45,633 nucleotides of DNA from a virus. The stretch is from the IMG/VR virus record IMGVR_UViG_3300036900_000028, positions 1 through 45,633 of that record; one strand, given 5' to 3'. Of the stretch, positions 1 through 45,633 are shown piece by piece. The translations under genes were made by a program, and so were the position numbers. The notes beneath the pieces were generated by a model. That model had not been told where the DNA came from. It made no database searches and saw only the letters and a program-made list of their open reading frames with translations. Position 1 is the first letter of the stretch. Each line of letters starts with the position of its first letter.

Positions 1-1
1 G

Positions 2-82
2 GCGTACCGCGAGTACCACATCTGCACCTGTCCTTGTCACGATGCGGACACCTGTGGGACTACCGGCAAGCAAATCCTGTAG
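2..82 (+). CDS. C-terminal end of a Cys-rich plus-strand protein (partial)
   Basis: The frame starting at base 2 is open from the window edge to a TAG at 80-82. It encodes about 26 residues with a cysteine cluster (ICTCPCHDADTC) and ends in GKQIL. Its stop lies 20 bases before the start of the next plus-strand gene, which fits a rightward operon entering the window from the left. Only the tail is visible, so no function can be assigned. The cysteines suggest metal binding. A chance open frame of this length is possible. Confidence 0.4.
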   Translation, partial: AYREYHICTCPCHDADTCGTTGKQIL

Positions 83-102
83 TGAGGCGGGGAGTCAGAA
101 TC

Positions 103-366
103 GTGAGAGCTACGCCAGTGCAACGAGAAATCCTCATGCTCGCAGCGGACGGCGGCATCGAGGACACCTGCTACGACTACCCGGGGGCGATCTGTGTCGG
201 ACAGCATCGACACCTGCCGCGCCGAACGTTGTCGGCGTTAGCGCGGAACGGTTGGGTTGCATCAGACACGCATCCGCAGTCGTCCACGATCTACTGGGGC
301 ATCACCGATGCCGGGCGGGCTGCCGTGGGAATACCAGTCCCCACCCGGGTACTAGGCGGGGAGTGA
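103..366 (+). CDS. Small winged-helix-like protein, unknown function
   Basis: This encodes 87 residues from a GTG at 103, chosen because GGGGAG at 89-94 sits 8 bases upstream. A longer TTG start at 34 in the same frame has no good ribosome site. The pattern is REIL near the N-terminus, then RRTLSALARNGWV, a short turn, and YWGITDAGRAAV at the C-terminus. This resembles the recognition helix and wing of small MarR-like winged-helix proteins, where a line reading 'ITDAGR' follows the wing. It could be a small transcription factor, but residues are too few for a firm family call. It converges with the LuxR-type gene, with one base between the stops. Confidence 0.6.
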   Translation: MRATPVQREILMLAADGGIEDTCYDYPGAICVGQHRHLPRRTLSALARNGWVASDTHPQSSTIYWGITDAGRAAVGIPVPTRVLGGE

Positions 367-367
367 C

Positions 368-604
368 TTACACCATGCACCGCCACAACTCGGGGCACGT
401 CTTCCCGACCCAGAACGCGATTTGCGCGCGGTTGCGTAGCCCGAGCCGCACGCATATCGAGTGGATCTGGCTCTCAACCGTGCGCCGCGTCACGCCCAGG
501 TAGGCGCCGATCTCCTGCGACTGCCAGCCACACGCGACCAGGATGGCTACTTCTGCCTCCCTCGGGGTTAGGCTTACGGCGTACGCCCGGGGGTGGGGCC
601 TCAC
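368..604 (-). CDS. LuxR-type helix-turn-helix protein
   Basis: This 78-residue protein is little more than a LuxR/GerE DNA-binding domain. LTPREAEVAILVACG (about residues 12-26) is helix 1. QEIGAYLGVTRRTVESQI (about 30-47) is the helix-turn-helix. HSICVRLGLRNRAQIAFW follows as the last helices. There is no receiver or ligand-binding domain, so it is a stand-alone DNA-binding module like several phage regulators. The start is GTG at 604, three bases after the stop of the 58-residue gene, so it closes the lysis end of the long leftward operon. A role in regulating late genes or host genes is inference. A phage sigma-like factor is less likely because only the region-4-like HTH is present. Confidence 0.8.
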   Translation of the reverse strand: MRPHPRAYAVSLTPREAEVAILVACGWQSQEIGAYLGVTRRTVESQIHSICVRLGLRNRAQIAFWVGKTCPELWRCMV

Positions 605-607
605 GCG

Positions 608-784
608 TCAGTCGGCGGGCGGGCGCGGCGCCTTCTCAAGCGAATGATGCACCAGATCGGTCACCACGTCGATCAGACGGCGTGCCTCCCGAGATTCGAT
701 GTTGTCGGGCAGCTTCGAGATGACCTCCAGGGGCTTGTCGTGGACGACCGTCTCGGCAATCTCGTGCGTCAGTTTGTCGGTCAT
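608..784 (-). CDS. 58-residue protein after the endolysin, unknown function
   Basis: The ATG (784-782) overlaps the endolysin stop in an ATGA, and the TGA at 610-608 is followed three bases later by the GTG of the LuxR-type gene. The product is 58 residues with a charged helical pattern (KLTHEIAETVVHD, then SREARRLIDVVTDLVHHSLE) and an APRPPAD tail. It has no membrane segment or cysteine. The tight coupling on both sides is the main evidence that it is real. It resembles no family I can name. Confidence 0.65.
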   Translation of the reverse strand: MTDKLTHEIAETVVHDKPLEVISKLPDNIESREARRLIDVVTDLVHHSLEKAPRPPAD

Positions 785-1929
785 GCTGGGTAGACCCCAA
801 TCTCTCCGGTGTTCTTGTAATAGCGGTAACGCAAACCCGATGCCCCATACGCTTCAGACCACAGATCCAGGAACCGCTCGTCTGACGCTGGCACGTCGCC
901 GATCGCCGCCATCTTGTCCGCCAGCCCCTGGCCGACACTGAACGACGGCGTGTCAGGCTGCACTGGCGGCGCTACGGTCCCGCCCCAGGTCACGACGACC
1001 ATGCTGAATGGTCCGAGGTTGGCAAACTGCTGGCGGGTCATCGTCTGTGAGATACCCTGCCAGCCGTCGGCCGGATTGGCGAGTTCCAGCCAGTCGTGGG
1101 GTTCCGAGTAGCGGCGCACGCCTGACCAGTGGTTCCAGGTGTGCCCGCCCATGACGACCGGCGTTAGCCCGGCCACGCTCTTGACATCGTCAAAGCTGAC
1201 GGAGGACGCGTTGTGAGCGGCGTAGCCGAACTCTCCGTACTGCTCGGTGATCCAGGCCGCAAGCTGCGAGCCGTCGCCCACAAGCAGGCCCAGGTCGGTT
1301 GACTCGATGCCGCTCGTCAGCATCGACGCCTCCATCCAGGCGTCTGACGGGTGCCGGCCGTACGCGGTCATCGCCCAGAGCGTCGATTGCTCGGCGCAAT
1401 CCCAGTCGTGATTCTGGGGGGTGACCGGCGTGGTCGGATCGTAGACGGGCGCGGGGCCGGTGTTGGGCACGTCGCCTCCGAGAATGGCCGCAGCATCGGT
1501 GATGCCCTGGCGGTAGTTCGCCTCAACGGCTGGCGATGCGGCCTCGCCTCCCCCGGCAGGCCAGTTATATCGAGCGAGCGCCTTGAAGATAGCATCATCC
1601 TCGGAGGCGTCGTAATGGCTCTTGAGTTGCTTCGCAGCCACGGCGGTGGCGTAGGCGGGGATCCGGTAGAACGCCCCAACGCGCTCGATCTCAGCCTCAC
1701 CGGGATAGGCGTTGCCGCCGGCGTACTCGGCGGCCCATCGGACCGTTTGCTGACCCAGACCGAACGACACGTCCGGCCAGAAGCCCTGATCGTTCGCCGC
1801 GACGGACGGGCGCCGCGCATCCGGGTTCAGGCCCGATTCCGCGATGAGACACGCGAGCAGAAGCAGCCGAGGAATACCGGCCGTGTCGGCGGCAGCGTTG
1901 GAAAGGGCGACGATCTCGTCTTTGGTCAT
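781..1929 (-). CDS. Two-domain endolysin: transglycosylase-like plus C39-like peptidase
   Basis: This 382-residue protein starts at ATG 1929, which overlaps the upstream stop (ATGA) and has AGGA 5 bases before it. An in-frame extension upstream is possible but lies inside the preceding gene. Residues 1-150 resemble a lysozyme-like transglycosylase: CLIAESGLNP places Glu31 as the likely acid, followed by SFGLGQQTVRWA and ALARYNWPAGG. After a Pro/Thr linker (about 155-170) comes a papain-fold C39-like domain with DWDCAEQS (Cys178), GGHTWNHW (His263) and HDWLELANP. The product should cleave peptidoglycan glycan strands and cross-bridge peptides at lysis. There is no signal peptide, so release would depend on the two small membrane proteins just upstream. 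Confidence 0.8.
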   Translation of the reverse strand: MTKDEIVALSNAAADTAGIPRLLLLACLIAESGLNPDARRPSVAANDQGFWPDVSFGLGQQTVRWAAEYAGGNAYPGEAEIERVGAFYRIPAYATAVAAKQLKSHYDASEDDAIFKALARYNWPAGGGEAASPAVEANYRQGITDAAAILGGDVPNTGPAPVYDPTTPVTPQNHDWDCAEQSTLWAMTAYGRHPSDAWMEASMLTSGIESTDLGLLVGDGSQLAAWITEQYGEFGYAAHNASSVSFDDVKSVAGLTPVVMGGHTWNHWSGVRRYSEPHDWLELANPADGWQGISQTMTRQQFANLGPFSMVVVTWGGTVAPPVQPDTPSFSVGQGLADKMAAIGDVPASDERFLDLWSEAYGASGLRYRYYKNTGEIGVYPA

Positions 1930-2159
1930 GGCGATCCTGTTGTCGGTGGTGTTGGCGGGTGTCCTGTCTGGCGCATCAAGGCGAGCACGGCTGAACATGC
2001 CGCCGCGATGGCGCCGGCCACGAGGCGGACCTCGGCCGGCGCCACATCCGACGACGCCACTACGGCGAGCGCGGCGCCCGTCCCCGCGAAGAACTTGACC
2101 TGCGTGTCGTTCGAGACGTGCAGCCGCATCGGTCTACGTCGCAGCCGGAGCCGTGCCAT
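1926..2159 (-). CDS. Small two-helix membrane protein, holin candidate
   Basis: This 77-residue protein has a basic N-terminus (RLRLRRRPMRLH), two hydrophobic stretches (VKFFAGTGAALAVVA and VRLVAGAIAAACSAVLAL) separated by a short acidic hinge, and a Pro/Thr C-terminus. That is a class II holin-like layout. It sits directly upstream of the endolysin and is coupled to it by ATGA. No strong ribosome site precedes either possible ATG (2159 or 2129), so it may rely on coupling to the gene before it. The holin role is inferred from size, topology and position. Confidence 0.6.
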   Translation of the reverse strand: MARLRLRRRPMRLHVSNDTQVKFFAGTGAALAVVASSDVAPAEVRLVAGAIAAACSAVLALMRQTGHPPTPPTTGSP

Positions 2160-2165
2160 ACAAGG

Positions 2166-2408
2166 TCAGACCCCGATCATCCCGCCGAAGATGTTCAGCG
2201 CGATCAGCACGAGGATGAGCCCGCCGATAGCCCACAGAATCCAGGCGTACGGCGCGAAGCCGGGCATGAACTGCGAGAGCAGGCGGATGATGATGTACAG
2301 CACGATGCCCACGACCAGGGCAGCGATCAGCAGGTAGATCAGACCACGGATCAGACCGCCGAGATCCACGGCCAGCAGGGCCGGGGCGAGCATCATAACG
2401 TCGAGCAT
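2166..2408 (-). CDS. Small two-helix membrane protein, second holin candidate
   Basis: This 80-residue protein has two long hydrophobic segments, about residues 12-45 (including LIYLLIAALVVGIVLYIII) and 52-79 (YAWILWAIGGLILVLIALNI), joined by a short loop. The ATG at 2408 has a strong ribosome site (GGGAGGAT) just before it. It is the first gene of the lysis cassette, followed by another small membrane protein and the endolysin. Paired small membrane proteins next to an endolysin often act as holin and antiholin. Which is which cannot be told here. Confidence 0.65.
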   Translation of the reverse strand: MLDVMMLAPALLAVDLGGLIRGLIYLLIAALVVGIVLYIIIRLLSQFMPGFAPYAWILWAIGGLILVLIALNIFGGMIGV

Positions 2409-2472
2409 CTCATCCTCCCGAGTGGCGACTGTGCGCAGGAGCGCGCGGTTTGGAGACGGTGACGCGGTGGTG

Positions 2473-2509
2473 TGCTACGCTGTGGCGATCATTGCGACGG
2501 GGGATCGTT
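2473..2509 (+). promoter_or_regulatory. Candidate extended -10 promoter and ribosome site for the methyltransferase
   Basis: TGCTACGCT at 2473-2481 reads as an extended -10 element (TGn followed by TACGCT). No convincing -35 lies at the usual distance; a TTGGAG at 2450-2455 is about 20 bases away. A purine-rich GGGGGAT at about 2499-2505 precedes the ATG at 2515. The gene needs its own promoter because all neighbours are on the other strand. Confidence 0.35.
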
Positions 2510-2514
2510 TCGTC

Positions 2515-3366
2515 ATGTCTCTGCGCTCCTTTGTCCCTCGCCCAGCGCGGCGGTGGCTGCGCGCGGGCTATAACCAGGCGCTCGAAATGAAGGGGTTGGT
2601 TGATCTGCTCCTGGTTCAACGAGCGCAGCGGCGCCGCTTCGGCGAGCGGTTGAGCTTCACGATTGACCCGCGCGACGAGATGTGCAAAACCCTCACCGGC
2701 CGCGTCTCGTGGCGCTCGAAAGCGAACTACCTGGAGCAGAGCCCGCCCAACGTTGACGAGCTGGAGATGGTCTTGCAGGCGCATGGCCGGTCGCTCGCGA
2801 CGACGACGAACCTGCTGGATTTCGCTTCGGGCTACGGTCGTCTGACGCGCTATTTCTCGGCCATGCTGCCAGGGCACGTCACCGTGTCGGACATCGACCC
2901 GGCAGCGGTGCAGTTCGCCACCCGGACCTTTTACGTGCGTGGCTTTGTCTCGACGGCCGATCCTGACGACCTGAACCGCCCTGAGCGATTTGACCTGATC
3001 TGGGCCGCGTCGTTGTGGACGCATTTGCCACACGAAACCTGGGGGCGCTGGCTGGAGAAGGTCTACAGCATGCTCCAGCCTGGGGGCGTGCTCGTCTTCT
3101 CGGCTCGTTACGTCCGGGAATTTGACACCCTCCCGGCTGAGTTGCGCTGTCAGATCCAGGACGTTGCGCCGGGCATGCGTTACTGGCCGATCAACGAGAC
3201 TGGCGGGAGGCTGCCGACTGGCCAGTATGGTGCCACCATCGTTGACCCTTCGTACGTGCGCGCCATCGTCGCTGAAACCAACCTCGGCCGTATCCTCGGG
3301 CACCACGAACGGGCGCTCTGGGGAGCACAGGATCTGTGGGTGATCGAGCGGCCACCCGAGCATTAG
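2515..3366 (+). CDS. Class I SAM-dependent methyltransferase, opposite strand
   Basis: This 283-residue protein starts at ATG 2515, chosen over an upstream in-frame start because of the GGGGGAT ribosome site. The Rossmann-type SAM site is clear: LLDFASGYGRLTRY (about residues 100-113) as motif I, VSDIDPAAVQFA with Asp126 as motif II, then FDLIWAASLWTHLP and LQPGGVLVFSARY. Such enzymes methylate small molecules, glycans or proteins; the substrate cannot be read here. It is the only long plus-strand gene in the left third and meets the giant fibre gene tail to tail with overlapping stops. That position suggests an acquired cargo gene or an independently regulated modifier of tail or surface glycans. 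Confidence 0.8.
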   Translation: MSLRSFVPRPARRWLRAGYNQALEMKGLVDLLLVQRAQRRRFGERLSFTIDPRDEMCKTLTGRVSWRSKANYLEQSPPNVDELEMVLQAHGRSLATTTNLLDFASGYGRLTRYFSAMLPGHVTVSDIDPAAVQFATRTFYVRGFVSTADPDDLNRPERFDLIWAASLWTHLPHETWGRWLEKVYSMLQPGGVLVFSARYVREFDTLPAELRCQIQDVAPGMRYWPINETGGRLPTGQYGATIVDPSYVRAIVAETNLGRILGHHERALWGAQDLWVIERPPEH

Positions 3367-6300
3367 AACGGGAACCCCCAGCGACCAAGGAGGCGACCAC
3401 GCCCCCGATGGCCTGAGCCACCAGCACCACCACCCGCGAGCAGGCCGAGTACCTGCGCCGCGATCTTGGCCGACCCGCTGGCGTTGGGGTGGGTGCCGTC
3501 TGAGGTGTCCACTCCCATCGTCGGGTCGATCCAGGTGGAGGTGTCCCAACACGTCACGCCGCGCGAAGAGCAGGATGACGCGATGGCGATCCGGTTCGCC
3601 GGGTTGTACGCCTCGCGAGCGACATCGGCCGACATCAGGGTGTTGAGTACCCGGATCTTCCCGGCCACGATGCCGCCGCCAGTGAGCGTGTCGAGCAGCT
3701 CGTTCATCAGCGCGCCGACCGTGTTCGGCGTAGCAGCGGCGACATCGGTTGGCGTGTCGTTGGTGCCGATCAGGATAAAGACGTAGTCGGGATCGTCACT
3801 ATTACTGATGATCGCCTGGGCCTGGGCCTTTGCTGTCAGACCGCTGGAGCCGCCCTTGCTGAGGCCCTCGCCGCCAAGGTTGCGCCCGACCAGGCGGGTG
3901 ACGCCGGCGTGGTACGTCTCGGCCACTCGTTGCGGCCAGAGGTCGTTGTCGCGGTTGAAGACGCTGGTCGAGTCCCCGATCACCGAGATATGCTTGGCAG
4001 CCGCGCGCGTGATCTCGGTGACGGCGATATCGTCCATCCGACCGCCGTTGGTCGAGGTCCAGTCTGGGCCGAGATGGGTGCCGGTCGGCGCGTTGCCGAA
4101 GCCTTGCAACACATCGTCAATCCAGCCGTGGACGACCTCAGAGCCGACCTGAAAGCGGACGTGCCCTCTGTAATGGGCGACCGTTACGCTGTAGTCGCCG
4201 GTCCCGATCGCCACGGCCGGCGTAACGGTCGCGATCAGCGCATTCGCCGGGTCATAGACCTGGATCTCGTTAGAGAAGCGGTTGAGCATGACGCGCCAAC
4301 CGCCGGTGAACCCGGCATTGCTCGACGCTCCACGAATGCTCATGAAGTTGCCGCCGGCCGTGGTCGTCAGCGTACAGGTCACAGTCGTCGCGGCCTTGCC
4401 GACATCTGCGTACACGCCCGAGTCCGCGATGTTGGTCGAGTCGGCACGGTTGCTCTGGATCGTGTACCACTGGGCAAACTTGCCGGTCGGAGTGACCCAC
4501 GGCCCGCCGATCTCGGGCGTGTGCGCGTCCAGGTGGGTGTCGTTGGCACCGGTGAACGTGTCGTAGAGCAGGCGGGTATCGACGGCGTAACTCAGGCTGA
4601 CGGGGTCACTCAGGCCGCCATTGTCCGAGACGCTGATGGTCTTGGTGCCGGTCGACGCCGCCGTGTACGTGAATGTCGCGCTGGCTGCGCTGGTGTTGCG
4701 CGCGAGGCTGACCGTTGACGGGGTGAACGTTCCGCCGTCACCGCTGTCTGATGGCGTGACCGTGACAGCCACGTCCACCGCGTGCGAGGTGGTCAGCGCC
4801 ACCGTAAAGTTGGATGAGGCGGCAGCCGGCTGACCGTTGGCCGGTCCGCTCAGGGTGTACGAAGTCGCAGCCGCGACGACCGAGAGAACGGCCGTCGAGT
4901 TGCCGTCCGTCGAGTCCGTGAACGTGACGGTCTGCGCCGCGCCTGGCGGGGTGTAGGCCGCGTGCGCGGCCGTGTCGGAGTCAACCGCGACCGACCCGAG
5001 CGAGCCGGCGTCAGGACTGATCGAGGGCGCCCCTGATAGCCAGGTCGTGGTGTTGCCGACGAAGTCGATCCGCTGGGCCGATCCACCAGCCGCGAGCACC
5101 GTGCCAGTGTGGGGCGCAACCGAACCGAGGGTGCCGGCCGCCACGGTGTAGGTGATCGACAGCAGCGGCGCCTTTGTGGGATCGTCATCGTACGAGTTGA
5201 ACACCAACTGACGGGCGCCGGTCTCAGACGCCCAGTCGAGATAGAGCACAACGGCCGAGCCGCTGGCGTAACTGTGATTGTCCACGAGGTGCTGAATCAC
5301 GCTCGCGAAGTCAGCCGTGTCGTGGGTGCTGCCGGTCGTCTGGTTGGTGCCTGACCCAAATGTCCAGGAGGCAGACTGGCTGGTCCGGCTCGCGCCCGTG
5401 AAACTGGCGTCGTCGGTCGGCGCCGATGGATTCCCGGTATCAGCGGCCTTGATCGTGGTCGTGATGCCGGCCGCCGTCGACTCGTCCCACCAGTCGGTCA
5501 GCGTGAGTTTCGCGGCTGTGATCGTGGCGCCCACGGGGATCGTGACGCCCGCGAACCGAGCGTACGTCGACAGATGGTTGCCGTTGTCGCCAAGGCGAAA
5601 ATCGACGCCGCCGCTGTTGGTAAACGAGCCGCTGCTCGTGTCGTAGCCGTCGTCACCCGAGGCCCCAACGCGATAGGTCACCGTGGTTGGCACGCCGCCA
5701 CCTCCGCCGCCTGAAGCTGGTGCGACTGACACGAGCACAGCCGTCGTCAGCGCCGAGGGCGTGGTGAGGGTCAGAGCGCCGCCACCGCTGGATATCAATG
5801 CTTGCGTGGTGACCAGCGAGCCGTCTGTCGGGTCGTTCCAGGTCGCCGTGTAGTCTGACGAGTTGGCCAGTCCCGAGACGGTGAACGAGCCCGAGACGCC
5901 GGTCGGCACCCAGCCAGGATCGCCACCGTCAGAGACGGCCTTGTACGTCCAGCCTGTGTTGCGGACGAAGGCGTGGAACTTGTGGTTGGTCAGATCCTTC
6001 TGGCCGATGACCTGAAGCCCGCTGGTGACGCTGCTGGCTGCGACATCGACGTAATGCCCGTTATTCAGCGGGAACTGCTCTCGCCACGCCCCGAACACGC
6101 CGAACAGGGGACGATGGTCGTAGGTTGGCGAGGTCCGATAGAGCGTGTGGTCCGGTATCCACTCGCCGATATCCGTCAATCCGCCAGGGCCAACGTTGCC
6201 ACCCAGCCGGCCGACCCAGTACGGGATACTGGCATCGACCGGCGTATAGATCAGCGGTTCCTCAGCGTCGCCGCCGAGGGCGCCCTCATCGAGGACGACC

Positions 6301-9300
6301 GGCTTGCCCATCCCGTTTGAGCCGTTGGGGTCGGTCGCGTCCGCGACGGCCTTGATCCAGGCAGTGGAGTCGGAGTAGTCAGCGGTCGTGTACAGGGTAA
6401 GGAGCGTGTCTTTGATCGTCGCCGTCTTATCAGCGGCGGATGGCTGGTAGGCGTGCAGCGTGATGTAGTCGGCTTCAGTTGCTGCTTCCCAAAACACTCG
6501 CGGGGCGTCGTTCGAGGTAGTGGTCGTGAGCATCGGCAGGTTGCCGTAGTCCCGCAACCTGACGGCCCAGTCATTGAACCCGAGGACGTGACGGCTGCCA
6601 ACGCCGTCCGGGCTGCCCTCGTTGACGTACTGCCAGGCCCGGATCGCTCTTGAGTACCCGTAGCGCCCGTGGAACTCGCGGCCCATCCATCCGGCCAGGT
6701 ACCGCTGATAGGTGCCCGTCGTTGATCCGTAGCTATGTTCTTCGTCGTAGGAGTTGCTGAGAACGCCGGAGTCGTTCAGGTACGCCAAATAGAAGTCAGA
6801 CTTGTTCACCTGCATAACGTCGAGGTAGACGCCGTTCGCCTCGGCCTGCTCGACGGTCAGGCCGAATGCGGTGGCCGCAATCGGATCAACCGCGCCCCAG
6901 GCGTCGAACGAGTCCTGCCCGGTCAGGTTTGGGCCGTAGGTGCCGTCCCCGTTGTCACGCTGGACCACAATCGACTTGACGTAGACCTTCGGCTGGCCCG
7001 TCCCCAGCGGATGGCCCCCGTCAACACCGTCACGGGTAGCGTTCTCGACGCAGAGCACGATTCTGGGCAGCCAGTGTTCGCTTGGGCCACTCGTATAGGC
7101 CGCGTCCACATCGACCCAGCCGCCGGTCGTGGTGTGGATCGGGTCGCCACTGCGGCGGGTGCCGTAGCTGGCCTGCTCCATCGCATAGTGAACCGTCTGG
7201 CCGTTGATCGTGACCACATCAATGGGCCAGGTGCTCGGCTCGGTCTTGATGACGAAGCCGTACTTCCCACTGTTGGCGCCAGAGTCAGCCGGGCCATTCA
7301 GGGCGTTCGGGATATACACCCTGGCCCTGATTCGATGCAGGGTCGAGGGCTCACAGGGGATCGGATGCCCCACCCAATCGGTAAACAGCCCCTGATAGCC
7401 CGACTCCAGATAGGCCACGACTTGCTGGCCGCCGTCATCGAGCCAGTGGGTCGGGTCCGTCGCAGCCGTGACATAGGCAAAGTGATCGGAGTACGTCTCC
7501 GACGCCGGCGCCCAGAGGGCGAACCCCCTTCCAGTCAACCCGATGATCTCACGTTGATCGAGCCAGACCCGCGTCTGGTTGACGCCTGCCGCGCCCATTG
7601 CCGCCAGGGTCGTGCCGGCTGCCTGCGAGTCATGGAGGGCCAGGCGGTCGGAGTTCAGGTTGTAGCCACGACCGACGAACGGCGTGCCGTCCTCGTACTC
7701 GAAGTACCGGTCGTCGGTCGCTGATGCCTGCACGCGGCCATGGTAGGACGGGTCAGCCGTCACCTCGAACGCGGTCGCGTCAATTACGATCTCGTCGGTC
7801 AGGTCGGCGTCGTTCTGCTTGACGCGCCACTCCCACGAGCCGGGGCGAGGCGGGCTGTAGCGAGCCGCCCACTGCGTGACCGTGGACGGCACCAGATGGT
7901 CGGAGCCGCTCACGACCGTCTGATCCACAACGCGATCCCAGAAGGCTGGCATCAGCTCTGACGTGCTGAATCCGTCGTCACTGAACTCAACATCGACCGA
8001 GACGCCGGCAGGATTCCAGGTGGAGTCATACGCTCGGGTGTTCGTGGCCGTCGTCGCGACCTGGAAGCTGATCTCGAACTTCTGGCCCTGGACGGCGCTG
8101 GACGCGACGCGGGCCGCTTCGACCATCTTCGACAGCGCGAACAGGTCGCCGCCATCGGTGAGCCAGGGATACGCCGCCTCGCGCTGGAGCGTCGCGGCGT
8201 CCAGGCCACCGATCCAGGCCCGTTCTAGGAACAGGGCGTGCTGATCGGCCGGGTGGGCCGCGTTCTGCTCCTGAGCGGTCATGGTCGTGGCGCCGGGGAC
8301 GTGCCAGTGTGGCTGAAGCTCGCGGTATTTGGTGTTCAGGACTAGCGCCTCGGTGCCCAGCGCCGCCTTGAGCAGGTTGGCTAATGGCTGCGTCAGGCCA
8401 GCAGCCGGAATGTGGCTTGTCGAGTAGCCACGGTTCTGCTGCCAGCCCTCGCGGCAGTTCGAGTCGTCCAGGAATGCCTGGAACTGATCGAGGAACACGA
8501 CCTGACGCGGGTCGTCGTCGGCGTCGCCCCAGACATCGGCCCAGACGAACGTCTGATAGCCCAGCCCGGATGTTAGGAGAGGGTGCCATCGATCGTTCGC
8601 AGGCCCGATGCTGAGGCTAACGATGTCGGTCGGGAGCGTAATCAGGCCGGCGTCGGACTGGTAGCGCGGGAGGTGCGCCATCGCCACGCGCAGGATGGTG
8701 GATTTCGCCAGCAGGCAGCGAATCGTCCACTCGGTCTGGAACGCCTCGCCGCCGCCCGTTTTGTGCTTGGACATCCAGGCGAGGCCCGCCAGCCCGGCCC
8801 ACTCGCGGTTGACCTGTTCGACGGCGGTGTAGCGGGGTCGGTTGTCGAAGCCGTTGAACCAGTAGCCGGTCGCCCAGTCGCGGTTGGCCATATCCGTCTC
8901 GATGATGGCGCCGGCGTTGGTGTAAGCGTTCACGACCGAACTCGACACCGCGTCGCCGGTCGTCTGGTACATCCGTGCGAGCGCCCAGGCTGACGCGATC
9001 CACTGGCGCGTCTCATAGGTCCAGTCGTGCTGGAACTGATAGATGTCGCCGTAGGACGCGTACACGCCGAATGGCCCGCGCTCGGTGCCGGTCGTGGCCT
9101 TGTAGGTGGACTGGAGCGGGCGGGCCGTCTGCTCGTCTCTCAGCCACTGCTGGAGGTTGGTCTGCCGGGTGCTCGATACCAGCGGCACGGCCTCGGCCAC
9201 CAGGGCGACGCCATCGGCCGGGTTTGCCCAGTAGACTTCAGAGTTCGAGCCGGAAGCCGGCAGCCGATTGAAGTGATACCAGGGCGCGAATCGGCCCCCG

Positions 9301-10577
9301 GCGATGAGTTTGTCAACCTCGGCCTCGATCCGTGATTGCAACGCCGTGGGAACCGTACCGACCGGATCAGGGCGCGGCTCGGTGAACGGCGCCAACCCCG
9401 TCATCGACCACGAATAGCTATCCACGCCGACGATGCCCTGTGTCGGGCCATACTCGGTCGGCACGCCGCCATCGACCACGGTGCCAGAGACGCTCAGGCC
9501 CGGCAGGTTGGTGTCGAGGGCCGTCCCAAGGACCGGCGGCAGCGGGCAGAACTTGCTCGCCCCGCTGGAGAGCACAGTCGTCCAGGTCACCGCTTCGGTG
9601 ATGGTGGCCGTGTCGGTTGCCGGGTCGTAGCTATAGGACTCTGCCACACTGGCGGGGAACATCTGGAGTCGTGGATACCACGCCTGGATCAACGTCTTTG
9701 CGCCACTGTCGAGGTGCGCGCCGCTGTCCCAGCCGTTGGTGGTGCCGGCATCCAGCCGCTTGCGGCCGTAGAGCGGCATGACGCTGATCTTCTTGGCGCC
9801 ACTCGGGAGCGTCAGGTCAAAACCCTTGGCCGTCGCGTCCTGGGTGATCGCGGTCGGGTTGGCCGAGAACGTCAGCAGCAAGGGCGCATCAGCCTGGAAG
9901 GCGTAGCGCAATGGATAGTTGGCCCAACCCTGCCCGATCTCGTGGGAGTAGTTCATCGGCAGGGTGCAGTCGAGCCAGTGCGACTGGCTGCCGAACCAGA
10001 CCAGAATCCACGGCTGATCCATGCCGGTCAGGTTGGTGCTGCTACCCGAAAGCGCCGTGACCTGATAGCCGCCGCTGGTGTGGTACGCCACGTACTTGGG
10101 CGTGACCGGCTGGCTGGTCGTCGTCGTGATCGTCGCGGTGGGTGACGATCCGTTCGTCGTCCGTTTCGTCGTCGTGCCCGAGCACATCCGCAGGCTGGTC
10201 GCGGAGAGGCTGAGCAGGATGGCCGGCGTGAGCCGAGACATCGTCAGGTCGAACTGCCCCGAATAGGTCAGCGTATTGTGGTCCCAGGTCTCTGACTCGG
10301 TGATGCTGGGGACCGACTGACCGGGGATGGAGATTGCCCCCAGGATCGACTCCGCGATGGTGCGGAACATCGCCGGTGTACCGTCATTCGTCTGGTTGGA
10401 CGTGATCACGAGTGCGCCCGCGTCCTGCACGCCGCCGCGCACGGTCAGCGTCGGCCAGGACGCAGCCGGAGCTTTGGCAGCGAACTCCAGGCCGGCCACG
10501 CGAGACAGGCTGTCGGGATCGTTCGCGCGCAGAAGTCCGGTCGCGCCACTCTGCCAGGAGGACGGCGTCAGCGTCAT
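3363..10577 (-). CDS. 2404-residue multidomain tail fibre/depolymerase with glycosidase and esterase modules
   Basis: The ATG at 10577 overlaps the preceding stop (ATGA). Regions seen in order: a beta-rich N-terminus (1-410); a helix-rich segment (about 420-860) with repeated Trp/Tyr motifs resembling an alpha/alpha toroid of polysaccharide-active enzymes; and a TIM-barrel glycosidase-like region (about 940-1500) opening with RYFEYEDGTPFVGRGYN. There WQYVNEGS (Glu1320) and VVLDEGALGG (Glu1431) fit the acid/base and nucleophile of clan GH-A. A hexaglycine linker lies near 1620. Next come a carbohydrate-binding-like beta domain, Ig-like segments (about 1630-2000) and a jelly-roll segment. The C-terminus is an SGNH hydrolase: IGDST (Ser2203), GTND (Asn2273) and DGTHPN (Asp2360/His2363). 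It probably binds and degrades host surface polysaccharide. Exact glycan and family numbers are not determinable by eye. Confidence 0.8.
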   Translation of the reverse strand: MTLTPSSWQSGATGLLRANDPDSLSRVAGLEFAAKAPAASWPTLTVRGGVQDAGALVITSNQTNDGTPAMFRTIAESILGAISIPGQSVPSITESETWDHNTLTYSGQFDLTMSRLTPAILLSLSATSLRMCSGTTTKRTTNGSSPTATITTTTSQPVTPKYVAYHTSGGYQVTALSGSSTNLTGMDQPWILVWFGSQSHWLDCTLPMNYSHEIGQGWANYPLRYAFQADAPLLLTFSANPTAITQDATAKGFDLTLPSGAKKISVMPLYGRKRLDAGTTNGWDSGAHLDSGAKTLIQAWYPRLQMFPASVAESYSYDPATDTATITEAVTWTTVLSSGASKFCPLPPVLGTALDTNLPGLSVSGTVVDGGVPTEYGPTQGIVGVDSYSWSMTGLAPFTEPRPDPVGTVPTALQSRIEAEVDKLIAGGRFAPWYHFNRLPASGSNSEVYWANPADGVALVAEAVPLVSSTRQTNLQQWLRDEQTARPLQSTYKATTGTERGPFGVYASYGDIYQFQHDWTYETRQWIASAWALARMYQTTGDAVSSSVVNAYTNAGAIIETDMANRDWATGYWFNGFDNRPRYTAVEQVNREWAGLAGLAWMSKHKTGGGEAFQTEWTIRCLLAKSTILRVAMAHLPRYQSDAGLITLPTDIVSLSIGPANDRWHPLLTSGLGYQTFVWADVWGDADDDPRQVVFLDQFQAFLDDSNCREGWQQNRGYSTSHIPAAGLTQPLANLLKAALGTEALVLNTKYRELQPHWHVPGATTMTAQEQNAAHPADQHALFLERAWIGGLDAATLQREAAYPWLTDGGDLFALSKMVEAARVASSAVQGQKFEISFQVATTATNTRAYDSTWNPAGVSVDVEFSDDGFSTSELMPAFWDRVVDQTVVSGSDHLVPSTVTQWAARYSPPRPGSWEWRVKQNDADLTDEIVIDATAFEVTADPSYHGRVQASATDDRYFEYEDGTPFVGRGYNLNSDRLALHDSQAAGTTLAAMGAAGVNQTRVWLDQREIIGLTGRGFALWAPASETYSDHFAYVTAATDPTHWLDDGGQQVVAYLESGYQGLFTDWVGHPIPCEPSTLHRIRARVYIPNALNGPADSGANSGKYGFVIKTEPSTWPIDVVTINGQTVHYAMEQASYGTRRSGDPIHTTTGGWVDVDAAYTSGPSEHWLPRIVLCVENATRDGVDGGHPLGTGQPKVYVKSIVVQRDNGDGTYGPNLTGQDSFDAWGAVDPIAATAFGLTVEQAEANGVYLDVMQVNKSDFYLAYLNDSGVLSNSYDEEHSYGSTTGTYQRYLAGWMGREFHGRYGYSRAIRAWQYVNEGSPDGVGSRHVLGFNDWAVRLRDYGNLPMLTTTTSNDAPRVFWEAATEADYITLHAYQPSAADKTATIKDTLLTLYTTADYSDSTAWIKAVADATDPNGSNGMGKPVVLDEGALGGDAEEPLIYTPVDASIPYWVGRLGGNVGPGGLTDIGEWIPDHTLYRTSPTYDHRPLFGVFGAWREQFPLNNGHYVDVAASSVTSGLQVIGQKDLTNHKFHAFVRNTGWTYKAVSDGGDPGWVPTGVSGSFTVSGLANSSDYTATWNDPTDGSLVTTQALISSGGGALTLTTPSALTTAVLVSVAPASGGGGGGVPTTVTYRVGASGDDGYDTSSGSFTNSGGVDFRLGDNGNHLSTYARFAGVTIPVGATITAAKLTLTDWWDESTAAGITTTIKAADTGNPSAPTDDASFTGASRTSQSASWTFGSGTNQTTGSTHDTADFASVIQHLVDNHSYASGSAVVLYLDWASETGARQLVFNSYDDDPTKAPLLSITYTVAAGTLGSVAPHTGTVLAAGGSAQRIDFVGNTTTWLSGAPSISPDAGSLGSVAVDSDTAAHAAYTPPGAAQTVTFTDSTDGNSTAVLSVVAAATSYTLSGPANGQPAAASSNFTVALTTSHAVDVAVTVTPSDSGDGGTFTPSTVSLARNTSAASATFTYTAASTGTKTISVSDNGGLSDPVSLSYAVDTRLLYDTFTGANDTHLDAHTPEIGGPWVTPTGKFAQWYTIQSNRADSTNIADSGVYADVGKAATTVTCTLTTTAGGNFMSIRGASSNAGFTGGWRVMLNRFSNEIQVYDPANALIATVTPAVAIGTGDYSVTVAHYRGHVRFQVGSEVVHGWIDDVLQGFGNAPTGTHLGPDWTSTNGGRMDDIAVTEITRAAAKHISVIGDSTSVFNRDNDLWPQRVAETYHAGVTRLVGRNLGGEGLSKGGSSGLTAKAQAQAIISNSDDPDYVFILIGTNDTPTDVAAATPNTVGALMNELLDTLTGGGIVAGKIRVLNTLMSADVAREAYNPANRIAIASSCSSRGVTCWDTSTWIDPTMGVDTSDGTHPNASGSAKIAAQVLGLLAGGGAGGSGHRGRGRLLGRWGFPF

Positions 10578-11974
10578 GTCGCATTCCATGCGACTAAAGT
10601 GTGCGGGTTCGCAACGTGGTAGACGCGCCCGCTGGCGATGACCGGCGTCGAGCCACAGAGCGTCTCACCGGCGCTGCCCATGATGTAGTTGCCGAGACCG
10701 AGCCCGTCACCAGCGGAATACCACTGGCCATCGGTCTGACGGTAAAAGCCCGTGTACCAGGCGTTTCGTTCCATGCCGTGAAACGACGCAACGCCGTTCG
10801 CGCACGCGGCGACGGCAACGTTCTCGTCCTTGTTGCGCCAGCCCTCAGTCTGGCTAAACACGGCGCTCACCAGTCCGTCCACGACCTTGCGAGTGGAGAG
10901 GCTGACCCGGACTAGGCCGCCGCCCTGATTGATGTACGTCGGATCAGGCTGCGCGCCCAGGATCAGGTAGCCGTCCTTGTCAACGCATGGCATCATCGGC
11001 GTCGTGTCAAGCGACATCGGCCAGTACCACTGAATCGGCTGATCGGTCTTGGTCAGCGAGCCGTCAGCCATGCTCAGGACGTACATACTCAGGGCGTAGC
11101 CGGCCGTATTGCCGTCGAACGCCGACTCGTGCGCCGCGTCATACGCCGCGAGCGCCGCCGTCATCTGGGTGTTTTGCTGGAAGTCGATGACCTCGATACC
11201 GCGTGTCGGGAATTGCACCCCCGAGGGGACACCCGATTCCCAGTACGGCAGGCGTGTACGTGGCCTGACGATGACCTTCGTGCCAACAATGAGTGGCCAG
11301 TAGTCAGGAAACCCCATCGCGTTGTAGAACCGGCTCGTTTGCCAGATCACGTTCCCGTTGGCGCTGTTCAGGCCGTAGACCTTGCCGTCCATGCCGCCGA
11401 ACACGACCGTACCGGTGCCCGTGGCATTGCTCCAGGCAGCGGTGTGGCGGATGGGGGCACCGATGTCTCTCGACCAGATGGGGGAGCCGGTGGCCGGATC
11501 GAGTGCGTAGAAGACGCCGTCCGTACCGCCAAGCAGGATCTTGCCGTCAGCGATGATCGGTGAAACCTGAAAGGGGAAATGCGTGCCCCGCGTCACCTGA
11601 AACGGGTTCGTCCAGCCCGATGCCGCCGTACCGTCAGACAACTTGAATGCGGCGACGCGGCCCCACATATCCGCAAAGTAGACGTTGGTACCATCCGCCG
11701 CGCCGGCGCCCCAGATCGGCGCGCCCATGTCCGATGTCCACTCCAGGGTCTTGGTCGCACTGTCGGACCAGGAGCGGACCTTGCCCATCAGCGAGCCAAG
11801 CACAACGTGACCAGCATCAACGATCACCTGATTCGCGCCGTGCAGCTTCTCGCGGTTGGTGAAATCAAGTTGCAGATGCGCTCGCCAGGCAACGGAAAAC
11901 GCCGTGCCGAGGCTGTCAGAAGCCTGATACGCGTGACCGTCAGCGGTGCAACCAACCAATGGCCAGGTGCTCAT
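10574..11974 (-). CDS. PQQ-like beta-propeller tail-associated protein
   Basis: This 466-residue protein carries repeated propeller blades: VYFADMWGRVAAFKLSDG, ILLGGTDGVFYALDPATG, VVFGGMDGKVYGLNSANG and VYHVANPHTLVAWNAT. Each has the AxD..TG..W pattern of PQQ-type repeats. It has no obvious signal peptide. It is coupled by ATGA to the genes on both sides and lies directly before the giant fibre, so it may be a tail appendage that binds a host surface target or presents the fibre. An enzymatic quinoprotein role is unlikely without the usual metal-binding residues in view. Function is inferred from fold and place. Confidence 0.7.
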   Translation of the reverse strand: MSTWPLVGCTADGHAYQASDSLGTAFSVAWRAHLQLDFTNREKLHGANQVIVDAGHVVLGSLMGKVRSWSDSATKTLEWTSDMGAPIWGAGAADGTNVYFADMWGRVAAFKLSDGTAASGWTNPFQVTRGTHFPFQVSPIIADGKILLGGTDGVFYALDPATGSPIWSRDIGAPIRHTAAWSNATGTGTVVFGGMDGKVYGLNSANGNVIWQTSRFYNAMGFPDYWPLIVGTKVIVRPRTRLPYWESGVPSGVQFPTRGIEVIDFQQNTQMTAALAAYDAAHESAFDGNTAGYALSMYVLSMADGSLTKTDQPIQWYWPMSLDTTPMMPCVDKDGYLILGAQPDPTYINQGGGLVRVSLSTRKVVDGLVSAVFSQTEGWRNKDENVAVAACANGVASFHGMERNAWYTGFYRQTDGQWYSAGDGLGLGNYIMGSAGETLCGSTPVIASGRVYHVANPHTLVAWNAT

Positions 11975-12366
11975 GGCTGCCTCGGAATCTGAACCGGCGC
12001 GGGTTTGAAGATCGCGGTCGGGGTAGGCGCGCGCGTGGCGGTCGGCACGGCGGTTGCTGTAGCCGCTGGCGCCACGGTGGGCGGCGCCAGAGTTGCCGTC
12101 GCCATAACCGTTGGCACCAGGATCGGCGGCGGCATCGGAATGCCGGTCGGCGGGGCCGGCCCCACTACCACCACGCTGGTGATCGTCGGCCCTGGCGTGG
12201 GCAGGAGCGTTGCCGGTGGGATCGTCGGCGTTGGTAGGACGACCGGCTGATCGGGGCTCGGGGACTCACAGACGGCCAGCACGATCGGCACGGCCAGGAT
12301 GATGAGCGTCAGGAAGGCCCCCACGAGGTAGGGGGTGCCCGTGTAGGTTGGGCGCTTCTGGCTCAT
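11971..12366 (-). CDS. Membrane-anchored Pro/Thr-rich protein
   Basis: This 131-residue protein starts at ATG 12366, preceded by AGGAG. Residues 1-13 are polar and basic. One hydrophobic helix follows (YLVGAFLTLIILAVPIVLAVC), then about 95 residues made almost only of Pro, Thr, Ala and Val (PTPTIPPATLLPTPGP and similar). The helix looks like an uncleaved signal anchor. The LAVC sequence is close to, but not, a standard lipobox because Val precedes Cys. The low-complexity tail would form an extended stalk. It sits between tail genes, and its role there is unclear. Confidence 0.65.
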   Translation of the reverse strand: MSQKRPTYTGTPYLVGAFLTLIILAVPIVLAVCESPSPDQPVVLPTPTIPPATLLPTPGPTITSVVVVGPAPPTGIPMPPPILVPTVMATATLAPPTVAPAATATAVPTATRAPTPTAIFKPAPVQIPRQP

Positions 12367-12386
12367 GGTGCTCCTGAACGTCAAAT

Positions 12387-12422
12387 GGCCCTGGCGTCTC
12401 CATTGCTGGAAGCGCCAGGGCC
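12387..12422 (-). promoter_or_regulatory. Strong RNA hairpin before the Pro/Thr-rich gene
   Basis: GGCCCTGGCG (12387-12396) and CGCCAGGGCC (12413-12422) form a perfect 10-bp stem with a 16-base loop. It lies 20 bases upstream of the ATG at 12366. On the minus strand it is followed by ATTTGACG, not a real U-run, so it is a poor terminator. Attenuation, RNA processing or stabilisation is possible. The ribosome site AGGAG lies outside the stem. Confidence 0.55.
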
Positions 12423-12458
12423 GTACAACTCGCCTGGGTGAGGTATGTGGTTCGGGGT

Positions 12459-12611
12459 CTAGAGACGCGCTGGTTTGACCCTCACGGTCACCGCTATCTT
12501 ACCATTCCTTGGGGCGGCCTGTATCTGGACGATGCCGTCTCCGGCGTCGATCGCTGCCCGCATCTCCTGCACCTTGCGGATGATGGCGTCGGCTGGGGAA
12601 GGGGTCACCAT
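12459..12611 (-). CDS. 50-residue protein following the tail fibre gene
   Basis: The ATG at 12611 follows the previous stop (12616-12614) by two bases. The frame runs to TAG 12461-12459. The product starts MVTPSPADAIIRKVQEM, has a short amphipathic helix, then a beta-like C-terminus (GIVQIQAAP, KIAVTVRVKPARL). It could be a small tail accessory protein. The evidence is its length, its tight fit between two genes and its even amino acid use. Confidence 0.6.
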   Translation of the reverse strand: MVTPSPADAIIRKVQEMRAAIDAGDGIVQIQAAPRNGKIAVTVRVKPARL

Positions 12612-12613
12612 GA

Positions 12614-13855
12614 TCAGCCGACCGCCACATACGTATAGGTGCTCCCTGTAGCATTGATGCCGCCCGTCGCTCCCGATGTGATGGTGAACCCGTCAGTATC
12701 CATCGTGGCCGTGCCGACCACATTGGAAGCCGCCCAGCCGATGATGATGCCGTTCTGGATGATGCCGCCCACCGCACCGGATGTCGCGTTCATGACCAGC
12801 ACGAACGCTGGGCGGAAGCCAACGCCTGTCACAGCCTTCGTGCTGCTGTTACCGCTATACGATCCGGTGTTGAGCCTCGCCATCAGGCTATGGCCGTGGT
12901 CGCCTGCCGCCGCCTGCTGAGAGCCGCCGCCGAGCGTGCGCAGGCTCGGCGTAACGGTCGTGCCGTCCTTATTCCCGGTTGCGACCTTCGCATCGGTGAT
13001 GATGCCATCCGCGATCTTGGCCGTGGTTGAAACGGCGCCATCGCTGATCGCAGCGGCTGTGCCGGCGGCAGAGACCGTCTGACTCGCGATATTGGCGCTC
13101 GTGATGACCGAGGCCCCGCCGACCGTGATGCCACCGACGAAGTTCGAGAGCGCATCCACACGGGCGTAGTTCGCGGCAGCAATGCCCCCAAGGTTCGAGG
13201 CGTTAGAAACTGACTGCGCGCCGATCGAGGTGGTGTCGATGATCTGGTTGCCGTAGACTCGCGCGAACGATTCGCCGTAACGGATCTCGAAGGCAACAGT
13301 CCCATTGAGATCATTGACGCCAATAATGCGGCTGCTGTACTGGTGATAGATCTCGGTAACGCCGCTCGGGGCCTCCAAGCGGATCGCCGCGCCAGAGTTG
13401 CTATTGTTCGTGCTGGCCAGCCTAAGAGCCCGAAATACTTGATTCGAGCCGGTATCCTTGGCGATGAAGAGCGTATCAGTCATCGTATCGCCAGCAAGGT
13501 TGACCGGCGTGTAGCCAATGTTCGAGACGGCAACTCCGCTTGCGAGCATGACGGCCGTTACGGTGCCATTAGCGATGTTGCCGACAGCGGCGTTCGTCCC
13601 GAGTTTAGCCGCCGTGACATTCCCGTTGAGGATCTTGGCCGTCGTTACGGCATCATCGGCAATGGCCGCCGTGGGAACCTGAATCCAATTCGCGGAGTTG
13701 CCGTCTATCGAGATCAGCGCGAGGCTCGGGCCGGACGGATCACCGCCTGTCAACGCGCGTAGCACGTTCAGGAGATCCCTGGACCCGGCGTTCCAGGTCG
13801 CGGCCAGGATCGTCGTCCCTGCAATGACGGTCGGCGGATTGGCCCAACTACTCAT
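12614..13855 (-). CDS. Tail fibre-like protein
   Basis: This 413-residue protein starts at ATG 13855 (ATGA overlap with the gene before). The N-terminus (SSWANPPTVIAGTTILAATWN) is typical of phage tail proteins that open with a baseplate-binding segment. The middle holds degenerate beta-helix-like repeats of the form TAAKLGTNAAVGNIANG and ISDGAVSTTAKIADG, as in trimeric fibres. The C-terminus (TGSYSGNSSTKAVTGVGF ending STYTYVAVG) resembles a fibre tip or collagen-like receptor-binding end. It lacks enzymatic motifs. It probably trimerises into a side or tail-tip fibre. Confidence 0.65.
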   Translation of the reverse strand: MSSWANPPTVIAGTTILAATWNAGSRDLLNVLRALTGGDPSGPSLALISIDGNSANWIQVPTAAIADDAVTTAKILNGNVTAAKLGTNAAVGNIANGTVTAVMLASGVAVSNIGYTPVNLAGDTMTDTLFIAKDTGSNQVFRALRLASTNNSNSGAAIRLEAPSGVTEIYHQYSSRIIGVNDLNGTVAFEIRYGESFARVYGNQIIDTTSIGAQSVSNASNLGGIAAANYARVDALSNFVGGITVGGASVITSANIASQTVSAAGTAAAISDGAVSTTAKIADGIITDAKVATGNKDGTTVTPSLRTLGGGSQQAAAGDHGHSLMARLNTGSYSGNSSTKAVTGVGFRPAFVLVMNATSGAVGGIIQNGIIIGWAASNVVGTATMDTDGFTITSGATGGINATGSTYTYVAVG

Positions 13856-14274
13856 GCAGATACCCCGATGCCGTGCAGCTCGTTCTCCGAACGGAGGGCC
13901 GCGAGCGTATCCCCGGGTGACCAATTCTGATGCGGAGTCGGACGCTGATTGAGCAGCGATACGATGTCGTTGCGCTCTCTGGGAATGGTCACCTTCCGCC
14001 AGAGTCCGCGCGTCGCCACGTTCCGGCAGTTTCGGCAGTACATCATCGGCGCGTCGTACCAGATCGCCTCGGCCGACTTACAGGTGTCACAATCTACCAG
14101 CCATCGACCGTGATCAACGCGCGCCAGCAACGGCAGCGCATCAGACAACTCCGTCGCCGGCGGTGGGGCGGGCATCACCATCTGGCCCTCCTTGACATGA
14201 GCCAGATTCCAGACCGTCACCTGCTCAGCGAGCGAGCGGCCACTGAACATGCCGCGCCCGTCCACGATGCTCAT
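13852..14274 (-). CDS. Zinc-ribbon protein in the tail gene cluster
   Basis: This 140-residue protein starts at ATG 14274, overlapping the SGNH hydrolase stop (ATGA). The centre holds CDTC, then 15 residues, then CRNC, a classic four-cysteine zinc ribbon (about residues 76-98). The C-terminus (QNWSPGDTLAALRSENELHG) has the look of a tail-adaptor helix. No nuclease or HTH signature is visible. It may be a structural zinc-bound component or chaperone of the fibre proteins around it. Confidence 0.65.
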   Translation of the reverse strand: MSIVDGRGMFSGRSLAEQVTVWNLAHVKEGQMVMPAPPPATELSDALPLLARVDHGRWLVDCDTCKSAEAIWYDAPMMYCRNCRNVATRGLWRKVTIPRERNDIVSLLNQRPTPHQNWSPGDTLAALRSENELHGIGVSA

Positions 14275-15041
14275 GTCGCCATCGCCGTTAGGAACGTACT
14301 CGCGAGGTAGGCGTGCCCGGTATCGTTCGGGTGGACCTGATCCCCACTGACCATCGTTGCCGTGTTGTAGGCCGAGGCCACGTCCACGAGGTGGACCCGT
14401 CGTCCCTGAGCGGCTACGTTCGCCACGGCGGCGGCAATCGCGACGTTGTATGCGGCCTGCCCAGCGTCGGAGCCGAACAGGTAGGCGGGCGGGAGACCAC
14501 CGGCCGCATAGTTCAATGGCTTGATGCAGTTCCCGACCCACACGCTACAGCCGTCCGGCACCGCTGGCAACTTGCCCTGACGGAGAAGCACCTTCTCTTG
14601 GACGCTGCGCGCCTCCGGTTGCCGCTGATGCGAGGTCAGGTAGAGGAGTGCTGCGGTCATCTGGGCCTGGAACGTCGCGAGCGCGGTGGCATCTGTGCCG
14701 TGCGTGAGGTTGTCGTTGAAGCCGGCCAACCAGACCACGACCTCGTATTGCGAGGGCGGCGAGACCGTCGCCATGACCTGGACGGTCTGCGCGAGCGTGT
14801 CACCCGAGACACCGCGATTGTCCTGCGTCACGCCGAGTCCGGCCGCGATCAAGGACGTGAACCCATGCGCTGTATCCGACGCGCCCGTGTAGGCCGTGAT
14901 GCTGTCACCGAAGAAGAGCGCCATCGACCTCTCCGTCTGACAGCCACACGATGCCTGCCCCAGTGCCGACGCTGCCGGCAGCGCACCGAGTGCCAACGCT
15001 CCGAGCATCCCCAGGCAGGCGCGGCGGGTGGTCTTCTTCAT
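14271..15041 (-). CDS. Exported SGNH-family hydrolase (lipase/esterase-like)
   Basis: This 256-residue protein starts at ATG 15041 with GGGGAG upstream. Residues 1-30 look like a Tat-type signal: KKTTRRACLGMLGALALGAL, then PAASALGQA as a possible cleavage site. The catalytic blocks of an SGNH hydrolase follow: FFGDSITA (Ser47), NRGVSGDT (Gly80), AGFNDN (Asn109) and DQVHPND (Asp234/His237). Such enzymes remove acyl groups from polysaccharides or lipids. It lies among tail genes and may deacetylate host glycans. The export signal is odd for a virion protein; it may act in the envelope of the infected cell. The giant fibre carries a second, independent SGNH domain. Confidence 0.8.
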   Translation of the reverse strand: MKKTTRRACLGMLGALALGALPAASALGQASCGCQTERSMALFFGDSITAYTGASDTAHGFTSLIAAGLGVTQDNRGVSGDTLAQTVQVMATVSPPSQYEVVVWLAGFNDNLTHGTDATALATFQAQMTAALLYLTSHQRQPEARSVQEKVLLRQGKLPAVPDGCSVWVGNCIKPLNYAAGGLPPAYLFGSDAGQAAYNVAIAAAVANVAAQGRRVHLVDVASAYNTATMVSGDQVHPNDTGHAYLASTFLTAMAT

Positions 15042-15100
15042 AATCAAGGCTCCCCTTTTTGAGCAGCCTAGCATCCGTGCACATGCGCACTCTCAAAGCC

Positions 15101-16324
15101 TCAAATCTCCGCCGACACGTAAATCTTGCCGACGCCGCTAGACGCCCCGACGATCGCCGATCCATTACCGGCAACCAGTCCGGAGGCGACCGTCACGTCC
15201 AGCCAAGCCGAGCGCCCGCCGATCTGGCTGCTAGCCATCGCTGTCGCGCCAAGCCCGGCAAAGCTCGCGTCCGTCACCGAGAAGTCGCCTGCTGCGGAGA
15301 CCGTGACAGCAGGGGTAGCGCGTTTCGGGCTGAACATGAACTGCCCGTGCATATGCGTGGTGTTGTACGCCTGCCCGGAGCACACGGCCTCGAAGCCGGG
15401 ATAGTTGAACACTTCAAGGTGCCACTGGCAGCGCAGAACTTCCAGCGACCTCGGCGTCCGCTCGATGTCGGTGCAGACCTTGCCGCGTTCGAGTTGCACA
15501 TCCGCAATGCGGAGGATGTCCGTCGTCTGCGTGGTGGTCCGATCATCGTTCCAGACCAGCACGCCGAGGTTGGTGGCCGAGCCGCTGATCGCAGCGCCCT
15601 CGGCCACCTTGTAGGTTGCCCATGAGGTGGTGGGGTTGAGGTTGACTGGCGTCCCGACGAACGCCCACGAGCCCGAGAGCGTTGGATTGGTGCCGTCCGC
15701 CCCCCAGGTCGTCACCGGGTCTGAGGTCGTCGCATCGGCCGTGCCAGTCCAGATGCAGATGGCCGCGCGAGCGTTGACGATGCCGCTCGTGGCCTTCAGT
15801 TTGACTTGCAGGCTGGCCACGTCGCCGGCGATGTCCGTGATCGTGTCGTTATCGAGCACCTGGAAGATACCGAACTTGCCATTGTTGCCCGAGCCGACCA
15901 CCATCTTCTGGGCGTACTTGGCGCCGGTCGGCACATCAGCCGTGTCCTGCGTCACGGTGACGCCGGACGAGTTCTCCATCAGGACGCGCCAGCCGTCGAG
16001 GCCATAGAGGTTATCCGTGGGTGTCGGGGTGGGCGTGGTACCGCGCTGGGCGACGTTCATGCGCCCGTTGCGGAGCCGATTGCGGTAAGGGTAGGCCGGC
16101 AGCCATTGGCTCGTACCGTCCGTCAGCCCCGTCAGCACGGCGCCGCCGGTCGGGGTCTGCAACGCCGCGCCGGCTCCGACCTTCTCCTCCAGTTGGATGA
16201 TGGCCGCGTCGGCGTCGTTGTGCATGTCGAGGTGCTGCCGACCACCGACCGCCACGTCCTGCGTTGTGCCGGGTGGGATCGTCGTGAAGGTGTCCACGGT
16301 GGTGGGATAAACTATAGGAGACAT
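15101..16324 (-). CDS. Tail appendage protein with carbohydrate-binding-like fold
   Basis: This 407-residue protein starts MSPIVYPTTVDTF at ATG 16324. The segment PYRNRLRNGRMNVAQRG (about 77-95) followed by YGLDGWRVLMENSSGVTV is a recurrent signature of phage appendage proteins that carry jelly-roll carbohydrate-binding domains. The centre (about 100-290) has the beta-sandwich pattern. The C-terminus (MFSPKRATPAVTVSA and onward) is a second small beta domain. It probably binds a surface glycan. The opposite-strand HNH gene separates it from the tail hub gene, so the leftward operon is interrupted here. Confidence 0.65.
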   Translation of the reverse strand: MSPIVYPTTVDTFTTIPPGTTQDVAVGGRQHLDMHNDADAAIIQLEEKVGAGAALQTPTGGAVLTGLTDGTSQWLPAYPYRNRLRNGRMNVAQRGTTPTPTPTDNLYGLDGWRVLMENSSGVTVTQDTADVPTGAKYAQKMVVGSGNNGKFGIFQVLDNDTITDIAGDVASLQVKLKATSGIVNARAAICIWTGTADATTSDPVTTWGADGTNPTLSGSWAFVGTPVNLNPTTSWATYKVAEGAAISGSATNLGVLVWNDDRTTTQTTDILRIADVQLERGKVCTDIERTPRSLEVLRCQWHLEVFNYPGFEAVCSGQAYNTTHMHGQFMFSPKRATPAVTVSAAGDFSVTDASFAGLGATAMASSQIGGRSAWLDVTVASGLVAGNGSAIVGASSGVGKIYVSAEI

Positions 16325-16338
16325 CGGCTACCCTACCA

Positions 16339-16347
16339 TGCTATACT
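16339..16347 (+). promoter_or_regulatory. Extended -10 promoter of the HNH gene
   Basis: TGCTATACT (16339-16347) is an extended -10 element, five of six bases matching TATAAT plus the TG motif. The -35 region is weak. The ATG at 16355 lies only 7 bases downstream, so transcription would begin at or next to the start codon. No ribosome site exists between the two, which predicts a leaderless mRNA. Confidence 0.55.
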
Positions 16348-16367
16348 GATAGGTATGAGTACCTATC
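16348..16367. repeat. Palindrome over the HNH start codon
   Basis: GATAGGTA (16348-16355), TGAG, TACCTATC (16360-16367) is a perfect 8-bp inverted repeat. It starts right after the -10 element and includes the ATG (16355-16357). It could be an operator for autoregulation, or in RNA a hairpin holding the start codon at the loop. Either would keep expression low. Confidence 0.6.
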
Positions 16368-17044
16368 TTCGTCGTAGATCGATTGGCCATCCTCTGGCTG
16401 ATCGGCAGGGTGTAGTGGCCATACACCGTCTCGTTCTGTATGACAAGATCGGACCCGGAGAACACCGCTGCCATTGGTGCGATTGCCTTGTGGCCTGGTT
16501 CTCCAAGACCAAGGCGGCGAGATCTGGACCAACGCGATTGGTTGCCGATCATGTCGACGGAAACCGCAGGAATAACGCCCCCGATAACATCGTCCCAGCC
16601 TGCAATACCTGTAATGCCTATCGGGTAAGGAGAGACGCCATTACGGATGGAGAGGCGGTTGTTCAGCTTGCAGGCGGAAGATCTAGAGCAGCCGAGATCA
16701 CCTGTGTGCAGTGCGGAACCACAACGCTTGTCAGGAAGGTTCGTGCTACCACACAGCAGACCTGTTCTCGATCCTGCCAAGTCAAGATGCTGCTGACGAT
16801 CATGGCAGCACGAGTCCAAGACAATGAATGCTTTGTCAGTCGAACTCTCCCCGATGGCTCCACTATCAGACTTAGAGCAGAGAGTAGAATATGCGATGAC
16901 TGCGGAGATACGTTCAACGTTGAACTGAGTCGTCTCAAGAAGGGTGTCGTCCGTTTCTGCTCGAAGACCTGTTTGATGCGGTCTTCCATGAAGAAATACT
17001 GGTCGAAGCCACATCCAGAGAGAAAACGTAAGAGCGTAGTTTAG
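16355..17044 (+). CDS. HNH homing-type endonuclease with extra zinc modules
   Basis: This 229-residue protein is on the opposite strand to its neighbours. The HNH site is CHWCDC (Cys39/Cys42), LVADHVDGN (His66) and APDNIVPACNTCNAYR (Asn79, Cys83/Cys86). Two further zinc-binding units follow: CVQC with CSRSC (about 115-145), and CDDC with CSKTC (about 185-215). The gene fits exactly between a tail hub gene and an appendage gene, 8 bases from the former. It has lower GC than its surroundings, with many AGA codons. This is the pattern of a free-standing phage homing endonuclease that recently moved in. Its target would be the joined neighbour genes in phages lacking it. Confidence 0.85.
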   Translation: MSTYLRRRSIGHPLADRQGVVAIHRLVLYDKIGPGEHRCHWCDCLVAWFSKTKAARSGPTRLVADHVDGNRRNNAPDNIVPACNTCNAYRVRRDAITDGEAVVQLAGGRSRAAEITCVQCGTTTLVRKVRATTQQTCSRSCQVKMLLTIMAARVQDNECFVSRTLPDGSTIRLRAESRICDDCGDTFNVELSRLKKGVVRFCSKTCLMRSSMKKYWSKPHPERKRKSVV

Positions 17045-17051
17045 TCGCATA

Positions 17052-18704
17052 CTATCTTCCAAAACTGTCCACATCCCACCGCCCGGCCGTGGGGTCTCCA
17101 TCGAAGGCGCCCCAGAGGCCGCCGGCGATGACGTTGAGCACGCGCTCACAGACGTAGGTGGTGACGAGCTTCATGCCCTCACGCTGCTGCTGCACCTGCT
17201 CAATCCAGAAGTCACCGTAAAGCCCCAGCGGCTCCGAGACGACGCTGATGCGGTCAGATACATCCAGCGTCAACTGATAGGTCAGGTGCAGCGCGTCAAT
17301 GTTCGTCACCTTGACCGAGATGGTTGCTCGGGGGTCTTGATAGAAAGCCGCCACGGCATCGCAGAGCGCGATGGCCGTGTTGGAGTTGATCTCCGGTAGC
17401 GCGCCAACCTGGAGCGGGCGCGGGATGGCGTTGACGCCGCCGTACTTGGCGATACTGGCAGACGAGTCGATCGACTGCCGTTCGGTGCCCTGCGAGATGA
17501 CGGTGGTTGGCTGGGCACGGAGTTGAGGGCCGTTGCTGGTTACCCCGTTGATGACGGCCCCGGCGCCAGTCGCGACGAACCGAATGCCGAGGCGCTTGGC
17601 GTTGACGTTCTCCAGCGTCGGCGCGGTGGAGAGGGCACCGGCTGCGACGGTGTAGTCCGTGCCGTTCACGGGCGCTAGCGCACCCGAGCAGGGGTCGGAC
17701 AGCCTCACCTCGACCAGTCGCGATTCGGCCGGACCGAGTGTGACCGCCTGCCCATACTCCCAGACCTTCTGGAGCGTCTGGGTCGCTCGCCGCGTCACTG
17801 CACAGGTGACCTGGTTGTAGATGTCCTTGAAGCCGGCCGAGTATGGCTGCACGCCCTGGTGGTAGAGCTGAGACGATCCGTTGTAGGGGATGGCCGCGTT
17901 GTAGTCAATCGGGTCGTTGTAGCCCACGGCTGAGAAGACGCGATCGTAGAACACGGCCCGACTGCTCATGCTCCGGGCTGCTGACGTCCGATAGTTCCGA
18001 TTCTCGAAGACCGCCCGCCCCTGTGTGTCCTCACCGAAGTAGGACGGGGGGCCTTCAGTGGCCAGCAGTTGCACGATCGCCTCGAAGGCGTCCTGATCGT
18101 CGCACCACCACCAATCGAGCGTGGTGTCGCCGGTCGCGATCACGCGGGCGTTGGACGGCCAGTTGACGGCGTCGAGGATATGGCCGATCGCCTGATCGGT
18201 CCTGATTGTGGCGTAGAGCGGCGTTGAGATGCGGGTGCCACGGAGACGGCTCAGCACGCCCAGGCCCGGCAGCGTCGAGATCATCTGCCCGAGCGCCGTC
18301 TGATGCTCGGGCTCGTCAAGCACGCCCGTAATGACCGGGATCGTCTCGCGGCCGTTATAGAAGACTGTCGCGTTGTAGCTGATGGCCGCGTTGTAGTCGA
18401 CCTGATCGGAGCCGACCGTCATCCTGATCCGCATGCCCTTGCCTGGCAGGATCAGGTGAAACAGGTTCGACAGCGCGTACTCGGGCGAGTAGAGCCGATC
18501 GTAGTTGTTGACCTTCCAGGAGAAGCCTGGCACCATCGGCTGCCCGAGCGGTCGCGCAGCATCACGGCCCCGCTGGACCTGGAGGCTGTCCGGCACGAGC
18601 CTGGAGGTGGTATCGCTCTCGTCCAGGCTATATCCGCCATCGCCCAACCAGTCGACAGCAGCCTCGATGATCGGCTCGCGTGGCGCGTCTACGGTCGTTG
18701 GCAT
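17052..18704 (-). CDS. Tail tip/hub-like structural protein
   Basis: This 550-residue protein starts at ATG 18704, directly after the tape measure gene, where siphoviruses encode the distal tail and hub proteins. The N-terminus has a beta-rich start and a twice-occurring motif (VDYNAAISYNATVFYNG near 103 and IDYNAAIPYNGSS near 268). A segment near 195 (DTTLDWWWCDDQDAFEAIVQLLATEGPPS) is typical of phage tail hub barrels. The C-terminal part (FYQDPRATISVKVTNIDALHLTYQL) has the shape of baseplate hub beta domains. No lytic site is visible. The name rests on synteny and fold impression. Confidence 0.6.
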   Translation of the reverse strand: MPTTVDAPREPIIEAAVDWLGDGGYSLDESDTTSRLVPDSLQVQRGRDAARPLGQPMVPGFSWKVNNYDRLYSPEYALSNLFHLILPGKGMRIRMTVGSDQVDYNAAISYNATVFYNGRETIPVITGVLDEPEHQTALGQMISTLPGLGVLSRLRGTRISTPLYATIRTDQAIGHILDAVNWPSNARVIATGDTTLDWWWCDDQDAFEAIVQLLATEGPPSYFGEDTQGRAVFENRNYRTSAARSMSSRAVFYDRVFSAVGYNDPIDYNAAIPYNGSSQLYHQGVQPYSAGFKDIYNQVTCAVTRRATQTLQKVWEYGQAVTLGPAESRLVEVRLSDPCSGALAPVNGTDYTVAAGALSTAPTLENVNAKRLGIRFVATGAGAVINGVTSNGPQLRAQPTTVISQGTERQSIDSSASIAKYGGVNAIPRPLQVGALPEINSNTAIALCDAVAAFYQDPRATISVKVTNIDALHLTYQLTLDVSDRISVVSEPLGLYGDFWIEQVQQQREGMKLVTTYVCERVLNVIAGGLWGAFDGDPTAGRWDVDSFGR

Positions 18705-18706
18705 GG

Positions 18707-21700
18707 CTAGCTATTCGGCCCGATGAACGTCACGCGGCCCTGGCGGTCGGCCTTCGAGAGCGCGCCGATGATCAGATCCTGGAATGATCGGCCGTCGTAC
18801 GCCTGAGAGCCGCGCAGATCGAAGTGGTAGGTTGAACCAGAGGCGGCGCCGTACTGGCTGGCCGGCACGATGAACTCACCGCCAGCCTCGGACATGATCC
18901 CGCTGACGCGCCCAGTTTGTGCCGACACGAGCAAATGCGGGTCGGGAACGTAACCGCCATCTGCATACCCGGCGATGCTGGCGATCTTGCCGCCCCATGA
19001 TGGGTCCGTCGCATAGATCGGGCCGATAGCCTCGGCAAATCTTCGAGCGTCGTGGGTACTGTCCCAGACCGATGTACCGGCTCTGTAGATGCCAGACTGC
19101 CTGACAAGTTTCCCGAAGTCTTCAAAGCTCTCCGCATTGTTGTGGTACGCCCGAAATGCCGCGTTGACCGTAACCCGCTGGCCATTGATGATTTCGTCGG
19201 TCGGCAGCGTGACCGACCCGGCAGGCCCCGTCCCTTTGATCGAAAACAGATTGTGGTATTGCGTCTGAAGCTGCGAACTGATTCCCTCTTGAATAGGGAT
19301 CGCGGCCATGATGTAGGCCGGCAGATCGTATGCAGCAGCAGCAGCAGCCGCCGAATTGAGCAAGCTCTGATAGATGGGCGACTGGTTCGGGTGAGACGGC
19401 ACGGACTCGAAACCAGGACCGCCTCCCCCCGCGTTGATGCCAGGGATGCCGCCCGGTCCGGGGCCAACACCGGCGCCGATGCCGCCACCAGCGTTGACGC
19501 CTGGGATGCCACCCGGACCGGGGCCAGTGCCCGAGGAGTTGCCCGTTCCCGACCCGCTGCCACTCGGCACGCTCGGCCCGTACGGAGCCGTGCCCACGCC
19601 GCCCTGACTGTTGATGCCGTTGGCGCGGCGCTGGACCTGATCGAAATAGGCATTGGCGTCGGCAGTAGCCTGCTCCCAGGTCTTCGTGATCGTGCCATTG
19701 GAGCCGACGAGGCCGTTCTGATAGTCCTTCCAGCGCTGCTCCTCGATCTTGAGTGCATCGTCGAGCGCCCGCTTGTGCGCGTCGATCTGGTCGATGATGC
19801 CGCTCTTGCCGTCCGGGGCATGGTAGGCCGCTTGGATGGCTGCGCGCTGGGCCTCGTACGACGCCTCGGCATCGGCAGCCTGATCGCGGTAGCCCTTCGC
19901 AGCGGCAGCAGCGGCCTTCTGGGCGGTCGGGATCAGGCCGGTTACCGGGTTGGTGTAGGTGTCGTCGATCGCCTTGGTCGCAGCCTGCGCCATCCGCTCG
20001 GCCGCCGTCTTCTGGGCGTCGAAGCTGATGTCCGCCGCCTTCTGCGCGGCCTCGACGGCAGGGATCAGCCCCCGTTGTGGATCGCGATAGATGACGCGGG
20101 TCCGCTCGTTCGCCTCATCGCGCGCCCGATCGGCCTGCGTTCGCGCTAGACGGTCTGCCTCATCCTCGGCGGTCCTGACGTCCTGGATAGCCCGCTTCCG
20201 CTGGGTGGCCTGGTCGTCTTCGAGACGGACATTCGTATCGTGCGCGTCCTGCTCGGCCCGCTTGCGGGCGTCGATGCCGTCGAGGGCGTGCTTGTTGACA
20301 TCCTCAGCAGCCAGTTTCTGCTTCGCGAGGTCGTCGGTGATCGACTTGTACTTGTCGTTTTCAGCCTTGGTCTCCTGGGATATCCTGTCCTTCGCCAGCG
20401 TCAGCGCGGCATCGGCATCCCGTTTCTGCTGGTCGAGCAGTTCCTTCTGGTGCGTGTAGAGGGCGTCATTCGCACGCTTCTCGTCATCAATGTGGTTCTT
20501 GGTGGCGGTGTACAGGTCATCCGCCACCTGCTTCTGCTTGTCGAGGCTGTCCTTGATTGCCTTATAGGTGTCGTCCGCTGCCTGCCGCTTGGCGGCAACG
20601 TCTTTCTCAACCCGGGCCAACTCATCATCAGCGGCCTGCTTCTGGTCGGCCGTCGTCTTCTGCACCAATGCATAGGCGTCATCCGCCGCCTGCTTGCGGG
20701 CTGCGACCGAATCGGCGATCAGCTTGTAGGCGTCATCGGCTGCCGTTTTCTCGGTGTCGAGTACGCGCTTGGTGTTGGTGAGTTGATCGTCTGCCGCTTG
20801 CTTCTGAGCGGACGCGATGTCCTTGACGCGCGCCAGTTGATCATCAGCCGCCTGCTTCTCGGCATCGTTTGCGGCCTTAGCCTGCCGGTTGCGTTCGTCT
20901 TCGGCAGCCTTCTCGGCGGCAGCCTGATCGGCAATGGCCGCCTTCTGATCCTGGAGGGCCTGACGCTGGCCGTCCCGACTGATCTTATTCTGGCCGTCAA
21001 CGAGGGCTTGCTGCGCCTCCAGGAGCGTTCTGGTGGCGTCGTCAATCGTCTTCTGATTGCCGGATGATTGGGCCTGGAGTAAACCCGACTTTGCCGCTGA
21101 GACGCGGTCGTTGAGGCCCTGGAGGGTCGCAGCGTTCTGCTCGGCCTTGTCCGCTTCATCGAGGCCACGGATCTGGGCGTCAATAGCATCCTGACGGGCC
21201 TTGCTCTCGGCGTCGATCGCGGCAAGCGCCTGGCGGTGCCGGTCGTCCTCCGCCGACGCTTCTGCCTCAATCGCCCGGAGCGTCTGATCGTGCGCTGTCT
21301 GGGCCGCCTGGACCTGATCGTCCAGATTGCGGACGGTGCGGTCGTGGAGGTCCTGGGCCGCTTGACCCTCATCGGCAAGTTGCCGCAACTTCAGATCATG
21401 AGCGTCCTGGGCCTGCTTCTGCTCGTCTTCGAGATGGCGAACGGTCGTGTCGTGCAGCGTATTCGCCGCGTCGAGTTGGTCCTGCGCCTGCCGTACGATC
21501 AGGTCATGGGCGGTCTTCGCCTGATCCTCTCGGTCGGACAGTTGACGGACCGTGAGGTCGTGGGCGGTCTGAGCGGCGTCTGCCTGCGCGGACAATTGCC
21601 GCGTCGTTGCATCGTGGGCATCTTGCGCCGCCTTCGCCTCATCGTCGAGTTGCTGCGCACGGGCATCGTGGGCCTTCTGGTCGGCCCGTGCCTCCGCGTC

Positions 21701-23740
21701 GATGAAGTCGACGGTGGCGTCGTGAATCTTCTGGGCCTTGTCGCCCTCATCCTGGATAGCCTGGAGGCGCTTGTCGTGCTTGTCTGAATCCGCCTTCGCC
21801 TCAGCCTCGATGTTGCGAAGCTCAGCCTCCTTCTTGTCGTTGGCCTTCTTGACCTCGTCGTCCAGGTTGCGGACAACCTGCTCGTGACGGGCACTCTCCG
21901 CTCGTGAGATGGCCTGGGCCTGATCGGCAAGTGCCCGATCCTCGACGGTCCTGGCGTCATCACGAGCCTGCTTATCAGCATTCAGCCCGTCGATAACCTC
22001 CTGGTGGTGCTTGTCAGTCGCGGCCTTCTCGGCCTGCTCCTGAACTTCGAGTTGCTTGATCTGGGCGGCGGCCGCGTCGTCCGCTGCCTGCTTGGCTGCC
22101 GAGATGCCATCGAGTTCGTCCTGCTTGCGCTGCTCGATGATGTCTTTCTCGGTCTGCTCGTTGGCCTGAAGCTGAGCGATGTTGGTGCGGAAGCCTTCGG
22201 CGGCCGCATCGGCCTCTGCCTTGATCTCGTCAAGGCGGTTCTTCTTTTGCTTGTCGAGCGCATCAAGTTGGTTCTTCTCAGCGAGTTCAGCCTGCCGCTT
22301 GTCGTCCTCAAGTTTGGCCACAGCCGCATCATGGGCCTGCTTCAGTTCATCCTGGAGCGCCTTGCCCTGCCGTTCGAGCGCCGATGCCGCGTCCTCATCC
22401 TGCTGCTTGGCGGCGGCCTGGGCATCGCGTGCGGATGCCGCCTGCTGAGCGGCTGATGCATCGGCTTGCTGTTTCGCTGCCTGGTCAGCAATGCGCTGGT
22501 TGGCCGTCGTGATCTGGTCGTACGCTTCTTTGGCCTGCTGCGAGGCCACGACGAGGTTGCCGGAAGCCGCCGATCCGAGTGCCTCGAAGATCTTGACGGC
22601 CGCGCTCAGCGACTCCACGACCCGCTGCGACGTCTCGGTCGTGCCGTCGAAGATCTGGAGGAATTTGGTCAGTTCCTGCTCAGCCGCAACGATGGTCGGC
22701 GTGAGCTTCTGGCCCATCTCGATTTCGATGGCCTGAAACTCGGTGGTGAGCTTGTTCGTGGCGCCGACCAGCGTGTTCTGGTGTTCGGCCGCAGCGCCGG
22801 TCTGGTCGCCAGTCTCCTTCATCAGTGCGATGTAGGCGGCCTGGATGATGCGGCCCTCGGACAACTGAGCGAAGTTCGCTTTCTCCGACTCGGTCAGGTC
22901 GCCCTCAGCCTTGATAATCCGCTGGTTGATCAGGTCGCCATACTGCGTGAGCGCGCCGGCCCGGCCCTTCAGGCCACCTTCGAGAGCCTTCAGGGCCTCC
23001 GGGAGCGTCGTGCCATACTGCGCCGCCAGGTCAGCCGCGACTTTGACCAGTTTCTCGTCCTGGTCAATCGTGAGGTTGCCTTCCTTGTTGAAGGCTTCGA
23101 GGCCGGCTAAGGAGCGCTCGTAGGCCGTGACGCTGAACTCGGACTGCTTGGACTGCTCCTGCGCGTAGGCGATCAGGACCGGTGTCGCGTCGCCATACGC
23201 CTTGGTCAGTGCGAACTGGGCCTGCTCGGCCTTGGCCGTAACGTCGATGACCTCGGCGATGGCATCGTGGACGAGGTGCACGCCGATCTGCACGCCGGTC
23301 AGAGCACTCGCGAACTTGAGCGCCGACGACGCCGAGAGGTTGAAGGTCTGGCTCGATTGTGTCGTGACCTGCGTAGCCGCTTGCTGCGCTGTGGCCTGCG
23401 CGGTCGTGGCCTGGGTCGCAGCCTGCGTCGCGACCGTCTGCTGCTGCTGGGCCTGGGCGTTGGCCAGCATGGCGGCGGCGTTCTGCTGGGCCGCCTGCGC
23501 TGCCACGCCGAGCGCCTGCGCCTGCGCCTGGGTGGCAGCGGCCTGCTGCTGGTACGCCTGGACGATAACCTGGGCTTGCCCGGCAAGGGCGGCTGACTGA
23601 GCGAGGCCGGCCTGACGAATGGCCGCCGTCATCGCCTCGTTGGCGGTCTTGGTCGCAGCCTGGGCCTGGACGTAGGCGTCGAGCAGCGGCTGGCTGTTGA
23701 GAACCAGATCGTACTCGGCGCTGCCCAACCCGAACGGCAT
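18707..23740 (-). CDS. Tape measure protein with C-terminal GH73-type glucosaminidase
   Basis: This 1677-residue protein is the ruler of the tail. Residues 1-130 are Gln/Ala-rich. About 150-400 resembles the globular tape measure segment. About 400-1370 is an unusually long charged coiled coil with many repeats of DDxYxxxKxxxxxxKQxA and AHDxTVRQL type. A Gly/Pro linker follows (about 1385-1450) with two copies of GPGPGGIPG(V/I)NAGGG. Residues 1455-1595 match a GH73 (FlgJ-like) glucosaminidase: AAIPIQEGISSQ (Glu1485), YHNLFSIKG, FEDFGKLV and YATDPSWGGKIASI. The end (GGYVPDPHLLVSA, EAGGEFIVPA) is typical of tape measure C-termini. The enzyme would open peptidoglycan during DNA entry. Confidence 0.9.
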   Translation of the reverse strand: MPFGLGSAEYDLVLNSQPLLDAYVQAQAATKTANEAMTAAIRQAGLAQSAALAGQAQVIVQAYQQQAAATQAQAQALGVAAQAAQQNAAAMLANAQAQQQQTVATQAATQATTAQATAQQAATQVTTQSSQTFNLSASSALKFASALTGVQIGVHLVHDAIAEVIDVTAKAEQAQFALTKAYGDATPVLIAYAQEQSKQSEFSVTAYERSLAGLEAFNKEGNLTIDQDEKLVKVAADLAAQYGTTLPEALKALEGGLKGRAGALTQYGDLINQRIIKAEGDLTESEKANFAQLSEGRIIQAAYIALMKETGDQTGAAAEHQNTLVGATNKLTTEFQAIEIEMGQKLTPTIVAAEQELTKFLQIFDGTTETSQRVVESLSAAVKIFEALGSAASGNLVVASQQAKEAYDQITTANQRIADQAAKQQADASAAQQAASARDAQAAAKQQDEDAASALERQGKALQDELKQAHDAAVAKLEDDKRQAELAEKNQLDALDKQKKNRLDEIKAEADAAAEGFRTNIAQLQANEQTEKDIIEQRKQDELDGISAAKQAADDAAAAQIKQLEVQEQAEKAATDKHHQEVIDGLNADKQARDDARTVEDRALADQAQAISRAESARHEQVVRNLDDEVKKANDKKEAELRNIEAEAKADSDKHDKRLQAIQDEGDKAQKIHDATVDFIDAEARADQKAHDARAQQLDDEAKAAQDAHDATTRQLSAQADAAQTAHDLTVRQLSDREDQAKTAHDLIVRQAQDQLDAANTLHDTTVRHLEDEQKQAQDAHDLKLRQLADEGQAAQDLHDRTVRNLDDQVQAAQTAHDQTLRAIEAEASAEDDRHRQALAAIDAESKARQDAIDAQIRGLDEADKAEQNAATLQGLNDRVSAAKSGLLQAQSSGNQKTIDDATRTLLEAQQALVDGQNKISRDGQRQALQDQKAAIADQAAAEKAAEDERNRQAKAANDAEKQAADDQLARVKDIASAQKQAADDQLTNTKRVLDTEKTAADDAYKLIADSVAARKQAADDAYALVQKTTADQKQAADDELARVEKDVAAKRQAADDTYKAIKDSLDKQKQVADDLYTATKNHIDDEKRANDALYTHQKELLDQQKRDADAALTLAKDRISQETKAENDKYKSITDDLAKQKLAAEDVNKHALDGIDARKRAEQDAHDTNVRLEDDQATQRKRAIQDVRTAEDEADRLARTQADRARDEANERTRVIYRDPQRGLIPAVEAAQKAADISFDAQKTAAERMAQAATKAIDDTYTNPVTGLIPTAQKAAAAAAKGYRDQAADAEASYEAQRAAIQAAYHAPDGKSGIIDQIDAHKRALDDALKIEEQRWKDYQNGLVGSNGTITKTWEQATADANAYFDQVQRRANGINSQGGVGTAPYGPSVPSGSGSGTGNSSGTGPGPGGIPGVNAGGGIGAGVGPGPGGIPGINAGGGGPGFESVPSHPNQSPIYQSLLNSAAAAAAAYDLPAYIMAAIPIQEGISSQLQTQYHNLFSIKGTGPAGSVTLPTDEIINGQRVTVNAAFRAYHNNAESFEDFGKLVRQSGIYRAGTSVWDSTHDARRFAEAIGPIYATDPSWGGKIASIAGYADGGYVPDPHLLVSAQTGRVSGIMSEAGGEFIVPASQYGAASGSTYHFDLRGSQAYDGRSFQDLIIGALSKADRQGRVTFIGPNS

Positions 23741-23742
23741 AA

Positions 23743-24114
23743 CTAGTGACTCACCCCGCCGCCGAGGGCGCGCGACAACTGCGTGAACAGCGCGTCAAAG
23801 GAGACGTGCTTGTCGTTGAACATGAATTTGTCGTCCTGGGCCACGGGCTCCACGGACTGCGACGGTACCCCCCGAGCGCGCTCAGCCAGGGCGTCCCACC
23901 AGGGCTCTTTCTGGTGTTGCGCGGTTGCCGCCTGGGCTGCGTCGAGGAGACGTTCAGCGCGCAGGCTGTCCATCTCTTCGGCGTAGCGCTCGAACAGCCC
24001 GATCGTCATGCTCATGCTCAACCAGTGGTCCAATCCGAGTCCGTAGAACGCGCTCAGGCGGGGGACGAGCCTTCCATAATCGACTGGCTCGTCCCCACTG
24101 CTTCCGGGTCCGCA
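23743..24114 (-). CDS. Tail assembly chaperone, downstream frame (T-like), made by -1 frameshift
   Basis: The frame is open from 24114 to TAG 23743 and lies -1 to the upstream chaperone gene. It overlaps the end of that gene and continues through its stop as RLSAFYGLGLDHWLSM, then a helical C-terminus ending RALGGGVSH. A TTG at 24033 could start it alone, but it has no ribosome site. In lambda and many siphoviruses the G and GT proteins before the tape measure gene arise by ribosomal frameshifting, which is the best reading here. A fusion of about 250 residues is predicted. It would guide tail tube polymerisation around the tape measure. Confidence 0.75.
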   Translation of the reverse strand, partial: CGPGSSGDEPVDYGRLVPRLSAFYGLGLDHWLSMSMTIGLFERYAEEMDSLRAERLLDAAQAATAQHQKEPWWDALAERARGVPSQSVEPVAQDDKFMFNDKHVSFDALFTQLSRALGGGVSH

Positions 24115-24500
24115 TCAGGCTCCGTCTGCTCGATCTGCCGCCACCAGCCCAACTGGATCAGCAGCGCGGTGTGGGCCTCATCGTCAGCCGCCAGCAGATC
24201 AGCCTCCTCTGAGTTGAGACCAGGGATGACGGCCTTCAGGCACTCCGCAACCCACAGCATGCCGGCCGACTGTTTGTCGATCGTCGTCAGGCTGTCGTCG
24301 TTCACCTGATTGATGTAGGTCTGCCTGGCCGCGTCGTACTGGATCGTGACGGGGATCGGGCACCGCTTGCCCTTAACGTAGCCGGAGAGTGTGACGACCT
24401 CGCCATCGCGCATGATCTCGATGGACGTCCGCTCGGGGGTCAGGTCGCCGAGGCGGATCACCCGATCCGCCAGCATGCTCACGCCATTGCGACCAGCCAT
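24054..24500 (-). CDS. Tail assembly chaperone, upstream frame (G-like)
   Basis: This 148-residue protein starts at ATG 24500, which shares a base with the stop of the tail tube gene (TAATG). The N-terminus DRVIRLGDLTPERTSIEIMRDGEVVTLSGYV is beta-rich, and the rest is helical (SAGMLWVAECLKAVIPGLNSEE), as in G-type chaperones. Two mononucleotide runs near its end, GGGG at 24096-24093 and CCCCC at 24064-24060, lie inside the window where a -1 slip leads into the T-like frame. Place and size between tail tube and tape measure genes support the assignment. Confidence 0.75.
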   Translation of the reverse strand: MAGRNGVSMLADRVIRLGDLTPERTSIEIMRDGEVVTLSGYVKGKRCPIPVTIQYDAARQTYINQVNDDSLTTIDKQSAGMLWVAECLKAVIPGLNSEEADLLAADDEAHTALLIQLGWWRQIEQTEPDADPEAVGTSQSIMEGSSPA

Positions 24501-25087
24501 TAGAGCGCCGCCAGCACTTTCCGCAGCGTCAGGATGCGGTTCGAGTTGTTCGGGTCAGGGAACGCCTCGACCTCGAACGGGATGACCGCCTTAGCCGAAC
24601 TGGAGAACTGCACCTGTGGGTTGCCACGGGCCTGCGAGCGCCAGGCAACCGGGCGGAACGACTCGCCATCGCCCGAGGCATGCACGTCGAAGCCGACCGT
24701 CAGGTAGGTGAGCGAGAGCGTGGCATCGAAAGCGAGGTCCGTATGCCCGCGCACGCCGGAGGTGGCCGCCGTGGTGCTACTTGTTCCCTGACCAGTGGCG
24801 ACCTTGACATTGCCAGTCGTGAACTCGGCCATGTTGCCCGAGAGGCGGATGTCTCGGGCAGTCGGCACGGTCAGGACCGGGTCGATCGACTGGTCCACCT
24901 TCACGTCGTCGAACGTCACGCTCACGTTGAAGCGCAGGCCGCCATCGGTGTACCCGACGTCGACCCACGAGCCGCCCCAGGCTGTGCCCCAGGCAGAATC
25001 GGTTGGCATGGTGTTGCCCGAGGAGTAGGGCTCCTCGTACATCACGAAGTCCCTGCTTTGCTGGACGTTGGTTGCTGAACCGCTCAT
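24500..25087 (-). CDS. Major tail tube protein
   Basis: This 195-residue protein starts at ATG 25087 with AAGGA upstream. It has the layout of siphovirus tail tube proteins: an N-terminal arm (NVQQSRDFVMYEEPYSSG), a beta-sandwich core (VDVGYTDGGLRFNVSVTFDDVKVDQS and RDIRLSGNMAEFTTGNVKVATG), then FDVHASGDGESFRPV and a final RILTLRKVLAAL strand. It precedes the chaperone pair and tape measure gene, as expected for the tube protein. It should form stacked hexameric rings. Confidence 0.8.
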   Translation of the reverse strand: MSGSATNVQQSRDFVMYEEPYSSGNTMPTDSAWGTAWGGSWVDVGYTDGGLRFNVSVTFDDVKVDQSIDPVLTVPTARDIRLSGNMAEFTTGNVKVATGQGTSSTTAATSGVRGHTDLAFDATLSLTYLTVGFDVHASGDGESFRPVAWRSQARGNPQVQFSSSAKAVIPFEVEAFPDPNNSNRILTLRKVLAAL

Positions 25088-25106
25088 GGTCGTTGCATCC
25101 TTTCGA

Positions 25107-25430
25107 TCAGATCTGGAAGGCGCCGACCGTGATGGCCGTCACCTGGGAGTACGTGATCTGGACGTAGCCGCTCGTGTCGTTGAAGCGGTTGGGATCGAAC
25201 GGTCCGATCATCTTGTCGCCGCCGCTGGAGACCGTGACCGTCTGGTTGTGGGTCGAGCCCTGGTTGCAGGTGACCTGGCTGGCGATCGTCACGGTGACAG
25301 CGGCACCGGCGCTCTTGACTTCGAGCATCGTCTTGCCGTCGTTGCTGAACTGGTCGCCGCCGGAGGTTGCCGCCGCGAATGACGGGGTCGCCCCGGTGGT
25401 GTTGACGTCCTGGACTGAGAGAGTCGCCAT
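25107..25430 (-). CDS. Small beta-rich structural protein (paralogue of the one at 29829)
   Basis: This 107-residue beta-rich protein has NDGKTMLEVKSAGAAVTV, IASQVTCNQGSTHNQTV and NDTSGYVQITYSQVTAITV. The gene at 29829-30242 has matching blocks (NNGRTMLLVEN, VVSQVACNQGVTH, DSRGYVQLEYSSVTGVTV), so the two are paralogues. Both lie among virion genes, so Ig-like or decoration proteins of capsid or tail are likely. This copy stands next to the tail tube gene and may decorate the tail. The shared CNQG motif is unusual. Confidence 0.65.
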   Translation of the reverse strand: MATLSVQDVNTTGATPSFAAATSGGDQFSNDGKTMLEVKSAGAAVTVTIASQVTCNQGSTHNQTVTVSSGGDKMIGPFDPNRFNDTSGYVQITYSQVTAITVGAFQI

Positions 25431-25433
25431 CGG

Positions 25434-25712
25434 TTACGCCTTCTCTTTCTTCGCGGGCGCCGTCTTGTCGGCCTGCGTAATCGTCTCGTTCAGCGTCTGC
25501 TGATCCTCGGGAAGCACCGGCTCGACGTCGATCGCTCCCGGCATGGGCGGCGTGTCCTCATGGACGGCCTCGAAGCGAACACCACTACGCTGGAGGCTTA
25601 GCCGCGTCTCGTCAGACATATTCGGGATCACGTCGCCGACGTGATAGACCGTCTTGTCGCCCGGTATCATCACGTTGTCGGTGCCGCTCAGGAGACGCAC
25701 CGGGTAGCCCAT
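25434..25712 (-). CDS. Small virion-cluster protein, unknown function
   Basis: This 92-residue protein starts at ATG 25712 with a TAGGGAGG ribosome site. MGYPVRLLSGTDNVMIPGDKT and YHVGDVIPNMSDETRLSLQ suggest a small beta barrel followed by a helix (about 1-50). An acidic, proline-rich tail and a Lys-rich end (KTAPAKKEKA) follow. The YxVGDVI pattern with a helix-forming SDETRLSLQRSGVR is seen in small phage head or tail accessory proteins. It lies between a conserved-looking gene and the tail beta protein. No function is assigned. Confidence 0.6.
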   Translation of the reverse strand: MGYPVRLLSGTDNVMIPGDKTVYHVGDVIPNMSDETRLSLQRSGVRFEAVHEDTPPMPGAIDVEPVLPEDQQTLNETITQADKTAPAKKEKA

Positions 25713-25724
25713 GCCGAAACCTCC

Positions 25725-26237
25725 CTACAGGTTGATCGCGCGCTGTCCTGCGCGGCTGTTGATGATCGAGGCGAGCAACGTGGCCTTCGCCTTCGAGATC
25801 GGCTCAATCGAGCCGAGGATCAGCGCGCCGACCATGACATCGCGGTCGGGCACGTCCATGCCGGCCGCCGTCAGCGGGTGGCCATTGGCTAGCGGGATCG
25901 GCCGACCCCCGAAGAGGGGCGCCAGCACGTCGAGGCGCTCTCGCTGCGACGGTGACAGGTCAGAGGAGCGCGCGCTGCCCACGTTGGCCCAGTAGGCTTT
26001 GAGACCCTGGCGCAACCCCTTGAAAGGCCGTTCTACGCACATCAGCGTAAAATGGGTGTGCTTGGCGTTACAGCGGTTACAGCGCCAGCGTTCGCCATCG
26101 CCGTCAATGCGGACGATCACGTATTCAGCAGCGTGGAGCGCGTCGAACCGGGCCGCCTCCTCTGGATTCCAGAAGCCGGCCAGCTTGAGCGCGTCGAGAC
26201 GCTCCTGATAGTTGACCATTTCGGCAACGGATGGCAT
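25725..26237 (-). CDS. Zinc-binding protein of unknown function in the tail cluster
   Basis: This 170-residue protein starts at ATG 26237, which overlaps the stop of the previous gene by one base (TGATG). A helical N-terminus leads to CNRCNAKHTHFTLMC (about residues 53-67), where C-x2-C, two His and one Cys form a possible zinc site. The C-terminus (MVGALILGSIEPISKAKATLLASIINSRAG) is helical. It lies between tail completion and tail tube genes. It does not match a family I can name. Confidence 0.65.
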   Translation of the reverse strand: MPSVAEMVNYQERLDALKLAGFWNPEEAARFDALHAAEYVIVRIDGDGERWRCNRCNAKHTHFTLMCVERPFKGLRQGLKAYWANVGSARSSDLSPSQRERLDVLAPLFGGRPIPLANGHPLTAAGMDVPDRDVMVGALILGSIEPISKAKATLLASIINSRAGQRAINL

Positions 26238-26752
26238 CAGGGCGCCTCTTGCCAGCGGAACAGATACGAAGCGACGACCTTCGGGTATTTGCTGTCGGGC
26301 TCCACGATCTCATTCGGGCCGCCCTCTTTCACCACGTCGATGACCCGGCAACCGTTGGCTATAAAGCGCGTCGGTACGCCGGTATGTAGGCGCGGCACGA
26401 GACAGGGGTGCACCTGCTGATACAGGCGCATGGCCTCGATCCGAGATGAGCCATAGAGGTGAAGATCAACGCGCGTCACGTAGGACGCGCCGTCAGGATC
26501 GTCGCCGGGGCTGCTGATCGGGCCGTTGACGACGATGGCCCATGTTCCCTTTGGTGCTGTGGGCGTAGACGGCCAGGTGCCGAGTTGCCAATAGGATTGG
26601 ATCTGCCCGGAGATGCGGGGCCGCGCCTTCTGCGCCGCCGTGGCGTCGGGCGTGTAGCCGCTCGTGGTCGTCACGAACGTCAGAATCTCGTTGAACGAGC
26701 GCAGCCGGCCCACCACGCAGCCGATGATGTCCGGGAGCGCTGCTATGACCAT
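26237..26752 (-). CDS. Tail completion/tail terminator-like protein
   Basis: This 171-residue protein starts at ATG 26752, sharing one base with the previous stop (TGATG). The pattern is a helical N-terminus (LPDIIGCVVGRLRSFNEILTFV) then an alpha/beta core (TWAIVVNGPISS, YVTRVDLHLYGSSRIEAMRLYQQVHPCL) and a C-terminal strand pair. This is the usual shape of tail terminator (gpU-like) proteins. It stands between the gp10-like gene and the tail tube gene, where siphoviruses place this protein. It would cap the tube and join it to the head. Confidence 0.65.
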   Translation of the reverse strand: MVIAALPDIIGCVVGRLRSFNEILTFVTTTSGYTPDATAAQKARPRISGQIQSYWQLGTWPSTPTAPKGTWAIVVNGPISSPGDDPDGASYVTRVDLHLYGSSRIEAMRLYQQVHPCLVPRLHTGVPTRFIANGCRVIDVVKEGGPNEIVEPDSKYPKVVASYLFRWQEAP

Positions 26753-27105
26753 CAGTGCGCTCCGTAGTTCGGGCTGCTGGCCGTGGAGAACGCGGCGCCG
26801 AACTTCTGCGCGATTTCAGCGGCGATACTGTCGAGCGCCGGACGCAGGTACGGCTGGGCCGCCATCTTGTAGGTGCCCAACTCGACAAAGGCCGCGTAAT
26901 GGGTGTAGCCGCCGAAGATGATATGCACCTCACCGCTGCCGGTCTGCTCGACGCGGTAGGTGATCGAGGCTTGCAGGGCTCCGGTATCTACGGGCACCAG
27001 TTCTCGGGCGCGCTCGACAAGGGCCTGACCGATCTGGTCAGCAACCTGGAGCGTAACGGCCTGCACGAACGGCGCGATGTCGGCTAGCGTGCCCTGCGTT
27101 GCCAT
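26752..27105 (-). CDS. HK97 gp10-like head-tail/tail completion protein
   Basis: This 117-residue protein starts at ATG 27105; a longer in-frame start upstream lies near the terminator and is less likely. The family signature is clear: a helix ending ARELVPVDTGALQASITY, then a beta hairpin with HIIFGGYTHYAAFVELG, KMAAQPYLRPAL and a C-terminal helix. These proteins sit at the neck between connector and tail. It is the first gene after the intrinsic terminator, so its expression depends on read-through or on an unseen start site. Confidence 0.85.
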   Translation of the reverse strand: MATQGTLADIAPFVQAVTLQVADQIGQALVERARELVPVDTGALQASITYRVEQTGSGEVHIIFGGYTHYAAFVELGTYKMAAQPYLRPALDSIAAEIAQKFGAAFSTASSPNYGAH

Positions 27106-27133
27106 CGTCCTCGGCGGACTCCCTGCTGAACGC

Positions 27134-27174
27134 AAAAAAGACGGCGCCCCCTGGTGGTCCAGGGAACGCCGTCT
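27134..27174 (-). terminator. Intrinsic terminator (minus strand)
   Basis: AGACGGCG (27139-27146) pairs with CGCCGTCT (27167-27174), and CCCTGG (27149-27154) pairs with CCAGGG (27159-27164) around a TGGT loop. On the minus strand the hairpin is followed at once by a run of six T (27139-27134; the first of them also pairs). This is a textbook intrinsic terminator. It stands only 29 bases before the gp10-like gene. Confidence 0.85.
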
Positions 27175-27228
27175 AGAATCTCGCGGCTTGAGCTATCTTC
27201 GGTTGGGTTGCGCCCTCGGCGGGCGCCT
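27134..27228 (-). ncRNA. Predicted short RNA or attenuator leader
   Basis: The promoter at 27235-27263 and terminator at 27134-27174 define a transcript of about 95 bases (start near 27228). Its 5' part can form a GC-rich hairpin, GCGCCC/GGGCGC (27210-27226), followed by a single-stranded A-rich stretch and the terminator stem. It has no reading frame. It could be a small regulatory RNA or the leader of an attenuated tail operon. Confidence 0.5.
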
Positions 27229-27234
27229 GCTGTG

Positions 27235-27263
27235 ATCTTACGCGATACGGCGTCTCTGGTCAA
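27235..27263 (-). promoter_or_regulatory. Sigma70-like promoter before the short RNA
   Basis: On the minus strand TTGACC (27263-27258) and TAAGAT (27240-27235) are separated by exactly 17 bases. The match to TTGACA/TATAAT is good. It overlaps the end of the preceding gene; the TAA stop lies inside the -10. Transcription would start near 27228. Confidence 0.65.
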
Positions 27264-27447
27264 TCGCACCGCCGCGTACCTGCCGGCGACGCTGCTCCTG
27301 GAGATCCACCAGGCGCGGCATGCCGGTCGTCCTGTCGAACTCAATCATCAGCGTCAGCCGCTCCGGCATCGGACCGTTGCCGACGCGGCTGCGAAGCGCT
27401 TCAAGTTCGATCGTGATTTCGCGCATGGCCGCATCCAAGGGGCTCAA
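27238..27447 (-). CDS. Small helical protein between connector genes and terminator
   Basis: This 69-residue product starts at a TTG (27447) that overlaps the preceding TGA in TTGA, with GAGGGT just upstream. ATG 27426 is a shorter alternative. The sequence starts with a helix (AAMREITIELEALRSRVG), then PMPERLTLMIEFDRTTGMP (beta-like) and a basic C-terminus (QEQRRRQVRGGAIDQRRRIA). It may bind nucleic acid through that tail. It overlaps the head closure gene and ends within the promoter of the short RNA. Confidence 0.5.
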   Translation of the reverse strand: MSPLDAAMREITIELEALRSRVGNGPMPERLTLMIEFDRTTGMPRLVDLQEQRRRQVRGGAIDQRRRIA

Positions 27448-27860
27448 CTGTCTACCCTCGCCGTGGTGGTCCGAAGTTCGCACGCCTTCAATACCGAGAC
27501 CCCGAGTTCAGCATTCATGTTCACCGATTCGACCACGAACGGCCCGGCCTGCACGACCGTGCCGCTCGCGTCGAGCACGTTCGTCACGACGTCACCCACC
27601 GCCAGCGGGTCATCGGGCGGCACGAACAGCGTCGGCACCTTGATCGTTCGCGACCCGTACTCATCCCTGACCGACTGATCACGGAGTAGTCGCACCTCCG
27701 AGCCGTAGAGGCATCGCAGGCCGCTCGTGCCGGCGCCTGGCATCGCCGCTTCGTCGCCCCACGCGTCTTCGTCGCCGCCGGTCACCGTGGAGCGCGTGTA
27801 GGTGTGGGTCAGCATGAGGCCGAGCGTGCGGACCATCTTGCGAGCAAGTGCGGTTGGCAT
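27444..27860 (-). CDS. Head closure/head-tail joining protein
   Basis: This 138-residue protein starts at ATG 27860 with AAGGAGG upstream. The core strand pattern (LTHTYTRSTVTGG, YGSRTIKVPTLFVPPDDPLAVGDVVTNVLDASG) fits small beta-barrel head closure proteins such as SPP1 gp16/HK97 gp7-like factors. The DPLAVGDVV turn is typical. It should seal the portal after packaging and dock the tail. It stands near the connector gene (29079), but small membrane protein genes separate the two, which is not usual. Confidence 0.7.
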   Translation of the reverse strand: MPTALARKMVRTLGLMLTHTYTRSTVTGGDEDAWGDEAAMPGAGTSGLRCLYGSEVRLLRDQSVRDEYGSRTIKVPTLFVPPDDPLAVGDVVTNVLDASGTVVQAGPFVVESVNMNAELGVSVLKACELRTTTARVDS

Positions 27861-27903
27861 CAGGCCCCTCCTTAGAGTGGGTACCGCGCGGGCGGCGTGG
27901 TGC

Positions 27904-28060
27904 TCATCTGACGAACCGTTCGATGATGGCTAGCACGATCGCGATGGCCCCGATGATGCCGACGATCGTCCCGATTGTCCACCAGGGCGCTGGTCAGGAC
28001 CGTCGGGTCGGGCACCGGTCGACGGTCAGTACCCGTGTCCAGCCCGGTCCTGCCCGGCAC
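27904..28060 (-). pseudogene. Small membrane peptide gene split by a one-base shift
   Basis: A frame starting at GTG 28060 encodes VPGRTGLDTGTD and on to PDPTVLTSA, then loses sense. A second frame, lacking a start codon, carries WWTIGTIVGIIGAIAIVLAI and ends ERFVR at TGA 27906-27904. Joining the two at the GCCC run near 27986-27989 gives about 51 residues with one strong membrane helix. A real frameshift mutation, a sequence error, or programmed shifting would explain this. The unbroken hydrophobic run is unlikely by chance. Confidence 0.45.
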
Positions 28061-28062
28061 GC

Positions 28063-28464
28063 TCACGCCAGACCACCTCGCCGGAGCACTTCGCGCTCGC
28101 CGAGGTAGTGGCGCATGACATCCACGCGGATATCCTCGATGAGCAGGAGTAGGAGCGCTGCGATGACGCCACCGCGCCACATCCAGAACAGCGCCCCCAT
28201 CGCCCCAGCTGGCACGGTCGGGTTCGACCAGAGGGCGAGTGACCCCCCGAAAAAGAGGATCAGCTTGACGGCCCCGCGCAGGATGGACGACCCGATCACC
28301 GTCCTCAGATACCGTTGGTCCTTCTCATCGGTGTAGGAGAGGTGCGAGAGAATCCAGAGACGGCGAACACGGAGCACGAGGCCAGCAAAGGCGATCAACA
28401 CCCACAGCCACGCCGAAATCCGCTCGATCAGCTCAGCCGTGTCAGCCGTCACCGCTTTGTCCAT
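28063..28464 (-). CDS. Multi-pass membrane protein in the connector region
   Basis: This 133-residue protein starts at ATG 28464 inside the end of the previous gene. Hydrophobic helices are at about residues 19-34 (AWLWVLIAFAGLVLRV), 58-80 (SILRGAVKLILFFGGSLALW) and 86-110 (GAMGALFWMWRGGVIAALLLLL). Basic residues flank them. It has no catalytic motif. It may be a holin-like or superinfection-exclusion protein. The context, between head closure and connector genes, is unusual for either. Confidence 0.65.
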   Translation of the reverse strand: MDKAVTADTAELIERISAWLWVLIAFAGLVLRVRRLWILSHLSYTDEKDQRYLRTVIGSSILRGAVKLILFFGGSLALWSNPTVPAGAMGALFWMWRGGVIAALLLLLIEDIRVDVMRHYLGEREVLRRGGLA

Positions 28465-28675
28465 CCCGATTCATGCGTTCCCAGAATTGCCGCTCCCATT
28501 GGAGGGCCGCACCCATCTGCGTCCTGGCGTCCCAGAGGTCTACGACTCGATGCGCTCGCTTCACAGCCTCAGCGCTCCTTTTCGTGATGCCAGGGTCGAC
28601 AGGTGGCGGCGCGATTGGCGGCTCCGGCTCCGAGACGAGGTGCCAGAGGCGGTCAACCCAGTCGCCTACACTCAT
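28442..28675 (-). CDS. Small proline/tryptophan-containing protein
   Basis: This 77-residue protein starts at ATG 28675, overlapping the preceding stop by one base (TGATG). A longer in-frame start lies inside the upstream gene. SVGDWVDRLWHLVSE is amphipathic, followed by PEPPIAPPPVDPG and a charged helix with ALQWERQFWERMNRDG. No membrane helix is seen. It lies between two membrane protein genes and shares overlaps with both, so it is likely part of the same unit. Confidence 0.55.
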   Translation of the reverse strand: MSVGDWVDRLWHLVSEPEPPIAPPPVDPGITKRSAEAVKRAHRVVDLWDARTQMGAALQWERQFWERMNRDGQSGDG

Positions 28676-28947
28676 CACGAACCCTGACGGCGCCTGACGG
28701 CGGCTGATTGACTCCCTGGCGTCCACGCTTCAATCACTCCCGATTGGCGACTGACAGCCGCCGTCAACTCTTTGATCTGCGCCGCTTGCTCCTTGATCGT
28801 GGCGTCACGCTCGGCTATGGCCTTGTCTCGGTCGGCCAGTCTGGCGGTCTTCTCGCGCCACCAGCCGGCGAAGAGCAGCACCACCGCAACCCCCAACAGC
28901 CCGACGACTCCACCGCCGAGAGCCTGAAACACGTCCGAAATCGGCAC
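28675..28947 (-). CDS. Single-pass membrane protein with coiled coil
   Basis: This 90-residue protein starts at GTG 28947. A hydrophobic helix (VVGLLGVAVVLLFAGWW, about residues 14-30) is followed by a coiled coil (KTARLADRDKAIAERDATIK, KEQAAQIKELTAAVS). The layout resembles i-spanins or other small inner membrane lysis proteins, but no o-spanin partner is seen. It sits inside the head-tail connector block and not in the lysis cassette at the left end. Confidence 0.6.
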   Translation of the reverse strand: MPISDVFQALGGGVVGLLGVAVVLLFAGWWREKTARLADRDKAIAERDATIKEQAAQIKELTAAVSRQSGVIEAWTPGSQSAAVRRRQGS

Positions 28948-28948
28948 A

Positions 28949-29059
28949 TCAGAAGGCTTTGACGCTACGGTCCGTGTTTGGCGCTACGATGTTCACAAGC
29001 CCCTCCGGCAGTCTCGTGCTGCTGGTCGTGGCTAGCTCCGGCGTTCGTGTGACTGGCAC
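28949..29059 (-). CDS. 36-residue peptide between connector genes
   Basis: A GTG at 29059 opens a frame that ends in TGA 28951-28949, one base before the next start. The product reads PVTRTPELATTSSTRLPEGL, then VNIVAPNTDRSVKAF. It fills the only gap between the connector gene and the coiled-coil membrane gene, and composition looks protein-like. There is no clear ribosome site, so the call is tentative. Confidence 0.4.
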   Translation of the reverse strand: MPVTRTPELATTSSTRLPEGLVNIVAPNTDRSVKAF

Positions 29060-29078
29060 GGGCGTCGGGGCGCTTCCC

Positions 29079-29807
29079 TTACAAGATCCGTCGATACTGC
29101 CTGAGCATCCCGATCACGTTAGCTGGCAGCCCGAGTCTCGCTGCCTGATCACTCAGGCTGTTGCCGGCGTACTGCACCTGAAGACTGCCGACCCTGACGG
29201 CGCTCGCATCAGCCACCACGCCGTCACGCTGGGCGTACCACGTCTTGATCGTCTCAAGGCACGCCTGCTCGATCGCGCCGGGCAGCGGCTGAGCGTCATC
29301 CGGACCGGGCAGGACGAACGGATCAGCAAATGGCGGCAGGACGTAGCCGGCGCGGTAGGTCACAATGAAGCGCTGCTCGGCCTGCCCGCCCGGCAGGATG
29401 TAGCCACTGGCGTAGGCGATTGAGTCCCAGCCACCGCCGCCGAATCCGCCGTTCCCAAAGATGCCCAGTCCTCGGCGCCAGCCAGCCACGCGATAGAGTG
29501 CGCCAGCCTCGGCATCCTCGACGCTGTAGTCGGTGAACGGCTCAGAGTCTTCGAGCACGCTCGTGACGCTGACGATCGGCGCCCGGGTTAGGCCCAGAAT
29601 CTGACTGTTCGTGCCCTTCAGCGTCTCGTAGACCGTCTCCACGCCGAACACGCGGCCACACTCGCGGGCGATGGCTGATGATGCGCGGTCGATCATGCCG
29701 AGCAGAACGTCATCATCCGTGGTGTCAGCGATGCCCAATTCGGACTTGATCGTCGCGAGCGTGGTCAGGTTTTGACTCGCGCACTGCTCGATGACGGTCA
29801 CAGCCAT
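29079..29807 (-). CDS. Head-tail connector (HK97 gp6-like adaptor)
   Basis: This 242-residue protein has the gp6-like layout. The N-terminus is a helical bundle (LTTLATIKSELGIADTTDDD and LLGMIDRASSAIARECGRVF), followed by a beta core (YETLKGTNSQILGLTRAPIV, VTSVLEDSEPFTDYSVED). YIVTYRAGYVLP-like sequence and a C-terminal helix (AIEQACLETIKTWYAQRDG) follow. It binds beneath the portal. A Gly-rich insertion (GIFGNGGFGGGGWDS) lies in the beta part. The start is ATG 29807. Confidence 0.8.
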   Translation of the reverse strand: MAVTVIEQCASQNLTTLATIKSELGIADTTDDDVLLGMIDRASSAIARECGRVFGVETVYETLKGTNSQILGLTRAPIVSVTSVLEDSEPFTDYSVEDAEAGALYRVAGWRRGLGIFGNGGFGGGGWDSIAYASGYILPGGQAEQRFIVTYRAGYVLPPFADPFVLPGPDDAQPLPGAIEQACLETIKTWYAQRDGVVADASAVRVGSLQVQYAGNSLSDQAARLGLPANVIGMLRQYRRIL

Positions 29808-29828
29808 GCCGTGCCCTCCAATCCTGGT

Positions 29829-30242
29829 TCAGAGAGAGAACACACCGACCGTCACCCCCGTCACGCTCGAATATTCAAGCTGGACATAGCCACGGCTGTC
29901 GCTGAAGCGGGCCGGCGACCACGGCCCAGCCTCGACCGTCGCCCCATCGGCAACGGTGAGCGTCGGGCTGTGCGTCACCCCCTGATTACAGGCCACCTGA
30001 CTGACAACGGTGACCGTGATCGGAGCCCCGCCGATGTTCTCGACCAGCAACATGGTCCGCCCGTTGTTCACGAACTGGTTGCCCAGGGCGTCGGCGAAGA
30101 CCAACGCCGGCGTGATCCCGCTCGTTGTGATCGTCTGGACGGTAAGCGCACTGCCGGGGAACGCCCCAAGCGAGACGACACCGTAGCCGAAGCTGGATGG
30201 CGAGAGTGCAGCCGAGCCGTAGCCGAAAGTCGCAATGCTCAT
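29829..30242 (-). CDS. Beta-rich structural protein (paralogue of the one at 25107)
   Basis: This 137-residue protein has an N-terminal extension (ATFGYGSAALSPSSFGYG, with two FGYG repeats) absent in the paralogue at 25107-25430. The rest aligns: NNGRTMLLVEN, VVSQVACNQGVTH and DSRGYVQLEYSSVTGVTV. It lies in the head gene block, so it may decorate the capsid, while the other copy may decorate the tail. Duplication within the genome is inferred from shared motifs in the same order. Confidence 0.65.
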   Translation of the reverse strand: MSIATFGYGSAALSPSSFGYGVVSLGAFPGSALTVQTITTSGITPALVFADALGNQFVNNGRTMLLVENIGGAPITVTVVSQVACNQGVTHSPTLTVADGATVEAGPWSPARFSDSRGYVQLEYSSVTGVTVGVFSL

Positions 30243-30244
30243 GG

Positions 30245-30772
30245 CTAGGCCCGTGAGAAGTCGGCCGGCACGTTACCGGTCACCGTTCGATCGACTCCAA
30301 CTTGGGTCGTCCCGTTTGTCCCGAACAACTTCAGGAGTCCGCTGACTACAGTCATCTTGCCGTTAGCCATCGCACGCAGGATGGTCAGGATGCCGCCGAT
30401 GGTAGTAGGGCTGCCCGTCACATCGCTCACGGTCTGAGTCAGGTCGATTGGCATGGCAGAGAGGCCCAGGTTCGTAGCTGAGTAGGGGTCGAAGGCGATG
30501 ACCTGACGGAGTTCGTCAGACGGATCGGCCCCCGCCCCCTCCGCGTGGATTGCTAGTTCTCCCAGCGTGTCGACGTCTCCGCTACCAGCGGTGAGCTTAT
30601 AAATGCCGTTAGCAACCTCGGCCGATGTCCCGGACCAGGCAGCATACGTGCCGCCGTTCTTGCTCTTGGTAACGGTCAGTGTCAATCCTGTCTTTCCGGT
30701 GACATGATCGGAGGAATCGAGCATCATCAGCATGATCGGGTGTGAGACATCGAACCGCTGGATCAAGGACAT
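30245..30772 (-). CDS. Virion structural protein, unknown fold
   Basis: This 175-residue protein starts at ATG 30772, which shares one base with the previous stop (TGATG). MLMMLDSSDHVTGKTGLTLT, then VTKSKNGGTYAAWSGTSAEV and GIYKLTAGSGDVDTLGELAI form a pattern found in phage head or fibre proteins with Ig-like N-domains. The C-terminus (TIGGILTILRAMANGKM) is a helix followed by a short beta end. A decoration or fibre-attachment role is inferred from place. Confidence 0.6.
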   Translation of the reverse strand: MSLIQRFDVSHPIMLMMLDSSDHVTGKTGLTLTVTKSKNGGTYAAWSGTSAEVANGIYKLTAGSGDVDTLGELAIHAEGAGADPSDELRQVIAFDPYSATNLGLSAMPIDLTQTVSDVTGSPTTIGGILTILRAMANGKMTVVSGLLKLFGTNGTTQVGVDRTVTGNVPADFSRA

Positions 30773-31131
30773 CAGGCAATCAAATTCAGAACAACCGGCG
30801 TCGTGGCCGTATCGGAGAGCACGTTGATCGAGGTGAGCGTCCCGGTAATCGGGATCACCTCTGATCCACCGGGGGGAATGTCGTAGCCGATCTTCCAATC
30901 TGCAACAAGAGCCGGGGTCGGGCTGGTGGCCGGTGCCGCTGCCGGCACCTCGTTGATGCCGACCGACACGATCGCCGTCGCATGGTTATTGGTGACCTTG
31001 AGGTACTGCCATGTGCCGGCCGCCGGTGGCACTACATAGTTGGATATGCCGGCCGTCAGCGTGATCCGCTTCGATGTGCCAGTCCCGAGTGCTCCCGCGA
31101 CGATGACGCCGATTGCGCTTCCGCCCGGCAT
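30772..31131 (-). CDS. Beta-rich head decoration-like protein
   Basis: This 119-residue protein is beta-rich (TSKRITLTAGISNYVVP, WQYLKVTNNHATAIVSVG, SEVIPITGTLTSINVLS). ATG 31131 overlaps the preceding stop by one base. The strand pattern and small size fit an Ig-like decoration protein. It is one of four small beta-rich genes in the head block. No enzyme motif is present. Confidence 0.55.
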   Translation of the reverse strand: MPGGSAIGVIVAGALGTGTSKRITLTAGISNYVVPPAAGTWQYLKVTNNHATAIVSVGINEVPAAAPATSPTPALVADWKIGYDIPPGGSEVIPITGTLTSINVLSDTATTPVVLNLIA

Positions 31132-31535
31132 CAGTCTGCCTTCACGGCGAGCGCACAGGAGGACGTGCCAGGGCGGACGTGATGTAGGCCCGGCGCGAAG
31201 CAGCAGCCACAGGCACTACAGTGCCAGCAGCGCGCCTTGTGCGGGTTGCTGTCGTCGTGCTGCTCCATCGGCGCACGGCAGTGCGGACAGCGCCGGACCT
31301 TGCCCGGTGCGTCCTCGTCCTCGGCTGCTTCGAGCGCCGCCCGAGCCTTTGCAGCGGCCTCGTCGGCCTCCTGCTGCTCCTTGGCCGCCTTCGCGGCAAG
31401 CGCCTCTGCCTGCTTGTCGAGTGCAGACGGGGCCTCCGCATCGGCAGGGGTAGGCTGCCGATGCGGAGCACTGGGGGTGGCCGGCGCCGGAGGGGACGCG
31501 GACGCCGGTTTCATAGCATCAGGCTTCTCTGGCAT
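31131..31535 (-). CDS. Ala/Pro-rich protein with C-terminal zinc ribbon
   Basis: This 134-residue protein starts at ATG 31535, 8 bases after AAGGAGG; a GTG at 31538 is adjacent. The first 30 residues are rich in Pro, Ala and Ser. About 40-75 is a charged helix (EALAAKAAKEQQEADEAAAK). The C-terminus has CPHC, then CWHCSACGCC, which is a likely zinc ribbon. The disordered N-terminal tail may link it to a partner. It stands between the decoration-like genes and the methyltransferase-glycosyltransferase fusion. Confidence 0.6.
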   Translation of the reverse strand: MPEKPDAMKPASASPPAPATPSAPHRQPTPADAEAPSALDKQAEALAAKAAKEQQEADEAAAKARAALEAAEDEDAPGKVRRCPHCRAPMEQHDDSNPHKARCWHCSACGCCFAPGLHHVRPGTSSCALAVKAD

Positions 31536-31548
31536 CACGTGGCCCTCC

Positions 31549-32874
31549 TTAGACCTTCTGGCTCGCCTGAAAGACGAGGCCCATGTTATTCACGCTGACC
31601 GGAATGGTTGAGCCGTGCGTGAGCTTGACGGTGCGGTCAAGCCAGACCTTGAACCCGAGCGATCGGGCAAGGTGGTTGAAGCCCCAGTCCTCGCTTAGGA
31701 GGCTGTAGCCACCGACGTAAGGGTCTTCCACCACCGACTGCGGGAAGAAGTTGTAGAACGCCCACGGCTCATAGGCGTGCGTCAGCGGCAACTCCCTGAC
31801 CATCGCGTCGATCACCCGGCGATGCACGGCCATGAAGCCCGTGGCGGCGTACATGATCTCCATCGGAGAATTGCCGGGTCCGAACTGGATCACCTCATCC
31901 GTCTCCGGCAAGAGGCGCAGGCTGAGGTGCTGGCCGTTGTGGACGGGGTAGGCGCCGGCCACGATGTCGTAGCCGTTGCGGCACAGCTCAACGACGTGAT
32001 CAGCATCCTGGGGCGTGTAGCCAATGTCTGAGTCGATCATCAGGAACACGTCATCAGCCGTCTCCTGATACCACTTGGTGACGATGATCCCACGTGACCG
32101 GCCGATCAGCGCGTCGCCGTTCTTGACCCGGAAGCGCCAGCGGCCTTCGCTGCCCTCGATGGTGGACATGACGGCCTGCATCGAGCCGATGGCAATGTCC
32201 CGGTAGGAGCAGAGCAGGATGCTGGATGTCTGCTGGCCAACCTCTTGCACACGTCGCCAGACCCGGACACGGCCCTCGGCGTTGTCAATCTGGCGCCAGC
32301 CGTAGGCTTCGAGGACGTGGCCAGGGTGCCATCCTCGATTCGACTCGAGATGGAGCGGCGTCGAATGATCATGCGTTGGACAGGTCTCGAACAGCAGGCA
32401 GCCGACCGGCGCACGCTGAGCGATGCCGGCCATGAACGAATCAGGGTCAGGCACATGCTCCAGGACGTCGATGCTCACCAGAAGGTCAGCCATCTCCAGC
32501 GGAGCCTGTGCGACATCCGGATATGTCGCAAGCGCGATGCCACCGAGGCGATCTCGGAGGATGGCGTTCGGTTCGACGCCATATAGGCTCGCCGATGGTA
32601 GCGCCTCGTGCAGCGCGGTCAGGTCGTGGCCGGCGCCGCAGCCGATGTCGATGATCCGCTCGGCGCCGGCAGTCTTAGCAACATGCACCAGCATATCCGT
32701 CCACGACTGCCGCTCAGGCGTGGCGTGCCAGGCGTCAAGGTCTTGCCCGAGGCGCTCGGATGTTCTGTAGAACCGATGAATAGCATCAGGAGTGGCGGGG
32801 TTGGTTTCCCGCCACTCCTGAGCCAGGGCTTCCCGTGTCTCACCAAGCACGAGCGGCCCATCCTGCACAACCAT
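31549..32874 (-). CDS. Methyltransferase-glycosyltransferase fusion
   Basis: This 441-residue protein starts at ATG 32874 with AGAGGGG upstream. Residues 1-210 form a SAM-dependent methyltransferase: RIIDIGCGAGHDL (about 73-85), YGVEPNAILRDRL, then LLVSIDVLEHVPDPDSF. Residues 215-441 form a GT-A-type glycosyltransferase: SSILLCSYRDIAIGSMQAV, DDVFLMIDSDIGYTP (DSD at 281-283, the metal/nucleotide site), IVAGAYP, YAATGFMAVHR and LSEDWGFN, ending VKLTHGSTIPV. The fusion could add and cap a sugar. It sits inside the head gene block, next to decoration-like genes, so virion glycoprotein modification is a reasonable inference. Host surface glycan modification is the alternative. Confidence 0.8.
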   Translation of the reverse strand: MVVQDGPLVLGETREALAQEWRETNPATPDAIHRFYRTSERLGQDLDAWHATPERQSWTDMLVHVAKTAGAERIIDIGCGAGHDLTALHEALPSASLYGVEPNAILRDRLGGIALATYPDVAQAPLEMADLLVSIDVLEHVPDPDSFMAGIAQRAPVGCLLFETCPTHDHSTPLHLESNRGWHPGHVLEAYGWRQIDNAEGRVRVWRRVQEVGQQTSSILLCSYRDIAIGSMQAVMSTIEGSEGRWRFRVKNGDALIGRSRGIIVTKWYQETADDVFLMIDSDIGYTPQDADHVVELCRNGYDIVAGAYPVHNGQHLSLRLLPETDEVIQFGPGNSPMEIMYAATGFMAVHRRVIDAMVRELPLTHAYEPWAFYNFFPQSVVEDPYVGGYSLLSEDWGFNHLARSLGFKVWLDRTVKLTHGSTIPVSVNNMGLVFQASQKV

Positions 32875-32912
32875 GCGTGTTCCCCTCTTCCTACCCCGTT
32901 GCTACCCCTGAA

Positions 32913-33335
32913 TCAGTTGACGCTGACCTTGACCTGCTGGATGGCCGACTGCGTGGGCGGGAGCGTCCCATTGCGGCGGTAGCGCGTCGCCACCGAGGCG
33001 TGGAGCACGGCCGCCGTGGCCGGCTGCGTGGCCGAGCGCAGGTAGCGGTCGGTCGGGCGGTAGACGTCGATGATGTAGATGTTCGCGTTGCCCGTGACCG
33101 CCACCTGGGTCAGCGCGGCGTTGGTGATGTTGGTCGCGCCACTCATGTTGGCGTTGGCGCTGGAGACGATGCGGGCGTCGTAGGTCGCGCCACTCGCCAT
33201 CGTACCGATGCTGAAGCAGTATTCGATGCCGTCCCAGCCCTGCATGTCCATCACGGCACCGTTGGCGTTCGTGGAACCGCTGACAGGCGCAATGTCCTGC
33301 GCAACCAGGACGGTATCCGACAGTGCATTGTGCAT
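32913..33335 (-). CDS. Head decoration-like protein after the major capsid gene
   Basis: This 140-residue protein starts at ATG 33335 with GGAGGG upstream. MHNALSDTVLVAQDIAPV, then VMDMQGWDGIEYCFSIGTM and ANIYIIDVYRPTDRYLR give a mostly beta protein typical of a minor capsid or decoration product. It lies one hairpin downstream of the major capsid gene, the usual place for such proteins. No family name is certain. Confidence 0.6.
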   Translation of the reverse strand: MHNALSDTVLVAQDIAPVSGSTNANGAVMDMQGWDGIEYCFSIGTMASGATYDARIVSSANANMSGATNITNAALTQVAVTGNANIYIIDVYRPTDRYLRSATQPATAAVLHASVATRYRRNGTLPPTQSAIQQVKVSVN

Positions 33336-33349
33336 CGCAATCCCTCCGT

Positions 33350-33381
33350 GTCGGGAATGACTGCCCCGCAGTCAGCCCGAC
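33350..33381 (-). promoter_or_regulatory. Strong hairpin between capsid and decoration-like gene
   Basis: GTCGGG (33350-33355) pairs with CCCGAC (33376-33381), and TGACTGC (33358-33364) pairs with GCAGTCA (33368-33374) around a CCC loop. It lies between the capsid stop (33412) and the next ATG (33335). There is no U-run in the minus direction, so it is not a classic terminator. It may protect the 3' end of the capsid message or mark a processing site. The ribosome site GGAGGG is outside the stem. Confidence 0.6.
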
Positions 33382-33411
33382 TGGTTCAATCCGTATCGGC
33401 GCAACGATTCG

Positions 33412-34866
33412 TTAGACGATTCCGACCCTGAGGCCATCGGTATTCCAGCAGTTACCGCCGACGCGCTCCCAGAGGATGATCCCCGTCTGATCGGTGTCAG
33501 CGAAGCGCTCGCGTAGCACCACGCTGGTGATCTGCGCCCGCTGGGCGATGATGTAGTTCGAGAAGTCGCCCACGAGCAGCACCTTGTTGCCGTTGGTGCC
33601 GTCGTCAGGCATCCAGTCGGAGTTCTCGATCGGCATGCCCTGGATCTGGCGCGGCACGGCCGCATAGCCGGACCCGGCGTTCGGCGCCCAGAACGGCCGT
33701 CCGTTCGCGTCCACCAGAGCTGCGACCTTGCCCTCGATGCTGCGGCACATCAGCCAGCGGGAGTTGCTCACGTACTGCGCGGGCACCTTGTAGGCCCCGG
33801 CGATGATCTTTGGCGCGCTGCCGGTGTTGCTGGTGGTGTTGGTGATCGTGTCGGTAGTCGAGCCCTCAACGTCGAACGTCGTCAGACCACAATTCAGGAT
33901 GCCGAGCGGCTGGAGCGCCGAGCCGTCACCCGTGATGAAGCCCAGATCCTCGGTGAGCGCCATGTTCTCGGCGCCGTTCTGCGCCATGAATGACAGGATG
34001 TTGGTCGCGCTGTCACTGATGAAATCGTTGCTGAGCTTGGTCGCCACGCGCAGTTTCTTGACCGGGATGTCCAGGCGCTGGAAGGACGGGTCCACGTCCG
34101 TGAAGGCCGGCGTCTCACCCGCCCACGAGCCGACGAAGCCCGAGGAGTAGATCGAGCCGTAGGTGGCATTGGCCTTGACGGCAAACCATTGCAGCACGTC
34201 GCGGTTGGTGGTCTGGACGCGGGCGTAACGGCGCATGACGGCCTGCTGCGCCGTGCGGACCAGCATCTCGGCCTGCACGTCCGGTGGGACGGTGAAGCCG
34301 CCAGCGGTGTCGGTGCCCTCGCTGAGCGCCTTCTGTTCGTTCTGGGTCAGCCGTGCGTAGGCCGAACCATCTGGGCTGGTCGCCGTCAAACGGATCAGGC
34401 GGGTGTACGCCTGCTTGTACTCCAGGCTCATCGCCGCGCGAGTCGTCTTGAAGAACGTGGCGGCGTTCGCCTCGGTCGGGATATCCCCGAGCAAGACATC
34501 CTCACCGAACATCTCGACGTGCTTGCCGAGCGACGTTGGCGCATAGGCCATACCGCCCTTGAACTCCCAGCCACGAGCCACGAGCGCCTTGCGGTCGTCG
34601 TCGTCGCCATTCACGCCGTGGCGCAGGTTGCGGAGCGGCTCGTCAAGGAACTTGTCGAGGTCGCCCAGGTCGCGATTCTTCTCCGCAACCTTCTGCTCGG
34701 ACTCGATCTCGGCCCGCAGGGCGGTCGCCTCGGTCAGCAACTTGGAGACGGCCTGGTCCTGCTCCGGCGGCAGCCCCGTCTTGTGCTCAGCCATGATGGT
34801 CCGGGCGCGGACGCGGAGCGTCTCCAGCTTCTCGACCTTCGCCTTCAGTTCGGCGGTCATTGCCAC
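33412..34866 (-). CDS. HK97-family major capsid protein
   Basis: This 484-residue protein starts at GTG 34866, chosen because GGAGG lies 7 bases before it; an ATG at 34860 is worse placed. Residues 1-105 are a charged coiled coil (AELKAKVEKLETLRVRARTI and LTEATALRAEIESEQKVAEK), the scaffold-like delta region. The motif ALSEGTDTAGGF (180-191), then VPPDVQAEMLV, marks the start of the HK97 fold, followed by E-loop and A-domain type segments (VDPSFQRLDIPVKKLRVATKLS, ALTEDLGFITGDGSALQPLG). The protease encoded next is expected to remove the delta region during prohead maturation. Confidence 0.9.
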   Translation of the reverse strand: MAMTAELKAKVEKLETLRVRARTIMAEHKTGLPPEQDQAVSKLLTEATALRAEIESEQKVAEKNRDLGDLDKFLDEPLRNLRHGVNGDDDDRKALVARGWEFKGGMAYAPTSLGKHVEMFGEDVLLGDIPTEANAATFFKTTRAAMSLEYKQAYTRLIRLTATSPDGSAYARLTQNEQKALSEGTDTAGGFTVPPDVQAEMLVRTAQQAVMRRYARVQTTNRDVLQWFAVKANATYGSIYSSGFVGSWAGETPAFTDVDPSFQRLDIPVKKLRVATKLSNDFISDSATNILSFMAQNGAENMALTEDLGFITGDGSALQPLGILNCGLTTFDVEGSTTDTITNTTSNTGSAPKIIAGAYKVPAQYVSNSRWLMCRSIEGKVAALVDANGRPFWAPNAGSGYAAVPRQIQGMPIENSDWMPDDGTNGNKVLLVGDFSNYIIAQRAQITSVVLRERFADTDQTGIILWERVGGNCWNTDGLRVGIV

Positions 34867-34868
34867 GT

Positions 34869-36134
34869 TCAGACCTCCAACAGCTCTAGCTCGCGTGCGA
34901 GCAACGCGAGCCGGGCTAGCCCGTCCTCGCCCTTGTCGATCGTCTCGGCCCAGGTCAGGGCCTTGCCGATGTCCGTCACCACGGCGCCGATCTTGGTCCG
35001 CATCTCCACGCGGATGCGGGTGCCATCCTTGGTGTCCTCACCGAGTAGCCGCATCGCCTTGTGCTCATCCGCGAGTTGCTCGGACAGGTCCAGCAGGCGA
35101 TACGCGAAGCCGCGAATGTCGAGCGGCGCGCTGCCGAGTTTCCACTCGGTCGCGTCGTCAATCGTCTTGCCGCTGTTGGCCTGCTCTAGGAGCGTGCGAG
35201 CACGCGCCTGTAAGCGCTGTTTCTGGCCCTCATCGAGCCAGGAACCGGCCTGCGGGATACGGGCGATCGCGTTCCGGATGTGGACCGGATCGACCTTGCC
35301 GTCCGCGTCCTTGTAGGGGAAGTGCCGGAGCGACCGTGGCACCGTCCGGCCCGCATCGTCCTTCTGGCCACCCGATTCGACGTAGAGGAAGGACGAGTCC
35401 GGCAGATCGTTCTGGTACTGGGTGTCCCAGACGGTCTTACTGCCGCCGCTGCCCTTACCGTGCATGTCGCAAGCGGCCTTGGCGGCGGCCTCGGTGTCGT
35501 ACGAGCCCATGCTGTCGCCGTCAGGGCCGACGACGTGGAACTTGTCGCCACGCTTCTCGACTGTGCAGTTCACGCCTGCCTTCCCTTCGTGGTCGGCGTC
35601 AACGGCAAAGCCGCCAGCCGTATCAGATCCTTCGGACAGCGCCTTCACGCCGGTGGTGAGGGCTTCGGGGTTCATCACGGCCATGCCGGCGGCGAAGCTG
35701 TACTCGTGAAGGTCGAGCGACATCAGCCGGCGCACGGTCTTCCCGCTCATGCGGTCAAACTTGGCCCCGCCCGGATGCACGCGATAGCCAATGCTCTGGC
35801 CGAGGGGCCGGCCATGCGCCGCCATGAACTGCGCGGTGGCCAAGAGGTCGTCCCCGACCGGGCCGGGCTTGATCAGCGTCTCTGAAAACAGGCCCTTGCC
35901 GTCGACGCGCAGGGTGATCGGAATGCCGACCGGCAGCGCAGAGGTGTCGTGGCCGATGAAGACGCCGATGTCGGCGGGCTGCTTCTCGCGCAGCGTCTTC
36001 GTGAACGCTCCAGGGTCGATCACGTCGTTGCCGAGATCGACGTTGCCGATCACCGCCGCGTAGCCGGAGATGATCCGCTGGAGCGTATCGACTTGCTTGA
36101 CCTCCATCGAGGTCCGCAGCCATTCGAGCGACAA
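34869..36134 (-). CDS. HK97-family prohead protease with C-terminal extension
   Basis: This 421-residue protein starts at TTG 36134, 8 bases after GGAGG (36147-36143), which lies in the arm of a hairpin; ATG 36107 is an alternative. Residues 1-165 form the prohead protease: GYAAVIGNVDLGNDVIDPGAF, GHDTSALPVG (His62), GQSIGYRV (Ser114) and LHEYSFAA (Glu144). ALSEGSDTAGGF (165-176) matches a stretch of the capsid protein. The remaining half has RTVPRSLRHFPYKDADGKVD, a segment with IRNAIARIPQ and a helical end. A scaffold or inhibitory role of this end is possible. The product cleaves itself and the capsid delta region. Confidence 0.9.
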   Translation of the reverse strand: MSLEWLRTSMEVKQVDTLQRIISGYAAVIGNVDLGNDVIDPGAFTKTLREKQPADIGVFIGHDTSALPVGIPITLRVDGKGLFSETLIKPGPVGDDLLATAQFMAAHGRPLGQSIGYRVHPGGAKFDRMSGKTVRRLMSLDLHEYSFAAGMAVMNPEALTTGVKALSEGSDTAGGFAVDADHEGKAGVNCTVEKRGDKFHVVGPDGDSMGSYDTEAAAKAACDMHGKGSGGSKTVWDTQYQNDLPDSSFLYVESGGQKDDAGRTVPRSLRHFPYKDADGKVDPVHIRNAIARIPQAGSWLDEGQKQRLQARARTLLEQANSGKTIDDATEWKLGSAPLDIRGFAYRLLDLSEQLADEHKAMRLLGEDTKDGTRIRVEMRTKIGAVVTDIGKALTWAETIDKGEDGLARLALLARELELLEV

Positions 36135-36141
36135 AGGGAAA

Positions 36142-36186
36142 GCCTCCGGATCTCCCTTTTCGGCCGAATCAAGGGGAGACGGAGGC
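36142..36186 (-). promoter_or_regulatory. Hairpin that masks the ribosome site of the protease gene
   Basis: GCCTCCG (36142-36148) pairs with CGGAGGC (36180-36186), and TCTCCCTT (36151-36158) pairs with AAGGGGAGA (36171-36179, one bulged G). In the minus-strand mRNA the 3' arm contains GGAGG (36147-36143), the ribosome site 8 bases before TTG 36134. The hairpin would thus hide it. The following UUUCCCUUUG is too broken for a good terminator, although some termination cannot be excluded. Confidence 0.65.
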
Positions 36187-36212
36187 CGTATGCGCGCTAT
36201 CTCGTTGCGGTT

Positions 36213-36242
36213 ACTCTACATGCGTTGATTTATCGCTGTCAA
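36213..36242 (-). promoter_or_regulatory. Promoter for protease and capsid genes
   Basis: On the minus strand TTGACA (36242-36237), a perfect -35, is followed after 18 bases by TAGAGT (36218-36213). The TGA inside TTGACA is also the stop of the zinc ribbon gene. Transcription would start near 36206, about 70 bases before the protease start, and the RNA would begin with the hairpin leader. Confidence 0.7.
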
Positions 36243-36439
36243 TAGGCTTGTTTTACTTCGAGCGGGCCGCTTGGCGTGTCCACACAGCGCCGAGCCCGCT
36301 TGCCGACCACCTCGACCGTTGTCTGCACGCCGCAGGTGCAGGGTACGGCGCGCAGGTACGATCCCTGAAGCGTCCCGAGGTACTTCTGGCAGGATGCACA
36401 CCTGATCTCTATGGCGTCAGCGGGTGGCGCGGCCATCAT
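36239..36439 (-). CDS. Com-like zinc ribbon protein
   Basis: This 66-residue protein starts at ATG 36439, overlapping the portal stop (ATGA). CASCQKYLGTLQG then PCTCG gives a four-cysteine zinc ribbon close in pattern to Mu Com and to small zinc proteins that many phages encode next to structural genes. The C-terminus (EVVGKRARRCVDTPSGPLEV) is basic. It may bind RNA and act as a translational regulator, as Com does for mom; there is no mom gene here, so the target is unknown. Its position just before the hairpin-controlled protease message is suggestive. Confidence 0.65.
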   Translation of the reverse strand: MMAAPPADAIEIRCASCQKYLGTLQGSYLRAVPCTCGVQTTVEVVGKRARRCVDTPSGPLEVKQAY

Positions 36440-37812
36440 CGTCCTGCCGCCAGTTCTTGCAGTGCCCGCAAGTCGGCCGGCGTCGCATGCCCGTTAGCGC
36501 CGTTCGTGGCACCGCCATTGCGAGCGTCAGCAGGATTGGAGCCTGCCGCTAGCTGCAATGACGGAGCCGGCGGCGGTGGCGCCGTCAACTGCTCCTTCGG
36601 CAGCGGCGAGATGTTGTCAGGCACCATCAGGATCGCGCCGTCCTCGAAGTCGGGCTCGCGGCCCAGGTCAGCCCGCGCCTCCTGGATGCTGATGACGCCG
36701 CCGGCGAGTTGCGCGAGCACGCGGGTGCTCTTGGCGTCCTCATCCTCCTGGAGCGCCTTGACGGTGGAAAGATCGAACTCGACACGATCTACGCCGTTGA
36801 ACTCTGGCACGAGCGCCGTGTTGAGTGGCTCCGAGAGCATCTGGTAGAGCGGCGTCAGCGTCTCGTCCCAGAAGCCGGCGCGGGCCTCTCTGGCAGCCGA
36901 CCGCTGGCCGCGCATGCTGAGGCGGGCGCCGATCAACTCCTGGGGCACGCCGAACGCCATCGCGATCCGCGTCTCGGATATCTCGTCAAGTTCAGGCAGC
37001 ACGAGGCCGCGCTCACCAAGGGGCATCCCCATCGGCGTATAGGTGGCCTCGGTGTTATCGAGCACCATCAGCGAGTGCCAGCCGGCAGCGCCGCCCGTCT
37101 CGTTACGGAAACGGTCCTTGATGATCTGCCGCTCGCTAGCCCCTACCTGCTTACTGATCGTGAGCATGCCCGCCGGGACACCCGCGTTCCTGAAGTAGGC
37201 AGCAGTGTACGCGCGCATCGCATTGTCAGAGTCAACACGACCGGCAGCCACGGCGAGCGGCGGCAGGCCGTAGTAGTCATCAAGCGGGTTTCTGGTTCGG
37301 ATGTGGATCACGTCATCGGCGCTGAGTTGCTTGGTCTGCTCGGCAATCCTGTACTCGTAGCCGCCGATGAAGCGGGTGGCATCAGGAATGACGAACATGC
37401 GGTCAGGGCGCAGCAGCCACAACTCAACCACCTGCCCGGCGGCAGAGCGCACCTTCTCGATATAAGCATTGCCGCTGATCGAGAGGTGCATGATGACGGT
37501 GGCCCAGAACTGGAAGCGGTCGAGGAACGGATTCGGCCGGTCCAGAAGGTCAAGGATCGGGTGCTGCTCGATGTCCTCGCCGTCCTGGTTGAGCGCCTTC
37601 ATGTGCGGCTCAGCAGCGCTGGTGGCTAGTTCCTCAATACAGGCGAACACGATCTCGTTGGACGAGTAGCCTTCCCGAGCGAATCTGAAATATGACTCTC
37701 TCTGATATTGCGGTGTGTGGTCCTGCCATGTCGGGATGGTGGCGCCGATGGCGATCTTCCGCTCCGGCAGGAAGCGGGCAATGGACGTGAAGGAATCAGC
37801 GATCAGGCCCAC
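36436..37812 (-). CDS. Portal protein (HK97 family)
   Basis: This 458-residue protein starts at GTG 37812, 7 bases after GGAGG; upstream in-frame sequence has poor coding character. The HK97-type portal pattern is clear: REGYSSNEIVFACIEELATS, PILDLLDRPNPFLDRFQFWA, SISGNAYIEKVR, VELWLLRPDRM, ADDVIHIRTRNPLDDYYGL, PPLAVAAGRVDSDNAMRAY, FRNAGVPAGML and IAMAFGVPQELIG. The C-terminus is a low-complexity Pro/Ala/Asn segment. It forms the dodecameric ring for DNA entry and for connector attachment. Confidence 0.9.
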   Translation of the reverse strand: MGLIADSFTSIARFLPERKIAIGATIPTWQDHTPQYQRESYFRFAREGYSSNEIVFACIEELATSAAEPHMKALNQDGEDIEQHPILDLLDRPNPFLDRFQFWATVIMHLSISGNAYIEKVRSAAGQVVELWLLRPDRMFVIPDATRFIGGYEYRIAEQTKQLSADDVIHIRTRNPLDDYYGLPPLAVAAGRVDSDNAMRAYTAAYFRNAGVPAGMLTISKQVGASERQIIKDRFRNETGGAAGWHSLMVLDNTEATYTPMGMPLGERGLVLPELDEISETRIAMAFGVPQELIGARLSMRGQRSAAREARAGFWDETLTPLYQMLSEPLNTALVPEFNGVDRVEFDLSTVKALQEDEDAKSTRVLAQLAGGVISIQEARADLGREPDFEDGAILMVPDNISPLPKEQLTAPPPPAPSLQLAAGSNPADARNGGATNGANGHATPADLRALQELAAGR

Positions 37813-37814
37813 AG

Positions 37815-37970
37815 TCAGCCTCCCCACGCGGCGAGCGAGAACACACGCACCATGATGCCGGCCGTTGCTGACAGCAGGACGAGCCCCAGCACGGACGCCA
37901 GCACGAGCACGAGCGCCATGCCGACAAGGCGCCGGTCCTGCGCGTCGATAGGCGAGGCCGGGAGCTTCAC
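37815..37970 (-). CDS. 51-residue single-pass membrane peptide
   Basis: The GTG at 37970 overlaps the terminase stop (GTGA). The product has a short polar start (KLPASPIDAQDRRLVG), one long hydrophobic helix (MALVLVLASVLGLVLLSATA) and a short end (GIMVRVFSLAAWGG). It sits between large terminase and portal genes, 2 bases from the portal start. The role is unknown. It may be an entry or lysis accessory or a host membrane modulator. Confidence 0.55.
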   Translation of the reverse strand: MKLPASPIDAQDRRLVGMALVLVLASVLGLVLLSATAGIMVRVFSLAAWGG

Positions 37971-39277
37971 AGGAACGACACTCCGGCATACTGGCTGGAC
38001 TCGATGGCCTGATACGCGGCGATGGCTGCCGACATCACAGAGTCCTGGATAAGCTTCTCGTCGGACCACTCGTACAAGCCCATCTCGCGGTCGAGCTGCT
38101 CACTCTGGTGCTTGAATCGCCCTTGCTGCACGAGTAGTTGCAATGCCTGGATCGCCTGCGTCTTGGTGCGGGCGGTCGTGGTGAATGGCTCAACGGGGAC
38201 GGCCAGATTCTCAATGACGGGATCGCCGACGCCATTCGACTCTACCCAGGTCTGGCCCATGCGCCGCTGCCGGTCCTCAATCCTGGACTGGATGACAGGA
38301 TAGGGCGCCAAGAGCCGCTCGTACTCCACGACGTTCCATGTCTCGCCGTAGAGGCCGATCGTGATGCCGACCGTGTGATCCTGCCGGCGCCCGATGTCCC
38401 AGGCTGTAATCAGCATCTCCGCATGCGCCGCGTCACCGTTCCATCCCTCTTTGCACTTCACGAGGTCGTCGGGGTCAAAGACGGCATCGCCAGAGGTGAT
38501 GAAGTCCAGATCATATTCCTGGGCGAAGCTCTGGCGCGTCATATTCGAGCGCATCTTCGAGGCCCACGCCTCGTCATAGCGCGGGCAGTCCGACCAGTGG
38601 ATCTGGTGCCGCGACCAGTCACCGCCTTCGAGGCCGGACCACAGGCGGAAGAACATATTGCTCCGACCGTTCGGCGTGGACAGGATCGTCATGTTGCCGC
38701 CGGTCGAGATGGTACCGATGATGCTCTCGTAGATCAGCGCGTCATAGCCACAGAACGCGAACTCGTCGAGGTACACATCCGTGGCCGCGATGCCGCGACC
38801 TGTACTCGGGTTCGCGGGGAGGCTGACGATCCGCGAACCGTTGGCAAAAGCCAACTCGCCCTGGTTCTCTTTGGTCAGGGTCGGCATCGTCTTGAGGCCG
38901 CTCAGCGTGTGCTGGCAGTAGCCGATGAGGCCGCGTGCTGCGTCCTGGTTGCGGCTCACGAACAACTCGGTGCTGTCGGGGCGCGTGATCGCCTTGTGCA
39001 GCGCCTCGATGGCGACGCAGTTTGAGATGCCGGTCTGCCGGGCCTTGAGCACGATGCGGCGCGGCGATCGGTCTTCAAGCAGTGTGGCCTGATAGCTGTA
39101 GGGTGAGAACGGCCGGCGCCCCTCGGTGGGCAGCACGATCGTCGCGTTCTCTTTGGCCCAAGCGAGTGGCGAGGCTGGGGCAACGGATCGTTGTCGCTCA
39201 CGCTGCTGCTGCGCCTCCCAGTCGGCCACCGCCCACGGGAGCGCGTCGAGCACGGCGGACGGTGGAGGCTTCGGCAT
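37967..39277 (-). CDS. terL: Large terminase subunit
   Basis: This 436-residue protein starts at ATG 39277, sharing a base with the small terminase-like stop. Walker A is KARQTGIS (about 78-85), Walker B is VYLDEF (Asp171/Glu172), and the coupling motif is ILSTPNG (about 198-204). The RNase H-like nuclease has TAWDIGRRQDHT (Asp294) and a C-terminal metal site near WSDEKLIQDSV. It powers DNA packaging and cuts concatemers. The gene follows the small subunit and precedes the portal gene, as usual. Confidence 0.9.
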   Translation of the reverse strand: MPKPPPSAVLDALPWAVADWEAQQQRERQRSVAPASPLAWAKENATIVLPTEGRRPFSPYSYQATLLEDRSPRRIVLKARQTGISNCVAIEALHKAITRPDSTELFVSRNQDAARGLIGYCQHTLSGLKTMPTLTKENQGELAFANGSRIVSLPANPSTGRGIAATDVYLDEFAFCGYDALIYESIIGTISTGGNMTILSTPNGRSNMFFRLWSGLEGGDWSRHQIHWSDCPRYDEAWASKMRSNMTRQSFAQEYDLDFITSGDAVFDPDDLVKCKEGWNGDAAHAEMLITAWDIGRRQDHTVGITIGLYGETWNVVEYERLLAPYPVIQSRIEDRQRRMGQTWVESNGVGDPVIENLAVPVEPFTTTARTKTQAIQALQLLVQQGRFKHQSEQLDREMGLYEWSDEKLIQDSVMSAAIAAYQAIESSQYAGVSFL

Positions 39278-39633
39278 CAGGTGGCGCCCACACCAGCCGC
39301 GATCTCTTCGGCGCGGCGGATGAGCCACTGAGGATCGGCCCCGCTGTCCTCGGCAAGTTTCTTCGCTCGAGCCTGAATGTCGATGGTGATCGATTGACCC
39401 GGCAGCCCCTCGATATACGCAAGCACAAGCTTTGATGCGTCTAGAGCGACACGGGGGTCGCGGTGAAACATCAGTTTCACGAGGTGGGCGGCAGCCTTCT
39501 CGGCATTGGTGCCGCCGCCCCGGACGACCTTGTCGAGTTCTCGGAGGACAGCATCAGTAATCGGCTTCCGCTTCGGCCTGCCGTTCGGGTTACCTGACTG
39601 CCCTGGCTTGAACTGGGAATCTTCCCTAGCCAC
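39277..39633 (-). CDS. Small terminase-like protein (DUF5681-type)
   Basis: This 118-residue protein starts at GTG 39633. The N-terminus reads FKPGQSGNPNGRPKRKPI, the DUF5681 signature often found before large terminase genes. A helical core follows (AEKAAAHLVKLMFHRDP, VALDASKLVLAYIEGLPGQ) and a C-terminal helix. It should recognise phage DNA and recruit the large subunit. The basic GRPKRK segment may contact DNA. Confidence 0.75.
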   Translation of the reverse strand: MAREDSQFKPGQSGNPNGRPKRKPITDAVLRELDKVVRGGGTNAEKAAAHLVKLMFHRDPRVALDASKLVLAYIEGLPGQSITIDIQARAKKLAEDSGADPQWLIRRAEEIAAGVGAT

Positions 39634-39678
39634 CTGTTCGCATCCTGTTAGCAGGCCAATGCCTTACCACACGCGCAT

Positions 39679-39730
39679 ATTCTACTACAACTCGACTTCA
39701 AGATATAGGATCTTAGGATAATAGATATGA
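39679..39730 (-). promoter_or_regulatory. AT-rich segment with possible promoter before the terminase genes
   Basis: The 97 bases between the minor head gene and small terminase gene are far richer in A/T than their surroundings. On the minus strand TAGAAT (39684-39679) fits a -10. A weak TATATC lies 17 bases upstream (39707-39702), with TTGAAG closer than usual. AAGAT (39700-39704) and ATCTT (39710-39714) form an inverted repeat around the -35 region. A promoter with an operator is a reasonable guess, not proven. Confidence 0.4.
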
Positions 39731-40357
39731 TCATGCCGCCTCGGCTTCGCTCCTGGTGGCTGCGAAGGCGAGCGTGCAGAGGCACGCGCCTCGGCAGATG
39801 CGGGCACCAACCGGCGGCAGCGTGCCGATGGGCACCCAGCCCCGATCCGATGCGGCGACGCACTCCTCACACCCTTCATCAGAGTGCTGGACGTTCAGCT
39901 CGTACGCCATGCCAGCCAGCGCCATCTCGCGGCGCCTGATGTTCTCGTAGGTGGTGCGGCCGCTATTGGCGTACTGGCGGGCTCTGGCATCAAGGCGGCC
40001 GTTCATGCGCTGCTTCCCGTCAAGCACATCGGCAACCATCTGACGGGCATAGGCGTACTGTTCGCGGATGACGGACCCCACATAGCCCCACCTGCTCTGT
40101 GTCATCTGGTCGCGGCCACCGTAGGCGGCGAGGGCGCTGGCGATCTGGACGCTCTTGATCTCGGTTAGCATGCCGTCGAGGAACTGAGCGGCGTTGATGG
40201 TGCCGGCGCGGAAGTCGGACGAGAGCGTGGCCATGTGCTCGGATGCGAGGCTGACGGTGGCGTCCACAGCGTCGCGGACCTGGCGCTCGCTCACGAACCT
40301 GCCGGTGCTGGAGTCTCGGAAGCGGCCTGCCCGATCGTCGTAGCGGAAGTCAGCCAT
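39731..40357 (-). CDS. MuF/SPP1 gp7-like minor head protein
   Basis: This 208-residue protein starts at ATG 40357, 7 bases after GGAG. It has a helical body and ends with GCEECVAASDRGWVPIGTLP, PVGARICRGACLCTLAF, which is the Cys-rich C-terminal motif of SPP1 gp7/MuF-like head morphogenesis proteins. It is shorter than typical family members and lies before the terminase genes instead of after the portal gene. It may be a truncated or ejected internal protein. The motif supports the call; the position is odd. Confidence 0.65.
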   Translation of the reverse strand: MADFRYDDRAGRFRDSSTGRFVSERQVRDAVDATVSLASEHMATLSSDFRAGTINAAQFLDGMLTEIKSVQIASALAAYGGRDQMTQSRWGYVGSVIREQYAYARQMVADVLDGKQRMNGRLDARARQYANSGRTTYENIRRREMALAGMAYELNVQHSDEGCEECVAASDRGWVPIGTLPPVGARICRGACLCTLAFAATRSEAEAA

Positions 40358-40595
40358 CACGCTTCTCCGTTCGTGCGCTCAGCATCCCTTCGAGGCCGGT
40401 CCCTGCCCGGCGCTGGGCCTCGTTCCAGAGCGCCTCGGCCTTGTCGACGTCGCCCGGCGTGATCTGGGCGGCCACGTTGAGGGCGTGCTCGTTGGGCAGC
40501 GTCGAGGATCGGTGCTCCTCCAGCAAGCGCTCCACCGAGCGAGCGAAACCCGGATCGTCGAGGGGCGTGGCAAGGCGCTTACGGGGTCGCGGCAT
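40350..40595 (-). CDS. Small helical protein, unknown function
   Basis: This 81-residue protein starts at ATG 40595, inside the end of the glycosyltransferase gene, and ends 8 bases inside the next one. PRPRKRLATPLDDPGFARSV, EHALNVAAQITPGDVDKAEA and LWNEAQRRAGTGLEGMLSAR make a basic N-terminus followed by helices. It could be a small DNA-binding or packaging accessory protein. No family is recognised. Confidence 0.6.
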   Translation of the reverse strand: MPRPRKRLATPLDDPGFARSVERLLEEHRSSTLPNEHALNVAAQITPGDVDKAEALWNEAQRRAGTGLEGMLSARTEKRDG

Positions 40596-42153
40596 CTATC
40601 ACCCACTCTTTCCATGCGTCTCTAAAGGCGTTCTCGACACAAGCAGCATACCGCTCGGGCGACGCCATGACGCTGCTGAGGATGGCATCGCGCAGTCGTT
40701 GCCGCTCATATAGCGAAGCCCCACAGAGTGCTGACGAAGCCAAGAGCAGGTAGTCTGTGACCGTCGTAGCCGTCGTGCCGCCAGAGGGATAGACCGTATC
40801 CAGCACTGACGCGCTGAGTCGGCCAGAGACGTAGTCGCCCAGCAGCGTCACCGTGGGCACACCCATCAGGCACGCCTCCAGCGTGGTCACGCCACCGCCG
40901 TGTGGGTAGGGATCGAGGTGGACGTCAATCTCGTTGTACGTGGCCAGATGGATCAGGCGGGTGGTCGAGCCGCGAATGCTCACGCGGTCGGGCGTGACAC
41001 CGAGCGATGCGAGCACGGCCAGCACCCACTCGCGCAAGTCCTGGTTGTTGTACTCGGCAGATTTCAGGATCAACTTAGCCGTTGGCATGCGCCGCAGGAT
41101 CTCAGCCCAGGTCGAAAGCGTGCGCTCGTTGAGCTTGTAGGCCCGGCCGATGTAGCCGAAGGTCGGGTAGCCGTTGCGCTCCATTGGTGGCGGCGCGACC
41201 TCGGGATAGGGCGGGCGCACATCGAAGCCCATCGCTGAGGGTAGGCGGATGATGCGCTCGTGGTACAGGTGCTCATGCTCTGGTGGGATCGTGACGGCAT
41301 CTGAGATCAGATAGTCCATGCAATCAAGGCCGGTCCCCGTCGCGTGACCCCAGCCCGTGATCTGGATCGGTGCGGGCTTGCGCGCGAAGATCAGGAGACG
41401 TCCGCCGGTCGAGAAGCCCGACAGGTCCACTAGAATGTCGATCTGATCGGCACGGATCTGGCGGGCGACGTCCTCGTCGGAGCGGTCCTGGATCGGCACC
41501 CACTGGTCGGCCACGGCCTCGAAGCGCAGCGTCTCCTGGTCGCGCGGGGCAGCCGTGTTGTCGTAGCACCAGGCCTCGAAACGCTCGTGATCGTGGCCGA
41601 ACAGGACCGGACCCCATGCGATCGAGGCGCTGTGGTTGAAGAAGTCGCCCGAGACGTAGCCGATGCGGAGCTTCCGGTCCGGGTCGCGGTCGTTGGTGTG
41701 CGGTGGAGCTGCCGCCGTCAGCGCAGCGCAGTGCATGGCGTTGAAGGCGCGGCGATCAGCGATTCTGAGCGCTGGCGTGGCCTCGGGATGGTGGTCGAGG
41801 GCGAACAGGAGGTTGGTCCAGCTCGTGACATTCATGGGGTCGAGGCGGATGGCCTGACGGTAGGCCGTGATGCCGCCCACATAGTCACGGTTGCTGGAGA
41901 GCACGACGCCGAGGTTCGAGTAGAGACGGCCGGCGGGGGAGATGCGGCAGGCGCGACGCAGTAGAGTGATAGCGGTTGCCGTGTCTCCGCGCTGGTGCAA
42001 GAGCATGGCCAGAAGGCTCAACGCGTCGGGGTTGGCCTGGTCGATGGCGAGCGCCTCAGTGCAGGCTTCCTCAGCCTGTGCGTGGGCGCCGTCGCGGTAC
42101 CATATCTTGGCTTGTTGCAGGAGGATGACGGCATCCTCAGCAGTCAGGGCCAT
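40579..42153 (-). CDS. GT41/SPINDLY-type O-GlcNAc transferase-like enzyme
   Basis: This 524-residue protein starts at ATG 42153 with a purine-rich GGGGGGAAG upstream. Residues 1-120 are TPR repeats (AEEACTEALAIDQANPDALS, AYRQAIRLDPMN). The catalytic part follows: RIGYVSGDFFNHS (His174), DILVDLSGFSTGGRL, APIQITGWGHATGTGLD, MDYLISDAVTIPPEHEHLY, TFGYIGRAYKLNERTLSTW and HLDPYPHGGGVTTLEACLMG, PTVTLLGDYVSGRLSASVL. These match the GT41 fold of O-GlcNAc transferases. It would transfer a sugar to Ser/Thr of a protein. It stands upstream of the head genes, and the virion or host target is unknown. Confidence 0.88.
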   Translation of the reverse strand: MALTAEDAVILLQQAKIWYRDGAHAQAEEACTEALAIDQANPDALSLLAMLLHQRGDTATAITLLRRACRISPAGRLYSNLGVVLSSNRDYVGGITAYRQAIRLDPMNVTSWTNLLFALDHHPEATPALRIADRRAFNAMHCAALTAAAPPHTNDRDPDRKLRIGYVSGDFFNHSASIAWGPVLFGHDHERFEAWCYDNTAAPRDQETLRFEAVADQWVPIQDRSDEDVARQIRADQIDILVDLSGFSTGGRLLIFARKPAPIQITGWGHATGTGLDCMDYLISDAVTIPPEHEHLYHERIIRLPSAMGFDVRPPYPEVAPPPMERNGYPTFGYIGRAYKLNERTLSTWAEILRRMPTAKLILKSAEYNNQDLREWVLAVLASLGVTPDRVSIRGSTTRLIHLATYNEIDVHLDPYPHGGGVTTLEACLMGVPTVTLLGDYVSGRLSASVLDTVYPSGGTTATTVTDYLLLASSALCGASLYERQRLRDAILSSVMASPERYAACVENAFRDAWKEWVIDAATP

Positions 42154-42218
42154 CACTTCCCCCCATCCCCGCCCTGCGGAGGCGCGCTGCTGCTGCTGGC
42201 TGCGCGGTAGGCGCTCAT
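42153..42218 (-). CDS. 21-residue coupling peptide before the glycosyltransferase
   Basis: ATG 42218 overlaps the preceding stop (TGATG), and the TGA 42155-42153 overlaps the start of the glycosyltransferase gene (GTGATG). The product is a Ser/Gly-rich 21-mer (MSAYRAASSSSAPPQGGDGG then K). Its span fills the whole gap between the two genes, so a translational coupling leader is likely; the peptide itself may have no role. Confidence 0.4.
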   Translation of the reverse strand: MSAYRAASSSSAPPQGGDGGK

Positions 42219-42541
42219 CAGTTCTCTCGCTCTCGAAGGTTGATCACGCGCTGTCGGTGACGCTCATACATGCAGACCGGACACCCCGGTGACTTCTCAG
42301 AGCGACGTGCAGGATTGCGCTCGATCAGTCTCCGGTGCCGATCCTCGGTCATGGTCAGGAGATCATCGAGATCAGCGGGCGAGCACCAGCCATGCGCCAT
42401 GTAAACGTGGCCGCACGGCTCGATCAGGCCGTACCCAGAGATCGTCTCGTGATCCTGACGCGGCGCATTCAGGATAGGCGCGAGGAGTTCTCCGAGCCGG
42501 GTCATGCAGCGGTGGAGTCGCTCGTGTGGAGTCTCAGGCAT
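42218..42541 (-). CDS. Small Cys/His protein, possible zinc binder
   Basis: This 107-residue protein starts at ATG 42541 with a strong AGGAGG. CGHVYMAHGWCSP (about residues 43-55) and CPVCMYERHRQR (about 86-97) form a C-H-H-C...C-C cluster. The rest is helical. Such proteins are frequent in the early regions of phages and may bind nucleic acids. No enzyme motif is seen. Confidence 0.6.
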   Translation of the reverse strand: MPETPHERLHRCMTRLGELLAPILNAPRQDHETISGYGLIEPCGHVYMAHGWCSPADLDDLLTMTEDRHRRLIERNPARRSEKSPGCPVCMYERHRQRVINLREREN

Positions 42542-43169
42542 GACTCGCCTCCTGGCCGGGCGCGGGGGCCGCGAGGATGCAGGACGGTTCATGCCCGACA
42601 TCGTCCACCCAGTACTCGCACAGACGGCATAGCCGCGCCTCAGCGTAGCCGTCGTGCGGTGGAACGCGCGGGACGAGCGCATCCCTCAGCCTCTCGACCT
42701 CGACGGCCCTGGCCGCTGCCAGGCGCTCGGCGGCTACGAGACGATCCTGCAACGGAGGCGGTACGGCTGCGAGGGCCTGCTGAGCTTTTGCATGAGCGCA
42801 CCAACTGAAATGCAAGCCACCCCGCGTGGTGGCCACGCAGTCACACTCCATGCTCTCAAGTGCTGCGCGGAACTGCACGACGTGGGCACGCGATTCGGCC
42901 AGGGCTGCCTCAGCCGTGCGCTGGGCACGAACGGCCATGACTCGTTGACGGTTCTCCTCGCTGTATTGTTCGATCCGGTGGATGATCTCGTATTCAGCAC
43001 CGGCCAAGTCGGCCATCACTCGCGCGTTCTCGGCTTCAATGCGTCGGAGGGCTGCCATCGCGGACTCTGGCGAGCCGATGGCATGCACTGCTGCGAGTCG
43101 GATGAGTCTGCGCACAGCCTCGAAGTCATCCGAAGCGGTGTGGGGCGTGGTGGGCTGTTGGCCGGTCAT
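42534..43169 (-). CDS. Helical protein with Cys/His C-terminus
   Basis: This 211-residue protein starts at ATG 43169, overlapping the nuclease stop (ATGA). Residues 15-100 are a long charged helix (RRLIRLAAVHAIGSPESAMA, VMADLAGAEYEIIHRIEQYS). ECDCVATTRGGLHFSWCAH in the middle and CRLCEYWVDDVGHEPSC near the end may bind zinc. The latter resembles a small zinc finger. The role is unknown. Confidence 0.6.
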   Translation of the reverse strand: MTGQQPTTPHTASDDFEAVRRLIRLAAVHAIGSPESAMAALRRIEAENARVMADLAGAEYEIIHRIEQYSEENRQRVMAVRAQRTAEAALAESRAHVVQFRAALESMECDCVATTRGGLHFSWCAHAKAQQALAAVPPPLQDRLVAAERLAAARAVEVERLRDALVPRVPPHDGYAEARLCRLCEYWVDDVGHEPSCILAAPAPGQEASHA

Positions 43170-43642
43170 GTCGGTTCCCCCTCATCAGCAGCGGCGGCGG
43201 CCGTCGGCTCGATGAACCTGTCCCGCAGCGATTCCCACTCACTCGGCCTGACGATGCGCGCGTCCACGCCGGGCACCGTGGACAGATGCTTGATCGCGAC
43301 GATCTGCTCGGGCCGGACACGGCCCTTCTCGGTCTTCAGCTCCCAGAAGTGCAGCCGGCCCGGCCGGTTCGGATGCCAGAACGTCAGGTCGGGAACACCC
43401 GCGATGGTGCGCTTCATGATCGGGAACACCCACACGATGTAGCCCAGTGAGGTCAGTGTCTGGCGCACATGGCGCTGGAACTCGGCCTCCCGCATCGTGG
43501 CTTTGATGCTCTTGACGATCTGAGCCGTGGGTAAAACGCCGATCCTGCGTTTCTTAGCGCCCCGGAGAGTGGGGGGTGTCCGTTTCGACGTTCCGCCACG
43601 TTTCGGCCGTGTCAGCGCGTCTGTGGACGGTTTAGCGCCCAT
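43166..43642 (-). CDS. VRR-NUC domain nuclease
   Basis: This 158-residue protein starts at ATG 43642, with GGGAG placed 7 bases upstream; ATG 43648 is possible. The N-terminus is basic. The core is a VRR-NUC fold: REAEFQRHVRQTLTSLGYIV, FPIMKRTIAGVPDLTFWHP, LHFWELKTEKGRVRPEQ and a following helix. Asp in GVPDL and Glu/Lys in WELKTEKG are the metal site. Phage VRR-NUC proteins act as Holliday junction resolvases or structure-specific nucleases in recombination or packaging. It lies close to ssb, in line with a DNA-processing role. Confidence 0.85.
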   Translation of the reverse strand: MGAKPSTDALTRPKRGGTSKRTPPTLRGAKKRRIGVLPTAQIVKSIKATMREAEFQRHVRQTLTSLGYIVWVFPIMKRTIAGVPDLTFWHPNRPGRLHFWELKTEKGRVRPEQIVAIKHLSTVPGVDARIVRPSEWESLRDRFIEPTAAAAADEGEPT

Positions 43643-43811
43643 CTGCATGCTCCCTCACCGTGCGCTCGGCCTCCGCGAGGGCCGCTCTCTGATCCAGCCG
43701 TGCAGACGCGCGGGCTCTGGCAGTGGCCTCGCGTGCCTCCCAACGCTCGCGGGGCGTGAGTGGCTCGGGCGTGATCCAGCGGGTGGAGATGCCGCCGTCG
43801 TGGGCGTTCAT
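43632..43811 (-). CDS. 59-residue charged helical protein
   Basis: The ATG at 43811 overlaps the previous stop (ATGA), and the frame ends in TAA 43634-43632 inside the nuclease gene start. The product has NAHDGGISTRWITPEPLTPR, then a long Ala/Arg/Glu helix (ERWEAREATARARASARLDQ). It may bind nucleic acid. It is real by its close fit between two genes. Confidence 0.6.
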   Translation of the reverse strand: MNAHDGGISTRWITPEPLTPRERWEAREATARARASARLDQRAALAEAERTVREHADGR

Positions 43812-44191
43812 GACTCGTCCTCCTGCCCGCTGGCGGTGTCGGCGGTGGCTGGCTCCAGGAGTTCAAGTTCTTCGGGGGCGAATATTCCTGCACCCCCGAC
43901 GAGCGGACCCAGAGTCGGATGCACCCACGCCACGGGAGCAGCAAGCCTCATGACGACACCGTGGCCCTGCGGCAGGGGGAAACGCCTCGCCAGGTCTGGG
44001 CATGCGCTCGCGTAATCCACGACCTTCCCCGTGAGTCCTTGGGCAACGTCTGGATGACCACGAACGGGGTTATTGATCCACTCGACCTGACACTCCGCAA
44101 TCGCCCCCGTCACCCGCACCCGATCTCCGACCCGGAACGTCGGACGCGCCGCCATGATCGCCCTGACCGCCGCCTCGACCGTCTGGCTCAT
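43808..44191 (-). CDS. Small SH3-like domain protein
   Basis: This 127-residue protein starts at ATG 44191 (ATGA overlap). A helix (MSQTVEAAVRAIMAARPTF) is followed by RVGDRVRVTG, then AQGLTGKVVDY and HGVVMRLAAPVAWVHPTLG, PEELELLEP, a pattern of SH3/KOW-like beta barrels that bind proteins or nucleic acids. No catalytic residue is visible. Confidence 0.6.
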   Translation of the reverse strand: MSQTVEAAVRAIMAARPTFRVGDRVRVTGAIAECQVEWINNPVRGHPDVAQGLTGKVVDYASACPDLARRFPLPQGHGVVMRLAAPVAWVHPTLGPLVGGAGIFAPEELELLEPATADTASGQEDES

Positions 44192-44358
44192 GGCTTGGGG
44201 TCCGGGTCGGCTGGCTCGTAGCGCTGACAGTCGCACACGTTCGCGCCGAGGTCGTCGATGTCGATGATCCACTGGCACTCACCGTGCGGCCCGTCGTGGT
44301 CGCTGGCCGGGTGGTTGCAGGCGCAGATCCAGAGCGTGCAGACGATCGTGTCACTCAC
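44188..44358 (-). CDS. 56-residue Cys-rich protein
   Basis: The GTG at 44358 overlaps the preceding stop (GTGA), and the TGA is shared with the next ATG (ATGA). VCTLWICACNHPASDHDGPH, then ECQWIIDIDDLGANVCDCQR has six cysteines and three histidines, so it may bind zinc. The partial protein at the left tip of the window has a similar Cys spacing. Confidence 0.6.
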   Translation of the reverse strand: MSDTIVCTLWICACNHPASDHDGPHGECQWIIDIDDLGANVCDCQRYEPADPDPKP

Positions 44359-44627
44359 CGCTCGTCTCCTCTCCGGTCGCCGCCGCCGGGCTCCTGGGCA
44401 GCGCGAGAGGCTGCTTCGAGGCTCTGGCGATGCCGAGCGGTGGCGATGATCGCGTCGCCCAGTGAGATCAGGGCATCGAGGTTATCAGCCCAGATGTCGA
44501 TCTCCTGGGATACATCAGCGGCGTCCGGGTACCACTCCAGACTCCACAGTTGATCGTCTGGAGAGTTGCCGTGGTTGGTGATGGTCATGTCCACTGGCAG
44601 TCGGTCGAAATCAACGGTCACTCTCAC
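44355..44627 (-). CDS. Small acidic protein, unknown function
   Basis: This 90-residue protein starts at GTG 44627, with GGAGAGGAG upstream. The N-terminal half is beta-like (VTVDFDRLPVDMTITNHG, LWSLEWYPDAADVSQEIDIW), and the second half a helix (ALISLGDAIIATARHRQS). The end is basic. No family is recognised. Confidence 0.55.
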   Translation of the reverse strand: MRVTVDFDRLPVDMTITNHGNSPDDQLWSLEWYPDAADVSQEIDIWADNLDALISLGDAIIATARHRQSLEAASRAAQEPGGGDRRGDER

Positions 44628-44630
44628 CGC

Positions 44631-44828
44631 TCAGTCTCCTCTCCGAAGGTCGCCGCCGCGGGCTGGCGCTGCTGCTGGCGGCGGGGTGGTCACCATCGGC
44701 AGGCCGAGGCGCTTCCGGAAGTCACTGCACGGGAGGCAGCCGCACACCGGGCCATGCCCCTCGTCTCGCCGGTGCATCCACAGCCAGCGGCCATCGTCGG
44801 CGTAGTCCTCGATCGGCTCAGCGAGCAC
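44631..44828 (-). CDS. Small Cys-containing protein
   Basis: The likely start is GTG 44828, 6-7 bases after AAGGGG and overlapping the end of the previous gene; longer starts exist. The 65 residues have LAEPIEDYADDGRWLWMHRR and CGCLPCSDFRKRLGLP, then a Pro/Ala end. The Cys triplet may bind metal. The function is unknown. Confidence 0.5.
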   Translation of the reverse strand: MLAEPIEDYADDGRWLWMHRRDEGHGPVCGCLPCSDFRKRLGLPMVTTPPPAAAPARGGDLRRGD

Positions 44829-45234
44829 GACGCGACCCCTTGACCATCGGCTCATGAACACGGAATGTCACCGGCAGCCAGTGCTCTTTCTTGTACCCAG
44901 CCTTCGAGAGCCGCTTCGCGACCGGCAACTTCAGCATGCCGCCGTCGATCATGTAGGTGAGCGACGATGATGGGTATGGCCAGATCCTCTTTTCGCATTG
45001 GAGTTGGTTGATGGCATCGCAGAACGCCTCGCTCATGCCGAGCCAGAGGATCACGTTCGGCGCAATCTCCAGGGCCATCGTGCCCGTCAGATCGAAGTAC
45101 GGCTCCAAGCGACGGCTCAACTCGGTGAAGGTCACGTAGTCGTACTGGCGGATGTAGTCCTCGATGGCGTCGGCGAGACGGCCATCCTTAGCGGCTACTT
45201 CCCATCGTTCCTCGAACGGATCGCGCTGGCTCAT
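44818..45234 (-). CDS. Protein of unknown function next to ssb
   Basis: This 138-residue protein starts at ATG 45234 with TGGAGA upstream. Helical segments (AIEDYIRQYDYVTFTELSRR) are followed by GTMALEIAPNVILWLGMSEA, KRIWPYPSSSLTYMIDGG and a basic end. The layout hints at a winged-helix-like fold (helix, turn, beta hairpin). It lies 13 bases after ssb and may act in DNA metabolism. Confidence 0.6.
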   Translation of the reverse strand: MSQRDPFEERWEVAAKDGRLADAIEDYIRQYDYVTFTELSRRLEPYFDLTGTMALEIAPNVILWLGMSEAFCDAINQLQCEKRIWPYPSSSLTYMIDGGMLKLPVAKRLSKAGYKKEHWLPVTFRVHEPMVKGSRRAR

Positions 45235-45247
45235 GATCGTCTCCAGA

Positions 45248-45633
45248 TCAGAACGGCAACTCGTTTGCGTCGTCCATGCGCTGCGCCTCGGCTGGCGTGA
45301 TCTGGCGTCCCGGAGTTACTGACTGTCGCTGCTCCCCGTCCTGCCGACTGGTCATGAACTCCACGTCGGTGGCGATCAGCTCCAGGCCCGCTTGTGGCTG
45401 GTCTGCGTTGTTCAGCCAGGGCCGTGCTTCGAGCCGCCCGTCCACGTAGACCTTGGTGCCCTTGCGCAGCATCTCCGCGAGCTTCTCGGCGCGAGGTCCA
45501 AAGACCGTGCAGCGAATCCAATCCGTCTTGTCCTGCCAGGTGCCGTCCTGGAGCCGCTCGCGTCCGTTGCTGGCCACGTTGAACCGCAGGATGCTCTTGC
45601 CATCCGCCGAGTAGCGGATCTCTGGGTCGCCGC
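45248..45633 (-). CDS. ssb: Single-stranded DNA-binding protein (5' end outside window)
   Basis: The frame runs off the right edge. The visible residues contain the OB fold of bacterial/phage SSB: GDPEIRYSADGKSILRFNVA, then KTDWIRCTVFGPRAEKLAEM, LRKGTKVYVDGRLEARPW and LELIATDVEFM. The protein ends DDANELPF, the acidic tip with terminal Pro-Phe used by SSBs to bind partner proteins. It protects single-stranded DNA in replication or recombination. A GTG at 45577 lies inside the domain and is not the start. Confidence 0.93.
   Translation of the reverse strand, partial: GDPEIRYSADGKSILRFNVASNGRERLQDGTWQDKTDWIRCTVFGPRAEKLAEMLRKGTKVYVDGRLEARPWLNNADQPQAGLELIATDVEFMTSRQDGEQRQSVTPGRQITPAEAQRMDDANELPF

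Follow-up and report, generated by a model that had tools for sequence, protein, structure and literature searches.

A GT41 glycosyltransferase gene in the head modules of uncultured tailed phages and its possible role in capsid O-glycosylation

GT41 Enzymes and Glycosylated Virions

Animals, plants, and some bacteria are known to O-glycosylate proteins by means of GT41 enzymes, which transfer sugar to Ser or Thr or, in the HMW1C types, to Asn. The glycosylation of virions is known from a few isolated phages, where it apparently proceeds via other enzymes. While virion glycosyltransferases and GT41 enzymes are each known, their combination and spread appear to be new.

Among the closest described systems, Arabidopsis SPINDLY (AtSPY; PDB 7y4i, 8dti) is a protein O-fucosyltransferase of family GT41, to which human OGT and the OGT of the bacterium Thermobaculum terrenum (TtOGT; 5djs) also belong. 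TtOGT has an O-GlcNAcase as its genomic partner (PMC4683255), and no activity of the enzyme has been shown in vitro. FlmG of Caulobacter is a soluble cytoplasmic flagellin O-glycosyltransferase of the TPR type, in which the N-terminal domain binds the self-assembling structural protein and the C-terminal domain transfers the sugar (PMC7591256). A precedent for glycans in tailed phages comes from mycobacteriophages: according to Freeman et al. (2023), as summarized in PMC12619734 and PMC12691614, glycans are carried by the subunits of both the capsid and the tail tube. However, the GT41 catalytic domain was absent from 50,697 GenBank phage records, mycobacteriophages included, when these were searched by tblastn with three viral GT41 proteins (the matches were of TPR length only), and therefore another enzyme family must glycosylate the virion in those phages.

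In IMG/VR, by comparison, GT41 is encoded on approximately 50 contigs. The example analyzed here lies on the record IMGVR_UViG_3300036900_000028, the entire sequence of which (45,633 bases, GC 64%) is referred to below as the window. PHROGs contains no evident GT41 family: what 25 viral members match there is at most a TPR family or one of unknown function, apart from a single weak match to a glycosyltransferase. Likewise, a Foldseek search of the BFVD viral structure library returned generic GT-B matches only (TM up to 0.48) and no GT41 catalytic domain. No study of a phage GT41 was found in the open-licence literature searched, in which the sole mention of a viral GT41 found is one line in the CAZyme table of a vinegar virome (PMC9602057).

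Position and Neighborhood of the GT41 Gene

The GT41 gene is read from the minus strand, from an ATG at 42153 to a stop at 40579, and its frame of 524 codons for amino acids has no internal stop; the interval 40579-42153 given in the initial annotation is correct. The ribosome-binding site GGGGGGAAG immediately precedes the ATG. At the other end, the stop overlaps by 17 nt the start of a gene for an 81-aa protein of unknown function without a Pfam match (40350-40595, minus strand), an arrangement that likely reflects translational coupling, and this gene in turn overlaps that of a phrog_24776 protein (39731-40360, minus strand). Farther downstream, all on the minus strand, lie the genes for a DUF5681 protein that is TerS-like by position (39277-39633), the terminase large subunit (37967-39328), the portal protein (36436-37989, with a true start probably downstream of the one listed), the prohead protease (Peptidase_S78; 34869-36134), and the HK97-type major capsid protein (MCP; 33412-34866). 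The MCP gene is adjoined by that of a 140-aa phrog_28483-like protein (32913-33335), behind which are encoded a fusion protein of a methyltransferase and a GT-A/GT2-like domain (31549-32874) and, at the end of the head module, the phrog_442 head-tail adaptor (29079-29807). Since the GT41 gene thus sits just 5′ of the phrog_24776, TerS-like, terminase, portal, protease, and MCP genes, its earlier description as directly upstream of head genes holds, with the gene upstream of the terminase and 7.2 kb from the MCP (midpoint distance).

The phrog_24776 protein is perhaps a minor head protein, because its homologue sits between portal and protease in three related loci (L115-L117). Its gene is upstream of the terminase in the window and in L124, and the differing placements are read as reshuffling of the head module. 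The slot between portal and protease that it takes in L115-L117 is the one occupied by GT41 in another phage lineage. No replication gene was recognized among the window genes examined, and the record may be incomplete.

Fold and Active Site

The protein matches the Pfam family Glyco_transf_41 (PF13844; E = 3.9e-36) along with several TPR models. In a sequence search of the PDB, it aligns over its whole length with TtOGT (the best match, E = 6e-71) and with AtSPY (E = 5e-66). An AlphaFold2 model, computed from an alignment of 25 viral homologues, has a pLDDT of 94.3 and a pTM of 0.91; it shows three N-terminal TPRs, with helices at residues 5-121, ahead of a GT-B catalytic domain at approximately residues 160-520. 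Foldseek places this model with AtSPY (TM 0.90) and TtOGT (0.87), and at a greater distance from human OGT (approximately 0.72). The window enzyme resembles SPINDLY in its combination of TPRs and GT-B domain, but has far fewer TPRs. With TtOGT, which is bacterial, it has in common an equal length and a compact build without an intervening domain. Human OGT belongs to the same superfamily and has the catalytic lysine in common with the window enzyme, but differs from it in having the intervening domain. The N terminus of the modeled protein is a TPR helix, which is consistent with the cytoplasmic action that had been proposed.

The active site was mapped onto the SPINDLY structures (PMC9715652, PMC10027727), with residues numbered from Met1 (P0001 numbers are one higher). 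The two histidines, the serine, the two lysines, and the glutamate of the SPINDLY active site are all conserved, as His174 (H495 in SPY), Ser175 (S496), Lys340 (K665, which is essential; K842 in OGT), Lys364 (K689), His402 (H728), and Glu426 (E752). In a residue alignment of 181 sequences, Lys340, Lys364, and His174 are invariant in 46/46 non-redundant viral homologues, so that essential residues are retained rather than lost. The apparent absence of the catalytic lysine from TtOGT was dismissed as an artefact, because 5djs is the K341M mutant. Pfam and PDB matches, reading frame, catalytic residues, and predicted fold all agree with the initial view of an intact GT41 enzyme with N-terminal TPRs, which is probably active.

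The Donor Pocket

The sugar pocket departs from those of the characterized enzymes. Where SPINDLY has Tyr744 and human OGT has Cys917, the window enzyme has His418, and where these have Thr747 and His920, respectively, it has Gly421; the positions of SPINDLY Thr748 and Ile592 are Val422 and Trp268. Neither the UDP-GlcNAc pocket of OGT proper (Cys917 and His920) nor the GDP-fucose pocket of SPINDLY (Tyr744, Thr747, and Thr748) is therefore present, and the pocket of TtOGT, with Tyr/Cys, is different again. Most phage relatives have either Gln or His at position 418, and a pocket subtype of Gln/His, Gly, and Val/Ile is found in most viral enzymes as well as in many proteobacterial ones. It has been argued that the Tyr744 position, occupied by Tyr in SPINDLY and by Cys in human OGT, may drive donor choice in GT41 (PMC9715652). 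Since the pocket residues differ here, neither UDP-GlcNAc nor GDP-fucose is to be assumed, and the donor is probably neither of the two. Judged from these residues, the label O-GlcNAc transferase-like in the initial annotation is right for the fold, but not for the donor.

Ancestry of the Phage Gene

In an IMG/VR relative of the window (L125/L130), the terminase is 69% and the MCP 58% identical to those of the window, and two tandem GT41 genes (8093-11301), 48% and 50% identical to that of the window, lie directly behind the capsid genes. The tandem is best read as a duplication within the lineage. The window GT41, these two copies, and the GT41 of L005 (45%) form a viral clade with support of 100/96 from which all bacterial sequences are excluded, and a second, larger all-viral clade comprises 30 rows (SH-aLRT 98). 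The tree requires six changes of viral or bacterial label, at least four of them on well-supported branches, and therefore several transfers rather than one. Among the GTDB loci retained, no bacterial match exceeds 41% identity, so that the phage relatives are closer than any host gene found there. With GC uniform, the gene is thus a phage gene by overlap, composition, relatives, and tree.

Profile searches detected no portal, MCP, protease, or terminase gene near the bacterial GT41 loci (L034-L111), and no prophage GT41 was found among them. An MCP search gave distant matches only in 22 GT41-bearing bacterial genomes, and no match at 1e-30 in 385 alphaproteobacterial genomes, a scan run without positive control. 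Several relatives of the window lineage, represented by partial records, show no GT41. Elsewhere, L003 and L009 are one 46.9-kb record (IMGVR_UViG_3300012683_000005) with two GT41 genes that are distant in sequence.

GT41 in the Head Modules of Other Viruses

Alignment queries of IMG/VR retrieved 31 and 40 GT41 loci; portal, protease, MCP, and terminase profiles were iterated over all viral loci, and other neighbors were read with PHROGs. The 24 contigs with an identified MCP give 25 GT41-MCP pairs, and in every one of these pairs both genes have the same orientation. When only loci of 14 kb or more are counted, the two genes lie within 3.5 kb of each other (midpoint to midpoint) in 13 of 15 cases, compared with the 37% expected if places were drawn at random from these loci, although contigs in virus collections are selected partly for hallmark genes and cases within one clade are not independent.

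GT41 occurs in head modules with at least four MCP families (PF05065, phrog_212, phrog_9953, and phrog_283). Where the MCP is of the PF05065 type, GT41 either separates it from the protease or comes after it. Approximately 15 distinct contigs have GT41 right after the prohead protease, followed by the HK97 MCP wherever the contig extends (L010, L014, L016, L017/L018, L019, L021-L023, L025, L138, L139, L142-L145, L152, L153); frame overlap of protease and GT41 is common in them, and one lineage has the order portal-protease-GT41-MCP. In L008, the order is MCP, phrog_28483, GT41, and head-tail adaptor; in the window lineage, the MCP and phrog_28483-like genes are followed by the methyltransferase/GT gene and then the phrog_442 adaptor. 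GT41 precedes a phrog_212 MCP in L005, and in L132 it lies between the portal gene and that of a 354-aa protein, which is followed by a phrog_9953 MCP. In L020, L031, L140, and L141, a phrog_9953 MCP and a structural protein precede GT41, and L013 has this structural protein in common with them. L015 and L137 have a phrog_283 MCP, GT41, and a head closure gene. A further clade (L006, L009, L011, L024, L027-L030, L148) does not adjoin the MCP and is partly found among tail-fibre genes. The search for a shared gene order thus shows GT41 recurring among head genes, and a glycosyltransferase gene in the structural region of a tailed phage, one feature expected of a phage virion-glycosylation system, is present.

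Candidate Acceptors and Possible Function

The protein encoded at 31549-32874 is a possible second glycan enzyme, with one half of methyltransferase fold and one GT-A/GT2-like half; it belongs to phrog_1574, of unknown function. Pfam gives no GT2 match for the window protein alone, while matches to Glycos_transf_2 or Glyco_transf_21 at approximately 1e-4 appear in four of the six relatives aligned with it. A homologue follows the MCP and phrog_28483-like genes in every relative that extends there (L112-L116, L124, L125), whether or not GT41 was detected there, and the two enzymes are not strictly coupled. Given two sugar-related enzymes around the head genes, capsid glycosylation is the simplest reading. 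The candidate acceptors are the MCP and the adjoining 140-aa protein, with a Ser+Thr content of 18.6%. Comparison of the window MCP with those of relatives without a detected GT41 revealed no GT41-specific Ser/Thr insert.

The function favored here, as a reasonably probable one, is that the phage GT41 O-glycosylates Ser or Thr of phage head proteins in the cytoplasm before or during prohead assembly. The enzyme would be made together with the late (head) genes. Its three TPRs would bind a head protein by a segment that is flexible or exposed at the surface, and direct this segment into the GT-B active site. There, an inverting reaction would pass one sugar of a host nucleotide-sugar on to Ser or Thr; the α-phosphate of the donor would probably act as the base, while Lys340 would hold the leaving group. 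In this lineage, extension of the sugar may fall to the GT-A half of the 31549-32874 protein, and its capping to the methyltransferase half. The outcome would be a glycosylated capsid, the acceptor being presumably the MCP or its 140-aa neighbor. FlmG is comparable in working mode, by mechanism alone, and differs in its flagellin acceptor and in the use of pseudaminic acid.

The initial annotation gave equal weight to virion and host proteins as targets. The virion part is strengthened by the gene order: as the same GT41 gene occurs among capsid genes with unrelated capsids, these viruses probably sugar-coat their virions, and the equal weight given to host proteins is not retained. It is nonetheless conceivable, if unlikely, that GT41 modifies a flagellin, surface, or defence protein of the infected cell or lysogen, for example altering adsorption or blocking superinfection, with the place among head genes explained by late expression and tolerance of insertion. 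FlmG, a bacterial TPR-type OGT that modifies flagellins in the cytoplasm, lends this some plausibility (PMC7591256), as do the window gene's position, on the upstream margin of the packaging genes, and the fact that not all relatives have GT41. Yet a host-directed gene would not need a place in the head module, and its retention there with four MCP families, in one lineage strictly as protease-GT41-MCP, therefore counts against a host target. Less probable still is action on a tail tube, tail fibre, or appendage. Such a target would suit the clade located away from the MCP and partly among tail-fibre genes, the Ser/Thr-rich tail-type proteins of the window (25% in that at 25107-25430), and the glycans described on the mycobacteriophage tail tube, but the identified neighbors in other GT41 lineages are mostly head genes.

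By far the least credible explanation is that the gene belongs to the host, on a contig that is misassembled or flanks a prophage, or that it is a decayed and functionless hitchhiker. The contig is metagenomic, and the 385 alphaproteobacterial genomes held no close MCP; against this, the nearest relatives come from another phage of this lineage, the clade is purely viral, GC is uniform, and the 17-nt overlap ties the gene to a downstream phage gene, so a host gene or chimera was rejected. Decay is contradicted by the intact frame and catalytic residues. Against glycosylation of head proteins itself stand the distance to the MCP, the GT41-less relatives, the lack of an MCP insert, and the tail-fibre clade, along with the weak or undetected activity of the bacterial structural relatives TtOGT and XcOGT.

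Whether uncultured tailed phages with different MCP families have acquired or exchanged a GT41 subtype with its own sugar pocket, dedicated to capsid O-glycosylation, is judged an evenly balanced proposition. The occurrence of GT41 in head modules across several lineages, with none in the GenBank phages searched, points to a widespread and unstudied route of capsid decoration. If the proposition holds, this would be an intracellular glycosylation system of the OGT/SPINDLY type that serves the virion and has no known counterpart in sequenced isolates. It might bear on phage stability, surface adhesion, and virion recognition. The small enzyme-acceptor pairs would also lend themselves to the study of substrate and donor choice in GT41, for which the bacterial enzymes TtOGT and XcOGT are without clear activity.

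Three other genes on the minus strand of the window are of note. A GDSL lipase/esterase domain forms the end of a 2408-aa protein encoded in the tail region (3363-10589), and not far from it is a gene for a separate GDSL esterase (14271-15074); glycan deacetylation at adsorption is a possible role. A 1677-aa protein (18707-23740), tape-measure-like by size and place, has a glucosaminidase domain near its C terminus.
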